A stretch of 64,000 nt of DNA from the NCBI RefSeq assembly GCF_035994185.1, contig NZ_CP108538.1, forward strand, positions 4,193,501-4,257,500, written 5' to 3'. The translations under genes and the position numbers were made by a program. The notes beneath the pieces were generated by a model, which saw only the letters and a list, made by a program, of their open reading frames with translations, did not search any database and had not been told where the DNA came from. The stretch's first letter is position 1. Each line of letters starts with the position of its first letter. Shown here piece by piece: positions 1 through 64,000 of the stretch. The stretch comes from Streptomyces sp. NBC_01217. Its GTDB lineage: Bacteria; Actinomycetota; Actinomycetes; Streptomycetales; Streptomycetaceae.

Positions 1-31
1 CTCCCCACCCTGACCTAGGAGCCGCCACCTC

Positions 32-877
32 ATGAGCCACGACGCCCGCGAATGGGTGTGGAACCACAGCCGCAGCAAAGGCACCGCCCGCCTGGTACTC
101 ACCCTGATCGCCGACCGATGCCCGGACCGGCGCTGCATCGCGTACGCGTCCGTGCCCACCCTCATGAAGCGCACGAACGCCTCCCGTACGGCGGTGCGGG
201 ACGCGCTGGCCAAGCTGGTGGCCGACGGGGAGCTGGTCGTGCTCGCCGGACGCAAGGGGCCCCGGGGCGAGACGTACTACCACCTGCCGGACGCTGCCCG
301 GTTCCTGGCCGAGGAGGCAGCGGAGCAGGGTCAGCATCTGCCCCCGGGGGGTCGGAATCTGCCCCTTGGGGGACCGGACTCCGGCCCTGCTGACGCCTTC
401 GACGAGGGGTCGGAATCTGATCCCCCGGTACGGAATCTGACCCCCTGGGGGGTCAGATTCAGACCCCCTGGGGGTGCGGATTCCGACCCCCAGAACAGAA
501 GAGAACCGAAGGTGAACGGTAGTAACAGCAGCAGCTCTGCACCGTTCATCCCCGCCACCGACTGGCAGGTCGATGACGGCGCCCGGGCCTGGCTGCAGCA
601 CGACGGCCACCTCGACCGACTCGGCGAGCACGCCCTGCACGCCGCCGACGAGAAGTGGCGCGCCTACCGGGCCGCATGGGCGCCCCGCAGCGCCGCCGCC
701 TGGGCTGCCGACTGGCGCGCGTGGATCGCCCGGGAGCGCACCCCCGCCCCTGACCGACCCAACCTCTACGCCCTGCCCGGCGGCACGCCCGCCCCGCCCA
801 CGCCCGGCATCACCCGCACCGAGGCGCACATGGCCGCCCTGCTCGCCGCCCTGGACGAACCGACCGGAACGGAATAG
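32..877 (+). CDS. Winged-helix DNA-binding protein of a mobile element
   Basis: 281 aa. The N-terminal ~95 residues read as a winged helix-turn-helix (KGTARLVLTLIADRC, then SVPTLMKRTNASRTAVRDAL and a wing ending GETYYHLP), the fold common in replication-initiation or regulatory proteins of Streptomyces plasmids and integrative elements. Residues ~105-165 are low-complexity Gly/Pro/Ser/Asp sequence. Here the DNA itself is built of GGAATCTGACCCCC-type inverted repeats, so this stretch may be selected as DNA rather than protein. The C-terminal ~90 residues are Ala/Trp-rich helices (WRAYRAAWAPRS). An AGGAG lies 11 nt before the ATG. The frameshifted zinc-binding gene and mobC-relaxase follow on the same strand, placing it in a mobilizable element. 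Role in replication or control is inferred only from family and context. Confidence 0.7.
   Translation: MSHDAREWVWNHSRSKGTARLVLTLIADRCPDRRCIAYASVPTLMKRTNASRTAVRDALAKLVADGELVVLAGRKGPRGETYYHLPDAARFLAEEAAEQGQHLPPGGRNLPLGGPDSGPADAFDEGSESDPPVRNLTPWGVRFRPPGGADSDPQNRREPKVNGSNSSSSAPFIPATDWQVDDGARAWLQHDGHLDRLGEHALHAADEKWRAYRAAWAPRSAAAWAADWRAWIARERTPAPDRPNLYALPGGTPAPPTPGITRTEAHMAALLAALDEPTGTE
346..491. repeat. Inverted-repeat cluster inside the wHTH gene
   Basis: Repeated units of the form GGAATCTGACCCCC occur in both orientations. The clearest is a 28-bp near-perfect palindrome at 433-460: arms GAATCTGACCCCC (433-445) and GGGGGTCAGATTC (448-460) around TG. A second palindrome, ACCCCC-T-GGGGGT, follows at 463-475. 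Further half-sites start near 346, 405 and 477. The translation of the stretch is low-complexity. A multiprotein binding site (iteron- or operator-like) embedded in the coding sequence is an inference. Confidence 0.7.
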
Positions 878-882
878 CCACC

Positions 883-1574
883 CTGGAACGAACCGAAATC
901 GCCGCCATCCTGGCCTACATCGGCCGCCTCGACCCCCGCAACATCCGCACCGGCGCGGGCGAGGGCCGCGCCCACATCGCCCAGTGGCACGACCTGCTGG
1001 ACGACGTGCCCTTCACCACGGTCCACGGCCGGGACGTCCGCGAAGCGGTACGAGCCCACGTCCTCGACTCGCCGTACCCGATCCTCCCGGTGGACGTCGC
1101 CCACAAGTGGCACACGTACCGGCGTGACCGACTCGCCCGACACACCGACCCGACCCCGGTCGCCGACCCGGACGACCCGACCGCCTGGCGGGCTGAGCCC
1201 ATGAGCAGTCGGCACGCCGGCGCCGCCGGAAGGGCGGCCCCCTCGACGCACCGGCAGCTCACGCGCGGCGACCCCCACCCGGACATCAAGACCCAACTGC
1301 GCGCTGTCGGCTCGTGCATCCCTCCTGCCGCCCGCGCGTCGAGCTTGACCGCTACCGGCGGAACCGTGACGTACGCGAGACCGCCGTCGCGCGGGGAGAA
1401 CCCGATGCCCTCAGCGTTCGATGCGAGTGGTGCCACTCCCGCGAGGGCGAACCCTGCCGAAGTCGGCGTGTGGGCCCCGACGGCCGCACCCGGAGCAGGG
1501 CGCCCCGGGCCACGCCCGATCCGACACATGTCGAGCTCGCTGCCAGAGTGCTCGCCCGGCAGAGAGCTACATGA
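883..1574 (+). pseudogene. Frameshifted zinc-binding mobile-element protein
   Basis: Coding sequence runs from about 883 (reading LERTEIAAILAYIGRLDPR; no ATG/GTG at the head, a CTG at 883 is the first in-frame candidate) through PYPILPVDVAHKW and MSSRHAGAAGRAAP to SCIPPAAR near 1338. It then continues convincingly only in another frame as VELDRYRRNRDVRETAV and RCEWCHSREGEPC, ending at TGA 1572-1574. The second part has a Cys-x2-Cys-x6-Cys plus downstream His pattern of a small zinc finger. The two halves look like one protein split by a 1-nt change between about 1335 and 1345. Such genes commonly sit between the wHTH gene and mobC in actinobacterial elements. Either a genuine pseudogene or a sequencing error; function unknown. 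Confidence 0.55.
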
Positions 1575-1653
1575 CGCAGCCCCTGCCTCTCGCCACCGTC
1601 CCGCCTGCCCCGCGTGGACAGCTGGGGGGCCAGGCGAATCGCCGGCTGGGCAC

Positions 1654-2090
1654 GGTCCCCGGCGTCGGTCCCGAAGCATGCGCCTCACCGATCGGGGACC
1701 GTCCCAAGAGATCGCCCGTCACAGGCTGCGGGGAACGAGCCTGACAGCAACGGGGACCGTCCCCACCTCGGTCCCCAAAGGCGGGGGACTGGTTGCGTCG
1801 ACGACCGAGATGACGCGGTCTCCGAGGCCCATATGAAAACTGGTCAGCTCGGGCGAGGACTTCACGAACCCGCTGGTCAGGGGGGGCACGAAGGCGTCCC
1901 CGTCACGGTCCCAGCATCGGGGACCGTCCCCGCAAAGCCCGTAAACGGTCCCGTCGGGGACCGAGGCCATGCCGTGGAACGGGACGGTCCCCGTGACGAT
2001 GCGTCAGGGGGACCGTCCCCGATGAACGGCACGTGCCCGTCCCCAAGTGTCTGGGGACCGTGCACCGCAGCGCTTTGGGGACCGGTCCCC
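1654..2090. repeat. Array of GGGGACCGTCCCC palindromic repeats
   Basis: A stretch with no convincing gene holds about a dozen full or half copies of a 13-14 bp palindromic motif. Full copies: 1693-1705, 1752-1764, 1919-1931, 1981-1992 (GGGACGGTCCCC), 2008-2020 and a perfect 14-mer GGGGACCGGTCCCC at 2077-2090. Half-sites (GGTCCC or GGGGACC) occur near 1654, 1667, 1770, 1907, 1947, 1955 and 2053. Spacing is irregular. It lies between the zinc-finger remnant and the hairpins before mobC, so a replication or transfer origin, or a repressor array of the element, is likely. Confidence 0.8.
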
Positions 2091-2326
2091 GTTGGCCTTG
2101 CGATCGCGGCTGCGGCTCCGCCAGCCCGTGCCTCAGTTGCCCTTCCAAGATCACACACCACAACCGCTGGGCTGCTCCGACCCTTGGCCGTCTGCCAACA
2201 GTCGGCACACCCCCGGCGGCTCAGCATCCCTACCCCGGAGAACATCACCCGTGCCCAGCCACCACCCTGACCACATCAACCAGCAGGAGATACCGATCGC
2301 CCCAGACAACAGCCCAGCAAGTTGTA

Positions 2327-2396
2327 CCGGGAGCAATGCTCCCGGGATTCCCGCCCCAGGAGTGGCGGGAACAACCCGGTGCCAGGGGGCACCGGG
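2327..2396. other. Three tandem hairpins, candidate oriT
   Basis: Three perfect hairpins lie back to back about 130 bp before mobC. The first has arms CCGGGAGCA (2327-2335) and TGCTCCCGG (2337-2345). The second has arms TTCCCGCC (2348-2355) and GGCGGGAA (2364-2371). The third has arms CCCGGTGCC (2375-2383) and GGCACCGGG (2388-2396). Relaxases of the MobA/VirD2 type nick beside such inverted repeats, usually just upstream of the mobC-relaxase genes. The nic site itself cannot be read. Confidence 0.55.
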
Positions 2397-2523
2397 GGGT
2401 CAGGCTGCGACCTAGGGCGGATCGCAGCAGGGAAGGCAACGGCAGGCCGAATCCCTGGCGAAGCGACGCCAGCGTCCGCGTCAGCCGACGTCGCTCAAGC
2501 GTCTGCACCAGCCCAGCTGCCGC

Positions 2524-2865
2524 ATGAACGACACCGAGTTCCAGCGTTTCACCGACGCCGCCGCCCACTGCCAGATGTCCAACGCCGCCTTCCTTGCCTA
2601 CGCCGTCGACAAGGCCGCACGCGACCTGCATCGCACTGCCGCCGAGATCGCCACTGAACGAGAGGTCATCAACGAGCTGTTCGCCGCCCGTCGGCACCTG
2701 GGCTGGATCCACGGCCTGTTCAACCAGGTCGCCAAGGCCCTCAACTCCGGTGCCGACGCACCCCACCTGGACGCCATGGCCCAGCGCGTCGGCAGCGCGG
2801 CCCGCCGCATGGAGGACGCCGCAGACGCCCTGCTCGCCCACCGCGACGGCGGTGCCCCGGAGTGA
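2524..2865 (+). CDS. mobC: MobC-like relaxosome accessory protein
   Basis: 113 aa from ATG 2524. The start MNDTEFQRFTDAAAHCQMSNAAFLAYAV resembles the ribbon-helix-helix part of MobC proteins, and the helical remainder (ARRHLGWIHGLFNQVAKALNSG) matches the family's second half, which binds near oriT and assists the relaxase. Coding-like sequence (AESLAKRRQRPRQPTSLKR, a basic arm typical of MobC) continues upstream in frame to a TAG at 2413-2415 without any ATG, GTG or TTG. The real start may therefore be a CTG (e.g. 2455), or the 5' end may be altered. The stop overlaps the relaxase GTG by 4 bp, so the two are translationally coupled. Confidence 0.75.
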   Translation: MNDTEFQRFTDAAAHCQMSNAAFLAYAVDKAARDLHRTAAEIATEREVINELFAARRHLGWIHGLFNQVAKALNSGADAPHLDAMAQRVGSAARRMEDAADALLAHRDGGAPE

Positions 2866-4574
2866 TCCCCAGCATCCACGACCGCGGCAGCGAGACGATC
2901 GGCCTGATCCGCTACCTCTACGGCCCCGGCACCAAAGAGGAACACACCGACCCGCACCTGGTGGCCGCCTTCGACCCGCTCACCCCCGACCCCGGCCGCG
3001 ACCCGAAGGCCACCTACGAACACCTCCAGCGCCTCCTCGACCAGCCCGTCGCTGCCCTGGCCACCGGCAAGCGTCCCGAGAAACACGTATGGCACCTGTC
3101 CGTGCGGGCCGCCCCCGAGGACCCGATCCTGTCCGACGAGGACTGGGCAACCATCGCCCGCCGCATGGTCGCCGCCACCGGCATCGCCCCCGACGGCGAC
3201 GAAACCGCCTGCCGGTGGGCGGCAGTCCGGCACGCCGCCGACCACATCCACATCATCGCCACCCTCGTACGCGACGACGGCCGCCGGCCCCGCCTGCACA
3301 ACGAGGCCCGCCGCGCCCAGACCGAATGCCGCCGCATCGAAGCCGACTACGGACTGCGCCGCGTCCCGCCCGGGGACGGCACCGCTGCCAAGCCCCCCAC
3401 CAGCGCCGAATGCCACAAAGCCGAACGCGAGGGCAGGGAGCAACCGGCACGCGAGGAACTGCGCGAAACCGTACGGCGGGCAGTGGCCGGAGCCATGAGC
3501 GAGGAGGAGTTCTTCGACCGACTGGCCGCCGCCGGCCTGCTGATCCGCAAGCGCGTCGCACCCTCCGGCGACCTGCTCGGCTACAAGGTCGCCCTCCCGG
3601 ACAACCGCAACGGCGAGAAAGAGCCCGTGTTCTACGCGGGCTCCACCCTCTCCCCCGACCTGTCCCTGCCCCGCATCCGCAAACGCTTCACCGCCGGCAT
3701 CCCAAACCAGGGCACGGACGCACCCTCCGTCGAAGCCCCGAGTGGCCCGGCGACAGCGCGGCGTCGGACGGCCACGGCTGCGTGGCAGGCAATGCTGGTC
3801 ATCGACCATGGTGAGGACGCCCAGGTGGCCGCGCACATCGCGGCGGCCGGGGAGGTCCTGGACGCGCTCGCCAAGACCTCCGCCGCCCACACCCGCGCCG
3901 AACTGCGTGAGGCGGCCTTTGCGTTCGAGCGGGCGACGCGCTCCCACATCAAGGCAGAACGCGGACACGACCACGCCCTACGCCAGGCCGCCCGCGACCT
4001 CGTCTACAGCGGCCCCGCCCTGGGCCGCGGAGAAGACGGCGCCACCACCGCGATGGCGATCGACATGGCGTTCTTCCTCATCACCGCCGCCGCCCACTGG
4101 CACGCGAAGAAGAACCACGCCCAACAGGCCGCCGCAGCCCGCCAAGCCGCCGAACACCTGCGCGCCGCCTACCAGGCAGCCGCCGACGTCCCATTGGGCG
4201 TGCTGTACCGGCGAGGTCGGCGCCTGCCCCAGCCCCTGCGCCAGAAGCAGGCCGCCCACCTGCGCCAGACAGTGCCGGAGCTGGCCGAACAGATCCTCGC
4301 CGAAGCGGGCTGGCACGCCCTGGCCGCCACACTCGCCGACGCCGAGACCACCGGACACGACCCGGCCGCACTCCTGGCAGAAGCTGCCGGACGGCAGGAG
4401 TTGGGCACCGCCGATTCCATCAGTGACGTGCTGGTGTGGCGGCTGCGCCGCATGGCCGACCTGCCCGCCGACGCGACCGCGATGCCCGAGCCCACCACCA
4501 CCGCGACAACGGGCAACCGACGTGCCGCCGGCCTCTCGCCGAACCGAGACAATCGCCCCCGTAAGACAAGGTGA
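2862..4574 (+). CDS. MobA/VirD2-family relaxase
   Basis: 570 aa, GTG start overlapping the mobC stop (GTGA). Relaxases nick one strand at oriT through a tyrosine and pilot it during conjugation. The N-terminal domain has LIRYLYGPG (candidate nucleophilic tyrosines Y18/Y20), EHTDPHLVA, and the metal-binding HUH-type motif RHAADHIHII with H124, H128 and H130. The remaining ~350 residues are helical and Ala/Arg-rich with no recognisable helicase or primase motif. With mobC and the upstream hairpins it forms a mobilization module. No integrase, TraB-type translocase or type IV coupling protein is in view, so the element is mobilizable or a remnant rather than self-transmissible as seen here. Confidence 0.85.
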   Translation: MIPSIHDRGSETIGLIRYLYGPGTKEEHTDPHLVAAFDPLTPDPGRDPKATYEHLQRLLDQPVAALATGKRPEKHVWHLSVRAAPEDPILSDEDWATIARRMVAATGIAPDGDETACRWAAVRHAADHIHIIATLVRDDGRRPRLHNEARRAQTECRRIEADYGLRRVPPGDGTAAKPPTSAECHKAEREGREQPAREELRETVRRAVAGAMSEEEFFDRLAAAGLLIRKRVAPSGDLLGYKVALPDNRNGEKEPVFYAGSTLSPDLSLPRIRKRFTAGIPNQGTDAPSVEAPSGPATARRRTATAAWQAMLVIDHGEDAQVAAHIAAAGEVLDALAKTSAAHTRAELREAAFAFERATRSHIKAERGHDHALRQAARDLVYSGPALGRGEDGATTAMAIDMAFFLITAAAHWHAKKNHAQQAAAARQAAEHLRAAYQAAADVPLGVLYRRGRRLPQPLRQKQAAHLRQTVPELAEQILAEAGWHALAATLADAETTGHDPAALLAEAAGRQELGTADSISDVLVWRLRRMADLPADATAMPEPTTTATTGNRRAAGLSPNRDNRPRKTR

Positions 4575-4588
4575 CGCCAGCCATATGA

Positions 4589-4626
4589 CGGTGCCCCTCT
4601 GCCATGGCCAGGGCAGAGGGGCACCG
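4589..4626. terminator. Hairpin terminator between convergent genes
   Basis: Perfect 15-bp arms CGGTGCCCCTCTGCC (4589-4603) and its complement (4612-4626) around an 8-nt loop, between the relaxase stop and the end of the convergent AlaRS-like gene. There is no T-tract, as usual for Streptomyces; it probably serves both directions. Confidence 0.75.
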
Positions 4627-4700
4627 ATGAGTCGCAGAACTCCGCGGCCTGCCGTACGCGGTTCATGACACACCCTGGAACTCCCGTACATACTGTGGCC

Positions 4701-5696
4701 CTACAGACGCATCTCCTCCTCCATAGCGCGAGCGATCTCTGGCCATGGAGCGCGCAGGACGCCGACGAGCGACCAGTAGCCGTACATCTCCCGGACCAGG
4801 GCTCCGACGCCAAGGCGGGCGGTGTCTCGGTCGATTGAGCCAATGACCCGCCGGGTGATTCCCCCTGCTCCCCGGGCAGCTGGGCTGATCCCGTGCCCAA
4901 GTAGGAGCGTGGCGGTACGGATGGCATCCAGCGTGGTCGGCGGCGCAGCCTCGGCGAAGCTGGCGTAGATCAGTTGATGCCAGCACTTCTGGGTGCGAGC
5001 CCACGCCAAGCGTTCGAGTCCGCTGCCGACGTCCACGGCCAAGTGGCCTGGGTGTTCGGTGTTCCATAGGAGGACGATGTCGCCAAGGGTGCGGTCCAGG
5101 TGCTGGAAACGCAGTGTGATGCCCTCGACCTGCCGCCGACGCCAGGAGGACAACTTGCCCTTGATGCCCAAGTGCCGGGCATGAAAGCCGAGTTGGGAGA
5201 GCACTGTCAGCCACCCGTCGAGGATGGCACCGTACTCCTGCAGGTTGTCTATCCGTTGAACCCGGGAGATGTTGACGAAGGAGGTCAGGAAGCCGTCCCT
5301 CAGGTGGCCGGTGGCGTCCCTCTGACCCGTGAAGCGGACGACTGGTTGGGGCAGGAACCCGCTTCGGTATGTACGCAGTTGGCCGTCTTTGAGCAGTGGG
5401 TCGAGTGCCTGGACCGCGGAGATGGTCAGTTCGGTCTCCCGGCCCCAGCGGAGGGGAAGGCAGGCGTCACGTGCGACCCCGTCTCGCGCGAAACCAGTCT
5501 CCAGCGAGTCAAGCAGTTCACTCCATGCGAGCGGTCTGCGCGGTGGTCTGTAGGGAGAACCACGGTTCGGGTGGCGGATCTCGATGTGGCGGCCGTCGGC
5601 CGTGAATTCCCAGTGCGGGCTTAACGCGGCACGCAGCACGCCCGGTATCTGCTGGGCCAATTCATCCCCAAACGTTTGTTTCACCCGGGTCAGCAC
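4701..5696 (-). CDS. Free-standing alanyl-tRNA synthetase-like catalytic core
   Basis: 331 aa. Class II synthetase features of the AlaRS type are visible: QPVVRFTGQRD (117-127) and LTSFVNIS (137-144) in the place of the AlaRS motif-2 region, RTLGDIVLLWN before the third motif, and VGSGLERLAWA (223-233), close to the AlaRS motif 3. The tRNA-recognition, editing (HxxxH) and C-Ala domains of full AlaRS (~870 aa) are missing, so it is not a housekeeping enzyme. It may activate an amino acid for a carrier, small molecule or tRNA. It is the last gene of the minus-strand operon; its ATG overlaps the glycosyltransferase stop by 7 bp. The second synthetase gene of the operon (SerRS) makes an aminoacyl-dependent pathway plausible, but substrate is unknown. 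Confidence 0.6.
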   Translation of the reverse strand: MLTRVKQTFGDELAQQIPGVLRAALSPHWEFTADGRHIEIRHPNRGSPYRPPRRPLAWSELLDSLETGFARDGVARDACLPLRWGRETELTISAVQALDPLLKDGQLRTYRSGFLPQPVVRFTGQRDATGHLRDGFLTSFVNISRVQRIDNLQEYGAILDGWLTVLSQLGFHARHLGIKGKLSSWRRRQVEGITLRFQHLDRTLGDIVLLWNTEHPGHLAVDVGSGLERLAWARTQKCWHQLIYASFAEAAPPTTLDAIRTATLLLGHGISPAARGAGGITRRVIGSIDRDTARLGVGALVREMYGYWSLVGVLRAPWPEIARAMEEEMRL

Positions 5697-6712
5697 GGTC
5701 GTGTCGCCATCGTCTGGAAGTGACGGACCGGGTCGAAGCGCTGCATTCCGACAGCCTGGACCCGGCGGTGGTCGAGGTCTTCCGCCTGCTGTATTGAGTC
5801 GACGAGCCTCCGCGCCGCTGTCTCATCGTCCTCTCGGGGGTCGGCGACGGCGACCGCGCCGGTCTCGTTACACAAGGCTGCCTGGGCACATGTCCCTTCC
5901 CGCCAGGTGAGAGCAGCCATAGGAGTGCCGGCGCGGAGGGACTCACCGAAGACAGCGGCACCGGCCTCTACGTACCCACGGGCGTACGTGTAGACGAAGA
6001 CCGACGCCTCGGCGATCGCGGCTGTCTTGGCGGTGCCCCCGAGTTCGCCGACCCACTCCACGTGTTCGGCGCCGAAGAGGTCCTCGTGGCGCCGCACATA
6101 TTCCTTGTCGAAGACCGGACCGACGATTCGGATCCGGCGGCCAAGAATCTGTGCCGCCCGCACGGCGATGTGTGGGACCTTGTCCTCGTCGATCCGGCCG
6201 AGCCAGACGAGGTCGTTACCAGCGGTGGCTGGAGGCTCCTCCTCGTGGAGGCCGAGGTGAACGGCGAGCTCAGGGATCGGCCGGTGGTCGGCGTAGCGCT
6301 CGGTCATCTCGGGCGAGTAGCAGTAGAGCCGCGACCGTCGGCCGTCGAAGGCGGTGGCGGTGTGCTGGAAAACCGGTGAGTGTTGGAACGTGGCGACGTC
6401 GCAGTCCAGCTCGCTCCATGTGCGGGTCCAGGCCGGAAGCGACGGGTACTCGTGGCCCACGACCATGAGGTCGTAGCCGCTGCCGCGCAGCTCCCGCTCT
6501 GCGAGCGTTCCGGGTGTGATGTCCTCCAGGCGAACCGGCTTTCGGACCCAGTCGTTCTCCAGGTCCCTGAGCCAGCCCGGCCCAAGAAGGTGTACGTCGG
6601 CGCCTGCGGCTCGGGCGCCTACGGCGACCGCCCACAGCCATCGTTCGATCCCGCCGTAGCCAGCAGGTGGAAAGGCGTAGCTACCAGGGAAGTCGCAGAC
6701 GCCGACGAGCAC
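5690..6712 (-). CDS. GT4-family glycosyltransferase
   Basis: 340 aa from GTG 6712, one base after the serS stop; an earlier start would lie inside serS. The N-terminal PPAGYGGIERWLWAVAVG and the middle LVWLGRIDEDKVPHIAVRAAQ with RIVGPV are the acceptor-side and nucleotide-sugar-side signatures of GT4 (GT-B fold) enzymes, and the late AGTPMAALTWREG is the usual donor-binding region with its acidic residue. It transfers a sugar from an activated donor to an unknown acceptor. No signal peptide or membrane segment, so cytoplasmic. Tight coupling with serS and the AlaRS-like gene suggests all three act in one pathway, perhaps glycosylating an aminoacylated product. Confidence 0.75.
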   Translation of the reverse strand: MLVGVCDFPGSYAFPPAGYGGIERWLWAVAVGARAAGADVHLLGPGWLRDLENDWVRKPVRLEDITPGTLAERELRGSGYDLMVVGHEYPSLPAWTRTWSELDCDVATFQHSPVFQHTATAFDGRRSRLYCYSPEMTERYADHRPIPELAVHLGLHEEEPPATAGNDLVWLGRIDEDKVPHIAVRAAQILGRRIRIVGPVFDKEYVRRHEDLFGAEHVEWVGELGGTAKTAAIAEASVFVYTYARGYVEAGAAVFGESLRAGTPMAALTWREGTCAQAALCNETGAVAVADPREDDETAARRLVDSIQQAEDLDHRRVQAVGMQRFDPVRHFQTMATRPC

Positions 6713-6713
6713 G

Positions 6714-8006
6714 TTATGCCTCCGGTGTTCCGTCCGCCGAGATACGGCGGAAGCCGAGGTACGGGACGAGCGATTCGGGCAGGACGATGGAGCCGTCCTG
6801 CTGCTGGCACTGCTCAAGGAGAGCGGCCAGGGTGCGGCCGACGGGCAGGCCGGAGCCGTTGAGGGTGGCGACGAGCTTGGGCTTGCCGTCCTCGCCGCGG
6901 GTCCGGATGTTGGCCCGGCGGGCCTGGAAGGTGCCAAAGTTGGAGACCGAGGAGATCTCGCGGTACGTGTTCTGGCTCGGGATCCAGACCTCGATGTCGT
7001 AGGTGAGCTGGGCGGAGAAGCCGGTGTCACCCGCGGCCAGCTTGACGACGCGGTAGGCGAGGCCGAGTTCCTTCAGGCACGCCTCGGCATGGCCGACCAT
7101 CGTCTCCAGCGTGGCGTCCGCATCCGCCGGGTCGACCATCTGGACGATCTCGACCTTGGCGAACTGGTGCTGGCGGATCAGGCCCCGGGTGTCGCGGCCG
7201 TACGAGCCTGCTTCGGACCGGAAGCACGGCGTGTGCGCGGTGAGCGCCAGCGGCAGCTCGGCCGCAGGGATGATCTCGTCGGCGTAGAGGTTGGTCAGTG
7301 GCACCTCGGCCGTGGGGATCAGGAACAGCTCGCGGTCGGCGACGCCGGTCTTGAACAGGTCCTCCTCGAACTTCGGCAACTGCCCCGTGCCGGTCATCGT
7401 CTTGCGGGTGACCAGGTACGGGACCGCGTGCTCGACGTACCCGTGCCGACGGGTGTGCAGGTCGAGGAAGAGCGTGGCCAGGGCACGCTCCAGTGCTGCT
7501 CCGGCGCCGCGCGAGACCGCGAAGCGCGGGCCGGACAGCTTCGTCGCCCGAGCGAAGTCGAGGATGCCGGTGGCCTCGCCAAGGTCGACGTGGTCCTTCG
7601 GTTCGAACGGGAAGGCCGGCGGAGTGCCGACCCGGCGGATCTCGATCGCGAACTCCTCGGAGTCGCCGTCCGGGGCCGCGTCGTCCGGCAGGTTCGGGAT
7701 GCTGAGGAGGAGATCGCGGAGCTGTTCCTCGACCTCCACCTGCCCGGCCTCGATCTCCCGGATCTGGTCCTTCAGCTCGCGGGCGCGCTCCTTCAGTTTG
7801 GAGATGTCGCCGCCCTGCTTGGCCGTCTGCTGGACCTCACTCGCCACCCGCTTGGACTCAGCCCGCAGCTCGTCGGCCGAGCGGATGCTCTGGTTGCGCC
7901 GAGACTGGAGGGACTCCAGCTCGGACAGGTCCAGAGAGTAACCGCGACGGGCGAGCCGACGAACCGCTTCGGCACCCATTTCAATTAGGGCGCGGGCATC
8001 ATGCAT
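6714..8006 (-). CDS. serS: Seryl-tRNA synthetase, probable second copy
   Basis: 430 aa from ATG 8006, the standard bacterial SerRS length; longer readings run into the preceding gene. It charges tRNA-Ser with serine. The N-terminal coiled-coil arm (about 25-100, rich in Lys/Glu/Arg, ending IPNLPDDAAPDG) is followed by the class II core: FLIPTAEVPLTN, motif 2 CFRSEAGSYGRDTRGL with RQHQFAKVE, and motif 3 LNGSGLPVGRTLAALLEQ. All look intact, so it should be active. Its ATG overlaps the histidine-phosphatase stop by 8 bp. A housekeeping serS is expected elsewhere in a Streptomyces chromosome; a serS inside a biosynthetic-looking operon recalls those giving self-resistance (albomycin) or supplying seryl-tRNA to a pathway (valanimycin). 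Confidence 0.9.
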   Translation of the reverse strand: MHDARALIEMGAEAVRRLARRGYSLDLSELESLQSRRNQSIRSADELRAESKRVASEVQQTAKQGGDISKLKERARELKDQIREIEAGQVEVEEQLRDLLLSIPNLPDDAAPDGDSEEFAIEIRRVGTPPAFPFEPKDHVDLGEATGILDFARATKLSGPRFAVSRGAGAALERALATLFLDLHTRRHGYVEHAVPYLVTRKTMTGTGQLPKFEEDLFKTGVADRELFLIPTAEVPLTNLYADEIIPAAELPLALTAHTPCFRSEAGSYGRDTRGLIRQHQFAKVEIVQMVDPADADATLETMVGHAEACLKELGLAYRVVKLAAGDTGFSAQLTYDIEVWIPSQNTYREISSVSNFGTFQARRANIRTRGEDGKPKLVATLNGSGLPVGRTLAALLEQCQQQDGSIVLPESLVPYLGFRRISADGTPEA

Positions 8007-8709
8007 GAGGAAGATCCTTTTGATCCGGCTGGTGGGATACGGAATCGACGGTAGCAACCGCCGAGCCCTCACCGATCCGGAATATGTCCGCGCCCCCACG
8101 GTCGGCGCGACCTCCCGGAACGTCTCTGTCGAGATCACTCATCAGCGTCGTGACCCAGTCCAGCAGCTCGTCATCTGGTATGGCGATCGGCTCGACGTAC
8201 GGCGCCTCGGGGAAGAAGAGCGGTATGGCCTCCTTCGGAGATCGGCTCTGATGCCAGAGGAGCACGGAGGCAAGAAGGCCGTGGCCTACGAGAACGCGGG
8301 GACCAGGGCGCTCCAGGGCGGCGAGCAGTCCGGTGAGCATCCTCCGGATGCCGTCGCGCTGGGACTCGGTGCCACCCGTCGGCCGCTCGTTCGGGCCCTG
8401 GCCGTCGAGCCAGACCGCGTACTCCAGAAATGGGCTGCCCTCAAACTCTCCGTAGTCGAGTTCGTTCAGGCGAGGGTCGATGACCAGCTCCGCCGCCGGC
8501 ACTCCCATCAGCAGAGAAGCTGTCTGCTGTGCACGTGGGAACTCGCTGGTCAGCCACGTCCGCACGGTGTGGAGGGGGAGGGTGGACCAGCCCAGGCTCA
8601 GCGAATGCCGCCCCTCTTCGGTCAGGTGGATGGGTTGGGACGGGTCGCCGTTGACGAGGTATCGCTTGCTGTAGTTCGTCTGTCCGTGGCGGAGAACGTA
8701 GGTGGTCAC
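7999..8709 (-). CDS. Histidine phosphatase (phosphoglycerate-mutase-like)
   Basis: 236 aa from GTG 8709, which overlaps the upstream kinase stop (GTGA). The N-terminal YVLRHGQTNYSKR carries the RHG catalytic motif with the phosphorylated histidine. EFPRAQQTA, the acidic NELDYGEFEG and the second catalytic histidine in RVLVGHGLLASV complete the active site. The branch includes cofactor-dependent mutases and many small-molecule phosphatases; in this operon with two small-molecule kinases, a phosphatase removing a phosphate added earlier is more likely than glycolysis. No export signal. Confidence 0.8.
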   Translation of the reverse strand: MTTYVLRHGQTNYSKRYLVNGDPSQPIHLTEEGRHSLSLGWSTLPLHTVRTWLTSEFPRAQQTASLLMGVPAAELVIDPRLNELDYGEFEGSPFLEYAVWLDGQGPNERPTGGTESQRDGIRRMLTGLLAALERPGPRVLVGHGLLASVLLWHQSRSPKEAIPLFFPEAPYVEPIAIPDDELLDWVTTLMSDLDRDVPGGRADRGGADIFRIGEGSAVATVDSVSHQPDQKDLPHA

Positions 8710-9632
8710 GAGCCGCTCCTCGGGGTCGACGCGGAGAGGCCGGCGAGCACTTCCGCCATCTGCGGCGCTCTCGGGTCTCTGGCCTCCAGGTAGTAAAGGA
8801 GTCCGTCGAGGGCCAGTGCTCTGCACCACGGTGCGAGCACAGGGATGGGGATCCGAGAGATCCGAGCGGCAGCGGCCAGCCGTCCGTTGGTCCCGTGCCC
8901 AAGGTCGTAATAGACGGTCCAGAAGGCCCAGTCGAATGCCGCGTCGCCCAGCATGGGCAGCGGATCGAGCAGGCGAGGGTGCCCCAGCCGGTCGAATGGC
9001 ACGTTCTCCCGGTACAGGTCCGCGTGCAGGACAGTCGTCCTGTCTCCGTCTTCCTGCAGTCCGGCGAGCGCCGGGAGCGCGGCATCGACGACGAGATGCC
9101 GTGCGCCGAGGTCGAGCGTCTCCATCCGTCGCCGGATCCGCGGCAGCATTTCCGTACTGAGGTGGTCGGCGAGCAGCGGGAAGCTGTTCGGTCGTCTTCG
9201 GCGCCGGCCAAGAGCGTGCAGCCCCTGAAGGGCGGCAGCCACCATCTGAACCTCGCGCTCTGGCCGCTCAGCGCCACCAGGGCGCCCTCCCACCAGCTCC
9301 AGGGCGGCCACCGCCTGGTCGTCAGCGGCCTCGACGATGTCCACCGTCGGTCCGCCTGCCCACAGCCGCAGCGCACTGACTTCGTGGCGATACCGGGCAG
9401 GGTCGGTCCATGCCTTGAGGAGCAGCGGACGCCCGTCAAGGGCGATCGCTGTCGCGATCACCGAGGCGTGTCCGGCGTCGTAGTAGTCGCCGAGGGACAA
9501 CTTCCAGCGTTCGGCGGCCTGTTCCAGCAGGTCCGGTGCTGTGTCCAGCCACGCCTGGGCTTCCGGCCCGTAGTGCGCGAGTAGTCGCTGCCTGCACCCT
9601 GCGGGAACCTCTCCGAGCGTCCGCGTCGCCAT
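8706..9632 (-). CDS. Aminoglycoside/hydroxyurea-type phosphotransferase
   Basis: 308 aa. The fold is that of APH kinases: an ATP-binding N-lobe with ASVIATAIALDGRPLLLKAW (Lys for ATP), AALELVGG as hinge, and the catalytic VLHADLYRENV (His-x-Asp-x4-Asn) followed by LDPLPMLGDAAFDWAFW for magnesium. The pattern is closest to the streptomycin 6-kinase/hydroxyurea kinase family (APH_6_hur). Such enzymes inactivate antibiotics or phosphorylate biosynthetic intermediates. It sits between the methionine adenosyltransferase (1-bp overlap, TGATG) and the histidine phosphatase, so a phosphorylate/dephosphorylate pair as in aminoglycoside-type self-protection is conceivable. Confidence 0.75.
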   Translation of the reverse strand: MATRTLGEVPAGCRQRLLAHYGPEAQAWLDTAPDLLEQAAERWKLSLGDYYDAGHASVIATAIALDGRPLLLKAWTDPARYRHEVSALRLWAGGPTVDIVEAADDQAVAALELVGGRPGGAERPEREVQMVAAALQGLHALGRRRRRPNSFPLLADHLSTEMLPRIRRRMETLDLGARHLVVDAALPALAGLQEDGDRTTVLHADLYRENVPFDRLGHPRLLDPLPMLGDAAFDWAFWTVYYDLGHGTNGRLAAAARISRIPIPVLAPWCRALALDGLLYYLEARDPRAPQMAEVLAGLSASTPRSGS

Positions 9633-10882
9633 CAGCTCAGCACGATCCCGTCGGAAACCAGCTCGTCCGTCAGGGCCAGGAACTCGCCGAGAGCCTCGGC
9701 GACGAGGGCCTGCACCTTGTCCACCTCGGCGTCGGGGGACGACAGGCGGACGAGGATGCGCCAGGGCTGATCGAGCCGCTGCCCGGTCGTGCTCACCAGG
9801 TGAACCTCGGCGTGCCCCTCGGTCGCCTCGTGGAGCCGGTGGGCGAGACGCTGCGCGGCCACGTTGTACAGCTTGCCGACGTGGTAGACGGGGTTCTTGC
9901 CGTTGGCGCCTTCAAGGTTCATCGGCCGCAGCGGTGTGATCAGCCCATTGACCCGGTTTCCTCGCCCTACGACGCCTTCGTCACCCGACTCGATCGAGCT
10001 GCCGGTGTACGTCAGGTACAGCTCGTCCTTCTCCGGTACGTCGCGGGCATTCAGCCGGAAGCGCGCCTCCGCTTCGGGCAGCCGGAGGGCGGCGAGGCGG
10101 TGGCACTCGGCGAGAACGGTCTCCGCGTTGCGGACGTACGCCGCCCGGCTTGCGACATGGCGCGACTTCTGGGGAACGCACAACACGATGTCGGCCTGAG
10201 CGCCGTCCCAGTAGCCCATGAGTTTGACGTCCGAACCGCACCAGGCGTGGGCGAGCGTGAACTCGCTCTTCCCGGAGAAGTGGTCCACCAGTTCCCGTAC
10301 GAACGACTCGAAGGGGTTCTCCGGCGCCCAGCCGGTGCCGAGGGACGTGTCGTTAGAGAGCCGTACTCGCCGCTCGCGGAGATCCTCGACGGAGCGCGGG
10401 TTGAACCAGCGGGTGCGGTCGGGCACCCCGCCGCCGGTGATGACGGCACCCGGGCTCGAGTTGCTGGTGATGTTGAAGACGATGTCGAGGTGCTCCGAGA
10501 CCTCGGGCAGTCGCTCGGCGAAGAACGCCCGGACCTCGGTCTCCACTATGTCCGTGACCGGTATCGGCTCGCCGCCGCACATGGGCGCGGCCCGCCCGTT
10601 GACCAGGACCCGCACCGGCGACGTCATCCGGCCGGCGCCGTACCGCACCTCGCTGGCTCCACCGAGGAGGGCGAGCTTGTCGAAATTGTGGTGCAGTACG
10701 GCGCCGAAGTGCTGAACGGTGTAGCGGCTGTAGGCGCGGGACAACCGCTCGGCGAGATGGTCGGCCAGGGTGTCCGGATGGCCGAGGCCCTTGCGTTCCA
10801 CGATGGTCGTCGCGTCCGGCTGAGCCATGCCGGTGTCGATGACGATGTGGCTGTTGTCGATGATCGTGCTCGTACGAGGCAT
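9632..10882 (-). CDS. Archaeal-type methionine adenosyltransferase
   Basis: 416 aa from ATG 10882, which has GGGAG 6 nt upstream (a GTG directly before it is the alternative). It makes S-adenosylmethionine from methionine and ATP. The sequence is the archaeal class, not bacterial MetK: VERKGLGHPDTLADHLAE near the N-terminus, HNFDKLALLGG, NITSNSSPGAVITGG, and GRGNRVNGLITPLRPMN followed by EGANGKNPVYHVGKLY. Length (~400) fits the archaeal family. A second AdoMet synthetase in the operon head implies a pathway with heavy AdoMet use, or one where the enzyme uses a methionine or nucleotide analogue. No methyltransferase is in the operon, which is odd. Confidence 0.85.
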   Translation of the reverse strand: MPRTSTIIDNSHIVIDTGMAQPDATTIVERKGLGHPDTLADHLAERLSRAYSRYTVQHFGAVLHHNFDKLALLGGASEVRYGAGRMTSPVRVLVNGRAAPMCGGEPIPVTDIVETEVRAFFAERLPEVSEHLDIVFNITSNSSPGAVITGGGVPDRTRWFNPRSVEDLRERRVRLSNDTSLGTGWAPENPFESFVRELVDHFSGKSEFTLAHAWCGSDVKLMGYWDGAQADIVLCVPQKSRHVASRAAYVRNAETVLAECHRLAALRLPEAEARFRLNARDVPEKDELYLTYTGSSIESGDEGVVGRGNRVNGLITPLRPMNLEGANGKNPVYHVGKLYNVAAQRLAHRLHEATEGHAEVHLVSTTGQRLDQPWRILVRLSSPDAEVDKVQALVAEALGEFLALTDELVSDGIVLS

Positions 10883-10962
10883 CACGAACTCCCGTTCAGG
10901 GGTGGGTAGAAGGGGATGAGCGCAGGCGTCAGCACGCCTGGACGAGCGGTGGAGCGGAGGAG

Positions 10963-11856
10963 TCAGCGCGGAACGCCGGCAGCGCGGAGGAGCGCGACTG
11001 ACTGAGCGAGTGACCGGTACGCGGACGCAGCCTGTTCCTCGGCAGCGAGTCGATAGACGTCGTGAGCGGTGATGAGGTCGATGTCTTGCGTCCGACGGCG
11101 ATCGAGCCAGAGGAGCAGGCGCCAGGCCAGGACAGGGCCACTGAACGGCAATCGGGTCAGGAGATCGACCGGGATGCGTCCGGGCGGCACACCCCCGTAC
11201 AGCAGGTCGCGTACGAGGTGGAAGACCACGTCGGTGTAGTCGACGACGGCCGGTCCGCAGGCACTCGCCTCCCAGTCGACGAGGTACAGGCGATCGCCGT
11301 CGACGAGGAGGTGCTCGGGCTTGAGGTCACCATGCAGGTGAACAACCGGATGGGAATCGATGGGTTGGAGGGCCTCACTCAGCACCACCCACCAGGGCAG
11401 CCACCAGCAGCGAGGAGAGAACTGATCCAGCAGGAACTGGTGTGCGGAAACGCCACTGGCTCGCCGTGCTTCCCAGCCGGAACCGGGCGTAATGCCGGCA
11501 ACAGGCCGGTGCAGCCTGCCGCCCACAGCCTCGACATGACCGATGTACTCCTCAAGCGCTGTGTGCGTGCCCACCGAGCACGGCGTCCCATCCACGGCCC
11601 GGAATGCCGTCCAAGAGCCGGGCTCGTCGTTTCCCGTGGCCAGGATGGCCGGGACCGAGATACCCCACAGGGCAGCGCGCTCGACGGTCGCAACCTCACG
11701 TCGGCGCCGGCCCTCGGGGTCGATGCCCACGTAGATCTTCAGCAAGGCGCTGCCGTCCGTGGCGAAGCTCGTTCTGGAGTACGGCTTGAGAGCTGCCGGG
11801 CCGAATGGGCCGAGACCCTGCTCGGTCCACGGCTCCGCCGACTTCGTGCTGCGCAC
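10963..11856 (-). CDS. APH-family phosphotransferase
   Basis: 297 aa taking GTG 11856, which has GGAGG about 8 nt upstream; GTG 11865 in frame would add three residues but leaves no spacing. N-lobe lysine in DGSALLKIYVGID, hinge near AFRAVDG, catalytic loop VVHLHGDLKPEHLLVDGD (HGD-x4-H) and LVDWEASACG for the metal. This is a kinase of the aminoglycoside/choline type, distinct from the other phosphotransferase in the operon. First gene of the minus-strand operon, about 80 bp before the adenosyltransferase, and divergent from the XRE regulator. Substrate unknown. Confidence 0.7.
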   Translation of the reverse strand: MRSTKSAEPWTEQGLGPFGPAALKPYSRTSFATDGSALLKIYVGIDPEGRRRREVATVERAALWGISVPAILATGNDEPGSWTAFRAVDGTPCSVGTHTALEEYIGHVEAVGGRLHRPVAGITPGSGWEARRASGVSAHQFLLDQFSPRCWWLPWWVVLSEALQPIDSHPVVHLHGDLKPEHLLVDGDRLYLVDWEASACGPAVVDYTDVVFHLVRDLLYGGVPPGRIPVDLLTRLPFSGPVLAWRLLLWLDRRRTQDIDLITAHDVYRLAAEEQAASAYRSLAQSVALLRAAGVPR

Positions 11857-11977
11857 CCTCCACACCTCCAGTCCGTGTCAGCGAGCCGTGCCCCACTCCC
11901 ATGCGGGAAGTAGGACCGATAGCCAAAGCCGCCCGAGGCGGCGGGAGTTGACCACATTGCCCGGCGGCCTTTTCGAT

Positions 11978-11992
11978 CTACTGCGACAGTAG
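11978..11992. promoter_or_regulatory. Palindromic candidate operator CTACTG-N3-CAGTAG
   Basis: The 15-bp inverted repeat CTACTGCGACAGTAG is the only clear symmetric element in the 206-bp gap between the divergent APH gene and the XRE regulator gene. Position and size fit a dimeric helix-turn-helix regulator controlling both directions; that it is bound by the adjacent XRE protein is inferred. Confidence 0.5.
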
Positions 11993-12062
11993 GTACGGCA
12001 CCCCGCAGCACCCCGGAAAATCCTTCCGGGGTCGATTCCGGCCACGAGGTGATGCTCAGGAC

Positions 12063-13292
12063 ATGCGAGGGATGACAGAAAACCTGACCATCGGCGAGCG
12101 CGTCGCCTGGTACCGGCGCCGACGCGGCCTTTCCCAAGAAGTCCTGGCCGGCCTTGTCGGACGGACCACGGACTGGCTGTGCAAAGCGGAGAACAATCGG
12201 ATCGAGCTCGACCGGCTCTCGGTGATCACCTCACTCGCCGGGGCCCTCGACGTCTCCCTCGGAGACCTGCTTGCCGAACCGACCCTCATGGAGTGGTCGA
12301 ACGACAGCGGCCGCCGCACGGTCCCCGCCCTGCGTGAAGCCCTCATGGACTACAAGCAGCTCACGCCGCTACTGGGGCCTGCGACCGATAATGAACCACC
12401 GGCCCTGATGGACCTTCGGGCCAACGTGGAGGAGATCCTCGACGCCTATCAGGCGTCCCGCTACGGCTTCGCCACGCGACGCCTTCCCCTCGTACTGCCC
12501 GATGCCCTCGCCGCAGCCCGCACGTACTCGGGGCGCAATGGGGAAGAAGCTCATGCCCTGCTCGCCCTGACCTATCAAGGCGCGGCCATGGTGCTCGGCA
12601 AGGTCGGGGAGTCGGAGTTGGCATGGATCGCAGCCGACCGCGGCCTGGCGGCCGCGCAGCACAGCGGCCAGAGTGCGGTGACGGGCTCGCTCTTCCGGGC
12701 GGTCGCACACTGCCTGCTGGCCACCGGGCGCTTCGTCCCGGCGGTCCAGCTGGTGAACGATGCCGCGGCCGTGATGCAGCCCGGCTTGGCCACCGCGAAC
12801 GACGAGTACCTCTCGGTCTACGGCACCCTCTTCCTCGCCGGCGCGATGGCGGCAGCCCGCGCGGAGGACCGGGCGACGACACAGACCTTCCTTCGCGAAG
12901 CCGACGAAGCCGCACAGCGGTTGGGCGCCGACGCCAACCACCTGTGGACTGCCTTCGGCCCGACCAACGTGGCCATCCACTGCGTCGCCACCGCCGGAGA
13001 GCTCGGAGACATCCAGATAGCCGCCGACCTTGGACAACGCATCGACACCAGCAGCTTGCCGGTGGAACGCCGCGTGAGGCACAACCTGGAAGTCGCCCGA
13101 GCGCTCAGCGCCTGGAACCGAACCGACGAAGCCCTGGCCACCCTGCTGGACGCCGAGCAGGCCGCCCCCGAGCAGGTGCGCCACCACTACCTGAGCCGAG
13201 AACTGGTCATCGGCTGGATCCGGAGTACCCGAGGCCGCCCGTCCCAGCCCGTGGCAGACCTGGCGCGCAGGCTCGGCGTCGTCGGCGGTTAG
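12063..13292 (+). CDS. XRE-family regulator with TPR-like sensor domain
   Basis: 409 aa. Residues ~10-65 are an XRE helix-turn-helix (IGERVAWYRRRRGLSQEVLAGLVGRT, then LCKAENNRIELDRLSVITSLAGAL). The rest is a run of Ala/Leu-rich helical pairs (EEAHALLALTYQGAAMVLGKVG, AWIAADRGLAAAQHSG and so on) resembling the TPR arrays of RRNPP-like or Streptomyces pathway regulators that sense a small ligand. ATG 12063 is taken, with ATG 12072 possible. Divergent from the operon at 4701-11856 across a palindromic site, and 10 bp ahead of the NUDIX gene, so it is the likely pathway switch. Confidence 0.75.
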   Translation: MRGMTENLTIGERVAWYRRRRGLSQEVLAGLVGRTTDWLCKAENNRIELDRLSVITSLAGALDVSLGDLLAEPTLMEWSNDSGRRTVPALREALMDYKQLTPLLGPATDNEPPALMDLRANVEEILDAYQASRYGFATRRLPLVLPDALAAARTYSGRNGEEAHALLALTYQGAAMVLGKVGESELAWIAADRGLAAAQHSGQSAVTGSLFRAVAHCLLATGRFVPAVQLVNDAAAVMQPGLATANDEYLSVYGTLFLAGAMAAARAEDRATTQTFLREADEAAQRLGADANHLWTAFGPTNVAIHCVATAGELGDIQIAADLGQRIDTSSLPVERRVRHNLEVARALSAWNRTDEALATLLDAEQAAPEQVRHHYLSRELVIGWIRSTRGRPSQPVADLARRLGVVGG

Positions 13293-13302
13293 AGTCCGTC
13301 CC

Positions 13303-13785
13303 GTGAGCGAGAACGAGCACGAAGCGAAGATGGCCCACCCGCGCATGGCAGCCGGCGCGCTGTTCTTCGACGATGCTGATCGAGTCCTGCTCGTCGAACC
13401 CTCTTACAAGGACTACCGCGACATCCCTGGCGGATACGTCGAGCACGGGGAGTCTCCCCGACAAGCGTGTGTGCGCGAAGTCCAGGAGGAACTGGGCATC
13501 AAGCCGGACATCGGCCGCCTGCTCGTCGTGGACTGGGCACCGAATCCGGGAGAGGGAGACAAGGTCCTCTACCTTTTCGACGGCGGCCGTCTCAGCGCGG
13601 ACCAGCGCCAGCAGATCGCGCTGCAAGCCGACGAGCTCCGCAGCTACGACTTCCATCACGCCGAGCGACTGCCAGAGCTCACGATTCCCCGCCTCGTACG
13701 ACGAATCAACGCTGGCATCCAGGCGCGCGCAGACGGCCTGACCGCCTATCTGGAACATGGGGTGTCACCAGAAACACGGGCTTGA
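13303..13785 (+). CDS. NUDIX hydrolase
   Basis: 160 aa from GTG 13303. The complete Nudix box is present at about 44-66: G-YVEHG-E, seven residues, then REVQEELGI, giving G-x5-E-x7-RE-x2-EE-x-G. Family members cleave X-linked nucleoside diphosphates (NDP-sugars, NADH, oxidised NTPs). It lies 10 bp after the XRE regulator gene, so they form one transcript. A house-cleaning or nucleotide-activated intermediate role in the neighbouring operon is plausible; the substrate cannot be read. The C-terminal ~50 residues are helical with no extra domain. Confidence 0.85.
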   Translation: MSENEHEAKMAHPRMAAGALFFDDADRVLLVEPSYKDYRDIPGGYVEHGESPRQACVREVQEELGIKPDIGRLLVVDWAPNPGEGDKVLYLFDGGRLSADQRQQIALQADELRSYDFHHAERLPELTIPRLVRRINAGIQARADGLTAYLEHGVSPETRA

Positions 13786-14483
13786 CCAGACGCTCCTCGG
13801 CCCGTACCCACGCGAATTCCCCTGTTTCCACATGGACTTGAAATGAGCCATCTGCGTCGGCGCGTGGTTTCCCGGCAGCGAGGGGCGAGACAATGCCCTC
13901 GGTTGCCCGGCATTGTGTGCGCCGTTGTGAGAGGTGTGTTGCTTGGTTTCATCGCACCCGAGGGCAGGCTCCGGTTCGCAGAACACCGAGAAGGCCGAAG
14001 ACACGATCAGCCGCATCCTGGCCCAAGGCGCCCGCTGAGCAGAGACGGCTCACGGACGGCCGTAAGACGGATGCCGTCCTGATCGGGATGGTCCGCGAGT
14101 GAGAGCAGATACACGGCGGCAGTTTCGAGTGCCGCCCTACCGGCAGCCGGTGGGCCCATCTTTCCGACGACTCACGGGCGATGGGCGACTTCCGCATCCT
14201 CGGACTGAGTACCGACCTCTGCGCCATCAGTGACCACGCGATGGCCCGTACCTTCGCCTCGGGCTACCGAAAGTGGGGCGTCGGCAACTCACCGCCGGTG
14301 TCCTTCTGGAGCACCGTCACGATGCTGGAACCGAAAATGTGTGGGTCAGCGCGCCCTCGTGTAGCCGGGAGGCCCGGCCCCCGAAAGACGCGTCGCCGCT
14401 ACTGATCCAGTCGAGGACGAGGACACCCCCGCCCCGATGGTGGAATATGGGTCGTCCGGGACTCGGCAGGGGGAAAGACGCGC
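13786..14483. other. 698-bp gap with only degenerate coding traces
   Basis: No convincing intact gene. Short coding-like pieces in different frames, such as QNTEKAEDTISRILAQGAR ending at a TGA near 14038 and RWAHLSDDSRAMGDFRILGL around 14150-14200, suggest decayed genes at the junction between the SerRS/MAT locus and the defence island. The last ~60 bp contain GGGGGAAAG, the ribosome-binding site of the next gene. Confidence 0.4.
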
Positions 14484-17069
14484 GTGCACGCTCAGGAGAC
14501 CACATTCAACGAACTCGTCCAGGGCGAGAAGCAGTACCAAGTGCCGCTCTATCAGCGCACTTACAGCTGGCAGCGGGACGAGCTGCGGCAACTCTGGGAC
14601 GACGTTCAGGAGTTGGTCGAGGAGCAGTTGGAAGGACGGCCCCCCGCGGCGCACTTCCTCGGCTCCGTGGTGCTGGCCCCGGGCCGGATCACCGCCGGCG
14701 GCATGCAGCGCTGGCTCGTGGTCGATGGCCAGCAGCGGCTCACCACTCTCATGCTCGCCTTCACGGCGTTGCGCGACCGCCACCGGGAACGCGGCGCGGA
14801 GCAGAAGGCCGAGCGCATCCACGACCTTGTGCTCGTCAACAAGTACCGAAGCGGCGACGACCACTACCGGCTCCTGCCCACGCAGGCGGACCGCGACGCC
14901 TTCACCGCCTGTGTCGAGAGTTCGCCAAGGGCCGGCGGCCCCGGCAACGTGGGTGCCGCCTACCGGTTCTTCCTGGGCGCCCTCGCAGAGGGCGAGGAAA
15001 ATGCTGGTGAGACGTGGACGGACGCGGTGGAGACCGTGCTGAGCGGTCTGCTGTCGATCGTGGAGATCACCGCGTCGGAGGGTGACAACGTCTACCGGAT
15101 CTTCGAGTCGATCAACAACACTGGGGTCGGACTCAGCCAGAGCGACCTGCTGCGCAACTACCTCTTCATGTGCCTGCCGACCCGAGGTGAGTCCGTCTAC
15201 CAGAGTCTCTGGCTGCCCATGCAGGAACGGCTAGGCCCCGCCAACCTCGAACTCCTCGTCTGGCTCGACCTGGTGGTGGCCGGCAACAGCCGGGCGAAGC
15301 AGAGCGAGATCTACCGGGACCAGAAGAAACGCCTGGAGCCTCTGAGCTCCGACGAAGCGGCCCTGGAGGCCGAGATCGCCTCCCTGGCCCGCCGGGCGGA
15401 ACGTCTGATGCGGATCCTGGAACCCGAGAGGGAGGCCGACCCTGAGCTGCGCGAAGTGCTGGAGAGGCTCTCCCGGTGGGGCGGTCAGACCCACTACCCG
15501 CTGGCACTTCATCTGCTCGGCCGCGTGGACGATGGGCAGGCCACACCCCACCAGGCCGCCCGGGCACTGGCGTACGCCGAGAGTTACATGGTGCGGCGCC
15601 TGTTCACCGGACACTCCACCACGGGCAGCAATCGGGTGTTCATGGAGATGGCCAAGGAGATGGAGAAGGACGACGACCCGGCCGAGGCCGTAAGCCGCTT
15701 CCTGTCGAAGAGCAAGACGGGTGCCCGTGTCTGGCCCGACGACGACGCCGTCCGCGAGGCGATCCGCACCCGGCCGTTCTACAAGGCGGGCCGCAGCAAC
15801 CAGCGGTTCCAGGTGCTGCGGAGGCTGGAGGAGAGCTACAGAGCGAGCGAACCGGTCGACTTCGCCAAGGCACGCCTGACCGTCGAGCACGTGCTGCCAC
15901 AGAGCCCCGCACACCAGTGGCTGGACCTGCTGGCCGAGGAGACCGAGGACGGACAGGGCGCCGAGGAACTCCACGCCCTACTCGTCCACACGCTTGGCAA
16001 CCTGACTCTTTCCGCTGACAACGCGAAGCTCTCGAACCATCCGTTCCGCCGCAAGCAGGAGATCCTGGACTTCAGCTCCCTGCGGATGAACCAGGAGATC
16101 GCAGGGCGGGAACGTTGGGGGAAGGCGGAAATCCTCGACCGCGGCGCCGCCCTCGCCGACCGGGTGGTGCGGCTGTGGCCCGGGCCCGTCGCGGGCACGG
16201 TCCCGGTGGACGACGAGTGGTCCGGATGGAAGGAGCTGCGGGCCGCGCTTCTCGCCATGCCAGCCGGGACGTGGACGACGTACGGCGATGTCGCCGCGCT
16301 CATCGGCACCCACGCCGTCCCCGTCGGCCAGCATCTGGCGTCCAAGGTGGGCCTGCACGGCGCCTACCGGGTGCTGACGGCGGACGGCCGCGTCTCGGCG
16401 GGCTTCAGGTGGCCGGACGGCCAGGACCTCGGTGATGTGCGAACCCGTCTGGAGGCCGAGGGAGTTTCCTTCGACGATGCGGGCCGGGCCCGCCGATCCC
16501 ACCGGCTGACCACCTCCGACCTGGCGGCCCTGCTGGGCAAGGATGTCGCCGATGAGGCCGAGCCGTCACCACGGGCTGACGGCGATGAGCAGCAGTCGGC
16601 GACCAGCCGGTTCGAAACGCAACTGCGCGACAACCAGACCGAGGAGACCGTCGACGGCGTCCTGGACGCCCTGCGCTTCTGGGAGCAGCAGGGCGGTCAT
16701 CTCGCCTACGGCCGAGCGAGCGAGACCAGTTGCTTCCCCACAGTGAGTTTCGGCAACGCCCCCGCCTCCCGAGAGCTGTGGCCCCTGGCCCTCTACCCGG
16801 TCTCCGGCACCGTAGAGGTCGTCTTCCAGTATCTGAAACGGCGCCCACCGTTCGACGACGAGCCTCTGCGGCGCGAGCTGATGAACCGCCTGAACAAGAT
16901 CGAGGGCATCGACCTGGCCGAGGCAAAACTGGACCTGCGCCCGTCCTTCGCGGTGGAGGTCTTCGCCGCGCACAGCGCGGAGATCTGCGCGGTGTTGGAG
17001 TGGTTCGCGCATACGGTGGCTCTCGCGGAGGCCCGCCGTATGGTGGACAAGGACCCCGACAGTCCCTGA
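14484..17069 (+). CDS. GmrSD-like DUF262/DUF1524 nuclease fused to ATL domain
   Basis: 861 aa, GTG start with GGGGGA upstream. Domain 1 (DUF262, GmrS-like NTPase): YQRTYSW (23-29), VVDGQQRLTTLM (79-90), IFESINNTGVGLSQSDLLRNY (206-226 region). Domain 2 (DUF1524, GmrD-like His-Me nuclease): TVEHVLPQS (466-474) and TLGNLTLSADNAKLSN (503-518). Domain 3 (~580-670) resembles O6-alkylguanine transferases/ATL proteins: MPAGTWTTYGDVAALIG (592-608) and GAYRVL (626-631) where the active enzymes have PCHRV, so the acceptor cysteine is Ala627. A C-terminal ~160-residue domain is unassigned. GmrSD enzymes cut modified phage DNA; an ATL module that flips out modified bases without repairing them would be a plausible reader. 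Convergent with the drmB-drmC operon. Confidence 0.8.
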   Translation: MHAQETTFNELVQGEKQYQVPLYQRTYSWQRDELRQLWDDVQELVEEQLEGRPPAAHFLGSVVLAPGRITAGGMQRWLVVDGQQRLTTLMLAFTALRDRHRERGAEQKAERIHDLVLVNKYRSGDDHYRLLPTQADRDAFTACVESSPRAGGPGNVGAAYRFFLGALAEGEENAGETWTDAVETVLSGLLSIVEITASEGDNVYRIFESINNTGVGLSQSDLLRNYLFMCLPTRGESVYQSLWLPMQERLGPANLELLVWLDLVVAGNSRAKQSEIYRDQKKRLEPLSSDEAALEAEIASLARRAERLMRILEPEREADPELREVLERLSRWGGQTHYPLALHLLGRVDDGQATPHQAARALAYAESYMVRRLFTGHSTTGSNRVFMEMAKEMEKDDDPAEAVSRFLSKSKTGARVWPDDDAVREAIRTRPFYKAGRSNQRFQVLRRLEESYRASEPVDFAKARLTVEHVLPQSPAHQWLDLLAEETEDGQGAEELHALLVHTLGNLTLSADNAKLSNHPFRRKQEILDFSSLRMNQEIAGRERWGKAEILDRGAALADRVVRLWPGPVAGTVPVDDEWSGWKELRAALLAMPAGTWTTYGDVAALIGTHAVPVGQHLASKVGLHGAYRVLTADGRVSAGFRWPDGQDLGDVRTRLEAEGVSFDDAGRARRSHRLTTSDLAALLGKDVADEAEPSPRADGDEQQSATSRFETQLRDNQTEETVDGVLDALRFWEQQGGHLAYGRASETSCFPTVSFGNAPASRELWPLALYPVSGTVEVVFQYLKRRPPFDDEPLRRELMNRLNKIEGIDLAEAKLDLRPSFAVEVFAAHSAEICAVLEWFAHTVALAEARRMVDKDPDSP

Positions 17070-17095
17070 CACCCTCCGTGACCCCTCCGGTGAAG

Positions 17096-17125
17096 CGTGG
17101 GGCGACGGCATCCTGCGGCCCCACG
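17096..17125. terminator. Hairpin between convergent defence genes
   Basis: Arms CGTGGGGC (17096-17103) and GCCCCACG (17118-17125) with a 14-nt loop, 27 bp after the GmrSD-like stop and about 50 bp before the end of the convergent helicase gene. Confidence 0.45.
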
Positions 17126-17174
17126 CCACGTCACGCATGGGGCCTGTAGCAACGGCGAGCGAAGCCCATGGACA

Positions 17175-19325
17175 TCACGGGCGCGAGTTGACGACCGGCG
17201 CCAGGAATGGACTCGGCGCCCCGTGCCAGGACACCCGCAGCGCCTCGCGCGCCCGTGTGCACGCGACGAAGAGCAGGTTCAGCTCACCGTTCAGGTCCTC
17301 CTGATGCTGCTGGGCGTCGACGTCGACCGCGGTGACGGCCGACTTCATCGGCACGGTGCCGTCGTTCACTCCGGCCACGGCGACGCAGCGGAACTCCAAC
17401 CCCTTCATCCGGTGCATGGTGCCGATCCGGACACCGGGGCCACCATGCCCGGCACCGAGCACGCACGCGGCGAGGCCAGCCTGCTCCAGAGCCTGGGCGA
17501 TGTCCCGTCCCAGTTGGGCGAAGCGCACCGCCACCCCGATGTCCTCCGCCCGCACCCCTGCGCCGGTCCAGTCCCGCACCCGGGCCACCAGTGCCTCAAT
17601 CTCCTCGGGTTTGGTGGCATACCCGGCCGTCTCCGGCCGCTCTCCGTGCATGGTGGAGCGGTATCCAGCCAGCGTCTCGTTCCCGCCGTCCATGTCGTCC
17701 GGCTCCTCACCGGTCAGCAGCGAGGCCGACCAGGCCAGGATCTCCTGTGTGGTGCGGTAGTTGATCCGCAGTCGGTGCGAGCGGCCGACGACCTGGACGC
17801 CGAGCGAGCGCAGCGACACCCGGTTCCCGTAGATCCGCTGGTAGGTGTCCCCGGCGAGGAACAGATCGTCCTGACCGTGAGCGACCAGGGCCCGCAGGAA
17901 CCGCCACTGCGCGGGGTGCAAGTCTTGCGCCTCGTCGATCACGACATGGTGGTACAACCGCTGCTCCCGGCCGTCCAAGACACGTGCCGCCTCCGCACAC
18001 ACCTGAAGGAACGTCCACTCGCCGGCCTGGCGCAATTGCTCCTCGAAAGCGGAGACAGCCCGCCACACCTGAAGGCGTTTCAGCGGTGGGAGCGCGGTGC
18101 CGCGGCCGGTGCGCGGCGCCTTCAGGTACTCCTCCGGTTCGGTCAGGGCCTGCGCGAGGACGATCTGACGCCACTCCTGGTCGAGGAAGACGTCCGTGAA
18201 GTCGATCCCCAGCCGACGCGCGATGCGCGTCCAGCGGGCGGTGATCTCCTTCTGGTCGAAGACCAGTTTCAGCGGGGCGCCGCCGCGCTCCGCCCGTACG
18301 ATCTCGTTGGCCAGGGCGTCGACGTTGACTACCCGGATCCTCGCCCGGACCTCCTCTTCCTCGACCAGCAGCGTCAGACAGCGCTCTAGTTCGGCCGCGA
18401 GATCCCTGGTGAAAGTGGTGAGCAGGACGCTCCCGTCGGGGGCGCCCTCGGGCAGTTGCCGCGCCAGGTGGTACGCCCGGTGCAGGGCGACCACCGTCTT
18501 CCCCGTGCCGGGCCCGCCTGTGACGCGGGCCGGCCCGGCGTAGCCCTCGTGGTACGCCACCCGGTACTGGCTCGGGTGCAGGAAGACCCGCCAGGCGTCG
18601 AACGGCCGCTCCAGGATTCCCTGCAGTTCGACGGGGCCCGACACGAGCGCGACCCGGCCGCGGGAACGGGCCATCGCGGTGCCCAGCTCGTCACCGTCGT
18701 CGGCCGCAGGGGTCTGCGCGGCGGTCCGGGCGTACGCCTGCACCAGTTCCCGATCGATCGCCTCGGGCGTCATGCCGGTCGCGAGCCCCAGCAGGACGTC
18801 GTACTGATGCTCCGGCAGCACCTTGTGTAGTGCCTCCAGATGATCCTCGTCCGGGATCAGCCGGATGATCGGCAGGATCTCCTCGTCCACACCGAGGCTG
18901 CGCAGCACCTTGTCCGGGTAGTCGGAGTGGGGAAACAGGCGGGTCGGTTCCTCGGCGGCCAGCGCACGCAGCCCCGCCGTGGCCCGTTCCAGGGCCACGT
19001 CGTTGCGTATCTCGATGCCTTGCGTCGCCTCGTTCACCGACGCACGGTGCTTGGCGGCCCAGTCGTTGGCCTTGTCATGGGGGAGCACCTTGAGCAGCAG
19101 GTAGCTGTCGCCCGACTCGCCCTTGAGGACGACGCCGCGCCAGAAGCCGGTGATGCGGATGGTCCGCAGCCGTGGATCTTTCTGGTGACTCAGCTTCTCC
19201 AGGTGCAGCCCAGTGTGCGTCGCTGCCGCGAACTTCTCGAACACCTCGAAGACCCGCTTCTGGACGGGTTTCTCCAACGCCGCGAACTCCAGCAGGAAGT
19301 CCCGGTGCATCCCCAGCGTCGCCAT
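17175..19325 (-). CDS. UvrD/Rep helicase with N-terminal RelE-like domain
   Basis: 716 aa; GGAGGGG lies 7 nt before ATG 19325. Residues ~5-100 read as a RelE/ParE-like fold (FAALEKPVQKRVFEVFEKF, LRTIRITGFWRGVVLKG, YLLLKVLPHDKANDWAAKH). The rest is a superfamily 1 helicase: Walker A GGPGTGKT (270-277), Walker B VIDEAQD (462-468), GDTYQRIYG (492-500), INYRTT (521-526), IGTMHRMKGLEF (634-645) and FVACTRAREAL (686-696). All motor motifs are intact. The RelE-like part may be a ribosome- or nucleic-acid-binding module rather than an active toxin. It is the last gene of the minus-strand operon with drmB-drmC, suggesting DNA unwinding or degradation during defence. Confidence 0.8.
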   Translation of the reverse strand: MATLGMHRDFLLEFAALEKPVQKRVFEVFEKFAAATHTGLHLEKLSHQKDPRLRTIRITGFWRGVVLKGESGDSYLLLKVLPHDKANDWAAKHRASVNEATQGIEIRNDVALERATAGLRALAAEEPTRLFPHSDYPDKVLRSLGVDEEILPIIRLIPDEDHLEALHKVLPEHQYDVLLGLATGMTPEAIDRELVQAYARTAAQTPAADDGDELGTAMARSRGRVALVSGPVELQGILERPFDAWRVFLHPSQYRVAYHEGYAGPARVTGGPGTGKTVVALHRAYHLARQLPEGAPDGSVLLTTFTRDLAAELERCLTLLVEEEEVRARIRVVNVDALANEIVRAERGGAPLKLVFDQKEITARWTRIARRLGIDFTDVFLDQEWRQIVLAQALTEPEEYLKAPRTGRGTALPPLKRLQVWRAVSAFEEQLRQAGEWTFLQVCAEAARVLDGREQRLYHHVVIDEAQDLHPAQWRFLRALVAHGQDDLFLAGDTYQRIYGNRVSLRSLGVQVVGRSHRLRINYRTTQEILAWSASLLTGEEPDDMDGGNETLAGYRSTMHGERPETAGYATKPEEIEALVARVRDWTGAGVRAEDIGVAVRFAQLGRDIAQALEQAGLAACVLGAGHGGPGVRIGTMHRMKGLEFRCVAVAGVNDGTVPMKSAVTAVDVDAQQHQEDLNGELNLLFVACTRAREALRVSWHGAPSPFLAPVVNSRP

Positions 19326-19440
19326 CCGCGCCCCTCCAGAAGACTACGATCACCTTACTGACCGGCTCCGATTCGCGAGACCGGTCCGTACGTGCCAGGG
19401 CAGCCGGATCGCCTCGATCTCCGTCCGCCTGCGGCACGGG

Positions 19441-20793
19441 TCAGTTGACTCGACGGTTGCCGGGCGGAACCTCGCTCCGGTGCATCCCCACGACGACGGA
19501 GCCCGGCCCGCTGGCGGACAGGCTCTCGCGTATCAGGTCGATGACGTAGTCCCAGCCGGTGCCGCGCGTGCCGATCCATCCGTCCCTGAGCAGCGTGGTG
19601 AAGGTGGTGTTGTTCAGGTACCGGGGAACCGACTCCTCGACGATGCGTGTCCCGCCGGACGGCCCGTCGGCCTCGGGGCGTTGAAGCAGTTCCTGAAAGT
19701 GCTCCCGCGTCAGGTACATGCCGGGGATGAGGGCAGCGGAGTTCATCATGAAGGGAGTGGTTCGGCACAGTTTGACCATGCTGGGCGTGGGTACCAGGCG
19801 TGGATCTCCCAGCGTCGTCGGCCCCTCCTGACTGCTCCGAGCCCACCGGTCCTCGGCCTTGCACTCCTCGTCGACGGTCTCCATCCGCTTCAGCTCCCGC
19901 TCGCCGGTAGCGTCATGCCAGTACACCCAGCCGGGCCCGCTCTGACGCATCCGCTTGTACTGGACCATGGCCACGCTGCGGGCGTGCTCGTTCACGTAGA
20001 TCATGTCGACGCCCATGACAGTCTCGGCGTTCGTGCGGTTGGCGTTGTACACGAACAGCCGATGGCGGGATTCGGAGCTGCGGCGGTAGATCCGCCAGCC
20101 GACCTGCACGGCGTCTTCGCCCTCCATGCCAGGGAAGCGCAGGTAGTCGTGGACGATCTGCTGGTCCTCGATCTGCCGGAGGGCGGGCATCCCTTCGATG
20201 AAGGGGACGGACCGGGAGCGGGGATCGTCGCCGCCGAGCGGCTGCTGCCACGCTTCGAGCTGATCGCGGTCCGCGCCGAATGTCTCCATGACGGTGCCCA
20301 CCGCGTCCTTCTCAAAGCTCCGCTGTTCTCCCTCCCGACCTGTCGGAGGATTGGCCCCCAGGCTGTTCTCCAGGCCATCCAGCGTCTCGTTCAGTTCCGG
20401 CCGCAGATGCCGGATGGCGGCGAGCAGGTTGTCGCCGGCCGCGGGAGACAAACGACCGTCGTCCTTGAGAAACCGGCGGCTGGCCCCCATGGCGCCCTCA
20501 AGGTCGACGAGCGGCAGCGGAACCTGGAGTGCGGTGAAGTCACGGGCGAGCAGAGCACGTTCGTAGGTACCCGACCGCCTGCCCGGGAAGACGCCGCCCA
20601 CCCCGATGATCCTGCGCTGCTCATAGCGGGCGTGACGGTCCGTGAAGAAGGCGAGACACCACACACGCGGCTTCCTCCAGTCCCTGTACGGGTACGCGAA
20701 GGTCCGCTCACCCCGGGTCAGCCAGGCCGGAGGTTTCTCAGGGAGCCGCTCCGTCATCAGCGCGGTGCTGTGTACTAGAGCGACGGCGACCAT
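19441..20793 (-). CDS. Unrecognised protein, possible PD-(D/E)XK nuclease
   Basis: 450 aa; AGGAGG 6 nt before ATG 20793 fixes the start. No family is recognised with confidence. In the middle, VMGVDMIYVNEHARSVAMVQYK (259-280) has the pattern of a PD-(D/E)XK active site: an aspartate (D263) at a strand end and, after 14 residues, Q278-Y-K280 in a second strand, with acidic residues E209 and E224 upstream as candidates for the first helix. Q-x-K instead of E-x-K is known in some nuclease families. No signal peptide or membrane span. It lies between drmC and the RelE-UvrD gene on one strand, so a nuclease partner in the same system is a reasonable guess. Confidence 0.5.
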   Translation of the reverse strand: MVAVALVHSTALMTERLPEKPPAWLTRGERTFAYPYRDWRKPRVWCLAFFTDRHARYEQRRIIGVGGVFPGRRSGTYERALLARDFTALQVPLPLVDLEGAMGASRRFLKDDGRLSPAAGDNLLAAIRHLRPELNETLDGLENSLGANPPTGREGEQRSFEKDAVGTVMETFGADRDQLEAWQQPLGGDDPRSRSVPFIEGMPALRQIEDQQIVHDYLRFPGMEGEDAVQVGWRIYRRSSESRHRLFVYNANRTNAETVMGVDMIYVNEHARSVAMVQYKRMRQSGPGWVYWHDATGERELKRMETVDEECKAEDRWARSSQEGPTTLGDPRLVPTPSMVKLCRTTPFMMNSAALIPGMYLTREHFQELLQRPEADGPSGGTRIVEESVPRYLNNTTFTTLLRDGWIGTRGTGWDYVIDLIRESLSASGPGSVVVGMHRSEVPPGNRRVN

Positions 20794-20913
20794 CAGCGAC
20801 CTCCTACATTTCGCGAAACTTGGAGGCTCAATTGTTGGTCAGTTTCCGGCTGTCCGGGCACAGTGGCTGTCAATCGGTCATGTGAATGGCGATCATTCGA
20901 CGGTGGCGGTACC

Positions 20914-21684
20914 TCATGAAGCTCCTGGCCACCGCGCGAGAACCCCACGACGCTGCAACTCCCGTATGTGGTCCGCCATTCGCCCCGGCATGGGACCGCC
21001 ATTCAGCAGGACGCCCGCCTCGATGTTGCGCTCGGCGCCGGCCGCCGTGAGGTTGGCGCTGGAGAGGAAGAGGATCCGGTCGTCGGCCACCGCCAGTTTC
21101 GCGTGCAACCGGCTGCCAGGAGCGGGGCGTTGGCCTTTCGGCCAGTGCCAGAGCCGCATGCCCGGTATACGGGAGAAAGCGTCGGCCGGTTCGTTCCCAG
21201 AGAGCAGCCCGCCCGCGCCTTCCAGCGTCTCCACGACGATGTCCACCGTGACGCCTCGGGCCACGGCCTCGGACAGCGCTGCGGTCAGCGGCGCGTACGA
21301 GCGGGCCGAGTAGGTCACGGCGACGAGCCGGTGCTCCGCGGCGCCGACCACCTCCGTCAGCACCTGGGCGGTGGCGCGGCCGGGTGTCCCGGGCGTGGAA
21401 GGGCCGCTCCACACCGCTCGGGCCTCGGTGTCCTCGCGCCGCCGGGTCCAGGCCGCCGCGTAACCCCGCAGATACGCCGCCGCCTCCGCCGAGGGAACGC
21501 CGTCCTCCGTCATCGACACCAGCAACGCCGATACGGCTTCCAGCGCGGCCGGCGTCTGGAGCCTGCCGAGGATGTACGCAGGCGAGCGGCCCTGGGAGAG
21601 GAGCGTGGCCAGCGCCTTAGTCCGTGTGGGACCGAGCGAGGCGGCGGCCGTCGCTGCCGCCGCCTCGAAGCGTCTGCGGCTCAC
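20914..21684 (-). CDS. drmC: DrmC-like phospholipase-D-fold protein
   Basis: 256 aa from GTG 21684 (VSRRRFEAAAATAAAS), 13 bp after drmB ends; earlier in-frame codons lie inside drmB. The N-terminal ~100 residues are helical. The C-terminal part is a PLD domain: TARSYAPLTAALSEAV-like helix region, then RLHAKLAVADDRILFLSSANLT, the HKD motif (His-x-Lys-x4-Asp) with SSAN, then ERNIEAGVL. Only one HKD copy, so it would act as a dimer. In DISARM, DrmC is the PLD protein encoded directly after DrmB, as here. It could act as a nuclease; DrmC has been reported as not essential for all DISARM activity. Confidence 0.75.
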   Translation of the reverse strand: MSRRRFEAAAATAAASLGPTRTKALATLLSQGRSPAYILGRLQTPAALEAVSALLVSMTEDGVPSAEAAAYLRGYAAAWTRRREDTEARAVWSGPSTPGTPGRATAQVLTEVVGAAEHRLVAVTYSARSYAPLTAALSEAVARGVTVDIVVETLEGAGGLLSGNEPADAFSRIPGMRLWHWPKGQRPAPGSRLHAKLAVADDRILFLSSANLTAAGAERNIEAGVLLNGGPMPGRMADHIRELQRRGVLARWPGAS

Positions 21685-21697
21685 CGGGTCGATCCGC

Positions 21698-23632
21698 TCA
21701 CCCGAAGTCCGGGATGAGGGCCAGCGTTTGCGGGTCGCCTGCCAGGTGGGTGATGAACCGCCGGTCCAGGAACCGGTTGCCGCGCTCGCACGTCGTCTCG
21801 GACACGAACAGACAGGAGTGGCAGGCGGCACCGTGCAGGAAGTCCTCCGGCGCCTTGGGAAGACGCTCGCCGCACAGCGGGTCCGAGGAGCACCGCCCCG
21901 CCTTGTACAGCGCCGTCCGTACGATCCTGGCCAGCCGGTTCTCCCCAGTGCTCGGATCCTGATCGGCGAGGGAGACCAGCCCGCCAAGCGTGCCCTCCGA
22001 GTCCGGGACGGCCGTGTAGATGAGGATGCCGGTCCGCCGTTCCTCGGCGTCGCCGCTATAGATCCGCTCGGCCAGACTCGCCGAGTTGTAGCCGCACTCC
22101 ATCGCGATGGTGCGGATGAGTAGATGGGAGAGCGTGTGAAGGGCGATGTAGCGACTGCCCGGCCAGCCTTGCATCAGGTCGGAGCCGTCCTGGATCCGTT
22201 CCGACCTGCGGTGCTCACGGAACCGGCCGAAAGCCGCGGCGTGTGCGGCGAGGGCGTCGCTCGACGCGACTCGCTGCTCCCACTGCTCGATCAGGTGATC
22301 GTCCACCCGCAGGAACAGCCCCTCGCCGCGCACCTCGCTGGCCGGCACCCAGCCGCGCTCGCGCCGCCCCAGGTCCACGCGGGTGACCAGGCCGGGGTCC
22401 TCCGGATCGGGGGCGTCGAGCCGGGTGAAGCCGATGAGGGCCCGCACCTCGCGCAGTCGTTCCGCCTGCCGCACCTGGGAGAAGACAGTGGACAAGGGCC
22501 CACTGAGCAAAGCGTCCACCAGCGCGAAGTCCTCAGTCGGGTCGGCGGTCTTCGCCGCGGACAGCACCTGCCATTCGGGGGTCAGTAGGTCCGGAGGGCC
22601 TGGAGGCTGCTCGGTCTCGCCCGCATCGCCCGACAAGGCCGCGCGGTAGGCGGATATGGCCTGCCAGACCTGTCCGGGTTCGTAGTCGCGCAGGTAGCGG
22701 TGGTGCTTCGACTTCTTGGCGAACATGGCGATCTCTGCCTCGTCCTCGAAGTCCTCCAGGTCCGGCCAGCGTTCCTCGACGAGCTTACGCAGCGAGTCGG
22801 TCCCGGTGTCGGGCAGTGCCAGTGCGCTGAGCGTCACGGGGAACCACTGGTTGGACGCGCCCACGACCAGCAGATACGGCGTCTCGTCGCAGGTGTCGTA
22901 GACGCCGTCGAACTGCGGGTGCCGGCCACGGCAACGGGGCAGGTTCTCTCGGCCTTTGTCGCCCATCGCGTCCCGGATGTTGCGCTTCGCCTTCTTGCAC
23001 ACCAGGCATTCGAGGGAGACGTTGGCCGCGAGGTTGCCCCCGTTGTCGCGCATTCGCAGCGTCGGATACGTCGTGTCGGGGCAGGCGCGGCCCTCGTGCA
23101 CGAACTCCGTGTACGGGAACTCGTCGAGGTGGCCCTTGGTGCAGGCCAGCGCGAAGCGGGCGTCCACGGCGAGGGGCTTGCGGCCCTTCCTCTTCCGGTA
23201 GCAGTTCTCGTGGTAGAACCGCGCCTCGTCAGGGCGGCGAGCGTTGTTGTTCTCGAACCCCCACTTGCCCGAGCCCAGGGAGGCCAGCTCATTGCACGCC
23301 GTGCAGCGCAGCCACTGCCAGAAAGGGGTCACGGGCACGCCGATCCGTGCCGCGTTCCCCTTCGGGTCGGTGTCGGTGCCGGGGATCCATGGGGCGGCGC
23401 GCAGTTCGCCCACCTGGTTCGGGCCGTAGCGCCGCAGGGCCCGGTTGACGGCCCCGCGGAGGCGGGGCTCCTCGATTACCGGATCGGGCACACCGGCGTA
23501 ACTCCAGTGGTCGAGGCCCTTGACCATGACGGAGAAGTTGGGCAGGTCGACGAGGGCGCCGACGCCGCCGGTGAACATGAGGTGGCTCGGCCGTACCGCC
23601 CCCACCCGCCTGAAGTATCCGCCGCCGCTCAT
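21698..23632 (-). CDS. drmB: DrmB-like DUF1998 protein
   Basis: 644 aa from ATG 23632 (MSGGGYFRRVGAVRPSHLMF). Recognisable DUF1998 layout: an N-terminal segment on passing DNA-end or helicase partners (RRVGAVRPSHLMFTGGVG), a central zinc-ribbon-like area with CTACN, ENCYRK, CTKGHLDEFPY and LECLVCKK, and a C-terminal DUF1998 domain with LHTLSHLLIRTIAMECGY, ERIYS, GILIYTAVPDSEGTLGGLV and a Cys cluster (DPLCGERL, GAACHSCLF, TTCERGN). In DISARM, DrmA (helicase) and DrmB form the core complex. Here no drmA precedes it: upstream DNA has no open helicase gene, only a possible 28-codon tail that overlaps this ATG. Confidence 0.8.
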   Translation of the reverse strand: MSGGGYFRRVGAVRPSHLMFTGGVGALVDLPNFSVMVKGLDHWSYAGVPDPVIEEPRLRGAVNRALRRYGPNQVGELRAAPWIPGTDTDPKGNAARIGVPVTPFWQWLRCTACNELASLGSGKWGFENNNARRPDEARFYHENCYRKRKGRKPLAVDARFALACTKGHLDEFPYTEFVHEGRACPDTTYPTLRMRDNGGNLAANVSLECLVCKKAKRNIRDAMGDKGRENLPRCRGRHPQFDGVYDTCDETPYLLVVGASNQWFPVTLSALALPDTGTDSLRKLVEERWPDLEDFEDEAEIAMFAKKSKHHRYLRDYEPGQVWQAISAYRAALSGDAGETEQPPGPPDLLTPEWQVLSAAKTADPTEDFALVDALLSGPLSTVFSQVRQAERLREVRALIGFTRLDAPDPEDPGLVTRVDLGRRERGWVPASEVRGEGLFLRVDDHLIEQWEQRVASSDALAAHAAAFGRFREHRRSERIQDGSDLMQGWPGSRYIALHTLSHLLIRTIAMECGYNSASLAERIYSGDAEERRTGILIYTAVPDSEGTLGGLVSLADQDPSTGENRLARIVRTALYKAGRCSSDPLCGERLPKAPEDFLHGAACHSCLFVSETTCERGNRFLDRRFITHLAGDPQTLALIPDFG

Positions 23633-23715
23633 GACCGCTGCCCCCTGGCCGTGCCGTTGTCGTCGCCGTTCCCGTCCGGGTCCGGCACCTCGCCGAGTTC
23701 GTCGCCGCTCGTGGA
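23629..23715 (-). pseudogene. Possible C-terminal tail of a lost drmA
   Basis: Directly upstream of drmB a frame reads STSGDELGEVPDPDGNGDD and on to a TGA that overlaps the drmB ATG (ATGA), as expected for the last codons of a coupled upstream gene such as drmA. The frame closes at TGA 23716-23718, and no helicase motif is found further up to 24 kb. Too short for identification; may be chance. Confidence 0.25.
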
Positions 23716-24189
23716 TCAGGACCCTGACTCGTTTCTGAGGCCATCTTCCTTCGCGCGGCGCGCTCGGCTTGTGCCGCGGGGCGGGCGAGGGACAGAGCGG
23801 CCCGGCGAAGGGTCGCCTTGAGCTGGTGCGATGCCGCGCGTGCAGCGTGACCGGAATTCGAACATGTGCGCCATAAGGAAAGCCCGCGCCTCCGCCGTCC
23901 GTCGGCATCGATGGTGACCTCTTCGCCCTGACGCTGCGGGCGTCGGCATGACCCACCAGTGCGATGTCGATGGCGGGAGAGGTCGACCAGGCGGCCTCTC
24001 TCCAAGTGGCGCGAGCCCGAATGTCCAATATATTACGTTCTACGGAACATTTATGTAACTCGCGGCAATCCAGACGCTGATGGGGTTGCCGCATACGATC
24101 GCGCGCCACTTGCGCCGGGGCCAGTTCACGGAATCCGATGGCGGCGGAGCCGTACCGCTTGTCACCTGGATCGTCGCCCGAGGGGAACC
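23716..24189. other. Gap before the DyP gene with an AT-rich promoter-like segment
   Basis: About 470 bp without a supported gene. The strand opposite drmB shows no coding bias. Positions 24022-24060 are strikingly AT-rich for this genome and include GTTC-N4-GAAC (24038-24049) flanked by TTAC and GTAA, a plausible promoter/operator for the DyP operon. No clear iron box of the IdeR/DmdR type is seen. Confidence 0.4.
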
Positions 24190-25491
24190 ATGACCGACGA
24201 GACTTCCGTGCCCCTGGAGGAAGAGCGCAGCGAGGGAGGATGCCCGGCAAGTGCGTTTGCCCGGCGGTCGTTTCTTCATGGTGCCGCCGCGGGCATGGCC
24301 GGAGCGGCGGGCGGGGCCGTTCTGGGCAACGGTGAGGCGCTCGCCGCCACGACGTCCGGAATCAAGGCGGAACCGAAATCCCGTACGATTCCCTTTCACG
24401 GTTATCACCAGGCAGGCATCGCCACTGCGCCCCAACAGGACGCGATTTTCGTCTCGTTCGACGTGACCGCTTCCGACCGCGCGGAGCTCACCGACCTGTT
24501 CCGCGCGCTCACCTCGCGTGCGCGCTTCCTCACGGCGGGCGGCAGGCCACCGGAGGTGCCCCAGACGGCAACGCCATCGGACAACGGCATCATGGGGCCC
24601 ACGTTCGTGGCGGATGGCCTCACTCTGACAGTCGCAGTGGGCGCGTCCCTCTTCGACGACCGCTACGGATTGAGCGCACGCAAGCCGGTCCAGCTCGTCA
24701 CGATGACGCCCTTCCGCCATGACGACTTGGACCCCGCGCTGAGCCAGGGTGACCTGCTGATCCAGATCTGCGCTGATCATCGCGACACGACGGTGCACGC
24801 ACTGATCGACATCCTGACCCACACCAAGTCCGCGATGAAGCTGCGCTGGCGCATTGATGGCCAGCGCAATCCGGAGCGTCCCGTCGGTGTCCGGCGTGAC
24901 TGGTTCGGCTTCAAGGACGGAATCTCCAACCCGACCGTCACCGACGACGCCCAGATGAATCAGGTGGTCTGGGTCCAGCCGAAGAGCGCCGAACCGGCCT
25001 GGGCCGCAGGCGGCACGTACCACGTGCTGCGTATCGTGCATTTCTTCATCGAGGCGTGGCAGAAGGTGCCCATTGCCGAACAAGAGCGGATCTTCGGCCG
25101 CCGCAAGGCGAGCGGCGCCCCCATGTACGCCGTGGACGAGAACGCCACGGATCTCCTCGACCCCATTTACACCAACGACCCGCAAGGCCTGATCACCCCG
25201 CTGAACTCGCACATCCGCCTCGCCAATCCCCAGACTCCGCAGACCGCGGCGACCAGCACGATCCTGCGTCGCAGTTACGACTACGACCGGAGCCCCAATC
25301 TGCCGGAACTCGACATGGGGCATGCATTCGTCTGCTTCCAGCAGGAGCTGAACACCTACGTCGCCATGCAGACCCGGTTGGAAGACGAAACACTGGTGCC
25401 GTTCATCAGCCCACGGGGCGGAGGCTACTTCTTCGCACTTCCCGGAGTTCGGGACGAGAAGGACTACTACGCCCGCGGGCTCCTGACCTGA
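24190..25491 (+). CDS. Tat-exported DyP-type haem peroxidase (EfeB-like)
   Basis: 433 aa from ATG 24190 (AGGGGA upstream). Residues ~20-55 are a twin-arginine signal: ARRSFLHGAAAGMAGAAGGAVL followed by EALAATTSG. The mature part carries the DyP signature GFKDGISNP (GXXDG with the catalytic Asp), the distal Arg region and the proximal-histidine region LNSHIRLANPQ. DyP enzymes oxidise dyes or phenols with peroxide, or in EfeUOB assist iron or haem handling. No efeU or efeO is adjacent; a propeller lipoprotein follows 86 bp later and is probably co-transcribed, suggesting an extracytoplasmic pair. Confidence 0.9.
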   Translation: MTDETSVPLEEERSEGGCPASAFARRSFLHGAAAGMAGAAGGAVLGNGEALAATTSGIKAEPKSRTIPFHGYHQAGIATAPQQDAIFVSFDVTASDRAELTDLFRALTSRARFLTAGGRPPEVPQTATPSDNGIMGPTFVADGLTLTVAVGASLFDDRYGLSARKPVQLVTMTPFRHDDLDPALSQGDLLIQICADHRDTTVHALIDILTHTKSAMKLRWRIDGQRNPERPVGVRRDWFGFKDGISNPTVTDDAQMNQVVWVQPKSAEPAWAAGGTYHVLRIVHFFIEAWQKVPIAEQERIFGRRKASGAPMYAVDENATDLLDPIYTNDPQGLITPLNSHIRLANPQTPQTAATSTILRRSYDYDRSPNLPELDMGHAFVCFQQELNTYVAMQTRLEDETLVPFISPRGGGYFFALPGVRDEKDYYARGLLT

Positions 25492-25576
25492 TCCTTCCCT
25501 GCCCCGGACGGCGTCGGCGGGGACGCCGCCCCGCGCGGCCCCGGACCGAACCGTCGCAATGCGCACAGGAGGCGAG

Positions 25577-26623
25577 ATGTTCTCTGCCCTGCGGACCCGA
25601 GCCGGCGGTGGCCGCCGTCGACCCGCCAGGACGCTCCGGCCGGCACTCGCGGCGGGCATCGGGATCCTGTTGATCTCCTGTACGCACGCCACCTCGGTCC
25701 GCAAGGATTCCGCCGTGCCGGTCGCGCCTGTCCTCGCCGGTGCCGGCGGCCGTGTCTACGTCACGAACCAGCAGGACAACACGCTCTCGGTGATCGACGC
25801 CCGTACCTACAAGGTCGTCGCAACCGTGCCGGCCGGTGTGGGCCCCGAAGGCGTCGCGGCCGCCAAGGACGGCAAGCATGTGTACATCGCCAACAGCGGC
25901 TCTGCCCGGGTCTCGGTCCTCGACACCCGGAACAACAAGATCGTCACAACCGTGACGGTCGGGAGGAGCCCCACCGGTGTCGGCCTCAGCCCCGATGGCA
26001 GCGCCCTCTACGTCACCAACGGCGGTTCGAACACCGTCTCGTTGATCGATACCCGAACCAACAAGGTGGCCTCTACCATCCCGGTCGGCAAGTCTCCGGT
26101 CGACGTGGCATTCAGTCCGGACGGTGGTTCGGCCTACGTGGCGAATTCCGGGTCCGGCAACCTGTCAGTCATCAACACCCGCACCCGCCGGGTCGACCGG
26201 AACCTTCCCGCAGGGCTCTCCCCGGTGGGCGTCGCCATCACCCCGGACGGCAGGTCGGCCTACGTCGCCGACGAGACGGCGGCGCACGTCCTCGCCGTCG
26301 GAACCCGTACCGGAGAGGTGTCCACCGTATCCGTCGGCGAGGGCCCCTTTGACGTGGCCATCGGGCCCGACGGCCGGTTCGCCTACTCCGCCGACCTCGG
26401 CCCGGGCAACGTATCCGTCATCAGCACCGACAGCCACCGTGTCTCAGCGACCGTTGCCCTGGGCCCTCCCGGCACCGACCCGTTCAACCTGGAGGTCACC
26501 GACGAGGCGATCTACGTCACGAATCAGGGAGCGGGCACGCTCAAGGTCATCGACCCGGATTCCAACAAGGTCGTCGCGACTGTCACCCTCGGCGCCAGCC
26601 CCTACGGCGTGGCGGTGAGCTGA
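25577..26623 (+). CDS. YVTN beta-propeller lipoprotein
   Basis: 348 aa from ATG 25577 (AGGAGG 4 nt upstream). Basic N-terminus (RTRAGGGRRRPARTLRP), hydrophobic stretch and lipobox LISC with Cys35 as lipidation site. The rest is about seven ~42-residue YVTN/NHL-like repeats of the type VYVTNQQDNTLSVIDARTYKVVATVPAG, giving a seven-bladed propeller on the outer face of the membrane. Such proteins bind ligands or partners and are often next to exported redox enzymes; here the DyP peroxidase is directly upstream. No catalytic residues are evident. Confidence 0.8.
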   Translation: MFSALRTRAGGGRRRPARTLRPALAAGIGILLISCTHATSVRKDSAVPVAPVLAGAGGRVYVTNQQDNTLSVIDARTYKVVATVPAGVGPEGVAAAKDGKHVYIANSGSARVSVLDTRNNKIVTTVTVGRSPTGVGLSPDGSALYVTNGGSNTVSLIDTRTNKVASTIPVGKSPVDVAFSPDGGSAYVANSGSGNLSVINTRTRRVDRNLPAGLSPVGVAITPDGRSAYVADETAAHVLAVGTRTGEVSTVSVGEGPFDVAIGPDGRFAYSADLGPGNVSVISTDSHRVSATVALGPPGTDPFNLEVTDEAIYVTNQGAGTLKVIDPDSNKVVATVTLGASPYGVAVS

Positions 26624-26866
26624 GCCCGCGACGCACCACCCTGACCCCGGAGGAGGCGTGACCCGTCACGAACTCCAGGTCCTCCCGGGGCGGTTCGGCG
26701 AAGTCGAGCGGCAGTCGCAGCCGCGTCCAGCCTCGCTCCGACCTGCATCCGAATATCTGCCTGGAGTAAGCGCACCTGACAGCCGTAGACCGAAATGCAC
26801 CTTTCGTACTCACATGCGAATCTGGGAGTGGCCCATCATCCGAGATCCGCTACAGGAGGCACGATC

Positions 26867-27040
26867 GTGGGCAAGAAGCAGAGTCGGCAGAACCGAGGCG
26901 CCCGCACCGGCGGCCATGAACGCAGCGCTGCTCCGGAGACCAAGGAACAGACGCCGCAGCCAACGGCCGCCCAGAACACGGTGCACTCGATTTCAGAGCA
27001 GGTCTCTCACCGGAAGCAGCGGAGGTTCGGCCACAACTGA
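26867..27040 (+). CDS. Small basic protein of unknown function
   Basis: 57 aa from GTG 26867, with a perfect AGGAGG at 26854-26859 (7 nt spacing), so an earlier ATG at 26795 is unlikely. Sequence GKKQSRQNRGARTGGHERSA ... HRKQRRFGHN is very basic and without hydrophobic core, so probably disordered and nucleic-acid-binding. It is followed within 45 bp by one of the strongest terminators of the window, indicating an independently expressed single gene. I do not recognise a characterised family. Confidence 0.65.
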   Translation: MGKKQSRQNRGARTGGHERSAAPETKEQTPQPTAAQNTVHSISEQVSHRKQRRFGHN

Positions 27041-27055
27041 CCTTCGTGGATCACA

Positions 27056-27336
27056 CGCGTAGATCTCTCTTGTAGATCCACGACAACCGCCCTCTGTGGT
27101 GGCACCCGACACCGGGTGCCACCACAGAGGGCGGTTTTGTGTCCGGACACTTCCCCCGCGGATCCGACTCACACGACCACCGTTGGTGACTCTGCGTAGA
27201 TGATCCACCACCCCATGCACCATGTGCCGTGCGTGAACTGCGCACCCGAAAACTTGCCTGACGCCAAGTCAGGTCCGGGGTGGAGGCTTCGACTTCACGC
27301 GCAGATCCGGGCCTCCGAGAGGTTTATCTACGCGCG
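27056..27336. repeat. Recurring CGYAGATC-type motif around the terminator
   Basis: CGCGTAGATC (27056-27065), TGTAGATCCA (27071-27080), TGCGTAGATGATCCAC (from 27193), CGCGCAGATCC (about 27298-27307) and, inverted, TATCTACGCGCG (27325-27336) lie in a 280-bp stretch with no gene. CGTGGATC near 27045 and GATCCACG at 27075-27082 form an inverted pair. It may be a binding array or the shell of a small RNA upstream of the lipase gene. Confidence 0.4.
27085..27138 (+). terminator. Very strong intrinsic terminator
   Basis: Perfect 23-bp arms (27085-27107 and 27114-27136), starting AACCGCCCTC and closing GAGGGCGGTT, with a 6-nt loop and the T-run at 27135-27138. Unusually long and perfect for Streptomyces; it ends the 57-aa gene. 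Confidence 0.9.
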
Positions 27337-27476
27337 GAGCTAAGGCGACCGAACGATCATTCGGGCATATCAGACCAGTTCTTGTGCAGCTATTACCGGC
27401 GAGTACCCGCAGCTGCTAGAAACGTGGCGCTCAATCACCCCTAGCCACCCCCCACCCCCTCGGAGGGCTGACAGTC

Positions 27477-28271
27477 ATGTCAGTACGGAGATTCTGGGCG
27501 TCCGCTTCCACCCTTGTCCTCGCCGCAGTGGCCGCCCTGGGCATCGCCCAGCCGGCCTCGGCGGCCACCGGCGGGTACGTCGCACTCGGTGACTCGTACT
27601 CGTCCGGTGTAGGAGCAGGAAGTTACATCTCGGACAGCGGCGACTGCCGCCGCAGCACCAAGGCCTACCCCTACCTCTGGGCGGCAGCCAACTCGCCTTC
27701 GTCCTTCGCCTTCGTCGCCTGCTCGGGCGCCACGACGGGTTCGGTGGCGGGCAGCCAGCTGGGCGCGCTGAGCTCGTCCACCGGTCTGGTCAGCGTCACG
27801 GCGGGCGGCAATGACGTCGGCTTCGCCGATGTCATGCAGGACTGCGTGCTCTACAGCGAGGCCACCTGCCTGAGCAGCGTGAGTTCGGCCGTCTCGCAGA
27901 TGCAGAACTCGCTTCCCTCCAGCCTGAGTTCGCTCTACGGCTCCATCCGGTCGCGGGCCCCTCAGGCGCGTGTCGTGGTGCTGGGCTACCCGCGCTTCTA
28001 CCAGCTCAGCGGCAGCTGCATCGCCGGGCTCTCGGAGAACGAGCGGGCCGCCATCAACAACGCGTCCAACGTCCTGAACAGTGTCATCGCCAAGCAGGCG
28101 GCCAACTCCGGGTTCGCGTTCTCCAGCGTGGTGGACGAGTTCACCGGGCATGAGCTGTGCTCCGGTGACGCATGGCTCAACAGCGTGACGATCCCGGTCT
28201 ACAACTCGTACCACCCCAAGGCCGCCGGACAGTCGGGCGGCTATCTTCCGGCCTTCCGCTCGGCCGCGTAG
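27477..28271 (+). CDS. Secreted SGNH/GDSL lipase-esterase
   Basis: 264 aa. Sec signal peptide (RRFWASASTLVLAAVAALGIA, cleavage after QPASA-A around residue 29-30). Block I GDSYSSG holds Ser40, the nucleophile; block III is GGNDVGF; block V SYHPKAAGQ near the C-terminus holds the catalytic Asp/His pair partner. Six cysteines suggest three disulfides, as in the well-known secreted Streptomyces esterase family (SCO7513/SCO1725-like). Hydrolyses extracellular ester lipids. GGAGGG precedes the ATG. A convergent hairpin terminator follows. Confidence 0.9.
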   Translation: MSVRRFWASASTLVLAAVAALGIAQPASAATGGYVALGDSYSSGVGAGSYISDSGDCRRSTKAYPYLWAAANSPSSFAFVACSGATTGSVAGSQLGALSSSTGLVSVTAGGNDVGFADVMQDCVLYSEATCLSSVSSAVSQMQNSLPSSLSSLYGSIRSRAPQARVVVLGYPRFYQLSGSCIAGLSENERAAINNASNVLNSVIAKQAANSGFAFSSVVDEFTGHELCSGDAWLNSVTIPVYNSYHPKAAGQSGGYLPAFRSAA

Positions 28272-28297
28272 GACGCGGACGAGGGAGGTACAGGAGC

Positions 28298-28343
28298 AAG
28301 TGCGGCGGGCCCCCGGAGGCACTTCCGGCCGCCCGCCGCACTT
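28298..28343. terminator. Bidirectional hairpin terminator
   Basis: Perfect 13-bp arms AAGTGCGGCGGGC (28298-28310) and GCCCGCCGCACTT (28331-28343), with a smaller CCGGA/TCCGG hairpin in the loop, between the lipase and the convergent SnoaL-like gene. Confidence 0.8.
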
Positions 28344-28360
28344 CTCCGTTGCCTCCCCCC

Positions 28361-28750
28361 TCAGTACCGCTCCACGAGATGCTCCCGGCCCGCCGGGGGC
28401 TCGTAGGGCTCGGGCCAGAAGTCGGTGATCTCGCTGATCCGCCCCTGCGCGTCGAACGTGAAGAAGTGAATGGCGTGCAGCTCCTGCGGGCCGACCGAGA
28501 AGAGCGTCCGGACAGCCACCTGCTGCCCCTCCTGGTCGGCCACGACCCGTTCGACACGGACGTGCCAGTCCCCCGGGTACTCCCGGTTGAACTGTATGTA
28601 CCGCTCCTTGCCGCGGATGCGTTCGCGCGTCTGCGGCAGGTCGTACAGCACCTCGTCGGCGAGCGTCGTGGCGAAGGTGTCCCAGTCGCGGTCGTCGGCC
28701 GCGGTCCAGTACGTCTCCGCCGCGGCGCGCAGATCAGCAGTCGTGGTCAT
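28361..28750 (-). CDS. SnoaL-like / NTF2-fold protein
   Basis: 129 aa. Typical small alpha+beta-barrel: helix LRAAAETYWTAADDRDWDTFATTL, then LADEVLYDLPQTRERIRGKERYIQFNREYPGDW and strands VAVRTLFSVG, ELHAIHFFTFDAQGRISEITDFWPEP. The fold binds hydrophobic small molecules as polyketide cyclase, isomerase or carrier; there is no polyketide context, so the function is unassigned. The ATG at 28750 coincides with the expected transcription start of the motif at 28757-28779, so the mRNA may be leaderless and damage-inducible. Confidence 0.75.
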   Translation of the reverse strand: MTTTADLRAAAETYWTAADDRDWDTFATTLADEVLYDLPQTRERIRGKERYIQFNREYPGDWHVRVERVVADQEGQQVAVRTLFSVGPQELHAIHFFTFDAQGRISEITDFWPEPYEPPAGREHLVERY

Positions 28751-28756
28751 GGGTCG

Positions 28757-28779
28757 AGTGTGAACCCCACCACTGACAA
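28757..28779 (-). promoter_or_regulatory. PafBC-like promoter of the SnoaL-like gene
   Basis: On the minus strand TTGTCAGTG (28771-28779), 8 nt, then CACACT (28757-28762). This matches the actinobacterial DNA-damage motif TTGTCRGTG-N8-TAnnnT except for the first -10 base. The predicted start falls on the ATG. The 14-mer CCCGTTGTCAGTGG is identical to that before the sliding-clamp paralogue. Confidence 0.55.
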
Positions 28780-28816
28780 CGGGCCTTGAGCGCCGGACTT
28801 CGCATTCCGCATCCGG

Positions 28817-29671
28817 TCAGGAGCCGGCCGGCCGGGATGCCTTGATCGAGTACATCAGCGGGATGCGCGGCCGGTCTACGGGGAAGCGGTAGAGGCCGTC
28901 GCCCTGCCGCTCCAGCGCGGTGAAGCGGGCGAAGAGCGAGACGTCGTGCTCGTGCAGGAACTCGATCCGCAGCCCGGCGGCGGCCAGCGCCGACACCACG
29001 TCGCCGATCGGGTGCTGCCATTCGACGCTGCGGTTGTGGACGGTCGGTGCGTCGAAGTCCGCGTACGTGCCCGGCGTCTCGTCCACCCATGCGTCGCGGC
29101 TGAAGTAGTCGTGCTCGACCGTCGTGCCGGTCGAGTCGTCGAGGCAGTCCGTGAGCGGATGGAACTCCGCGAGATAGAGGAAGCCGCCGGGCGCCACGAG
29201 CGATGCGGCGGTCTCGGCCCAGCGCCGGATGTCGGGCAGCCAGTTCAGCGCGCCGACGCCGGTGTAGACGATGTCGTACGACGGGTCCGGGACGGCCTCC
29301 GCGGCGTCATGGACATCGGCGGCGACGAACGCCGCCCGGTCCTGGCCGAACCCCAGCTCACGGGCCAGGCCGCGCGCGGTCTCGACGGCCGGTTCGGAGA
29401 AGTCCAGACCGACGGCGCGCGCGGCGCCGTGCCGGGCCCAGGAGAGGGTGTCGAGCCCGATGTGGCACTGCAGGTGCAGCAGCGACCTGCCCGTGACATC
29501 ACCGACCTCGGCGAGCTCGAACGGGCGCAGGGCGTCCTTGCCGGCGCGGAAGGAATCCAGGTCGTAGAAGTCGCTCACGGCATGGATGGGGACGCGCTCG
29601 TCCCAGCGCGCGCGGTTGGCCTCGTGCCAGTCGGCAGGGGTCGGTGCATAGATGTCCGGGAGGTTATCCAC
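28817..29671 (-). CDS. Class I SAM-dependent methyltransferase
   Basis: 284 aa, GTG start. Rossmann-fold methyltransferase: motif I is the variant SLLHLQCHIGLDTLSWARHG (about 63-82), followed by AVGLDFSEPAVETARGLA (acidic residue binding the AdoMet ribose), AAFVAADVHDA, and DIVYTGVGALNWLPD (motif IV). The C-terminal third (HEHDVSLFARF, DRPRIPLMYSIKA) is strand-rich. LQCHIGLDT in place of GxGxG is common in a widespread actinobacterial subgroup of unknown substrate. Divergent from the S9 peptidase with a 53-bp gap. Confidence 0.8.
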   Translation of the reverse strand: MDNLPDIYAPTPADWHEANRARWDERVPIHAVSDFYDLDSFRAGKDALRPFELAEVGDVTGRSLLHLQCHIGLDTLSWARHGAARAVGLDFSEPAVETARGLARELGFGQDRAAFVAADVHDAAEAVPDPSYDIVYTGVGALNWLPDIRRWAETAASLVAPGGFLYLAEFHPLTDCLDDSTGTTVEHDYFSRDAWVDETPGTYADFDAPTVHNRSVEWQHPIGDVVSALAAAGLRIEFLHEHDVSLFARFTALERQGDGLYRFPVDRPRIPLMYSIKASRPAGS

Positions 29672-29724
29672 AGGCTGCGGACGATGCGAACGGATTGTCG
29701 GCGTTCCGGCGCAGAATGGGGGAC

Positions 29725-31614
29725 ATGACTGAGATCACTGGCTCGACGGCCCCCGGCACACCGGCGACCGCCTCCGCTCCCGCGACCGCTCCCGCACCGG
29801 CGACCGCCTCCGTCCCGGAGTGGGAGCAGCGTTTCCGGGCGCCACGGGTGTCCTTGCCCGACTGGGCGGAGGACGCGCCGGACCGCGCGCTGTTCGTCTC
29901 CAATGCCACGGGGACGTACGAGCTGTACGCATGGGACCGTGCCACCGGCGAGCAGCGCCAGGTGACCGACCGGCCGAACGGCACGACGGACGGCGTGCTG
30001 ACACCGGACGGCGAGTCGATCTGGTGGTTCAGCGACACCGATGGTGACGAGTTCGGGGTGTGGATGCGTCAGCCGTTCCACGGCGGCGGGGGCGCGGAGC
30101 CGGTGGACGAGCCGGCGGCCCCCGGTCTCGGTGCCTCGTACCCGGCCGGGCTCGCGATCGGGCGGGACGGGACGGCGGTGATCGGCCGCTCGACCGACGA
30201 GGACGGGACGACGATCCATGTCGTACGGCCCGGGGCGGCTCCCGTCGAGATCTACCGCCACCGCGAGTCGGCGGGCGTCGGTGACCTGTCGTACGACGGG
30301 TCGCTGATCGCGCTGGAGCACACCGAGCACGGCGATGCGATGCACTCCGCGGTGCGCGTGGTGCGGCCCGACGGGTCGACGGTCGCCGAACTGGACGACA
30401 CCGAGGGCGGTACGAAGGAGCTGGGCCTGTCCGTGCTGGGCTTCGCCCCCGTCGCCGGGGACACGAGGCTGCTGGTCGGGCATCAGCGGCGGGGCCGCTG
30501 GGAGCCGATGATCTGGGATCCGACGACGGGCGAGGAGACGGACCTCGCGCTCGACCTGCCCGGCGATGTGAGCGCCGAATGGTATCCGGACGCCTCCGCT
30601 CTGCTGGTCGTGCACGGCTTCGAGGCCCGCAGCGACCTGTGGCGGTACGAGCCGGGTGCGGGCGGCGCTCCTGTCCGGGTGGAGACCCCCGCGGGTTCGG
30701 TGTCCGGTGCCACGGCCCGGCCGGACGGCACGGTGGAGTACCTGTGGTCGTCGGCCGCGCAGCCGCCCGTCATCCGGTCCACCTCGGGTGCGGTGGTGCT
30801 CGATCCGCCGGGCATGAAGGCTCCGGCGTCCGTGCCGGTGGAGGACGTGTGGGTGGACGGGCCCGGGGGCCGCGTCCACGCCCTCGTCCAGCGGCCCGCC
30901 GCCTCGGCCGAGGGCCCGTTTCCCACGGTCTTCGAGATCCACGGCGGGCCCACGTGGCACGACAGCGACGCCTTCGCTTCCGGCCCCGCCGCGTGGGTGG
31001 ACCACGGTTACGCGGTCGTCCGGGTCAACTACCGCGGCTCCACCGGATACGGCCGCGCCTGGACGGACGCGCTGAAGCACCGGGTCGGCCTGATCGAGCT
31101 GGAGGACATCGCCGCGGTGCGGGAGTGGGCGGTGAAGTCCGGGCTCGCGGACCCGGCGAAGCTGGTCCTGGCCGGTGGCTCCTGGGGCGGCTATCTGACC
31201 CTGCTCGGCCTCGGTACGCAGCCGGACGACTGGGCCGTGGGCCTGGCGGCGGTCCCGGTCGCCGACTACGTCACGGCGTATCACGACGAGATGGAGGACC
31301 TGAAGGCAATGGACCGCACGCTGCTGGGCGGCACGCCGGAAGAGGTCCCCGAGCGCTTCGAGGCCTCGTCCCCGCTGACGTACGTGGACGCCGTGCGGGC
31401 GCCGGTCTACATCTCGGCGGGCGTCAACGACCCGCGCTGCCCGATCCGCCAGGTCGAGAACTATGTGGACCGGCTGAGCGGCCGTGCCGCGGTGCACGAG
31501 GTGTACCGGTACGACGCGGGACACGGTTCGCTCGTCGTGGAGGAGCGGATCAAGCAGTTCCGGCTGGAACTCGACTTCGCCCGGCGCCACCTGACCGGCA
31601 ACCCCGGCCAGTAG
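29725..31614 (+). CDS. S9-family prolyl oligopeptidase-like peptidase
   Basis: 629 aa from ATG 29725 (ATG 29716 also in frame, no ribosome-binding site for either). N-terminal ~30 residues are an Ala/Pro/Thr low-complexity arm, then a beta-propeller (~35-370) and an alpha/beta-hydrolase domain with EIHGGPTWHD, GSWGGYLTLLGLG (nucleophile Ser in GGSWGG), the Asp near AGVNDPRCPI and the His in YDAGHGS. No signal peptide, so a cytoplasmic peptidase that cuts short peptides; acyl-aminoacyl peptidase is the closest alternative. TTGTCGGCG-N8-CAGAAT just upstream would give a leaderless transcript at this ATG. Confidence 0.85.
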   Translation: MTEITGSTAPGTPATASAPATAPAPATASVPEWEQRFRAPRVSLPDWAEDAPDRALFVSNATGTYELYAWDRATGEQRQVTDRPNGTTDGVLTPDGESIWWFSDTDGDEFGVWMRQPFHGGGGAEPVDEPAAPGLGASYPAGLAIGRDGTAVIGRSTDEDGTTIHVVRPGAAPVEIYRHRESAGVGDLSYDGSLIALEHTEHGDAMHSAVRVVRPDGSTVAELDDTEGGTKELGLSVLGFAPVAGDTRLLVGHQRRGRWEPMIWDPTTGEETDLALDLPGDVSAEWYPDASALLVVHGFEARSDLWRYEPGAGGAPVRVETPAGSVSGATARPDGTVEYLWSSAAQPPVIRSTSGAVVLDPPGMKAPASVPVEDVWVDGPGGRVHALVQRPAASAEGPFPTVFEIHGGPTWHDSDAFASGPAAWVDHGYAVVRVNYRGSTGYGRAWTDALKHRVGLIELEDIAAVREWAVKSGLADPAKLVLAGGSWGGYLTLLGLGTQPDDWAVGLAAVPVADYVTAYHDEMEDLKAMDRTLLGGTPEEVPERFEASSPLTYVDAVRAPVYISAGVNDPRCPIRQVENYVDRLSGRAAVHEVYRYDAGHGSLVVEERIKQFRLELDFARRHLTGNPGQ

Positions 31615-31671
31615 CCGCATCGGTACCCGGAACGCCGCTACAGAACTCTGCTCCGACGCCTCACTCCGGCC

Positions 31672-31697
31672 CCCCGCTCCGGGTGGCCGGAGCGGGG
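31672..31697. terminator. Hairpin after the S9 peptidase gene
   Basis: Arms CCCCGCTCCGG (31672-31682) and CCGGAGCGGGG (31687-31697), 4-nt loop, ending only 16 bp before the SURF1 GTG; it may also affect SURF1 translation or hold its promoter. Confidence 0.6.
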
Positions 31698-31713
31698 ACC
31701 GTACCTTGGAGGG

Positions 31714-32598
31714 GTGTACCGGTTCCTGCTGACCCCGCGATGGTGGGGGATCAACCTCTTCGTCGTGCTGGCCATCCCGTTCTGCGTGTTCATGGGCACC
31801 TGGCAGCTCGGCCGCTTCGAGGACCGCGTGCAGACGCACGACGCCGCCGAGAAGCAGCCCGCCCCGGGCACGAGACCCGCCAAGCCGATCGACGACCTCC
31901 TGCCCGTCGACACGGTGACCTCCGGCCGCCCCGCCACCGCCACCGGCCGGTACGCCGACCAGTTCCTGGTGCCCGGACGGGAGTTGGACGACAAGAGCGG
32001 CTTCTACGTCCTGAACATGCTCCGTACGGACGGCGGCAAGGCCCTGCCGGTGGTGCGCGGCTGGCTGCCCGGCAAGCCCGGCGGCACCGCCGTTCCCGCC
32101 GCACCGACCGGTGAGGTCACGGTGACGGGCGACCTCCAGGCGTCCGAGAACGCGAGCACCGAGGGCGTCGACACGGCGGGCGGACTACCGGACGGCCAGC
32201 TCGGGATCATCAGTGCCGCGTCCCTGGTCAATCTCGTCCCGTACGACGTCTACGACGCATGGGTGACGCTCCAGGACGCCAACGCCAACGCCAACACCGG
32301 CACCGGCACCGGCACCACGAGCACCACCCGTGCGCTGCGTCCCGTGCCGGCCGCCGCGCCGCAGGGCACCGGGCTCGATCTGAAGGCCTTCCAGAACCTC
32401 GGCTACACCGGCGAGTGGTTCGTCTTCGCCGGGTTCGTGCTCTTCATGTGGTTCCGGCTGGTCCGCCGCGAGGCCGAAGCGGCACGGGACCTGAAGCTGG
32501 GCCTGGTCGAAGAAGCGGCCACAGACACGGGCACGGGCACAGTCGCAGCCGCAGTCGCAGCCGCAGAAGCCGATCCCGCCGCAGTGAGCACGCGCTGA
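31714..32598 (+). CDS. SURF1-family cytochrome oxidase assembly protein
   Basis: 294 aa, GTG start. Two transmembrane segments bracket an extracytoplasmic domain, as in SURF1: TM1 INLFVVLAIPFCVFMGTWQLGRF (with the GxWQxxR family hallmark) and TM2 GEWFVFAGFVLFMWFRLVRR near residue 240. Family residues between include GRYADQFLVPGR and ALPVVRGWLP. SURF1 helps insert haem a into cytochrome c oxidase. Residues ~190-205 (ANANANTGTGTGTTSTT) and the tail (TGTGTVAAAVAAAEA) are repeat-coded expansions at 32278-32330 and 32528-32575, unusual for the family but in frame. Confidence 0.85.
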   Translation: MYRFLLTPRWWGINLFVVLAIPFCVFMGTWQLGRFEDRVQTHDAAEKQPAPGTRPAKPIDDLLPVDTVTSGRPATATGRYADQFLVPGRELDDKSGFYVLNMLRTDGGKALPVVRGWLPGKPGGTAVPAAPTGEVTVTGDLQASENASTEGVDTAGGLPDGQLGIISAASLVNLVPYDVYDAWVTLQDANANANTGTGTGTTSTTRALRPVPAAAPQGTGLDLKAFQNLGYTGEWFVFAGFVLFMWFRLVRREAEAARDLKLGLVEEAATDTGTGTVAAAVAAAEADPAAVSTR

Positions 32599-32632
32599 GT
32601 ACGCGGCCTACGCCGTACTCCCCGCCCCCGCG

Positions 32633-33919
32633 TCACGTCGTGGGGGACAACACCCCGGTCCGGTAGATCGTGCCGGCGCAGGCGTTGGCGATCTTCGCCT
32701 CCGCGACCGGCGCCCCGGCCTCCGGTGTGTGCGTCACGGCAACGCTGCCGTCCAGCACCCCGCCGCCGTCCTCGCTGCCGAACTGTGCGGCGGTGCCCGT
32801 GGTCCCATCCGTGGTGCCCGTACTGCTGCCCGCGGCAGAGGCGCCGCCCGCGCCGTCCGTCGGTGTCGGGCTCGGTGTGCCTCCGTCGGTCGGACATGTG
32901 TCCTTCGGTACCCAGGCGAACTTCACCTCGTACGACATGGACGGCTGCAGCAGTACCGTCCCCTGCTCCCGCGAGGGGTCGGGCAGCCCGGCCGCCGCGT
33001 CTCCCGCGGTGTGCTGGACGACGCTGATCTTGGCCGGATCGGCCGCGCCCATCGCCTCGAAGCCCACGCTGCCGCTGCTGCTCACCGAACAGCCCGTGCC
33101 GGAGACATTGGAGATCCGGAAGGTGCCGTACACCGTGCCGTCGGCACCCGCCGCACCCGTCTCGGCCGAGGCGACGCCGAGCTGCCCCGGGTCGCAGGTC
33201 GGCAGGGAGGCCGCCACGGTGGCGGCCGGGTCGGTGACCCCGCCGACCAGGTTGCCGTCGGCGCCCTGGCCGCGGCTGTCGGACGGACTGCTGCTGCTCT
33301 CCGGCTGGTTCCCGCCGTTGTTGTGACCGTCGATACTGCCGCCGCTGCTCTTCCCGCCGCCCTCCGAGCCGTTCTCGGTGCCGTTGCCGCCCTGCGTCTG
33401 CTCACCGTGTCCGGCTATCGACGGGTTGGCGGTGTTCGAGCCGCCGGAATTCGCGACATGGACGAAGGCGGGGACCGCGGTGCCGATGAGCAGCGCCGCA
33501 GCCGCCATGCCGACGACGGCCTGCCGCCGCCTGGCGCGCCGGACGGGCACGGCGCGGTACAGACGGTCGAGAGTGCCGTCGCTGGGTTCGAGGTTCTGGA
33601 CGGCCCCGCGCAGCATGCGGCGCAACGCGACCTCGTCCAGGTCGAGACCGCCACCGGGGACGTCACCGAAGACGCCATCGCCGCCGACGCCGGAGCCGCT
33701 CACGGACGCGAGGTCCCGATCCGCATGCCCCGCACCCGCGCCTGCACCCGTACTCGCGCCCCTGCCCGTACCCGAATCGGGTTCGTCCGGGTTCTCAGCT
33801 GAGGCGCTCTCCGGCCCGTCGTTCACAATTCCGTTTCCAGTCCGGTCAGTCCGGTCAGTCCGGTCGATCCGAGGCTCACCCTCGTGGCCGTTCTCGTTCC
33901 CGTGGAAGCGCCGACTCAT
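32633..33919 (-). CDS. Membrane protein paired with ECF sigma factor
   Basis: 428 aa; its ATG overlaps the sigma-factor stop (ATGA), so they are coupled. N-terminal ~90 residues are acidic/Gly-rich disordered sequence, including a DRTDRTDRTG run coded by a 9-bp tandem repeat (~33838-33866). A short helical region LDEVALRRMLRGAVQNLEPSDGTLDRLYRAVPV (95-126) comes before one membrane span (QAVVGMAAAALLIGTAVPAFVHV, ~133-155), with a large Ser/Gly-rich linker and an extracellular domain with Cys pairs (PTCDPG, GTGCSV, KDTCPT, ANACAG). It resembles anti-sigma or signal-input proteins co-encoded with SigE-group factors, but lacks the zinc HxxxCxxC motif. Role inferred from coupling only. Confidence 0.65.
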   Translation of the reverse strand: MSRRFHGNENGHEGEPRIDRTDRTDRTGNGIVNDGPESASAENPDEPDSGTGRGASTGAGAGAGHADRDLASVSGSGVGGDGVFGDVPGGGLDLDEVALRRMLRGAVQNLEPSDGTLDRLYRAVPVRRARRRQAVVGMAAAALLIGTAVPAFVHVANSGGSNTANPSIAGHGEQTQGGNGTENGSEGGGKSSGGSIDGHNNGGNQPESSSSPSDSRGQGADGNLVGGVTDPAATVAASLPTCDPGQLGVASAETGAAGADGTVYGTFRISNVSGTGCSVSSSGSVGFEAMGAADPAKISVVQHTAGDAAAGLPDPSREQGTVLLQPSMSYEVKFAWVPKDTCPTDGGTPSPTPTDGAGGASAAGSSTGTTDGTTGTAAQFGSEDGGGVLDGSVAVTHTPEAGAPVAEAKIANACAGTIYRTGVLSPTT

Positions 33920-34578
33920 CCCTGCGCCTCCATCACGACGCGCAGCGCCGCGATCCCACGGGAGCCGTAGGCCTTGACCGAGCCCAGGGAAATACCCAGC
34001 GTCTCGGCCACCTGGGCCTCCGTCATGTCCGCGAAGTAACGCAGCACCAGCACCTCTCGCTGGCGCCGTTGCAGCCCCCGCATCGCTTTGATCAGCGCGT
34101 CCCGCTCCAGCTGGTCGTACGCGCCCTCCTCAGCGCTCGCCATGTCCGGCATGGGCTTGGACAGCAGCTTCAGCCCGAGGATGCGGCGGCGCAGCGCGGA
34201 GCGCGACAGGTTGACGACGGTCTGGCGCAGATACGCGAGTGTCTTCTCGGGGTCCCGTACCCGGTTGCGCGCCGAGTGCACGCGGATGAACGCCTCCTGC
34301 ACGACGTCCTCACATGAGGCGGTGTCATCCAGGAGCAGAGCCGCGAGGCCGAGCAGCGAACGGTAGTGGGCCCTATAGGTCTCGGTGAGATGGTCGACGG
34401 TGGTTCCAGCAGCCACGCTCTCCTCAGCGCCCTCGCGCTGCGACGGCAGCCGCGTCGGCCGCGCAGCGGGCATGGGCGCAATCACCGGCATACCGCCGGG
34501 TGCGCGGGGCCGTCTGAGCGGTCGCACCGAAGCGCCGCGCAGGGGGCCCACCACTGTGATATCGAGAACCTCTGCCAC
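33916..34578 (-). CDS. ECF RNA polymerase sigma factor (SigE-like group)
   Basis: 220 aa, GTG start. An N-terminal extension of ~60 residues (Arg/Pro-rich) precedes sigma region 2 (YRAHYRSLLGLAALLLDDTASCEDVVQEAFIRVH) and region 4 (RGLQRRQREVLVLRYFADMTEAQVAETLGISLGSVKAYGSRG), with the sigma-2/sigma-4-only layout of ECF factors. It directs RNA polymerase to a small stress or envelope regulon. The coupled downstream membrane protein is the likely signal partner. From memory, the same pair lies beside asd/ask in S. coelicolor (SCO3613). The ~290-bp gap to asd holds its promoter; none can be named. Confidence 0.85.
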   Translation of the reverse strand: MAEVLDITVVGPLRGASVRPLRRPRAPGGMPVIAPMPAARPTRLPSQREGAEESVAAGTTVDHLTETYRAHYRSLLGLAALLLDDTASCEDVVQEAFIRVHSARNRVRDPEKTLAYLRQTVVNLSRSALRRRILGLKLLSKPMPDMASAEEGAYDQLERDALIKAMRGLQRRQREVLVLRYFADMTEAQVAETLGISLGSVKAYGSRGIAALRVVMEAQG

Positions 34579-34871
34579 GCCAGTTGGACACGTTTCCCCC
34601 CGTCAGGGTTGTACGCGCGAGGCACCGCGTTCGACGCGATGCGACATGCCCTCATACGTACCTGCTCTTCCCCAAATGCCCCGAATGCGCCGAACGTATC
34701 CAGCCGCCTGCGCCCCGCCGCGCAAGAAGTGACCGCATAGACGCGTGTTCTCCGGCCTGCGGTTGCAACAGGCCGAAAGGTCATCGTCGGATACCCCGAC
34801 GTCCCAGCTCAAGAGGTTCAGACCTGCAACTTGCTCACAGCGCTTTCACAGAACGTACAAATCAGGTTCGA

Positions 34872-35936
34872 TCAGGACCAGGGGAATTCGGCAGCCACCG
34901 ATTCGGCGATCTGCGCCACGTTCAGCGCCGCGCCCTTGCGGAGGTTGTCGCCGCAGACGAACAGTTCCAGACCCCGGGGATCGTCCAGTGACCTGCGCAC
35001 TCGCCCGACCCAGGTCGGGTCGGTGCCGACGACGTCGGACGGTGTCGGGAAGTCTCCCGCCGCCGGGCTGTCGTACAGCACCACGCCCGGGGCCGTCGCC
35101 AGGATCTCGTGGGCCCGGTCGACCGCGATCTCGTTCTCGAACCGCGCGTGCACGGACATCGAGTGCGTCGCGATGACGGGTACGTACACACACGTCGCCG
35201 CCACCCGCAGGCCCGGCAGGTCCAGGACCTTGCGGCACTCCTCGCGGATCGCCAGCTCCTCCGAGGACCAGCCGTCCCCGGCCTCGGTCCCGGCCCAGGG
35301 CACCACATTGAGGGCCACCGGCGCGGCAAAGGGGCTGCCTTCCGTGTCCCCCACGGCCCGGCGTACGTCTCCGGGCTTCGTGCCCAGTTCCGTACCGGCC
35401 ACCATCGACAGCTGTTCACGCAGGGCCGCGACGCCGTCCCGGCCGGCCCCGCTCACCGCCTGGTACGAGGAGACGACCAGTTCCCGCACCCCGAATTCGG
35501 CGTGCAGCGCACCGACGGCGACGATCAGCGAGAGCGTCGTGCAGTTCGGGCTCGCGACGATGCCGCGCGGCCTGATCCGTACGGCGTGCGGGTTGATCTC
35601 GGGCACGACCAGCGGAACGTCCGGGTCCAGCCGGAAGGCGGCGGAGTCGTCGATGACGACCGTGCCCTTGGCGGCGGCGATCGGCGCCCACTGCGCGGAG
35701 ACGGCGTCGGGCACCAGGAACAGCGCCACGTCGATGTCGTCGAAGACGTCCTCGGTGAGTGCGAGGACCTCGCTCTCCTCACCGCGTACGACCAGCTTGC
35801 GGCCGGCGGAACGCGGCGAGGCGATCAGCTTCACCTCGCCCCAGACATCCGCGTGCTGCGAAAGGATCTGGAGCATGACACCGCCGATCGCCCCGGTCGC
35901 TCCGACGACCGCGAGCGAAGGGCGGCGTGTGGTCAT
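34872..35936 (-). CDS. asd: Aspartate-semialdehyde dehydrogenase
   Basis: 354 aa. Reduces aspartyl phosphate to aspartate semialdehyde with NADPH, the second step toward lysine, diaminopimelate, threonine and methionine. N-terminal NADP fold [27 protein letters not shown], the active-site SPNCTTL with the catalytic cysteine, [13 protein letters not shown], and the late C-terminal acid/base [10 protein letters not shown] region plus [10 protein letters not shown]. Its ATG overlaps the aspartokinase stop (ATGA, 35933-35936), the classic coupled ask-asd operon of actinobacteria. Confidence 0.95.
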
Positions 35937-36454
35937 CGGCCGGTGCCCCCGTAGACGACGGCCTCATCGGAATCGCTGTCGAGACCGAAGGCGGTGTGCA
36001 CGGCGCGCACGGCCTCGTTGACGTCGTCGGCGCGGGTGACCACCGAGATGCGGATCTCGGATGTCGAGATCAGCTCGATGTTCACACCGGCGTCCGAGAG
36101 CGCCTCGAAGAAGCCCGCGGTGACGCCCGGGTTGGTCTTCATGCCGGCGCCGACCAGGGAGATCTTGGCGATCTGGTCGTCGTAGCGCAGCGACTCGAAG
36201 CCGATGGTGGCGCGGTTGCGCTCCAGGGCGTCAATGGCCTTGCGGCCCTCGGCCTTCGGCAGCGTGAACGAGATGTCGGTCAGACCGGTCGCCGCGGCGG
36301 AGACGTTCTGCACCACCATGTCGATGTTGACTTCCGCGTTCGCGATGGTGCGGAAGATCGCGGCGGCCTCGCCCGGCTTGTCGGGCACGCCGACGACGGT
36401 GATCTTGGCCTCGGAGACGTCATGGGCGACTCCGGAGATGATCGCGTGCTCCAC
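35933..36454 (-). other. Internal translation start for the aspartokinase beta subunit
   Basis: In-frame GTG at 36454-36452 ([13 protein letters not shown]) is preceded by AAGGGGA with 7 nt spacing and would give a 173-aa protein holding both ACT domains. Corynebacterium and Bacillus aspartokinases are known to make such a beta subunit from an overlapping start at the same place. Its use here is inferred. Confidence 0.6.
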
Positions 36455-37204
36455 CTTCTGGTCCCCTTGCGGCTCGTTGCTGACCCAGGTTCCGCGCAGT
36501 CCGGAGAAGGACGAGCGGACGTGGATCGGGATGTTGTAGCGGCGTGCGTACTCCACGCACCGGTGCAGCAGTACCTTGGAGCCGGACGCGGCCAGCTCCA
36601 GCATGTCCTCGAAGGAGATCCAGTCGATCTTCTTCGCCTTCTTCACGACGCGGGGGTCCGCGGTGAAGACACCGTCCACATCGGTGTAGATCTCACAGAC
36701 CTCGGCGTCCAGCGCGGCCGCGAGCGCGACGGCGGTGGTGTCGGACCCGCCGCGGCCGAGGGTGGTGATGTCCTTCTTGTCCTGGGACACGCCCTGGAAC
36801 CCCGCGACGATCGCGATGTTCCCCTCGTCCAGCGCCGTACGGATACGGCCGGGCGTCACATCGATGATGCGCGCTTTGTTGTGGACCGAGTCGGTGATGA
36901 CGCCCGCCTGGCTGCCCGTGAACGACTGGGCCTCGTGGCCCAGGTTTTTGATCGCCATCGCCAGCAGGGCCATGGAGATCCGCTCTCCGGCGGTCAGCAG
37001 CATGTCGAACTCACGCCCGGCAGGGATCGGGGATACCTGCTCGGCGAGATCGATCAACTCGTCCGTCGTGTCGCCCATCGCTGACACCACGACAACCACC
37101 TGGTTGCCGTTCTTCTTGGCATCGACGATTCGCTTGGCGACGCGCTTGATGCCCTCGGCATCGGCTACGGAGGAGCCTCCGTACTTCTGCACGACAAGGC
37201 CCAC
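35933..37204 (-). CDS. ask: Aspartokinase (alpha and beta subunits)
   Basis: 423 aa, GTG start. Phosphorylates aspartate, the first committed step of the aspartate family. Kinase domain: [19 protein letters not shown] at the N-terminus, [15 protein letters not shown] and [13 protein letters not shown]. The regulatory part has two ACT domains (from ~255: [19 protein letters not shown] and [20 protein letters not shown]), where lysine and threonine bind for feedback inhibition in this family. A good internal start for a separate beta subunit lies at 36454. Coupled to asd. Confidence 0.95.
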
Positions 37205-37360
37205 GTGCGCTCCTCGCTCAGTCCGTTACTGCGGTCGCCTCAGTTTAACGAGCTGTCCGGAATCACCCGGCAGATACCACATGGTGAGATATCCCGCTCA
37301 ACACGTGATCATCGGCGTGTCGCCCGAAGCCCCGCTGCGCCGGGCACTGCTCATCGGCCG

Positions 37361-38020
37361 TTACTGCACCGGGCGCAGCCCCAGCGGCCCCGCGATCTCC
37401 TCGGCCATCACGCGGCCCGCCTCCTCGGCCAGCTCGTCGTCGACGGTCTCCGAGTCCGTGTCCAGGCCGTCCAGCTCCTGGAGAGGCTGGTTGAGGCGGA
37501 TGTGGGCGATCAGGGACTGGAGGGCGCGCAGGGTGGCGGATGCGGTGGAGCCCCAGTTGGAGAAGTAGGAGAACTGCCACCACCACAGGGCCTCGGTCGT
37601 GCGGTGCGCCTCGTAGTGGGCCAGACCGTGGCGCAGGTCGGTGACCAGGTCGGCCAGGTCGTCGGAGATACGGGCCGGGACCGGGGCCTTGCGGGGCTCG
37701 TACGGGTCGAAGACCTCGGAGTAGACGTCGATCGGCTCCAGCAGGGCGGCGAACCGCTCGCGCAGGCCGTCGGCGTCCGGCTCCGCGCCGAGGTCCGGCT
37801 CGTAGCGCTCGTCGGGGACGATGTCCTCGTACGCGCCGAGCCTGCCGCCGGCCAGCAGCAGCTGGGAGACCTGGAGCAGCAGGACCGGGACGGCCTCCTC
37901 GGGCTCCTCGACCCTGGACACCTCTGTGACGGCGACGATGAACGTCTTGATCTGGTCGGCGATCTGGACGGCGAAGTCGTCCGGGTCATGCGTGACGGAG
38001 TTCAGCGTGGCGTCAGACAT
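37361..38020 (-). CDS. DUF5063 protein
   Basis: 219 aa from ATG 38020 (GGGAGG about 9 nt upstream). Conserved acidic, soluble protein of actinobacteria: VQIADQIKTFIVAVTEVSRV, LLLQVSQLLLAGGRLGAYEDIVPDERYEPDLG, a Trp-rich stretch EALWWWQFSYFSNWGSTASATLRAL, and a negatively charged tail. No catalytic motif, signal or membrane span. It follows recR on the same strand with a 113-bp gap, as in other Streptomyces; function unknown. Confidence 0.8.
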   Translation of the reverse strand: MSDATLNSVTHDPDDFAVQIADQIKTFIVAVTEVSRVEEPEEAVPVLLLQVSQLLLAGGRLGAYEDIVPDERYEPDLGAEPDADGLRERFAALLEPIDVYSEVFDPYEPRKAPVPARISDDLADLVTDLRHGLAHYEAHRTTEALWWWQFSYFSNWGSTASATLRALQSLIAHIRLNQPLQELDGLDTDSETVDDELAEEAGRVMAEEIAGPLGLRPVQ

Positions 38021-38133
38021 CGAGGGGACCTCCCGTGGGCACGGTCGCGAACGGTGAGTAGAACATAGCGTCGCTGAACGTAAAGCCGTCGTGAGCCGAT
38101 GCAAGAACATCGGGAGTCGTGATCGTGAAGGTT

Positions 38134-38733
38134 TCAGACATCGAGCAGGCGCCTCCCCTCGAAGGCGCGGCCCAGGGTGACCTCGTCCGCGTACTCCAGG
38201 TCGCCGCCCACCGGCAGCCCGCTGGCCAGCCGCGTCACCCGCAGGCCCATCGGCTTGATCATCCGCGCCAGGTACGTCGCGGTGGCCTCGCCCTCCAGGT
38301 TCGGGTCGGTCGCCAGGATCAGCTCCGTGATCGAGCCGTCGGCGAGACGGGCGAGCAGCTCGCGGATGCGCAGATCGTCGGGTCCGACGCCCTCGATCGG
38401 GCTGATCGCGCCGCCGAGCACGTGGTACTTGCCCCGGAACTCGCGGGTCCGCTCGATCGCGACGACGTCCTTCGGCTCCTCGACCACACAGATGACCGTC
38501 TGGTCGCGGCGCGCGTCCCGGCAGATGTTGCACTGCTCCTGCTGGGCGACGTTGCCGCAGACCGAACAGAACCGGACCTTGTCCTTGACCTCAAGGAGGG
38601 CATGGGCGAGGCGGCGCACATCGGTCGGCTCGGCCTGCAGGATGTGGAAGGCGATCCGCTGCGCGCTCTTGGGACCGACGCCGGGCAGCCTGCCCAACTC
38701 GTCGATGAGGTCCTGAACCACGCCTTCGTACAA
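38134..38733 (-). CDS. recR: Recombination mediator RecR
   Basis: 199 aa, the standard length. Works with RecO (and RecF) to load RecA on single-stranded gaps. Helix-hairpin-helix [24 protein letters not shown] (10-33), zinc finger CSVCG ... CNIC (about 56-71), Toprim domain with [14 protein letters not shown], and [19 protein letters not shown], then a C-terminal Walker-B-like [20 protein letters not shown]. All hallmarks intact. Downstream of ybaB with a 70-bp gap, the common bacterial pairing. Confidence 0.95.
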
Positions 38734-38803
38734 CGGAACGCCTTCCTGGATGAGCTATGAATACATCGGATCAGAAGAGTCGGAAGAGGAAGAGTCGAAG
38801 GAG

Positions 38804-39139
38804 TCAGAAGGGGAGGCCGGGCATGCCGCCCAGGCCCTGGGCCAGCGGGCCCAGCTTCTGCTGCTGAAGCTGCTGCGCGTTCTCGTTCGCCGCCTGGACC
38901 GCCGCGACGACGAGGTCCGCGAGCGTCTCGGTGTCCTCCGGGTCGACGGCCTTGGGGTCGATCACCAGAGCACGGAGCTCGCCGGAGCCGGTCACGGTCG
39001 CCTTCACCAGACCGCCACCCGCCTGGCCGTCGACCTCGGTCCTCGCCAGTTCCTCCTGGGCCGCGGCGAGGTCCTGCTGCATCTTCTGGGCCTGCTGCAG
39101 CAGCTGCTGCATATTGGGCTGACCACCACCGGGAATCAC
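38804..39139 (-). CDS. YbaB/EbfC nucleoid-associated protein
   Basis: 111 aa from GTG 39139 (AGGAG 5 nt upstream); reading further upstream (to 39253) adds residues unlike the family. Core sequence [30 protein letters not shown], the strand pair [25 protein letters not shown] and [17 protein letters not shown] fit the YbaB dimer that binds DNA as tweezers, with a Gln/Gly-rich tail. Stands upstream of recR as in most bacteria. Confidence 0.9.
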
Positions 39140-39498
39140 GGTCACTCCTGGCAATTCGACGACAAAAAAGTTTCGGTACGCCGAGCCTACGTGGTCACCG
39201 CTCAGCGCGCCCCACCCACTGGCGAGCAACTCTTTCGAGTGAGTTTCTTGCAACGTCGGCGAGAGTCCTATACCTGATCACAGGCCCTGCGCACCCGGGA
39301 ATACCGCGATTTCGACCCCACGGCCCACCATTCGGCGGTAGGAAGGGCATGCGCATCAGGACACCCAGGTACACCGCTCGTCACGCAAGGTTACGTTCGC
39401 GGGACAGTCGGCCACGCCGGAGAGCAGTGATCAGCCCCACCGTCGAGCACACCGCCAGACATCAGGCGCCGCTACGCAGAATGCAGAGGAGTACCCCG

Positions 39499-40284
39499 GT
39501 GAGTCAGCCGGAGATGCAGCCCGAAGGGCCGCCCCGCAACGAGCCCGGTTCGGCCGGTTCCTCCGGTTCGGGCTCCGGCGCACACGTCCGGGGCGCGCGG
39601 GGCCGGGATCTGACCGGTACGCCGTTCCCGCTCGGCGACTGGGGCGAACCCGCCGAACGCCTCGACGAGCTGTACCGCTGGGTCGAGGCCGACGCACTGC
39701 GTACCGCCGACTGGTATCTGCGCGACCGCGTGTGGAAGCGGCTCGGGGCCAGGGCGCTGCGGATCGGTACGGCGGCCGGGGCGGTGGCGGGCGCCGCGCT
39801 GCCGCTGCTCGATCTCACCGGGGCGCTGAGCGGGGCGGCGGGCTGGGGCTATCTGTCGCTGCTGCTGGGCGCCGCGTGCATGGCGTTCGACCGGTACTTC
39901 GGCCTGACCTCGGGCTGGATAAGAAACCTCGCGACCGCCCAGGCCGTGCAGCGACGCCTCCAGGTGCTCCAGTTCGACTGGGCGTCGGAGTGCGTACGGG
40001 AGGTGCTCGGCCCGACCGAGGGGACGGCCAGCGAGGCGGCCGAGCGGTGTCTGGGGGTGCTGCGGCGGTTCTCGGAGGACATCACGGAGCTCGTACGGAC
40101 CGAGACCGCGGACTGGATGGTGGAGTTCCGGGCCGGTCCCGCGCCGATGGGAATGCAGGCGCTTTCGTCGGGCAGCGGGGGCGTGGGGCGTACGGACCAG
40201 GGGGCGTCGCCGGGACGGTTCCCGCTGCAGACCATGGCCCGGCCGAACATGCCGCGGCAGCGGCCTCCGGAGTCACCCCGGTGA
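39499..40284 (+). CDS. SLATT-domain membrane protein
   Basis: 261 aa from GTG 39499 (GAGGAG 7 nt upstream). After an N-terminal Pro/Ser/Gly stretch, a helical segment RLDELYRWVEADALRTADWYLRDRVWKR leads to two adjacent transmembrane helices (ARALRIGTAAGAVAGAALPLL and GWGYLSLLLGAACMAFDRYFG), then the family's amphipathic WIRNLATAQAVQRRLQVLQFDWA and LRRFSEDITELVRTET. SLATT proteins are predicted pore-formers, several in anti-phage systems, but this copy is a stand-alone gene in core chromosome, divergent from ybaB. A 359-bp intergenic region precedes it without other recognisable features. Confidence 0.75.
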   Translation: MSQPEMQPEGPPRNEPGSAGSSGSGSGAHVRGARGRDLTGTPFPLGDWGEPAERLDELYRWVEADALRTADWYLRDRVWKRLGARALRIGTAAGAVAGAALPLLDLTGALSGAAGWGYLSLLLGAACMAFDRYFGLTSGWIRNLATAQAVQRRLQVLQFDWASECVREVLGPTEGTASEAAERCLGVLRRFSEDITELVRTETADWMVEFRAGPAPMGMQALSSGSGGVGRTDQGASPGRFPLQTMARPNMPRQRPPESPR

Positions 40285-40358
40285 TCCCACCGCGGTGACG
40301 CCGGAGGCGCCCGCCCAGTCTCTGGCGGTACGCAGTACTCAGGGCGCCCGCTTCTGAT

Positions 40359-41036
40359 TCAGCTGAAGATGATCATGGAGCCTTGGGCAAGGCTGCGGGT
40401 GGCCGCCGCGTGCAGGCCCAGCCAGACGTGCCGCTCACGGGCGAACGGGCTGTCGTCGTACGGAATCGGGCCCGCCGGTTCCTCCAGTGAGGTCGGTCCG
40501 ACGGGCGGCAGCGGGGCGGCCGGCGGGTTCGCCGGGTCGATGCCGATGGACGGGGCGACGAACTCCAACTCCCGCAGCAGCCCGTGCGCGGAGCCGAGCG
40601 GGCCGCCGCCCGCCAGCAGGTCGTCGTTGGAGAGCGGGGCTGCGAAGTCCAGCGGGACGTACGCCCCCGCGTGGTCGTAGTGCCAGACGAGGTGGGACTG
40701 CTGAGCCGTCGCCTCGAACATCTCCAGCAACTGCTCGTAGTCCCCGCCCAGTTCGTCGACGGGCGTGACGGCGAGGCCGCTGAGCTGGAGCAGATAGGCG
40801 CGGCGCAGGAAGTGCAGTGCGTCGTAGTCGAAGCCCGCGATCGGGGCGACGTCGCCGGTCAGGCCCGGCATGTAGGCGTACACGGGAACGGGCGGCAGTC
40901 CGGCCTCGCCCAGTGCCTTGTCGTAGACGGCTATCTCTTCGGCGAACGGGTTGTCGGGGCTGTGGCACAGCACATCGACGAGGGGAACCAGCCACAGGTC
41001 ACAGGCCACGAAGTCTCGCTCTCCCACGGGGTGCAC
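40359..41036 (-). CDS. Conserved hypothetical protein
   Basis: 225 aa if GTG 41036 (VHPVGERDFVACDLWLVPL) is used; a GTG at 41090 would add 18 residues that include a TTA leucine codon and two Cys and look non-coding. No known domain recognised. The protein is acidic with conserved-looking blocks PVYAYMPGLTGDVAPIAGFDYDALHFL, HLVWHYDHAGAYVPLDF and RERHVWLGLHAAATRSLA. No signal peptide or membrane span. Adjacent to the GntR gene (67 bp), same strand. Confidence 0.6.
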   Translation of the reverse strand: MHPVGERDFVACDLWLVPLVDVLCHSPDNPFAEEIAVYDKALGEAGLPPVPVYAYMPGLTGDVAPIAGFDYDALHFLRRAYLLQLSGLAVTPVDELGGDYEQLLEMFEATAQQSHLVWHYDHAGAYVPLDFAAPLSNDDLLAGGGPLGSAHGLLRELEFVAPSIGIDPANPPAAPLPPVGPTSLEEPAGPIPYDDSPFARERHVWLGLHAAATRSLAQGSMIIFS

Positions 41037-41102
41037 ATCGGAGTATTCACAACGGTCGGGACAGCGTAATGCGGTGGGGTCGTCGCGCACAGTGGCCGGT
41101 GG

Positions 41103-41888
41103 TCACGGATGGGGGTCGGCGGAGGCCGCCTGCTGCGGATCATGGCCCGCCGAGTGCTCGGGAGTTCCCGCCGGAGTCCCGGCGCGGGTGCCCGCCCGGG
41201 CCTTCGACTCAAGCCGGTCCGCCCAGTTCAGCGCGTGCGCGTTGAAGCCGTCCAGCGCCGCGCGCACCGCGTCGTGGTCGCCGAGCGAGATCGCCGCGAC
41301 CAGGGCCGGGTGGCCGTCCCAGAGCGCGTCCCGGGCGTCCGGGTCATTGCGCAGATAGGGCACCGCGAACACCCACGCCTGGACGCGCAGCCGGTGCAGG
41401 AAATCGGTGATGTACGTGTTGCCCACGAGCGCGCCCAGCTCGCGCCAGAACCGCAGGTCGTAGCCGATGAGGATGTCGAGGTCGCCGCCCTGTGCCGCCC
41501 GTGCGGCCTCCTGGGCCCTGCGGCGTACGGAAACGAGGCAGTCCCGGTGCGCCGCCCGCTGCGCGGCCGACAGCGTGGGCCCGCCGAAGATGCCGCTGAC
41601 GACTCCGTCTATGACCAGCGTGCGGGCCTCGACCATCGAGCGGTAGTCCGGGACGGTGAACTCCCGCACCCGGAAACCGCGGTGCTGGTCCGATTCGAGC
41701 AGGCCCTGCGCGGAGAGATCGAAGAGCGCCTCGCGCACGGGCGTCGCCGAGACGCCGTACTGCTCGGCGATCTGCTTGACGGTGAACTCCCGTCCCGGTT
41801 GCAGACGCCCGGCAAGCACTTCGTCACGCAGCGCGTCCGCGATCTGCTGCCGCAGCGTACTGCGGGTTACAGCTCCGCTCGCGCCCAT
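41103..41888 (-). CDS. GntR-family regulator, FCD subgroup
   Basis: 261 aa. N-terminal winged helix-turn-helix (LRQQIADALRDEVLAGRLQPGREFTVKQIAEQYGVSATPVREALFDLSAQGLL) and a C-terminal all-helical FCD ligand domain (VEARTLVIDGVV, IGYDLRFWRELGALVGN with candidate metal-binding residues, DGHPALVAAISLGDHDAVRAALDGF). FCD members usually sense carboxylic acids. The disordered tail has a TRAGTPAGTPE repeat. It lies next to and in the same direction as the class III aminotransferase (126 bp upstream), which may be its target. Confidence 0.85.
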   Translation of the reverse strand: MGASGAVTRSTLRQQIADALRDEVLAGRLQPGREFTVKQIAEQYGVSATPVREALFDLSAQGLLESDQHRGFRVREFTVPDYRSMVEARTLVIDGVVSGIFGGPTLSAAQRAAHRDCLVSVRRRAQEAARAAQGGDLDILIGYDLRFWRELGALVGNTYITDFLHRLRVQAWVFAVPYLRNDPDARDALWDGHPALVAAISLGDHDAVRAALDGFNAHALNWADRLESKARAGTRAGTPAGTPEHSAGHDPQQAASADPHP

Positions 41889-42015
41889 GGCGCCCCTTCC
41901 CGTTTTTCGGCTCGGGTCACTTTAAGCCAGGGCCGCGGTGCCCGGATCCGGGCAGGGGAAGGGGCGCCGTGACGCCGGACCGCGCGGGCCCGTACGGGGG
42001 CCGCGGGCCCGTGCG

Positions 42016-43389
42016 CTACACCGTGTACTCGTCCGCCACCGCCAGCGCCACGTCGAGAGCCGCGAGGCCCTCCTTGGCCTCGGCCTCGGTGACGTTGCAG
42101 GCCGGAACGGCGTGGGTGCGGTTCATGTTGATGAAGGGCCACAGGCCGTTCTTCTTCGCCGCCGCCCCGAAGGCCGCCATCGCGGCGTTTGCCGCACCCG
42201 TCGCGTTGTACGGGACCAGCGGCTCGCGGGTCTCCTTGTCACGGACCAGCTCCAGCGCCCAGAACGCGCCGAGGCCGCGGACCTCGCCGACCGACGGGTG
42301 GCGCTCGGCCAGGTCGCGCAGGCCCGGGCCGAGGACCGTCTCGCCGATGTGGGCGGCGTTCTCGATGACCTTCTCGTCCTCCATCACATGGATGGTGGCG
42401 ACAGCGGCCGCGCAGGCCAGCGGATGACCGGAGTAGGTCAGTCCGCCCGGGTAGGCACGGGTCTCGAAGGTGGCGGCGATCTCGGCGGAGATGGCGACAC
42501 CGCCGAGCGGTACGTAACCGGAGTTGACGCCCTTGGCGAAGGTCATCAGGTCGGGCGTGACGTCGAAGTGGTCGGCGGCGAACCACTTGCCGGTACGCCC
42601 GAAGCCCGCCATCACCTCGTCGAGGATGAAGACGATGCCGTACCGGTCGCAGATCTCGCGCACGCCCGCGAGGTAGCCGGGCGGCGGCGTCATGATGCCC
42701 GCCGTGCCGGGGATCGTCTCCAGGATGATCGCCGCGATGGTGGCGGCGCCCTCGAAGGCGAGGGTGTCCTCCAGGTGCTGGAGCGCGCGGGCGCACTCCT
42801 CGGCCTCCGTCTCTGCGTGGAACGGCGAGCGGTAGAGGAACGGCGCCCAGAAGCGGACGACGCCCGCCGAGCCGTTGTCGGACGGCCAGCGGCGCGGGTC
42901 ACCGGTCAGGTTGATCGCGGTGGAGGTGGCGCCGTGGTACGAGCGGTAGGCGGAGAGCACCTTCGTACGGCCGGTGTGCAGCCGGGCCATCCGGACGGCG
43001 TTCTCGACGGCCTCCGCGCCGCCGTTGGTGAAGAAGATCTTGTCCAGGTCGCCGGGGGTGCGCTCGGCGATGAGGCGTGCGGCCTCGGAGCGCGCCTCGA
43101 TCGCGAAGGCGGGGGCGAAGGTGGTGAGCCTGCCCGCCTGCTCCTGGATCGCTGCGACGACGGTGGGGTGCTGATAGCCGATGTTGGTGTAGACGAGGCC
43201 GCTGGTGAAGTCCAGGTAGCGGTTGCCGTCGTAGTCCCAGAAGTACGCCCCCTCGGCGCCGGCGACGGCGAGCGGGTCGATCAGGCCCTGGGCGGACCAG
43301 GAGTGGAACACGTGCGCACGGTCGGCGGCCTTCACGGCCGCACCGGCTGCGGGGTCGACATGCGGGGCATGAGGGGCATGAGGGGTCAT
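42016..43389 (-). CDS. Class III PLP-dependent aminotransferase
   Basis: 457 aa. Fold-type I enzyme of the omega-aminotransferase group (putrescine, taurine, beta-alanine, 4-aminobutyrate): FTNGGAEAVENAVRMAR for phosphate binding, SAYRSYHGATSTAINL, FILDEVMAGFGRTGKWFA with the PLP-pairing Asp, and TFAKGVNSGYVPLGGVAIS with the Schiff-base lysine. The N-terminal His-rich MTPHAPHAPHVDP is unusual. Substrate cannot be read. Divergent from the Ser/Thr kinase gene with a 258-bp gap. Confidence 0.9.
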   Translation of the reverse strand: MTPHAPHAPHVDPAAGAAVKAADRAHVFHSWSAQGLIDPLAVAGAEGAYFWDYDGNRYLDFTSGLVYTNIGYQHPTVVAAIQEQAGRLTTFAPAFAIEARSEAARLIAERTPGDLDKIFFTNGGAEAVENAVRMARLHTGRTKVLSAYRSYHGATSTAINLTGDPRRWPSDNGSAGVVRFWAPFLYRSPFHAETEAEECARALQHLEDTLAFEGAATIAAIILETIPGTAGIMTPPPGYLAGVREICDRYGIVFILDEVMAGFGRTGKWFAADHFDVTPDLMTFAKGVNSGYVPLGGVAISAEIAATFETRAYPGGLTYSGHPLACAAAVATIHVMEDEKVIENAAHIGETVLGPGLRDLAERHPSVGEVRGLGAFWALELVRDKETREPLVPYNATGAANAAMAAFGAAAKKNGLWPFINMNRTHAVPACNVTEAEAKEGLAALDVALAVADEYTV

Positions 43390-43647
43390 GCGGCGAGCGT
43401 AGGTCGGGCGGGGAGCGGCTCGACATGACCACGTTGTATGCCGTGGGGCGCGTTGCTGTGCAGGGTGTCGCGTCCGGAAGCGGGCCCGGCCGAATCAAGC
43501 CCGCCCGGCGTTCGAGGACGGAACCGGAAGAGGAAGCACCGGGCACCCCGCGTACGGGCGTGAAGAAATCCCGCCCCGCCGCCGCACAGCACCGCAGCTA
43601 TTCTCAACGCGTTCCGGCGTATCGCCGTACGGGGGAGGACACGCACC

Positions 43648-45474
43648 ATGGAAAAGCTCGGGCCCACCGACCCGCAACGCATCGGCGCCTACCGCCTGCT
43701 CGGCCGCGTCGGCGCGGGCGGCATGGGACAGGTCTACCTCGCCCGCTCCGACCGCGGCCGCACCGTGGCCATCAAACTCGTACGCGGCGCACTCGCCGAG
43801 CAGCAGGAGTTCCGCGACCGCTTCCGCCAGGAGGTCCACTCCACCCGCCAGGTCGGCTCCTCCTGGACCGCCCCCGTGCTGGACGCCGACACCGAGGCCG
43901 CCGTGCCCTGGGTCGCGACCGGATACGTCGCCGGGCCCTCCCTGCACGCCACCGTCTCCGGCGCGTACGGCCCCCTGCCCGAGCGTTCGGTCCACATCCT
44001 GGGCGCCGGCCTCACCCACGCCCTCCAGGCCATCCACGCCGCCGGACTCATCCACCGCGACCTCAAGCCCTCCAACATCCTGCTGACCATCGACGGCCCG
44101 CGCGTCATCGACTTCGGCATAGCCCGGGCGCTCGACACCGCCACCGACGGCGGCCTCACCCGCACCGGCGCCCTGGTCGGTTCGCCCGGTTTCATGGCGC
44201 CCGAGCAGATCCGGAGCGAACGCGTCACCCCGGCGTGCGACGTGTTCTGTCTCGGCTCGGTGCTGGCGTACGCGTCGACCGGCCGCCTCCCGTTCGGGGC
44301 CTCCGACAGCGGCGTGCACGCGCAGTTGTTCCGGATCGCTCAGGAGGACCCGGACCTGACCGGCATCCCGGCCGGCCTCGTCGAACTCATCAAGGACTGC
44401 CTGCACAAGGACCCGGCCGCCCGTCCGACGACGGAAACGATTCTGGAACGCCTTGCCGACCGCGACCCGGCAGCGACGGCGACGGAGCCCTGGCTCCCCG
44501 GCGCCCTCATCGCCCAGCTCGGCCGTCACGCCGTCGAACTGCTCGACTCCGAGGACCCGGAGGAAGCGGCCCAGCAGGAACCCGTCGCGGACAAGGCCCC
44601 CGCGGTCCGGCCCGCGCCCGCGCTCGCTCCTGCACCCGCTCCCGAGACGCCGCCCGGCGCCGTCCACACGCTCCCCACCATGGCCGGCGTCCCCATGCCA
44701 CCCCTCGCCCCGCCCGCGCCGCCCGCCCCCGCGTACGGCTATCCGCAGCTGCCCGCCCAGCAGAACCACGCCGGGTACGGATACCCGCAACAACAGCACC
44801 AGCAGCAGCACCAGCCCGGCTTCGGCCCCACACCCCCGTACGGCCCCGTCTACCCCATCGCCCCACAGCCCGGCCCCGAACCCGCCCGCCGCGGCAAGGG
44901 CTCGACCATCGCCCTCGTCGCGGTCGCCCTGCTCGTCGCCATCGGCGCGGGCGGCTCGGTCTACGCGCTCATGAGCAACAGCGGGGCGACGCCCAACTCG
45001 TCCCCCACCGCCTCCCCGTCCCCCTCGGACACCTCGTCCGACTCCCCCGTCACCGACGCCCCGTCGTCCCCGGACACGGACTCCTCCCCCTCCGACGAGC
45101 AGAAGAACAGCGACGGCCCCGTCCCGGCCGACTACCTCGGCAACTGGTCGGGCTCCATCGACAACGCCTCGGGCCACTCCACCCGCGAACTCGTCATCCA
45201 GCAGGGCACGGTCGGCCAGACCGTCCTCACCCTCACCGCGGACGGCCCGCTCGACTCCGGCGGCTCCTACCACTGCGTCTTCCAGGCGGACCTGGCCGCG
45301 GAACCGTCCGCTTCCGGACCGGTGGAGGTCGGCCCCTCCACGGTCGTCGTCGGCGAGCCCATGGCGTCCTGCACCGCGGGCAGCCCCACCACGCTCACCC
45401 TGCTCCCGGACGGCTCCCTGCGCCGCCAGAACACGGACACCGGCGAGCAGCTCACGTACACCAAGTCCGACTGA
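43648..45474 (+). CDS. Ser/Thr protein kinase, membrane-anchored
   Basis: 608 aa. Kinase domain 1-280: glycine loop GRVGAGGMGQVYLA (19-32), ATP lysine K43 (AIKLV), catalytic loop HRDLKPSN (136-143), DFG (155-157) and APE (184-186), all intact. Then a Pro/Ala/Gln-rich linker (~310-420, with a QQQHQQQH run), one transmembrane helix (TIALVAVALLVAIGAGGSVYALM), a Ser/Asp/Pro-rich stalk and a ~110-residue external domain (DYLGNWSGSIDNASG, YHCVFQAD) that may sense a wall or extracellular ligand. Like other PknB-type kinases of actinobacteria, but without PASTA repeats. Confidence 0.9.
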   Translation: MEKLGPTDPQRIGAYRLLGRVGAGGMGQVYLARSDRGRTVAIKLVRGALAEQQEFRDRFRQEVHSTRQVGSSWTAPVLDADTEAAVPWVATGYVAGPSLHATVSGAYGPLPERSVHILGAGLTHALQAIHAAGLIHRDLKPSNILLTIDGPRVIDFGIARALDTATDGGLTRTGALVGSPGFMAPEQIRSERVTPACDVFCLGSVLAYASTGRLPFGASDSGVHAQLFRIAQEDPDLTGIPAGLVELIKDCLHKDPAARPTTETILERLADRDPAATATEPWLPGALIAQLGRHAVELLDSEDPEEAAQQEPVADKAPAVRPAPALAPAPAPETPPGAVHTLPTMAGVPMPPLAPPAPPAPAYGYPQLPAQQNHAGYGYPQQQHQQQHQPGFGPTPPYGPVYPIAPQPGPEPARRGKGSTIALVAVALLVAIGAGGSVYALMSNSGATPNSSPTASPSPSDTSSDSPVTDAPSSPDTDSSPSDEQKNSDGPVPADYLGNWSGSIDNASGHSTRELVIQQGTVGQTVLTLTADGPLDSGGSYHCVFQADLAAEPSASGPVEVGPSTVVVGEPMASCTAGSPTTLTLLPDGSLRRQNTDTGEQLTYTKSD

Positions 45475-45882
45475 TCAGCCCAGCAGCGCGGACGCCGCGT
45501 TGAGCAGTAACAGGGTGTGGACGAACCTGTCAGGCCCTGTCGGCGGAAAGTGCCACGCCAGCGGCCATGTACGGCCGATCAGGGCCGGAATCGGTACGTA
45601 ACTGATCCGGCCCGCCGTCGCGTTCAGCAAAGTCGCCCCTTCCGGCCAGGACTTCCGTACGGTGCTGCCGGCCGGGACCAGGAAGTACACCGCCCGCCGC
45701 CCGTTGGCCTCGGTGACGACGGGCCCGGGCTCACCGCCCGTGATCGCCTCCATGAGGAGGGCCAGCTGCCGCCCTTCGTCGCCGTCCACGCGCACGGCGT
45801 CGAATTGCACGCCCGCCTTGCGGAGTTGAAATCCGGAGGCCGGAATCCATTCAAGGTTGAGTTCACTTTTCGGTGCATTCAC
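45475..45882 (-). CDS. Conserved hypothetical protein next to IS630
   Basis: 135 aa from ATG 45882. Soluble, no signal: LNLEWIPASGFQLRKAGVQFDAVRV, PGPVVTEANGRRAVYFLVPAG, WPLAWHFPPTGPDRFVHTLLLLNA. It resembles short Streptomyces proteins of unknown function with similarity to part of bifunctional DNA primase/polymerase N-terminal domains (LRKAG, GDPGPVV, YFLVPPG). Ends directly against the stop of the kinase gene, so the two converge with no spacer; the IS lies 46 bp before its start and may have altered its promoter. Confidence 0.6.
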   Translation of the reverse strand: MNAPKSELNLEWIPASGFQLRKAGVQFDAVRVDGDEGRQLALLMEAITGGEPGPVVTEANGRRAVYFLVPAGSTVRKSWPEGATLLNATAGRISYVPIPALIGRTWPLAWHFPPTGPDRFVHTLLLLNAASALLG

Positions 45883-45928
45883 AGGACCAGTCTGGCCCCG
45901 ATTGGTTAGCGTTTCCCTTGACTGACTA

Positions 45929-47099
45929 GTGTCTCGTGATCCTGTTCATGTCAGTTCGAGTTGTTATTAACGAGTTTCTTCACGTTGGTCGCGACGAGTC
46001 GGACCTTCGCGAGGACCTCGCCGGCGGTCGCGGTCCAAGTGAACGGTTTCGCTGTCGTGTTCCAGGAGTTGATGTAGTCGCGGATCTGTTTGATCAGGAC
46101 GTTGACGCTGGAGAACGTGCCGCGGCGGATGGACTGCCGGGTCAGGATTCCGAACCAGATCTCGATCTGGTTCAGCCACGAGGAACCGACGGGAGTGAAA
46201 TGGAAGTGGACTTGCGGGTTCTTGACCAGCCACTCCTTGACCTCCGGGGTGGTGTGCGTCGAGAGGTTGTCCAGGACGACATGGATGTCCTTCCCGGCGT
46301 GCGGTTTCACCGCCTTCTTCAAGAAGGCCAGGAAATCCTTGCCGTTCCGGGTCGGCCTGCACTCGCCGAGCACTTCACCAGTGGTCACGTTCAGGGCGGC
46401 GAACAGGTTCGTGGTGCCGTGCCGGACGTAGTCGGCGGTGCGCTTCTCGCTCGCCGCGAAGGCGACCGGCAGCACCGGCTGGGTCCGGTCCAGCGCCTGG
46501 ATCTGCGTCTTCTCGTCGATCGAGAGGACCACCGCGCCGCCCGGCGGGGCCAGATACAGGCCGATCACGTCGGCCACCTTCTCCGCGAACGCGGGATCTT
46601 TGGAAATCTTGAAGGTGCCGGACCGGTGCGGCTTCAGGCTCTCCTCCCGCCAGACGCGCGCGATGTAGTGCCAGGACACGGTGATGTTCTCGGCCCGCTC
46701 CAGATACTTCGCCAACTCCCGCGTGGACCAGCGCGAAAGCCCCGTGCCGTCCGGCGGCGTCATGCGCGTCAGCGCAATCACCCGGGCCCGCACCCGCGCC
46801 GGCACCTGTTCCCGCGCGCCACCGGGACGCTCACCTTCCAGCCCGGCCAGGCCCTGCTCGGCATAGCGGATCTTCCAGCGGTCCACGGTCGGCAGCGACA
46901 CCCCGAGCAGCTCCGCAATGTCCTTGCGCCGACGCCCCTCACTCGACCACAGAACGATCCGGCCCCGCGTAGCGATGTCCGCAGGAACGTCCCGGCTGTT
47001 CACCAACTCCCGCAACTCGGCGGCCTGTTCCACGGAGATCTCCACACCAAGAGACCCTGCCATACAAGATCAAGTAACGCTGACGGAATCACGAGACAC
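45929..47099. mobile_element. IS630-family insertion sequence
   Basis: 1171 bp bounded by inverted repeats GTGTCTCGTGAT (45929-45940) and ATCACGAGACAC (47088-47099), with TA at both flanks (45927-45928, 47100-47101), the target duplication of IS630/Tc1-mariner elements. One intact transposase gene on the minus strand. Both ends and the gene are undamaged, so it may still be mobile. It inserted between the 135-aa gene and the XRE regulator. Confidence 0.9.
45951..47063 (-). CDS. IS630-family DDE transposase
   Basis: 370 aa. N-terminal helix-turn-helix (TRGRIVLWSSEGRRRKDIAELLGVSLPTVDRWK) followed by a second winged-helix region (LSRWSTRELAKYLERAENITVS), then the catalytic core with the three acidic residues: VVLSIDEKTQIQALD (D), IHVVLDNLSTHTTPE (D), SWLNQIEIWFG (E). 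It cuts and pastes the element at TA sites. Full length and uninterrupted. It sits inside the ends of the element at 45929-47099. Confidence 0.95.
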   Translation of the reverse strand: MAGSLGVEISVEQAAELRELVNSRDVPADIATRGRIVLWSSEGRRRKDIAELLGVSLPTVDRWKIRYAEQGLAGLEGERPGGAREQVPARVRARVIALTRMTPPDGTGLSRWSTRELAKYLERAENITVSWHYIARVWREESLKPHRSGTFKISKDPAFAEKVADVIGLYLAPPGGAVVLSIDEKTQIQALDRTQPVLPVAFAASEKRTADYVRHGTTNLFAALNVTTGEVLGECRPTRNGKDFLAFLKKAVKPHAGKDIHVVLDNLSTHTTPEVKEWLVKNPQVHFHFTPVGSSWLNQIEIWFGILTRQSIRRGTFSSVNVLIKQIRDYINSWNTTAKPFTWTATAGEVLAKVRLVATNVKKLVNNNSN

Positions 47100-47172
47100 T
47101 AGGGGCGTCGTATACCCGTTGATTCGTGTGAACTCCCTTGAAATTCAGTTGAGTTCGGCGGGTCTGGGTAGT

Positions 47173-47192
47173 GACCGGTTGAGACCGGTTGA
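47173..47192. repeat. Tandem 10-bp direct repeat before the XRE gene
   Basis: GACCGGTTGA occurs twice with no spacer (47173-47182 and 47183-47192), 8 bp ahead of the ribosome-binding site of the XRE/DUF5753 regulator. Probably its own operator or part of the promoter. Confidence 0.5.
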
Positions 47193-47209
47193 GTCGAAAA
47201 GGGATCGCA

Positions 47210-48046
47210 GTGGCGCGAGCAGGGAACAAGGAGACGGCAAGTCCGACGGCACAGATGGTGGCCGAGGTCGCCCGCACAATGCGTATCAAGCGCAAGTGGA
47301 CACAAGAACGCCTGGGCAGCGAAATCGGCTACTCAGCAGCGGCGGTGAGTGCGATGGAGACCTGCGCACAGCCCGCGAGCGACGACATGTTGGCAGCGTT
47401 GGAGCGCGTACTCGGTGACAGCACCGGCATCTTCGAGACAGCGCGGAAGTACATCCGGATGGAGAAGTATCCGGATGAGTTCAAGAGCTATGTTCCCCTG
47501 GAGCAGACGGCAGTAAGAATCCAGCTGTACGCAATGGACTTCGTCCACGGACTGTTTCAGACGGAGGCATACGCTCGGGCGTTGATCGGCGGAGGATATC
47601 CTCCGCTTCCCGATGCGCGAGTGGATGAACTCGTCGAGGCGCGGATGGCCCGCAGAGCCCTCCTCGACCGGGACCCGGCGGCGCTCATCGAGCTGGTCCT
47701 GGAGGAATCCGTACTCACCCGGGTATACGGCGGCAAGGAAGTCATGCAGGAGCAGATGCGGCACCTCGCCGAGTGCGCCCGGCGTCGCAACGTCACGCTT
47801 CAAGTGCTGCCCTTGGACCCGGGCCCAGGCGGCGAGTACGCCGGAGGCCACGGCAGCTTGAACGTTCTGGAGACCCCGGACCACCAGCACCTGACTTATC
47901 TGGAAGTGCAGGAGGAGAGCTGGCTGATCAACGACCCAGCAAAGGTCAGCAGGTACGCCCAGCGCTGTGCGAAGATCCGGGCACAGGCCCTGGGTCCTCA
48001 CAAATCGCTAAACCTCATCGAGCGGTTGGCAGGAGATCAGCAATGA
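47210..48046 (+). CDS. XRE-family regulator with DUF5753
   Basis: 278 aa from GTG 47210 (AAGGG 6 nt upstream; an earlier in-frame start at 47189 has no ribosome-binding site). N-terminal helix-turn-helix MVAEVARTMRIKRKWTQERLGSEIGYSAAAVSAMET, then the DUF5753 ligand-type domain: FVPLEQTAVRIQLYAMDFVHGLFQTEAYARAL, ELVLEESVLTRVYGGKEVMQEQMRHL, VTLQVLPLDPG. Streptomyces has dozens of such regulators paired with DUF397 proteins (the WhiJ-like system), where the DUF397 partner relieves repression in development or antibiotic production. Its stop overlaps the DUF397 ATG (ATGA). The IS630 lies 110 bp upstream. Confidence 0.85.
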   Translation: MARAGNKETASPTAQMVAEVARTMRIKRKWTQERLGSEIGYSAAAVSAMETCAQPASDDMLAALERVLGDSTGIFETARKYIRMEKYPDEFKSYVPLEQTAVRIQLYAMDFVHGLFQTEAYARALIGGGYPPLPDARVDELVEARMARRALLDRDPAALIELVLEESVLTRVYGGKEVMQEQMRHLAECARRRNVTLQVLPLDPGPGGEYAGGHGSLNVLETPDHQHLTYLEVQEESWLINDPAKVSRYAQRCAKIRAQALGPHKSLNLIERLAGDQQ

Positions 48047-48279
48047 GCAACACACTTCGTTGGTTCAAGACCAGCTACAGCGACAGCGGTGGTGGCAACT
48101 GCGTCGAAGTGGCCTTCGACTGGCACAAGTCCTCGTACAGCGCGGCCAACGGCGGCGACTGCATCGAGGTCGCGACCTGCCCCCACGCCGTCCACGTCCG
48201 GGACTCCAAGGTGCCCGAAGGGCCCACCTTCGCGGTCGCTCCCGAGGCCTGGTCGACGTTCCTCACCTGGGCGAACTGA
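48043..48279 (+). CDS. DUF397 protein with duplicated N-terminal half
   Basis: 78 aa, coupled to the regulator gene (ATGA). DUF397 proteins are ~60 aa; here the opening block occurs twice: WFKTSYSDSGGGNCVEVA and WHKSSYSAANGGDCIEVA, followed by one copy of the second half (VHVRDSKVPEGPTFAVAPEAWSTFL). The family partners XRE/DUF5753 repressors. The duplication is unusual and could be an internal fusion of two tandem copies. Confidence 0.85.
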   Translation: MSNTLRWFKTSYSDSGGGNCVEVAFDWHKSSYSAANGGDCIEVATCPHAVHVRDSKVPEGPTFAVAPEAWSTFLTWAN

Positions 48280-48420
48280 CGCTGCACGGGGCCGGGGACG
48301 CCCCGGCCCCGTAAATGTTCACGGCATGTCATTGGCATGCCATACCCTGCGATCCGGGCCGCACCTCTCTCTCATCTCCGGGTGCCACGCGGCCCTCTTT
48401 TACCGTGGGGGTACATCATT

Positions 48421-50412
48421 TTGCGTACGCGCAGAATCTCGACCGCGACTTCGCTCGCGGTCCTCTTCAGTTCAGTGGTTCTGGTCGGCGGTGCGGCGAA
48501 CCCGGCTGCCGCCGACTCCAGCAAGATCCTTCCCGCCGCGTCGGTCGGCGACATCGTCGCGGACGGTGTGCATCAGCGGGTCTTCATCAGTGACCCGGCC
48601 GGCGGCAAGGTGCTCGTCGCCGACTACAGCGGCAATGTCGTCGGCACGATCCCGTCGCTGCCGGGCGTGACCGGCCTGGAACTGTCCGCCGACTTCGGCA
48701 CGTTGTACGCCGCTGTGCCGGGCGTCGATGCCATCGTGACGATCGACACGGCGGCTCTCCAGGAGTCCGCGCGGTACGCGACCGGCGATGGCACCGACCC
48801 GAAGTTCCCGGCGCTGGCGGGCGGGAAGCTCTGGTTCGGGTACGGCGGGGGCGGCTCGGGCCACATCGGTTCGCTCGACCTGTCCGGCGCCGAGCCGGTC
48901 GTCACCCTGGACCAGGAGACGAACAGCACCTGGTACGGGGCCCCGACTTTGGCCTCCGCCCCGGGTGCGCCGGACACACTGGCCGCCGGTATCGAGTCCC
49001 AGAGCCCGACCTATCTGGCCGTCTACGACGTGTCCTCGGGTTCGGCCACGCGGACCGCGTTCCTGTCGACCGACGGGGGCAACTTGCGCGACCTCGCGTT
49101 GAGCCCGGACGGCAAGCAGGTCGTGGTGGCCAGCGCGTCTCCCTACTACCACCAGGCGTACCGGACGTCGGACCTCACGCCGGACGTCAAGTACGCATCC
49201 GACTCGTACCCCAACGCCGTCGACATCGCCCCGAACGGCACGGTCGCCGCAGGCTCGTCCAGCTGGTACTCGCCGGATGTGTACATCTACAAGCAGGACG
49301 CCACGGCCAAGCCGGTCCGGACGTACGAGTTCCCCAACACCGGAAACAGCAGCGGTTCGGACACCCTGGAGGACTCGGGCCTGGCCTGGGCGCCGGACAC
49401 CAGCCGACTGTTCGCGGTCACGGTCAACAGCGAGGGCGTACGTTCTCTGCGGGTCCTCACCGACGCCGTCAAGTCCGCGACGACGGTCACGGTCAGCGCG
49501 CCGGAGAAGTCGGCGCTCGGCAAGAAGCTCACGGTCACGGGCCGGGTGAAGTCCGAGGGCGCGTTCCCGACCGGTGCGAAGGCCACGGTGACGCGTACCG
49601 ACATCGAGTCGCCCAAGGGCAGGACGCTCCCCTCGGTGACGCTGAAGTCGGACGGCAGCTTCTCCTTCACCGACACCCCGACCGCGGGCGGTCAGGTCAC
49701 GTACAAGGTGTCCTACGCGGGCGACGCGGCCCACTCCGCGGCCTCCGGCTCCGACAAGGTCGCCGTCCCCCGGACGGTCACCTCGCTGACGCTGAACCAC
49801 AACAAGGCGCTGTACTCCTACGGCACCGATGTCTCGTTCACCGCGCACCTCGGCAAGACGTACAAGAACCGGACCGTCGAGCTGTGGGTGGACCCGTTCG
49901 GTTCGGACAAGCCGAAGAAGCTGGTGAAGACCGGCAAGGTCAACTCCTCGGGCAATCTGTCCACCACCGTCGACATGACCCGCGACACCACCGTCACCGC
50001 CGTCTTCAAGGGCGACGGCCGCTACACGTCCAAGACGGTCACGTCCACGGCGTACGCCAAGGTGAAGGTCTCGACCTCCATCTCCAAGCAGTACAAGACG
50101 GCCAAGATCGGCTCGACGTCGTACGCGTACTTCCACAAGAAGACCAACCCGGTCTTCACCACGACGATGACGTACTACAAGAACCGCTCGCACAAGCTGT
50201 CCCTGCAGCTCTACTACCAGGGCAAGTGGTACGACGCGGGCTCGCAGTACTTCAAGCTCGGCACCGGCGGCAAGTCCGTCGTGACGCTCACCGGCACCCA
50301 CGACACGGGGTACCGGATGCGCGTCCGCGCCTCGTACGTGAACGGCACCTCGGGCGACACCGTGAACTCGACCACCAGCGGCACCTGGAAGTACTTCATC
50401 TTCACGAAGTAA
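48421..50412 (+). CDS. Secreted beta-propeller/Ig-like repeat protein
   Basis: 663 aa from TTG 48421 (GGGGG about 9 nt upstream), which gives a clean Sec signal: RTRRISTATSLAVLFSSVVLVGG, cleavage near NPAAADS. Residues ~35-360 form a YVTN-like propeller (VFISDPAGGKVLVADYSGNVVGTIPSL, DLALSPDGKQVVVASAS), then two or three Ig-like beta domains (~365-545, SKATTVTVSAPEKSALGKKLTVTGRV) and a ~100-residue Tyr/Lys-rich C-terminal domain (YYKNRSHKLSLQLYYQGKWYDAGSQYFKLG). No LPXTG or membrane anchor, so released or wall-bound by non-covalent means. Function unknown; likely an exported adhesin or matrix-type protein. Confidence 0.7.
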   Translation: MRTRRISTATSLAVLFSSVVLVGGAANPAAADSSKILPAASVGDIVADGVHQRVFISDPAGGKVLVADYSGNVVGTIPSLPGVTGLELSADFGTLYAAVPGVDAIVTIDTAALQESARYATGDGTDPKFPALAGGKLWFGYGGGGSGHIGSLDLSGAEPVVTLDQETNSTWYGAPTLASAPGAPDTLAAGIESQSPTYLAVYDVSSGSATRTAFLSTDGGNLRDLALSPDGKQVVVASASPYYHQAYRTSDLTPDVKYASDSYPNAVDIAPNGTVAAGSSSWYSPDVYIYKQDATAKPVRTYEFPNTGNSSGSDTLEDSGLAWAPDTSRLFAVTVNSEGVRSLRVLTDAVKSATTVTVSAPEKSALGKKLTVTGRVKSEGAFPTGAKATVTRTDIESPKGRTLPSVTLKSDGSFSFTDTPTAGGQVTYKVSYAGDAAHSAASGSDKVAVPRTVTSLTLNHNKALYSYGTDVSFTAHLGKTYKNRTVELWVDPFGSDKPKKLVKTGKVNSSGNLSTTVDMTRDTTVTAVFKGDGRYTSKTVTSTAYAKVKVSTSISKQYKTAKIGSTSYAYFHKKTNPVFTTTMTYYKNRSHKLSLQLYYQGKWYDAGSQYFKLGTGGKSVVTLTGTHDTGYRMRVRASYVNGTSGDTVNSTTSGTWKYFIFTK

Positions 50413-50438
50413 CCGGGCCCGGGCGGGCAGGCGAATGA

Positions 50439-50471
50439 GTGCGGGGCCGGACGGATCGTCCGGCCCCGCAC
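50439..50471. terminator. Hairpin terminator between convergent genes
   Basis: Perfect 14-bp arms GTGCGGGGCCGGAC (50439-50452) and GTCCGGCCCCGCAC (50458-50471), 5-nt loop, between the secreted propeller gene and the clamp paralogue. Confidence 0.85.
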
Positions 50472-50472
50472 C

Positions 50473-51603
50473 TCATATCAGCGGCTTCGCCGACATCAGC
50501 AGATGCTGGTGAGCGGGGTGCGAGGCATCCTCCCCCGCTGCGTCCTCCCCCGATGGCCGCCCCGTGACCATCGCGCGCTGCCCCGGCCCCAGCAGGTCGA
50601 ACTTGACCACGGGTGCGTCGAACGAGGCCAGGGCGTCCATCAGGTACGACGGGTTGAAGGCGACCGTCAGCTCAGCGGTGCCTTCCAGCACTGCGGGCAG
50701 ACGCTGGGAAGCGACGTCGTCCTCGTAACCGGCCTGCAGGAGCACCGAGTCGCCGGAGAAGGTCAGATGGAGCGGGCTGCCGCCCTCCGCGACCACGGAG
50801 ACGCGCTTGACGGCCTCGACCAGGGGCGCCCGGTCCGTGACCGCGGAGACGGGGTCGGCCAGGGCGAACAGCTTGTCGTGGCGCGGCAGTCGGCCGTCCA
50901 GCAGACGGACCGTCGTGCGCATCCCGGCCAGTTCGAAACCGACCGAGCCGTTGTCCAGCGCGAGTCGGACCATTCCGGAGCGGCCGAAGGAACGGGCGAT
51001 CTCGTTCATCCTGCGGGCGGAGACGACGACATCGGCCGAGACGCCATCCTTCGCGGGCTTCCACGCGAGCGTGCGTACCGCGAACCGGTAGCGGTCGGTG
51101 GCGGCGAGCGTCATCGTGTCGCCGTCGAGCGCCAGCCGGATGCCGGTCAGGGTCGGCAGCGTGTCGTCCCGGCCCGCCGCCACCGTCACATGGGCGACGG
51201 CCGCCGCGAACTCCTGCGCATCCACCGCGCCGAGCACCTCGGGCAGTGAAGGCAGCGCCGGGTAGTCGTCGAACGGCAGCACCGAGAGCCCGAAGCGGGC
51301 ACTGCCGCTCGTCAGGGAGAACCGTGAGACCTCGACCGCGCACTCCACGGCTCCCTCGGGCAGCACCCGGCAGACATCGAGCAGCCGGCGGCCCATGACC
51401 AGGGCCTTCCCGGCCCGTATGGTCTCCGCCTCCACCTCGATGCACGCGGACGCCTCGTAATCGAGGCCCGAGATACGCAACTGGCCGTCGGCCGCCTCCA
51501 GCAGCAGCCCGCCCAGCACGGGAACGGGCGAGCGCGTGGGCAGCACCCGGGCCGCCCAGGCCACGGCATCGGTCAGTGCGCTGCGCTCAATGCGGAACTC
51601 CAT
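50473..51603 (-). CDS. DNA polymerase III beta-clamp paralogue
   Basis: 376 aa, the length of DnaN. Three clamp domains are visible: MEFRIERSALTDAVAWAARVLPTRSPVPVLGGLLLEA, the middle DAQEFAAAVAHVTVAAGRDDTLPTLTGIRLALDGDTMTLAATDRYRFAVR, and the third RAPLVEAVKRVSVVAEGG ... VAFNPSYLMDAL. The C-terminus departs from the usual clamp ending PMR(L/M) with a long Ser/Ala/His insertion and SAKPLI. The housekeeping dnaN is expected near oriC; this is the extra clamp many Streptomyces carry. A damage-type promoter precedes it, so it may serve translesion or repair polymerases. Confidence 0.85.
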   Translation of the reverse strand: MEFRIERSALTDAVAWAARVLPTRSPVPVLGGLLLEAADGQLRISGLDYEASACIEVEAETIRAGKALVMGRRLLDVCRVLPEGAVECAVEVSRFSLTSGSARFGLSVLPFDDYPALPSLPEVLGAVDAQEFAAAVAHVTVAAGRDDTLPTLTGIRLALDGDTMTLAATDRYRFAVRTLAWKPAKDGVSADVVVSARRMNEIARSFGRSGMVRLALDNGSVGFELAGMRTTVRLLDGRLPRHDKLFALADPVSAVTDRAPLVEAVKRVSVVAEGGSPLHLTFSGDSVLLQAGYEDDVASQRLPAVLEGTAELTVAFNPSYLMDALASFDAPVVKFDLLGPGQRAMVTGRPSGEDAAGEDASHPAHQHLLMSAKPLI

Positions 51604-51654
51604 GGCGGCGGTCTCTCCCGGTCGTCTCTGGATCGCGATCGTGATCGTGATCCG

Positions 51655-51677
51655 ACACTAGGGGCCGCCACTGACAA
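51655..51677 (-). promoter_or_regulatory. PafBC-type DNA-damage promoter of the clamp paralogue
   Basis: Minus strand: TTGTCAGTG (51669-51677), 8 nt (51661-51668), TAGTGT (51655-51660). This is an exact match to the actinobacterial LexA/RecA-independent damage promoter TTGTCRGTG-N8-TAnnnT recognised with PafBC. Predicted start about 45 bp before the ATG at 51603. Confidence 0.75.
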
Positions 51678-51928
51678 CGGGAGTTCAGAAGAACGGCCGC
51701 GGCCGACGACAGCGGCCACCCCCGTGAGCCGCTGCCGTCGCCCCCGTGCCCCTCCCCCGAAGGGCGCCGCAACCGTGTTCGGACTGTAGGACTTCGGGTA
51801 GGCATCAGGAAGATTCAGTTCGCACTGTGTGGGCCGCCGGAGGTATCAGTCCGCACAGTCAAAACGGTATGATGCGCTCCGGTTTTTTTCGTGGGCTCCT
51901 TTGGCGGGAGCGCAGAGGCGGAGGATGT

Positions 51929-53428
51929 GTGCACGCGCGGGAACGGGCCGACGACGTACTACGGATGTACCGACTGGCCCGGTCCGGCGGTTCGCAGGAG
52001 CTCCTGCGCTGGGTGTCCGGCCGGGCGGAGGGCTGGGCCGGGCTGCTCGACGGGGACGGCACCGTCCTGCACGGTGTGACCCGCTCCGCGGACCGTATGG
52101 GCGCCGAGGCCGCCGCGCTGGCCACCGAGGGCGCGAAGGAGCTGGCGTCGCTCGGCGCGAGCTCGTTCGCGTTCGACCGGGGGCCGTACACCGCGCGGCT
52201 GTTCCCGCTGGGCGGCCCGCCCGACGCCGCCGCCCCGGTCCTCGCCGTCGTCGCCCCGCGCCCGTTGCCGGACGGGCTCCTTCCGCTGCTCTCCGACGTG
52301 GCGATGCCGCTGGCCATGTGCTGGGCCGCGGAGACCGTGGAGCGCAAGCGCCGCCGCGTCGATCTCGCGGAGTCCCGCAGCAGGGAAGCCGTACTGCATC
52401 TGCTCATGACGGGCCAGCTGTCGATAGCGCACCAGGTGGCGGGTGCCCTGAGGCCCACGCTGCCCGACCCCGTCCGGGTGTGTGTCGTGGAATGCCCGGG
52501 CGGGCGCCGGGACGAGGTGGCCCGGATCTGCACGGAGCTCTCGGCCGGGCGGTCCTGGATCGTGCGGTGTCCGGTGTACGCACGCCATCTGATCCTGGTC
52601 GTGCCGGCGGATCCGGACGCGGCCGAACAGCAACTTGGCCTGCGGGTCGCCGATGTGGTCGACGAGTGCGTGGTGGGGGCGAGCGAGGACGTACCGCTGT
52701 CCGACACGGCGACCGGATACCGCCAGGCGTTCCACGCCCTGGCCGTGGCCCGCGGGCTGCCGGGCCGCCATGCCTGCTTCGGTTCGGCGCCGGATGCCGC
52801 CCTGGTCGTCGGTGCGGCCGCCGCGCAGTGGGCGGACGCGCTGCTGCACCCCTTGCTCACGCATCTGCCGCGGCGCAGCCACGACCCGGGCAGCCAGGAG
52901 CTCGCGGCGACCCTCTCCTCCTGGCTCGCGTTCTCCTCGCACGCGACCCAGCATCTGAAGATCCACCGGAACACGCTGACCGCACGGCTGCGGCTGATCG
53001 GTGAGCTGCTCGGCCTCGATCTGCACCGGGTCGCCGATCAGGCCGCCCTCGACCTGGCCCTGCGTATCCGCGCCACGCCCACCACGCACCGGGCCGCCGA
53101 CCGGGACGAGGCGGCGTCCGAGCGGCCCCACCGGCTGGACGACATCCTGCGCGGCCCGGCGGTCCAGGAGTGGGCGGCCCGCCAACTGCGCCCGCTCACC
53201 GAGTCCGGCATCTCCGGCAGCACCACCGACCCACGGACGACGCTCCGCGCCTGGCTGGACTGCGAGGCCCAGCTCGGCCCGACGGCCGCCGCGTTGGGCA
53301 TCTCGGTGCCGGGAGTCCGCAAGCGCCTCACTCGCCTCGAATCGACGCTTCACCGCTCGCTGCTCCGGACGCCGAGCGCCCGTTACGACCTGTGGCTGGC
53401 CTTCCGGGCGCTGGATCTGGCGGGGTGA
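51929..53428 (+). CDS. PucR/CdaR-type helix-turn-helix regulator
   Basis: 499 aa from GTG 51929 (GGAGG 4 nt upstream); an open reading to 51746 lacks a usable signal. N-terminal sensory domain (LLRWVSGRAEGWAGLLDGDGTVLHG, GAF-like), a linker helix AAETVERKRRRVDLAESRSREAV, a GGDEF-like/CdaR middle, and the PucR C-terminal helix-turn-helix LSSWLAFSSHATQHLKIHRNTLTARLRLIGELLGLDL (about 355-395). Exceptionally, a second such module follows about 50 residues later: TLRAWLDCEAQLGPTAAALGISVPGVRKRL. Both keep the core sequence. Target genes are unknown; the clamp gene and chitinase are neighbours but not clearly linked. Confidence 0.8.
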   Translation: MHARERADDVLRMYRLARSGGSQELLRWVSGRAEGWAGLLDGDGTVLHGVTRSADRMGAEAAALATEGAKELASLGASSFAFDRGPYTARLFPLGGPPDAAAPVLAVVAPRPLPDGLLPLLSDVAMPLAMCWAAETVERKRRRVDLAESRSREAVLHLLMTGQLSIAHQVAGALRPTLPDPVRVCVVECPGGRRDEVARICTELSAGRSWIVRCPVYARHLILVVPADPDAAEQQLGLRVADVVDECVVGASEDVPLSDTATGYRQAFHALAVARGLPGRHACFGSAPDAALVVGAAAAQWADALLHPLLTHLPRRSHDPGSQELAATLSSWLAFSSHATQHLKIHRNTLTARLRLIGELLGLDLHRVADQAALDLALRIRATPTTHRAADRDEAASERPHRLDDILRGPAVQEWAARQLRPLTESGISGSTTDPRTTLRAWLDCEAQLGPTAAALGISVPGVRKRLTRLESTLHRSLLRTPSARYDLWLAFRALDLAG

Positions 53429-53435
53429 ACCGAAA

Positions 53436-53475
53436 ACGGTGGGCATGTCCGGCCGGGGCCGGGCACGCCCACCGT
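53436..53475. terminator. Hairpin between PucR gene and chitinase gene
   Basis: Arms ACGGTGGGC (53436-53444) and GCCCACCGT (53467-53475) with further GGCC pairing inside, in the 73-bp gap between the convergent genes. Confidence 0.65.
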
Positions 53476-53501
53476 CGGGTGGGGGATCTGCGGAGTACGG
53501 G

Positions 53502-54383
53502 TCAGCAGCTCAGGTTGGAGCCGGGGGTGGTGCCGAGGATCTGGACGAACGCCCGGTAGCGGTCGATGCGGCTCTGGACCTGGGCCGGGTTGCCGCCGTT
53601 GCACTCCAGGGAACCGTTGATGGAGCGGATGGTCTCGCCGAATCCGGCGCCGTTCACCATGGCGTTGTGGGCGGTCATGGTGCCGGGGCCGTTCTGGGTG
53701 TTCCAGTACCAGAGGCCGGTCTTCCAGGCGACCGAGGCGTTCTGCTCGACGAGGTAGGGGTTGCCCAGCAGGTCGATACCGAGGGCGTCACCGGCGGCCT
53801 TGTAGTTGAAGTTCCAGCTGAGCTGGATCGGACCACGGCCGTAGTACGCGGCCTGGCCGGCCGGGCAGCCGTAGGGCTGGCTGCTGTCGCAGTAGTGCGG
53901 GTAGTTGGCCGTGTTCTGCTCGACCACGTACACCAGACCGCCCGTCTCGTGGCTGACGTTGGCGAGGAACGCCGCCGCCTCCTGGCGCTTGACGGTGTCG
54001 CTGCCGGTGTTCGCGAAGCCCGGGTAGGCGCTGAGGGCCGCCGTCAGTCCGCTGTAGGTGTAGAACGAATTCCGGTTCGGGAACATCTGGTTGAACTGCG
54101 CCTCGCTGACGACGAAGCCGGACGGAGTGCCCGGGTCCGTACCGCCGCCGCAGCTGCCCTGGTCCGCCCAGACGTCGGAGCTGCCGGGGGTCTCGTTCTG
54201 GGTCCACCACTTGGCGGTCCAGTTGTGTCCGTTGTAGGAGGCCGATCCGCCGCCGGTGTAGACGGACGAGGAGTTCCAGGGTGCCGCGCAGGCGGCTGCC
54301 GCGGCGGTGGTGGCGGGGAGGATGACGACCATCGCGAGGACCGCGCCCAGCGCGGTCAGCAGGCCCATGATGCGTCTGATCAC
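53502..54383 (-). CDS. Secreted GH19 chitinase with N-terminal CBM5/12
   Basis: 293 aa from GTG 54383 (AAGGAG 8 nt upstream). Sec signal peptide (MGLLTALGAVLAMVVILPATTAAAAA), then a carbohydrate-binding module with the Trp-rich CAAPWNSSSVYTGGGSASYNGHNWTAKWW and DVWADQGSC, a short GGTDPGTPS linker and the GH19 catalytic domain: FLANVSHETGG (catalytic Glu), YYGRGPIQLSWNFNY, GLWYWNTQNGPGTMTAHNAM. Six cysteines for disulfides. It hydrolyses chitin by the inverting mechanism, as Streptomyces ChiF/ChiG. Two DasR-like boxes overlap a TTGACA in its upstream region. Confidence 0.95.
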   Translation of the reverse strand: MIRRIMGLLTALGAVLAMVVILPATTAAAAACAAPWNSSSVYTGGGSASYNGHNWTAKWWTQNETPGSSDVWADQGSCGGGTDPGTPSGFVVSEAQFNQMFPNRNSFYTYSGLTAALSAYPGFANTGSDTVKRQEAAAFLANVSHETGGLVYVVEQNTANYPHYCDSSQPYGCPAGQAAYYGRGPIQLSWNFNYKAAGDALGIDLLGNPYLVEQNASVAWKTGLWYWNTQNGPGTMTAHNAMVNGAGFGETIRSINGSLECNGGNPAQVQSRIDRYRAFVQILGTTPGSNLSC

Positions 54384-54460
54384 GTGATCACTCCTTCGGC
54401 GCGGCGCACCGAGCTGGGCGGTGCGCCGCCATGGGGGGTTGACGGCCACTCAAGCGCCGT

Positions 54461-54488
54461 TGGTCTGGACCTGTCAAGGTCTAGACCA
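54461..54488 (-). promoter_or_regulatory. Paired chitinase/DasR boxes in promoter
   Basis: On the minus strand TGGTCTAGACCT (54477-54488) and AGGTCCAGACCA (54461-54472) lie on both sides of TTGACA (54472-54477). They match the GlcNAc-responsive dre site ACTGGTCTAGACCA(G/C)T and the 12-bp repeats of Streptomyces chitinase promoters. DasR binding should give repression relieved by GlcN-6-P. Confidence 0.8.
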
Positions 54489-54857
54489 ACGCCGGAAACT
54501 CTTCGCATCGGAGCATGTGCGGGCGGTCCCGTCCCCCATGCGCACCTTCGAACCCGCCCCCAACAGGAGTGATTCCGGAACGAGTTCATCCGGATCATGG
54601 GCCGCACCGCGGGAGGGGCCGAAGGTAAAACCTTCCGGCCCGTCCAGCATGCGGAACGCCGGACACATTGTGGACGCGCGGGCGAACGGCTGGCGAACGT
54701 CGGCCGACGGAACCGGCATTGCGCCCACAACTCCCCCACGCCGCCCATACGGTGACCCGAACTGCAGACCGAACCCGCACCAGCCGCCGCACGTACACGC
54801 GTCCAGCGAGGTCCGACAGGGGCCGGTGAGCTCCAACGAGGGGAGTGCGAGGAAGCC
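54489..54857. other. Divergent intergenic region, chitinase to PstS-like gene
   Basis: About 370 bp with no supported gene. It should hold the promoter of the plus-strand PstS-like gene; GAGGGGAGTGCGAGG just before 54858 is its ribosome-binding site. No other repeat or palindrome stood out beyond the DasR boxes at its left edge. Confidence 0.5.
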
Positions 54858-56387
54858 GTGGAGTGGTTCAGCGCCGAGAACGTCGTGGCCGTGGCGACCG
54901 CCGTACTGGGCGTCCTGGCCTCGGTCGGAGTGCTCTGGTACGAGCGCCGGGTGCCCCGCCGCAAGCACATCGGCTACCGGGTCCAGATGGACACCCCGAT
55001 CGGCAGCGACGTCAGCCAGGGCCGGGCCAATGTGCGGCTCGGACTCTTCAGCGAGACACCGGACATGGCCGATGCCACGCTCGTCCTGCTCCGCATCGAG
55101 AACGACGGTTCGCAGTCCATCGCCGACAACGACTACACGGGACGTGAACTGCATGGGCTGACCGTGGAGTTCACCGGCCGCACGGTCCGCGGCATCGCGG
55201 TCACCCAGGCATCCGGCGCCGACCATCTGATGGAGCACTTCACCCCCGCGGGCGGAATGCGCCACAGCGGTCCGCTCATCCGGCTGCCGCGCGTACCGCT
55301 CAACCGGGGCGAACACTTCAAGCTGCTGGTGCTCCTCACCGGGGCCACCGTGGACAGCCCGATCAGGATCACCGGCGGCATCCGGGACGGCGAGGTGACA
55401 CCGAACCGCGCCGCCCGCCCCGACGACAAGCCGCCGCTCTTCGGCCGGGCCGCCCGGCTGATCACCGTGGCCCTGACCGTCTGCGTCGTCACGCTCGCCT
55501 CGATCATCCTGATACGCGACGACACCCCGCCCCCGATCGGCTGCGCCCGGGGCTCCCTGACGGTGACCGGTTCCACCGCCTTCGCGCCGGTCGTACGGGA
55601 GCTGGCGAAGAAGTACGAGAAGGAGTGCGAGGGCTCCACCGTCACCGTGGACGCGCACGGCAGCAACGCCGGGATACGGGAGCTCGGCGAACGGGGGGCC
55701 GAGGCCGGCAAGTCCGGCTCACCCGCCCTGATCGCCCTGTCCGACGGCCCCAAGCCGGATGGCTTCCCGCAGCTGCGCGAGAACCGGGTCGCCGTCTCGC
55801 TCTTCCACCTCGTCGTCAACGACAAGGTGCAGCTGAAGAACCTGACCCTCGCCGACATCCGTCGGATCTACAGCGGCGACATCCGTAACTGGGAGGTGCT
55901 CGGCGGACCCGACCTGCCCGTCCTGCTGGTCAGCCGGGACGCCAACTCCGGCACCCGCGAGGTCTTCCAGCGCCGTGTGCTCGACCGCAACGAACCCGCC
56001 CAGTCCTCCCGCGACTGCGCCACGAAGGATGACACCCGGGCCCCGGTCGTCCGCTGCGAACTCGACTCCACCGAACAGGTCCTGTCCACCGTCGCCCGGC
56101 TCGACGGCGCGATCGGCTACAGCGAACTGCGCGCCGGGACCGTGCTGTCGGGGGCGCACCAGGTCGCCATCGACTCCACCGTCCCGTCCGTCGACACGAT
56201 CGGCTCCAGTACCTACCCGTACCGGGAGATCGAGTACGCCTACACCTACGGCCAGCCGCCCGCCGACTCGCTGGCCTCCAGCTTCCTGGGCTATCTGAGC
56301 CGGGGCAACGGCCAGGACGTGATCCGCACGCACGGGCATCTGCCGTGCGCGACGCCGAAGGGGCTGCGGATCTGCGGCGAGGACTGA
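54858..56387 (+). CDS. Membrane-anchored PstS-like substrate-binding protein
   Basis: 509 aa, GTG start. TM1 NVVAVATAVLGVLASVGVLWY (~8-28), an Ig-like ~150-residue domain (VLLRIENDGSQSIADNDYTG, LNRGEHFKLLVLLTGATVD), TM2 AARLITVALTVCVVTLASIILI (~193-215), then an ABC-type phosphate-binding-like domain: LTVTGSTAFAPVVRELAKKYE, TVDAHGSNAGIRELGE, ALSDGPKPDG, FHLVVNDKVQLKNLTLADIRRIYSGDIRNW, and SRDANSGTREVFQ. The latter pattern (GSTAF ... ANSGTR) is the PstS phosphate pocket. No pst transport genes are near, so it may be a receptor or scavenger rather than part of PstSCAB. Confidence 0.75.
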   Translation: MEWFSAENVVAVATAVLGVLASVGVLWYERRVPRRKHIGYRVQMDTPIGSDVSQGRANVRLGLFSETPDMADATLVLLRIENDGSQSIADNDYTGRELHGLTVEFTGRTVRGIAVTQASGADHLMEHFTPAGGMRHSGPLIRLPRVPLNRGEHFKLLVLLTGATVDSPIRITGGIRDGEVTPNRAARPDDKPPLFGRAARLITVALTVCVVTLASIILIRDDTPPPIGCARGSLTVTGSTAFAPVVRELAKKYEKECEGSTVTVDAHGSNAGIRELGERGAEAGKSGSPALIALSDGPKPDGFPQLRENRVAVSLFHLVVNDKVQLKNLTLADIRRIYSGDIRNWEVLGGPDLPVLLVSRDANSGTREVFQRRVLDRNEPAQSSRDCATKDDTRAPVVRCELDSTEQVLSTVARLDGAIGYSELRAGTVLSGAHQVAIDSTVPSVDTIGSSTYPYREIEYAYTYGQPPADSLASSFLGYLSRGNGQDVIRTHGHLPCATPKGLRICGED

Positions 56388-56390
56388 ACG

Positions 56391-56437
56391 CGCGGAGGGG
56401 GGCCGGGGCGGCTGTTGCGCCCCGGCCCCCCTCCGCG
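56391..56437. terminator. Strong bidirectional hairpin terminator
   Basis: Perfect 20-bp arms beginning CGCGGAGGGG (56391-56410 and 56418-56437) with a 7-nt loop, just after the PstS-like stop and 11 bp before the end of purA. Confidence 0.9.
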
Positions 56438-56447
56438 TTGTCCCGTC

Positions 56448-57731
56448 CTACAGGAACGAGTTGATCTCGATGGTCTCGGTGCGGCCGGGGCCGACACCGA
56501 TCGCGGAGATCGGGGCGCCGGACATCTCCTCCAGCGCCTTCACGTACGCCTGCGCGTTCTTCGGCAGATCGTCGAAGGTCTTGGCCTTCGTGATGTCCTC
56601 GGACCAGCCCGGCAGCATCTCGTAGACCGGCTTCGCGTGGTGGAAGTCGGTCTGGCTGTAGGGGAGCTCCTCGACGCGCTTGCCGTCGATCTCGTACGCG
56701 ACGCACACCGGGATCTGCTCCCAGCCGGTCAGCACGTCCAGCTTGGTGAGGAAGAAGTCGGTGAGGCCGTTGACCCGGGTCGCGTACCGGGCGATCACCG
56801 CGTCGAACCAGCCGCAGCGACGGTCGCGGCCGGTGGTGACACCGCGCTCGCCACCGATGCGGCGCAGCGCCTCGCCGTCCTCGTCGAGCAGCTCCGTCGG
56901 GAACGGACCGGCACCGACGCGCGTGGTGTACGCCTTGAGGATGCCGATGACCCGGCTGATCTTCGTCGGGCCCACGCCGGCACCGGTGCAGGCGCCGCCC
57001 GCGGTCGGGTTCGACGAGGTGACGAAGGGGTACGTGCCGTGGTCGACGTCGAGCAGCGTGCCCTGACCGCCCTCGAAGAGGACGACCTTGCCCTCGTCGA
57101 TGGCGTTGTTCAGGATGAGCGTCGTGTCGGCGACGTACGGCTTGATCTGCTCCGCGTACTGGAGCATCTCCTCGACGATCTTGCCGGACTCGATGGCGCG
57201 GCGGTTGAAGACCTTGGCGAGGAGCTGGTTCTTCTGCTCCAGGGCCGCCTCGACCTTCTGCTCCAGGATCGACTCGTCGTAGAGGTCCTGGACGCGGATG
57301 CCCACACGGTTGATCTTGTCGGCGTACGTCGGGCCGATGCCGCGGCCGGTCGTGCCGATCTTGCGCTTGCCGAGGAACCGTTCCGTCACCTTGTCGACGG
57401 TGACGTTGTACGGGGTGATCAAATGGGCATTACCGCTGATCAGCAGCTTGGACGTGTCCACGCCGCGATCGTTCAGCCCACTCAGCTCGGAGAGCAGGAC
57501 AGCCGGGTCGACGACGACACCGTTTCCGATGACCGGGGTACACCCCGGCGAAAGGATTCCGGAGGGGAGGAGATGCAGTGCGTACTTCTGGTCGCCGACG
57601 ACCACCGTGTGGCCGGCATTGTTGCCGCCTTGGTAGCGCACCACATAGTCCACGGATCCACCGAGGAGGTCGGTGGCCTTTCCCTTGCCCTCGTCACCCC
57701 ACTGAGCACCGAGCAGCACAAGTGCGGGCAC
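56448..57731 (-). CDS. purA: Adenylosuccinate synthetase
   Basis: 427 aa. Makes adenylosuccinate from IMP and aspartate with GTP, first committed step to AMP. N-terminal P-loop [20 protein letters not shown] (7-26), [11 protein letters not shown] loop [23 protein letters not shown] and C-terminal [17 protein letters not shown] with the GTP base specificity region. All standard. GTG start at 57731. Its 5' region (to 57917) contains an imperfect hairpin and the start of the divergent kinase-like gene. Confidence 0.95.
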
Positions 57732-57855
57732 AGGCGTACACCCCTTCCGGGCGGGGCATGTCCAAGGTCAGGGGGCGTACGTAAACGTCGTACATGCCGT
57801 ACGACGATGTACGACAAGGCCTGAACCGTCGAACCGGGTGCCCCGGAATAGACGA

Positions 57856-57883
57856 AGCCCCTGGCGCAATAGCGCAAGGGGCT
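57856..57883. promoter_or_regulatory. Imperfect hairpin in the purA upstream region
   Basis: AGCCCCTGGCGC (57856-57867) and GCGCAAGGGGCT (57872-57883) pair with one mismatch around AATA. It lies in the 186-bp divergent region between purA and the DAGK-like gene; a leader structure or binding site is possible. Nothing else was seen there. Confidence 0.4.
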
Positions 57884-57917
57884 CTTGCACCAAGATGCTA
57901 CCCGAGGAAGGACCGAG

Positions 57918-58775
57918 GTGTCGGCTGCCCAGCCCCCCGGCGACGGTGCGCACCAGCTGCTGGTGGTCATCGACCCGGTAGCCCGCCGGACCGACGGCGA
58001 GTCCGTCCGTATCGCGAAGGACGTGCTGAGCGCCGGTTCGCACGCCAAGATCTGCCTGCCGGACGGGCCCGAGGAGTTCGCGCGGGCCCTGTCCCGCCGG
58101 GGCGGGAGACGTCCGGTGGTGGTCGGCGACGACCGGGCGCTGCGGCGGGCGGTGGCCCTGCTGCACCGGGAGCGCGAGCCCGCCGACGCCGCGCTCGCGC
58201 TGATCCCGGTCGGCACCGCGGCCGGGCTGGAGCTCGCCCATTCGCTCGGCGTGCCCCTGGGCGCGGTGGCGGCGGCGCGCACGGCGCTGGACGGCGCCGT
58301 GCGCAGGCTCGACCTGCTGGTCGACGACAGCGACGGCATCGTCCTGGGAGCGCTCCACATCCCGGCCCTGAGCGCGCTGCCGCGCGCGGCAGCCGCCCAC
58401 ACGGGGGTCACGGCGGTCTGGGACACCTGCCGCTCCCTGGTCCGCACCCTGGTGCGCCCCACCCCGCCCGCACCCCCCGCCCCGGCGCGCACGCACCGCC
58501 TGCGGGTCGAGGCGGACGGCGTCCTGCTGAACGACCTGGACCGCCCGGTCGAGTCGGTGACGGTGACCTCCCAGGGCGGCGACGGCGGCCTCGCGGAGGT
58601 GGTGATCCGCCCCGCGTCGTGCGAACCGGTCACGGCGGAGGCCAAGGCCGTCACGGTCTCGGGCGCGGACTTCCGCTACCGCGCGGACATACAGATCGGC
58701 GGCCCGGTCCGCACGAGGACATGGACGGTACGGGCGGGGGCCTGGGGACTGATGCTGCCGGTGGGCGAGGCGTAG
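57918..58775 (+). CDS. Diacylglycerol-kinase-like protein
   Basis: 285 aa from GTG 57918 (GAGGAAGGA upstream). DAGK catalytic-like fold: LLVVIDPVARRTDGESVRIAK, VVVGDDRALRRAVALLHRE, and AALALIPVGTAAGLELAHSLGVP where active enzymes have GTxNDxA. GTAAGLE lacks the usual Asn-Asp, so ATP binding may be altered. Such proteins phosphorylate lipids or are inactive relatives. Divergent from purA, as in other Streptomyces by memory. Confidence 0.75.
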   Translation: MSAAQPPGDGAHQLLVVIDPVARRTDGESVRIAKDVLSAGSHAKICLPDGPEEFARALSRRGGRRPVVVGDDRALRRAVALLHREREPADAALALIPVGTAAGLELAHSLGVPLGAVAAARTALDGAVRRLDLLVDDSDGIVLGALHIPALSALPRAAAAHTGVTAVWDTCRSLVRTLVRPTPPAPPAPARTHRLRVEADGVLLNDLDRPVESVTVTSQGGDGGLAEVVIRPASCEPVTAEAKAVTVSGADFRYRADIQIGGPVRTRTWTVRAGAWGLMLPVGEA

Positions 58776-58860
58776 CCTGCGGCGGCAGCTGCGTCCGGCG
58801 GAGGTGCGGGCGGCGCCCCTGGTGGCGGGGCTGAGGGAGTGAGCGCGGCGGGCCGGGCCG

Positions 58861-59391
58861 TCAGGCCTGGCCGGGGGCGTCGGGCGTCGGGAGGTCGAGG
58901 GTTTTGCGGTGTTCGTGCCAGCGGTCCATCATTCCGACCAGCTCCGACTGCACGAACTCGAAGAACGCCGCCGTTTCGGCCAGGCGGGCGCCGGCCGGGG
59001 TGTGTTCGCCCAGGGTGCGGGCGCCGTCCTTGAGGGTGTTCTCCCAGCGGGTGAGCACCCGGTCACGCTGGGTGAAGGTGGTGTACCAGACCTCGTCGTG
59101 CAGGCGGTAGCGGTCGCGGCGCGAGCCCGGGTCGCGTTCGCGGCCGACCATGCTGACCTGCGTGAGGTAATTGATCGCGCCGGACACGGCCGCCGGGCTG
59201 ATCCGGAGCGCCAGGGCCAGCTCGGCGGAGGTCATCGACGCGTCGTCGTCCACGAGGAGCGCGGCGAAGACGCGGGACGCCATCCGCTGCATCCCCGCCT
59301 CCGTCATGTCCGAGGCGAACCGCTCCACGAATCGCGACACGGCCTCCGCGTCCCGCCCGTCGCGCGTGCTCTGTTCCGTTTCGCTGGTCAT
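58861..59391 (-). CDS. MarR/GbsR-like transcriptional regulator
   Basis: 176 aa. Winged helix-turn-helix in the middle: RVFAALLVDDDASMTSAELALALRISPAAVSGAINYLTQVSMVGRERDPGSRRDRYRLHDEVWYTTF; long helices flank it for dimerization. The GbsR-type lies divergent from the ABC exporter (101-bp gap), the usual arrangement for a local repressor induced by the transporter's substrate. The likely operator area overlaps the exporter promoter. Confidence 0.8.
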   Translation of the reverse strand: MTSETEQSTRDGRDAEAVSRFVERFASDMTEAGMQRMASRVFAALLVDDDASMTSAELALALRISPAAVSGAINYLTQVSMVGRERDPGSRRDRYRLHDEVWYTTFTQRDRVLTRWENTLKDGARTLGEHTPAGARLAETAAFFEFVQSELVGMMDRWHEHRKTLDLPTPDAPGQA

Positions 59392-59456
59392 GACCCGATC
59401 GTCTCCCCTGATTCGCCGGCTCCCGCCGCGCTCGCAAGTTTATACGCTTCCTTAAC

Positions 59457-59485
59457 TTCACAAATTCATGAAAGTAGCGTAGCTT
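59457..59485 (+). promoter_or_regulatory. Promoter of the ABC exporter with central palindrome
   Basis: TTCACA (59457-59462), 17 nt, TAGCTT (59480-59485), then 7 nt to the ATG at 59493, giving a leaderless transcript; no ribosome-binding site exists. The spacer contains the palindrome TTCATGAA (59465-59472), well placed for repression by the divergent regulator. Confidence 0.6.
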
Positions 59486-59492
59486 CAAAATC

Positions 59493-60434
59493 ATGACGAA
59501 GGCAATCACGGTGGCCGGGCTGCACAAGTCGTTCGGCCGCACGCATGCGCTGGACGGCCTCGACCTCGGGGTCGAGACCGGTGAGGTCCATGGCTTCCTG
59601 GGGCCCAACGGCTCCGGGAAGTCCACCACCATCCGGGTGTTACTGGGACTGCTGCGGGCCGACTCCGGCGCCGCCCAGCTGCTCGGCCGCGACCCGTGGA
59701 AGGACGCGGTGGAGCTGCACCGCCGGGTGGCGTACGTCCCGGGCGACGTCACGCTGTGGCGCAACCTCTCCGGCGGCGAGGTGATCGATCTGTACGGGCG
59801 GCTGCGCGGGGGCCTGGACCGGGCCCGACGTGCCGACCTCGTCGAACGGTTCGAGCTCGACCCGACGAAGAAGGGGCGAACGTACTCCAAGGGCAACCGT
59901 CAGAAGGTCGCGCTCGTCGCCGCGTTCGCCTCCGATGTGGATCTGCTGATCCTGGACGAGCCGACGAGCGGGCTCGACCCGCTGATGGAGGAGGTCTTCC
60001 AGGACTGCGTCGCCGAGGAGCGTGCGCGCGGGCGGACGATCCTGCTGTCCAGCCACATCCTCAGCGAGGTCGAATCGCTCTGCGACCGCGTCAGCATCAT
60101 CCGCCAGGGGCAGACGGTGGAGACGGGTTCACTGGCGGACATGCGCCATCTGACGCGTACGAACATCAGCGCCGAACTGGCCGGTGCGCCCAACGGGCTG
60201 GCGCATCTGCCCGGCGTCCATGACCTCGACATACAGGGCCTGCGGGTCACCCTCCAGGTCGACACCGACAAGCTGGACGGCGTCCTCAAATCGCTCTCCG
60301 CATCGGGCATCCGGACGCTCACCAGCACCCCGCCCACGCTGGAGGAGCTCTTCCTGCGTCATTACGCGACCGACGCGACGGGCAGAACCGGCGCGACGGG
60401 CAGCAGCGAGGGCGTGGGGGTGGCGGCGCGATGA
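59493..60434 (+). CDS. ABC exporter ATP-binding protein
   Basis: 313 aa. Walker [10 protein letters not shown] (~36-44), signature-loop variant [11 protein letters not shown], Walker [15 protein letters not shown], then H-loop [11 protein letters not shown]. The signature SKGNRQK replaces LSGGQ as in the DrrA/CcmA-like drug-export group. C-terminal ~80 residues are the DrrA-type extension. Probably powers export of a toxic compound together with the coupled permease (ATGA overlap 60431-60434). Starts directly at the mRNA 5' end by promoter geometry. Confidence 0.9.
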
Positions 60435-62071
60435 CTGCCGTGACCACGACCGCACCGGCCGGTGCGGGACGCCGGGCCGGGGCCGGAGCAAGCGCCGGGC
60501 AGCTCGCCGGCACCTGGCCCCTGCTGAGGCTCGCGCTGCGGCGCGACCGGATCATGATGCCGATCTGGGTGATCGTGCTCGGCGCCTCCTTCTCCTCCGT
60601 CGGGAAGTCCTTCGCCTCGCTGTACGACACCGCCGCCCAGCGTGCCGAGCTGGCCGCGACGATGAACGCCAACAGCTCGCTCCGCGCCCTGTACGGCCCA
60701 GTCTTCGACGACTCCGTCGGCGGGCTCGTCAGCTGGCGGATGGTCGGCTTCGGCGGAGCACTGGCCGCCGTGATGAGCCTGATCATCGTCATACGGCACA
60801 CCAGGGAGGAAGAGGAGACCGGCCGTCAGGAGATGCTCTCCTCCGCCATGGTGGGCCGCCGCGCCCCGCTGACCGCCGCGCTCCTCGCCGCGCTGATCGC
60901 CAACACCGCGCTGGCGCTGATGATCGCGGCCTCCATGGCCGGGGCGGGCGCGGGCGGCACCGGAGCGGTGGTGCTCGCGCTGGCGGTCTCCGGGATCGGT
61001 GTGCTGTTCGCCTGCACGGCCGCGATCGCCGCGCAGTTCACCGAGAGCGCCCGGCTCGCGAAGGGGCTCACGGCGGCGGTGATCGGCGCCGCGTTCGTCC
61101 TGAAGGCGGCGGGCGACTCGGCGACGGACGACGCCTCGTCCGTGCTGACCTGGCTCTCCCCCATCGGCTGGGCGGAGAACGTGCGCGCGTACGCGGACGA
61201 ACGCTGGTGGGTGCTGCTCGTCATCGCGGCGGCCATCGCGGTCCAGGCCGCCCTCGCGTACGCCCTGGCCGGGCGGCGCGATGTCGGCATGAGCTTCCTG
61301 GCGACCCGCCCCGGGCCCGCCCAGGGGCGGATCTCCACGGCGTCCGGCCTCGCGCTGCGGCTCCAGCGCGGCTCACTGATCGGCTGGACGCTCTCCTTCG
61401 CCGCGGTCGGTGTCGTCTTCGGCGGGCTGACCGGCGGGGCGGCGGATCTCGTCGGCGACAACGCCAAGACGCAGGAGATCTTCGAGCGGATGGGCGGCCA
61501 GTCCGGTCTGACCGACGCGTTCCTCGCCGCGATGGTCTCCATGCTCGGGATGGTCGCCGCGCTGTACATCGTCGCGTCGGTGCTGCGGCTGTACGGCGAG
61601 GAAACCGCCGGGCGCGCCGAACCGGTGCTGGCGGGCGGGGTCGGCCGGATCGGTTGGGCGGCCGGTCATCTGGTCATCGCCTTCGGCGGCGCGGCCCTGA
61701 TCATGGCCGTCGGCGGCCTGGGCCTGGCCGCCGGTTACGGACACGAACTCCCGGCCGTGCTGGGTGCGTCACTGGTGCAGCTGCCCGCGATCTGGCTGCT
61801 GGGCGGAGTGACGGTCCTGCTGTACGGAGCATTCCCGAAGGCGGCGGTGGCGTCCTGGGGCGTGGCCGGGATCTGCCTCGCGCTGGGGTGGATCGGGCCC
61901 GCGATCGATCTGCCGCAGCCGGTGATGGACATATCGCCGTTCACACACCTGCCGAAGCTGCCGGGGGGCACGGGGATGGAGTGGGGCCCGGTGCTGGCGC
62001 TCACCGCGGCCGCTGTGGTGCTGGTGGGGGCCGGGGTGGCGGCGCTGCGGCGGCGCGATGTCCTGACGTGA
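60431..62071 (+). CDS. ABC-2-type exporter permease
   Basis: 546 aa. About 12 transmembrane helices in two six-helix halves, e.g. [69 protein letters not shown], then after ~300 [19 protein letters not shown] and [19 protein letters not shown]. This is the large exporter family in which both halves sit on one chain (SCO-type "multidrug exporter permease"). Coupled with the ATPase; export substrate unknown. Confidence 0.85.
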
Positions 62072-62162
62072 CGGTGGCGGTGGCGGTGGCACGGGGGCGC
62101 CGCGGGGCGGGCGGCGGCCCCGGGGTGCAACCACTGCCCGGTGTACCCGCGTCACCCCCGTC

Positions 62163-62504
62163 ATGGAGAACCGACGCGAGACCGTCCATGAAGCCGTCCG
62201 CGGGGTCGCCGGATGCCTGGTCGTCGCGGCCGGCGGAGCCGCCGGGATGCTCGCCTGGGCCCCCTACGGGCGGCGCGGCATCTTCGGCGGCTTCGAGGGC
62301 GAGTCCGAGTGGAACGTACTGCTGCTCGGGCTGCCGGTCATGACGCTCGGCGGCCTCGCGGCCGGGGCCGCGCTCCTCGCCCTCGTACAGGGAAAGTGGC
62401 GGCGGTCGCTCGGGGCGGCGGCGCTCCTCGCCGCCCTCGCGGGCTTCGGGGTGGCATTCGACGTACTGCAGGGCCCGCCGTCGAGCTGCGGTCCGGACTG
62501 CTGA
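62163..62504 (+). CDS. Small membrane protein of unknown function
   Basis: 113 aa. Three hydrophobic segments: GVAGCLVVAAGGAAGMLAWA, VLLLGLPVMTLGGLAAGAALLALV, SLGAAALLAALAGFGVAFDVL; a C-terminal SSCGPDC. No family recognised. Starts 92 bp after the permease on the same strand and may be co-transcribed. ATG 62163 has no strong ribosome-binding site. Confidence 0.55.
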   Translation: MENRRETVHEAVRGVAGCLVVAAGGAAGMLAWAPYGRRGIFGGFEGESEWNVLLLGLPVMTLGGLAAGAALLALVQGKWRRSLGAAALLAALAGFGVAFDVLQGPPSSCGPDC

Positions 62505-62579
62505 GTGCCGGTGCCGGCCCGCCCCTCGGTCACGGCGTCGCCCCGGTCACAGCGCCCCCTCCTCACAGCGTCCCCTCCG

Positions 62580-63836
62580 TCACAGCTCCACGCGCAGTTC
62601 CCTCAGGCCCCTGATCACATAGCCCGGGTTCCACTCCGGCTCGGCCGCCAGCCGCATCTTCGGGGCGCGGCGCAGCAACTCACCGAAGGAAGCCGCCAGT
62701 TCGACGCGGGCCAGCGGGGCGCCCAGGCAGAAGTGGATGCCCGCGCCGAAGGTGATGTGCGGGTTCTCCGTGCGGGCCAGGTCCAGGGTGTCCGGGGCCG
62801 GGAAGCGGGCCGGGTCGCGGTTGGCGGAGCCGAAGAGCAGGGCCACCTCGGAGCCGCGTGGAATGACCGTCCCGTCGATCTCGATGTCGTCGAGGATCCA
62901 GCGTTCGAACATCTGCAGCGGGGTGTCGTACCGCATCAACTCCTCCACCGCCGTGGGCAGCAGCCCGTGGTCGGCGCGCAGGGCCGCGAGTTGCTCGGGG
63001 TGGCGCAGCAGCGTCCACCAGCCGTTCACCGTGGTGTTGACCGTCGCCTCGTGGCCCGCGTTGAGCAGCAGCACACAGGTCGAGATCATCTCCTGCTCGC
63101 TCAGCCGCTCCCCCTCGTCGTGAGCGGCGATGAGCGCGGAGACCAGATCCGTGCCGGGGTTCCTCCGCCGCTCCTCGATCAACTCGCGCAGATACGCGGA
63201 GAAGTCGAGCGACGCGCGGACGGCGGCACGGGCGGTGTCGTCCGACGGGTTCAGTTCAAACATTCCGCAGATCGCCGCCGACCAGGGCCGCAGCGGGGCG
63301 CGGTCGGACTGCGGGATGCCGAGCATCTCGGCGATGACGGCCACGGGCAGCGGCTCGGCGACCGCCGTGAGCAGATCCCCGCCGCCCGCCTCGACGAACG
63401 AGTCGACCAGCCCGGCCGCCAGCCGCCGTACGGTCGGGACGAGCTGCTCGACCGTGCGCGGGGTGAACGCCTTGGAGACCAGGCGCCGGATGCGGGTGTG
63501 GTCGGGGGCCTCCAGATCGAGGAGCCCCTGCCCGTTGAGGGTGTGGAACGGCTCGTGCTCGGCGGGCGGCGGCGTACGGCCGAACTCCTCGTGGGTGAAG
63601 CGGTGCAGATACGTACGGCCCAGGCGGCGGTCGCGCAGGAGTGCGGACACATCGGCGTAGTGCGGTACGAGCCACTGGTCGGTCGGCTCGAAGTAGTGCA
63701 CCCGCCCGGCCGCACGCAGCGCGGCGTAGGCGGGATACGGGTCGGCGACGAACGCCGGGGACCAGGGGTCGAAGAGTGCCGAAGGCGCGGAGGGTGCGGA
63801 GGAGTCGTCGGCCGCGGGACGTGAGGACGGGTGCAT
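62580..63836 (-). CDS. Cytochrome P450
   Basis: 418 aa. Bacterial class P450: I-helix LLLNAGHEATVNTTVNG (Ala-Gly-x-Glu-Ala-Thr), ExxR in AVEELMRY, and haem-binding FGAGIHFCLGAPLARVE with the thiolate Cys. Also DHTRIRRLVSKAFTPR before helix C. It hydroxylates an unknown small substrate using external ferredoxin/reductase, neither of which is adjacent. No ribosome-binding site before ATG 63836, so perhaps leaderless. Confidence 0.95.
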   Translation of the reverse strand: MHPSSRPAADDSSAPSAPSALFDPWSPAFVADPYPAYAALRAAGRVHYFEPTDQWLVPHYADVSALLRDRRLGRTYLHRFTHEEFGRTPPPAEHEPFHTLNGQGLLDLEAPDHTRIRRLVSKAFTPRTVEQLVPTVRRLAAGLVDSFVEAGGGDLLTAVAEPLPVAVIAEMLGIPQSDRAPLRPWSAAICGMFELNPSDDTARAAVRASLDFSAYLRELIEERRRNPGTDLVSALIAAHDEGERLSEQEMISTCVLLLNAGHEATVNTTVNGWWTLLRHPEQLAALRADHGLLPTAVEELMRYDTPLQMFERWILDDIEIDGTVIPRGSEVALLFGSANRDPARFPAPDTLDLARTENPHITFGAGIHFCLGAPLARVELAASFGELLRRAPKMRLAAEPEWNPGYVIRGLRELRVEL

Positions 63837-63915
63837 GTACGGACGCTAACCGGACCCGACGGCCACCGACCACCCACCCGGGACACGGCCGGCTGATCGG
63901 GACACGCCCAGCCGC

Positions 63916-64000
63916 TCAGGACGGCGTGACCAGCCGGGCCTCGTACGCGAAGACCGCCGCCTGCGTACGGTCGCGCAGCCCCAGCTTCACCAGGATGCGG
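63916..64000 (-). CDS. LuxR-family regulator, C-terminal end (partial)
   Basis: The last 27 codons of a minus-strand gene reading RILVKLGLRDRTQAAVFAYE and ending LVTPS, cut off by the window edge. It is the end of a LuxR-type helix-turn-helix (second recognition helix ILxKLGLRDRTQAA), so probably a NarL-type response regulator. Nothing about its receiver domain can be said. Confidence 0.8.
   Translation of the reverse strand, partial: RILVKLGLRDRTQAAVFAYEARLVTPS

Follow-up and report, generated by a model that had tools for sequence, protein, structure and literature searches.

A conserved actinobacterial operon linking a second seryl-tRNA synthetase, an AlaRS-like protein and a relative of archaeal MATs

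The window analysed here, a 64,000-nucleotide stretch of the Streptomyces sp. NBC_01217 genome, carries seven minus-strand genes in one row (4701-11865), with an XRE regulator and a NUDIX hydrolase gene divergent from them on the plus strand (Table 1). In transcript order the seven encode an APH kinase, a MAT-like protein, an APH(6)-like kinase, a histidine phosphatase, a seryl-tRNA synthetase (SerRS), a GT4 glycosyltransferase (GT) and an AlaRS-like protein, ORF331. A first, sequence-only reading had described these genes as tightly coupled, and recomputing coordinates, strands and junctions confirmed this. From the end of ORF331 to the first APH gene the gaps are -7, +1, -8, -4, -1 and 77 bp, so that five of the six junctions fall between -8 and +1 bp and one measures 77 bp. 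Pfam places five of the seven in a family above its cut-off.

Table 1. Features at the operon and its borders, in window positions.
Feature	Length	Position	Strand	Basis
MobA/VirD2-like relaxase (PF03432), adjoins operon, not a pathway member		2862..4574	+	Pfam
ORF331, AlaRS-like transferase candidate	331 aa	4701..5696	-	profile and AlphaFold model vs AlaRS
GT4-fold glycosyltransferase	340 aa	5690..6712	-	near-threshold Pfam and structure model
Second seryl-tRNA synthetase	430 aa	6714..8006	-	TIGR00414 above cut-off
Histidine phosphatase (branch 1)	236 aa	7999..8709	-	Pfam His_Phos_1; RHG and GHG motifs
APH(6)/hydroxyurea-kinase-like small-molecule kinase	308 aa	8706..9632	-	Pfam APH_6_hur
Archaeal-type MAT relative	417 aa	9632..10885	-	Pfam PF01941
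APH-family kinase, accessory	300 aa	10963..11865	-	Pfam APH
Inverted repeat CTACTGCGACAGTAG, candidate operator		11978..11992	.	sequence comparison
Inverted repeat ACCCCGGAAAATCCTTCCGGGGT		12010..12032	.	sequence comparison
XRE/HTH_31 regulator		12063..13292	+	domain profile match
NUDIX hydrolase		13303..13785	+	Pfam

Two inverted repeats lie between the divergent units, and we compared them across 17 intergenic sequences, the window's and those of 16 loci sharing this XRE type. CGACAGTAG, the right half of the candidate operator CTACTGCGACAGTAG, is kept in all 17, and the repeat is perfect in five. The core arms CCCCGGAA..TTCCGGGG of the second repeat are kept in 15 of the 17; both arms have changed to match in L017, and one pair is broken in L012. 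The divergent XRE and NUDIX genes, present in the window as first read, are exchanged at other loci for different XRE-type regulators with HAD, creatininase-like, flavoprotein or aminotransferase IV-like genes (named by reading the sequences).

We next asked how far the gene set recurs. Loci were fetched by exact peptide patterns taken from the MAT of the window, so the resulting 62 lean to close relatives, and genes were counted by profile search, with more than 70% cover in one match. MAT was found in 61 loci, ORF331 in 58, the APH(6)-like kinase, SerRS and GT in 57 each, the histidine phosphatase in 53 and the first APH kinase in 30. The complete six-gene core is present in 50 of 62, whereas the first APH kinase is dispensable, a point that the sequence-only reading had not anticipated. 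Among the 12 loci short of the full core, L060 is a different operon type. In L017, L039 and L052 the only core sequence besides MAT is part of a kinase; the profile search did not detect the APH(6)-like gene in L046 or the phosphatase in L047 and L049; and L055 is truncated at a contig end, where a SerRS fragment remains. All six genes are present in L008, L026, L034 and L038, where the best single match of one or two genes stays below 70%. Gene order is altered in L048, L049, L051, L054, L055 and L062.

The linked proteins also diverge together. Pairwise distances of five of them correlate with r of 0.86-0.93 (41 sequences, the window and 40 loci), and none of 500 permutations reached any of the ten values, a signal of which shared species history is a part. 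The sequence-only reading had named independently scattered homologues as the mark of a chance assembly; the search shows a set that is not scattered. A chance row of ORFs is ruled out by recurrence of the same set in related loci. The possible mobile context described below would leave room for unrelated genes thrown together, but because ORF331 and MAT stay linked (58 of 62) and the genes co-diverge, across genera, we regard this as vanishingly improbable. The earlier proposal of one pathway is thus well supported by linkage and co-divergence.

The operon occurs among soil actinobacteria, with loci in Streptomyces, Kribbella, Nocardiopsis, Nocardia, Pseudonocardiaceae and Micromonosporaceae. 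ORF331 was found in six of 394 genomes of the class, the window's included and one of them a fragment, indicating a patchy spread. The MAT family was found in 16 of 199 genomes of the genus and 13 of 394 of the class, counts that include other operon types; some of these genomes duplicate records that also appear as named loci, which means that the prevalence counts do not stand independently of the 62 loci. Streptomyces sp. ADI96-02 carries one copy with all core genes (L034) plus a second, truncated copy (L017).

The surroundings suggest mobility. Of the 62 fetched loci, 17 also have a member of the relaxase family found beside the operon, in some with intervening genes, and a recombinase-like gene lies about 6 kb to the left of the operon (Phage_int_SAM_3 above its cut-off, Phage_integrase below). 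Left of the relaxase (L174:17226-18731), a predicted 501-aa protein has tyrosine-recombinase segments flanking a LacI-type HTH match. A repeat of the tRNA-Pro end as attachment site was sought and none was found. We rejected a phage carrier, as MAT had no match in phages at E 1e-5, and a plasmid carrier, as ORF331 had no match in plasmids at E 1e-3. The operon is probably a self-contained biosynthetic unit that moves horizontally. Adjoining it in the window are GmrSD-type restriction, UvrD-like helicase and PLD-domain genes (14484-17069, 17175-19325 and 20914-21987), possibly a defense island. Could the operon itself be stress or defense cargo, for example a replacement SerRS with a tRNA- or nucleotide-modifying set? 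The relaxase, recombinase-like, GmrSD, UvrD-like and PLD-domain genes nearby and the want of an exporter would agree with this, but PADLOC gave no match in the seven operon genes at E up to 0.001 and weak ones for XRE and NUDIX, and a GT, two kinases and a phosphatase indicate a small molecule. We give the cargo explanation little credence.

The least recognizable of the seven proteins is ORF331. The window copy has no Pfam match of its own and stays below the PF01411 cut-off; that family is matched by nine of 27 members at E up to 1 (best 0.011). These 27 comprise the window protein and 26 of its 56 homologues, and a profile built from them finds AlaRS among the PDB entries (best E 5e-4). The AlphaFold model matches AlaRS strongly, and the match reaches the last residue of ORF331 at about residue 418 of archaeal AlaRS. 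ORF331 comprises the AlaRS catalytic core and the beginning of the helical domain; the editing and C-Ala domains are absent, and 331 aa leave no room for them. Profile and model rule out a glycosyltransferase, a kinase or a novel fold.

ORF331 is a class II AlaRS catalytic core carrying both the motif-2 and the motif-3 Arg. The motif-2 Arg and the Asp, Gly, Glu and Arg of motif 3 are kept in 27 of 27 members, with the motif-3 Asp222 invariant and Asn212 in 23. In none of the 27 is the motif-2 position His, by one of two alignments, a result that depends on the aligner; nor is the helical-domain position that would read G3:U70 ever Asn, where the Asn of the motif is the one we take to read this pair. 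Judged by these residues, the motif-2 His and the Asn that reads tRNA-Ala seem to be gone from ORF331. It retains the motif-3 Asp and Arg, unlike AcmF of ascamycin synthesis (compared by description), and so may still be capable of adenylation. Other truncated AlaRS proteins of about 390-470 aa, found in many genomes of the same order (L102-L111, L113; in L113 inside a longer frame), have both motif 2 and motif 3 and were set aside as a family distinct from ORF331. A degenerate AlaRS-like protein of 445 aa (L112:5710-7044) adjoins an MFS transporter and an NRPS gene; it is possibly the aminoacyl transferase of another cluster.

The first reading had taken the MAT relative for an AdoMet synthase. 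It does match archaeal MATs across the whole chain, and we aligned it to the Thermococcus MAT (4L4Q). The structural account (PMC3853416) gives the contact residues of that enzyme, including L145, which touches the methionine side chain. Eight of nine contacts are retained in the window protein (H36, H65, N67, D156, N178, D219, Y290 and D302), among them the catalytic His H36, the ribose Asp pair D219/D302 and the adenine-stacking Tyr Y290. Aligned to L145 is R157; the loop that carries it is flexible and has an insertion next to it, so the equivalence is not certain. At this alignment-dependent loop position, all 57 MATs compared for this operon type (the window and 56 loci) have Arg in place of Leu. 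L011, L015, L041, L052 and L061 are absent from that alignment because of their length or an unusable reading, and L001 (the window's gene itself) and L060 are not counted. Of the 57, 47 have Asp at the D156 position and 10 have Glu. The window MAT also falls under all five NCBIfam MAT cut-offs (310 vs 435 and lower), while at least one other member of a 15-MAT alignment scores far better on one NCBIfam MAT model (best E 9.5e-164). If the protein were an ordinary SAM synthase, serving methylation or supplying SAM itself as the scaffold, the whole-chain match and the retained contacts would be accounted for; the Arg, the sub-threshold scores and a conserved set with no methyltransferase argue against it, and we consider it unlikely. 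The archaeal-type assignment stands, and the MAT-like protein is, on these aligned positions and scores, probably not an ordinary SAM synthase.

The remaining core proteins are more readily placed. SerRS scores 455.7 bits on TIGR00414 (cut-off 301.65); it is complete, and it is the second SerRS of the genome, sharing 42% identity with the other. The GT falls just below two Pfam cut-offs (26.3 vs 26.4 and 26.4 vs 28.5 bits), and its predicted structure has a pLDDT of 90.8. The model lies closest to soluble GT4 enzymes for sucrose, avilamycin and tetrahydrobiopterin, then to BshA, MshA and SenB; membrane-lipid and polysaccharide GT4s are likewise among the neighbours. The model fits a GT that would act on a small acceptor with a UDP-sugar. 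The GT alignment has 14 rows, with L028 and L058 left out. A phmmer search of the PDB gave no relative for either APH kinase. A reversible protecting phosphate, set by a kinase and removed by a phosphatase, is known for streptomycin, and by analogy the kinase and phosphatase pair here would fit such a role.

Starting from the directly computed gene set, linkage, ORF331 and GT folds, aligned residue changes and second SerRS, we propose a route that probably yields a small molecule to which an amino acid is attached by enzymes borrowed from protein synthesis. The MAT-like protein would join the adenosyl group of ATP to some nucleophile in place of methionine. The soluble GT4 would then attach a sugar from a UDP-sugar to the resulting nucleoside-like intermediate, which probably bears an amine. 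SerRS would make Ser-AMP or Ser-tRNA, and the AlaRS-derived protein would move the seryl group onto the intermediate's amine; a complete second SerRS beside an AlaRS-derived core that lacks the tRNA-Ala determinant is what suggests this transfer. The APH(6)-like kinase would put on a protecting phosphate and the histidine phosphatase would take it off. If the product mimics seryl-adenylate, the dedicated SerRS would also shield the cell. The conserved set contains no exporter and no obvious scaffold-building enzyme. Seryl transfer by SerRS and the AlaRS-like protein onto a glycosylated, probably nucleoside-like acceptor, with SerRS doubling as self-resistance, is our best explanation, a tentative one that we rate somewhat short of even. 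The phosphorylated, glycosylated aminoacyl metabolite of the sequence-only reading, with SerRS as donor or for self-resistance, is still the best reading and has close precedents; the metabolite itself we only infer.

The same parts could be arranged as in mycothiol synthesis, with ORF331, like MshC, itself activating an amino acid with ATP and ligating it to a glycosylated amine, and SerRS serving as resistance or spare supply. A GT4, a phosphatase and an aminoacyl-tRNA-synthetase-derived ligase do resemble the logic of mycothiol, MshA stands at ranks 24-30 of the GT's structural neighbours, and the motif-3 Asp and Arg of ORF331 are invariant. Against this, the motif-2 His is missing throughout (in one of two alignments), and the linkage of a complete SerRS at 57 of 62 loci, with the fragment in L055 besides, would be explained only as resistance. 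We judge an MshC-like ligase improbable and retain seryl transfer as the preferred reading.

MAT relatives also anchor other operons. Two on annotated plasmids (L122, L123) combine a regulator, a GT (GT2 by Pfam in L122), MAT, xylose-isomerase-like, Gfo/Idh/MocA and AAA-type proteins, a carbamoyltransferase and NUDIX; L164, L166 and L167 were grouped with L122 from MAT score and gene lengths alone. L124 has MAT, xylose-isomerase-like, NUDIX and oxidoreductase genes with a histidine phosphatase close by, and L126-L128 have isomerase-like, Gfo/Idh/MocA and MAT genes, two unknowns and an F420-ligase-like (CofE-like) gene. In L169-L171 MAT lies near a weak class I Glu/Gln-RS match (19.8, 28.8 and 23.2 bits; cut-off 23.4), with a sulfatase-family protein in both loci scanned. 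A myo-inositol-1-phosphate synthase family gene adjoins MAT in L060, L125, L163 and L165; L060 also encodes a RimK-like ATP-grasp protein, for which an inositol-trisphosphate kinase match is equally good. This grouping leaves out L161, L162 and L168. The divergent gene is annotated as a transcriptional regulator in L122, L123 and L128. Of 28 plasmid records with a MAT relative, seven regions were inspected and all seven are other operon types.

Arg in place of Leu is shared by the window's operon type and some others: the Leu145-equivalent is Arg in L122, L123, L124 and L060, Lys in L125 and Phe in L126-L128. The acyl-transfer or ligase component would differ by type: SerRS with the AlaRS-like protein in the window, and elsewhere a carbamoyltransferase, a CofE-like ligase, a class I Glu/Gln-RS-like protein or a RimK-like ATP-grasp enzyme. 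One possibility, to which we attach limited confidence, is an unrecognised, MAT-centred class of modular metabolite operons, in which a neofunctionalised, Arg-bearing MAT adenosylates a non-methionine substrate and type-specific sugar or cyclitol and acyl-transfer or ligase enzymes lead to new nucleoside-like products.

If the proposal holds, many sequenced actinobacteria carry a compact route of six genes whose product, an aminoacylated and glycosylated small molecule, perhaps targets SerRS. Such a route would introduce an AlaRS-derived transferase that has SerRS as its partner, along with a non-methionine MAT chemistry, and MAT together with an aminoacyl-tRNA-synthetase-like or other ligase would become a genome-mining handle for new natural products. 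The operon is easily missed because its key protein belongs to no Pfam family and carries the annotation hypothetical. A literature search, judged on titles and the starts of abstracts, returned no description of this cluster or gene combination.

The first reading knew of no pathway to which these genes correspond; their logic does resemble that of ascamycin AcmD/AcmF and albomycin AbmK/AbmF. In mycothiol synthesis, MshA carries out GT4 glycosylation and MshC is a class I, CysRS-derived enzyme. GT4 glycosylation and a tRNA-synthetase-derived ligase are common to both systems; the window's ligase is class II and AlaRS-derived, and comes with a complete SerRS and a MAT-like protein. MshC is described as a CysRS-like ATP-dependent ligase (PMC9437257). 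Published accounts of valanimycin synthesis describe a SerRS, VlmL, together with VlmA, a seryl transferase of the GNAT fold (PMC2922099, PMC9032320). The shared element is a dedicated SerRS that supplies serine for a small amine; no GNAT-fold transferase is found in the window operon.

Ascamycin offers a close parallel. As portrayed in the published work (PMC12945691), AcmF is a truncated AlaRS-like transferase fed by the in-cluster AlaRS AcmD, which also gives resistance, and it has lost ATP- and alanine-activation residues (N219Q and D232E). Within that description, both systems have a truncated AlaRS core without the G3:U70-reading architecture and a full-length in-cluster synthetase, there giving resistance. 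The window's partner is a SerRS, not an AlaRS; ORF331 has the motif-3 Asp where AcmF has Glu232; and no sulfamate genes were recognised in the window operon, which has MAT-like, GT and kinase genes. For albomycin, PMC9032320 describes a SerRS, AbmK, that feeds the aminoacyl-tRNA-synthetase-like condensing enzyme AbmF and also gives resistance, with a product that mimics seryl-adenylate. By that description, the likeness lies in a divergent second SerRS (42% identity to the other copy) beside an aminoacyl-tRNA-synthetase-like enzyme, whereas the PLP transaldolase, radical SAM (thionucleoside) and siderophore genes are absent from the window's seven genes. With such close precedents in ascamycin and albomycin, the operon resembles known logic: it is a real, conserved biosynthetic-type operon that follows that logic with a new combination of parts.
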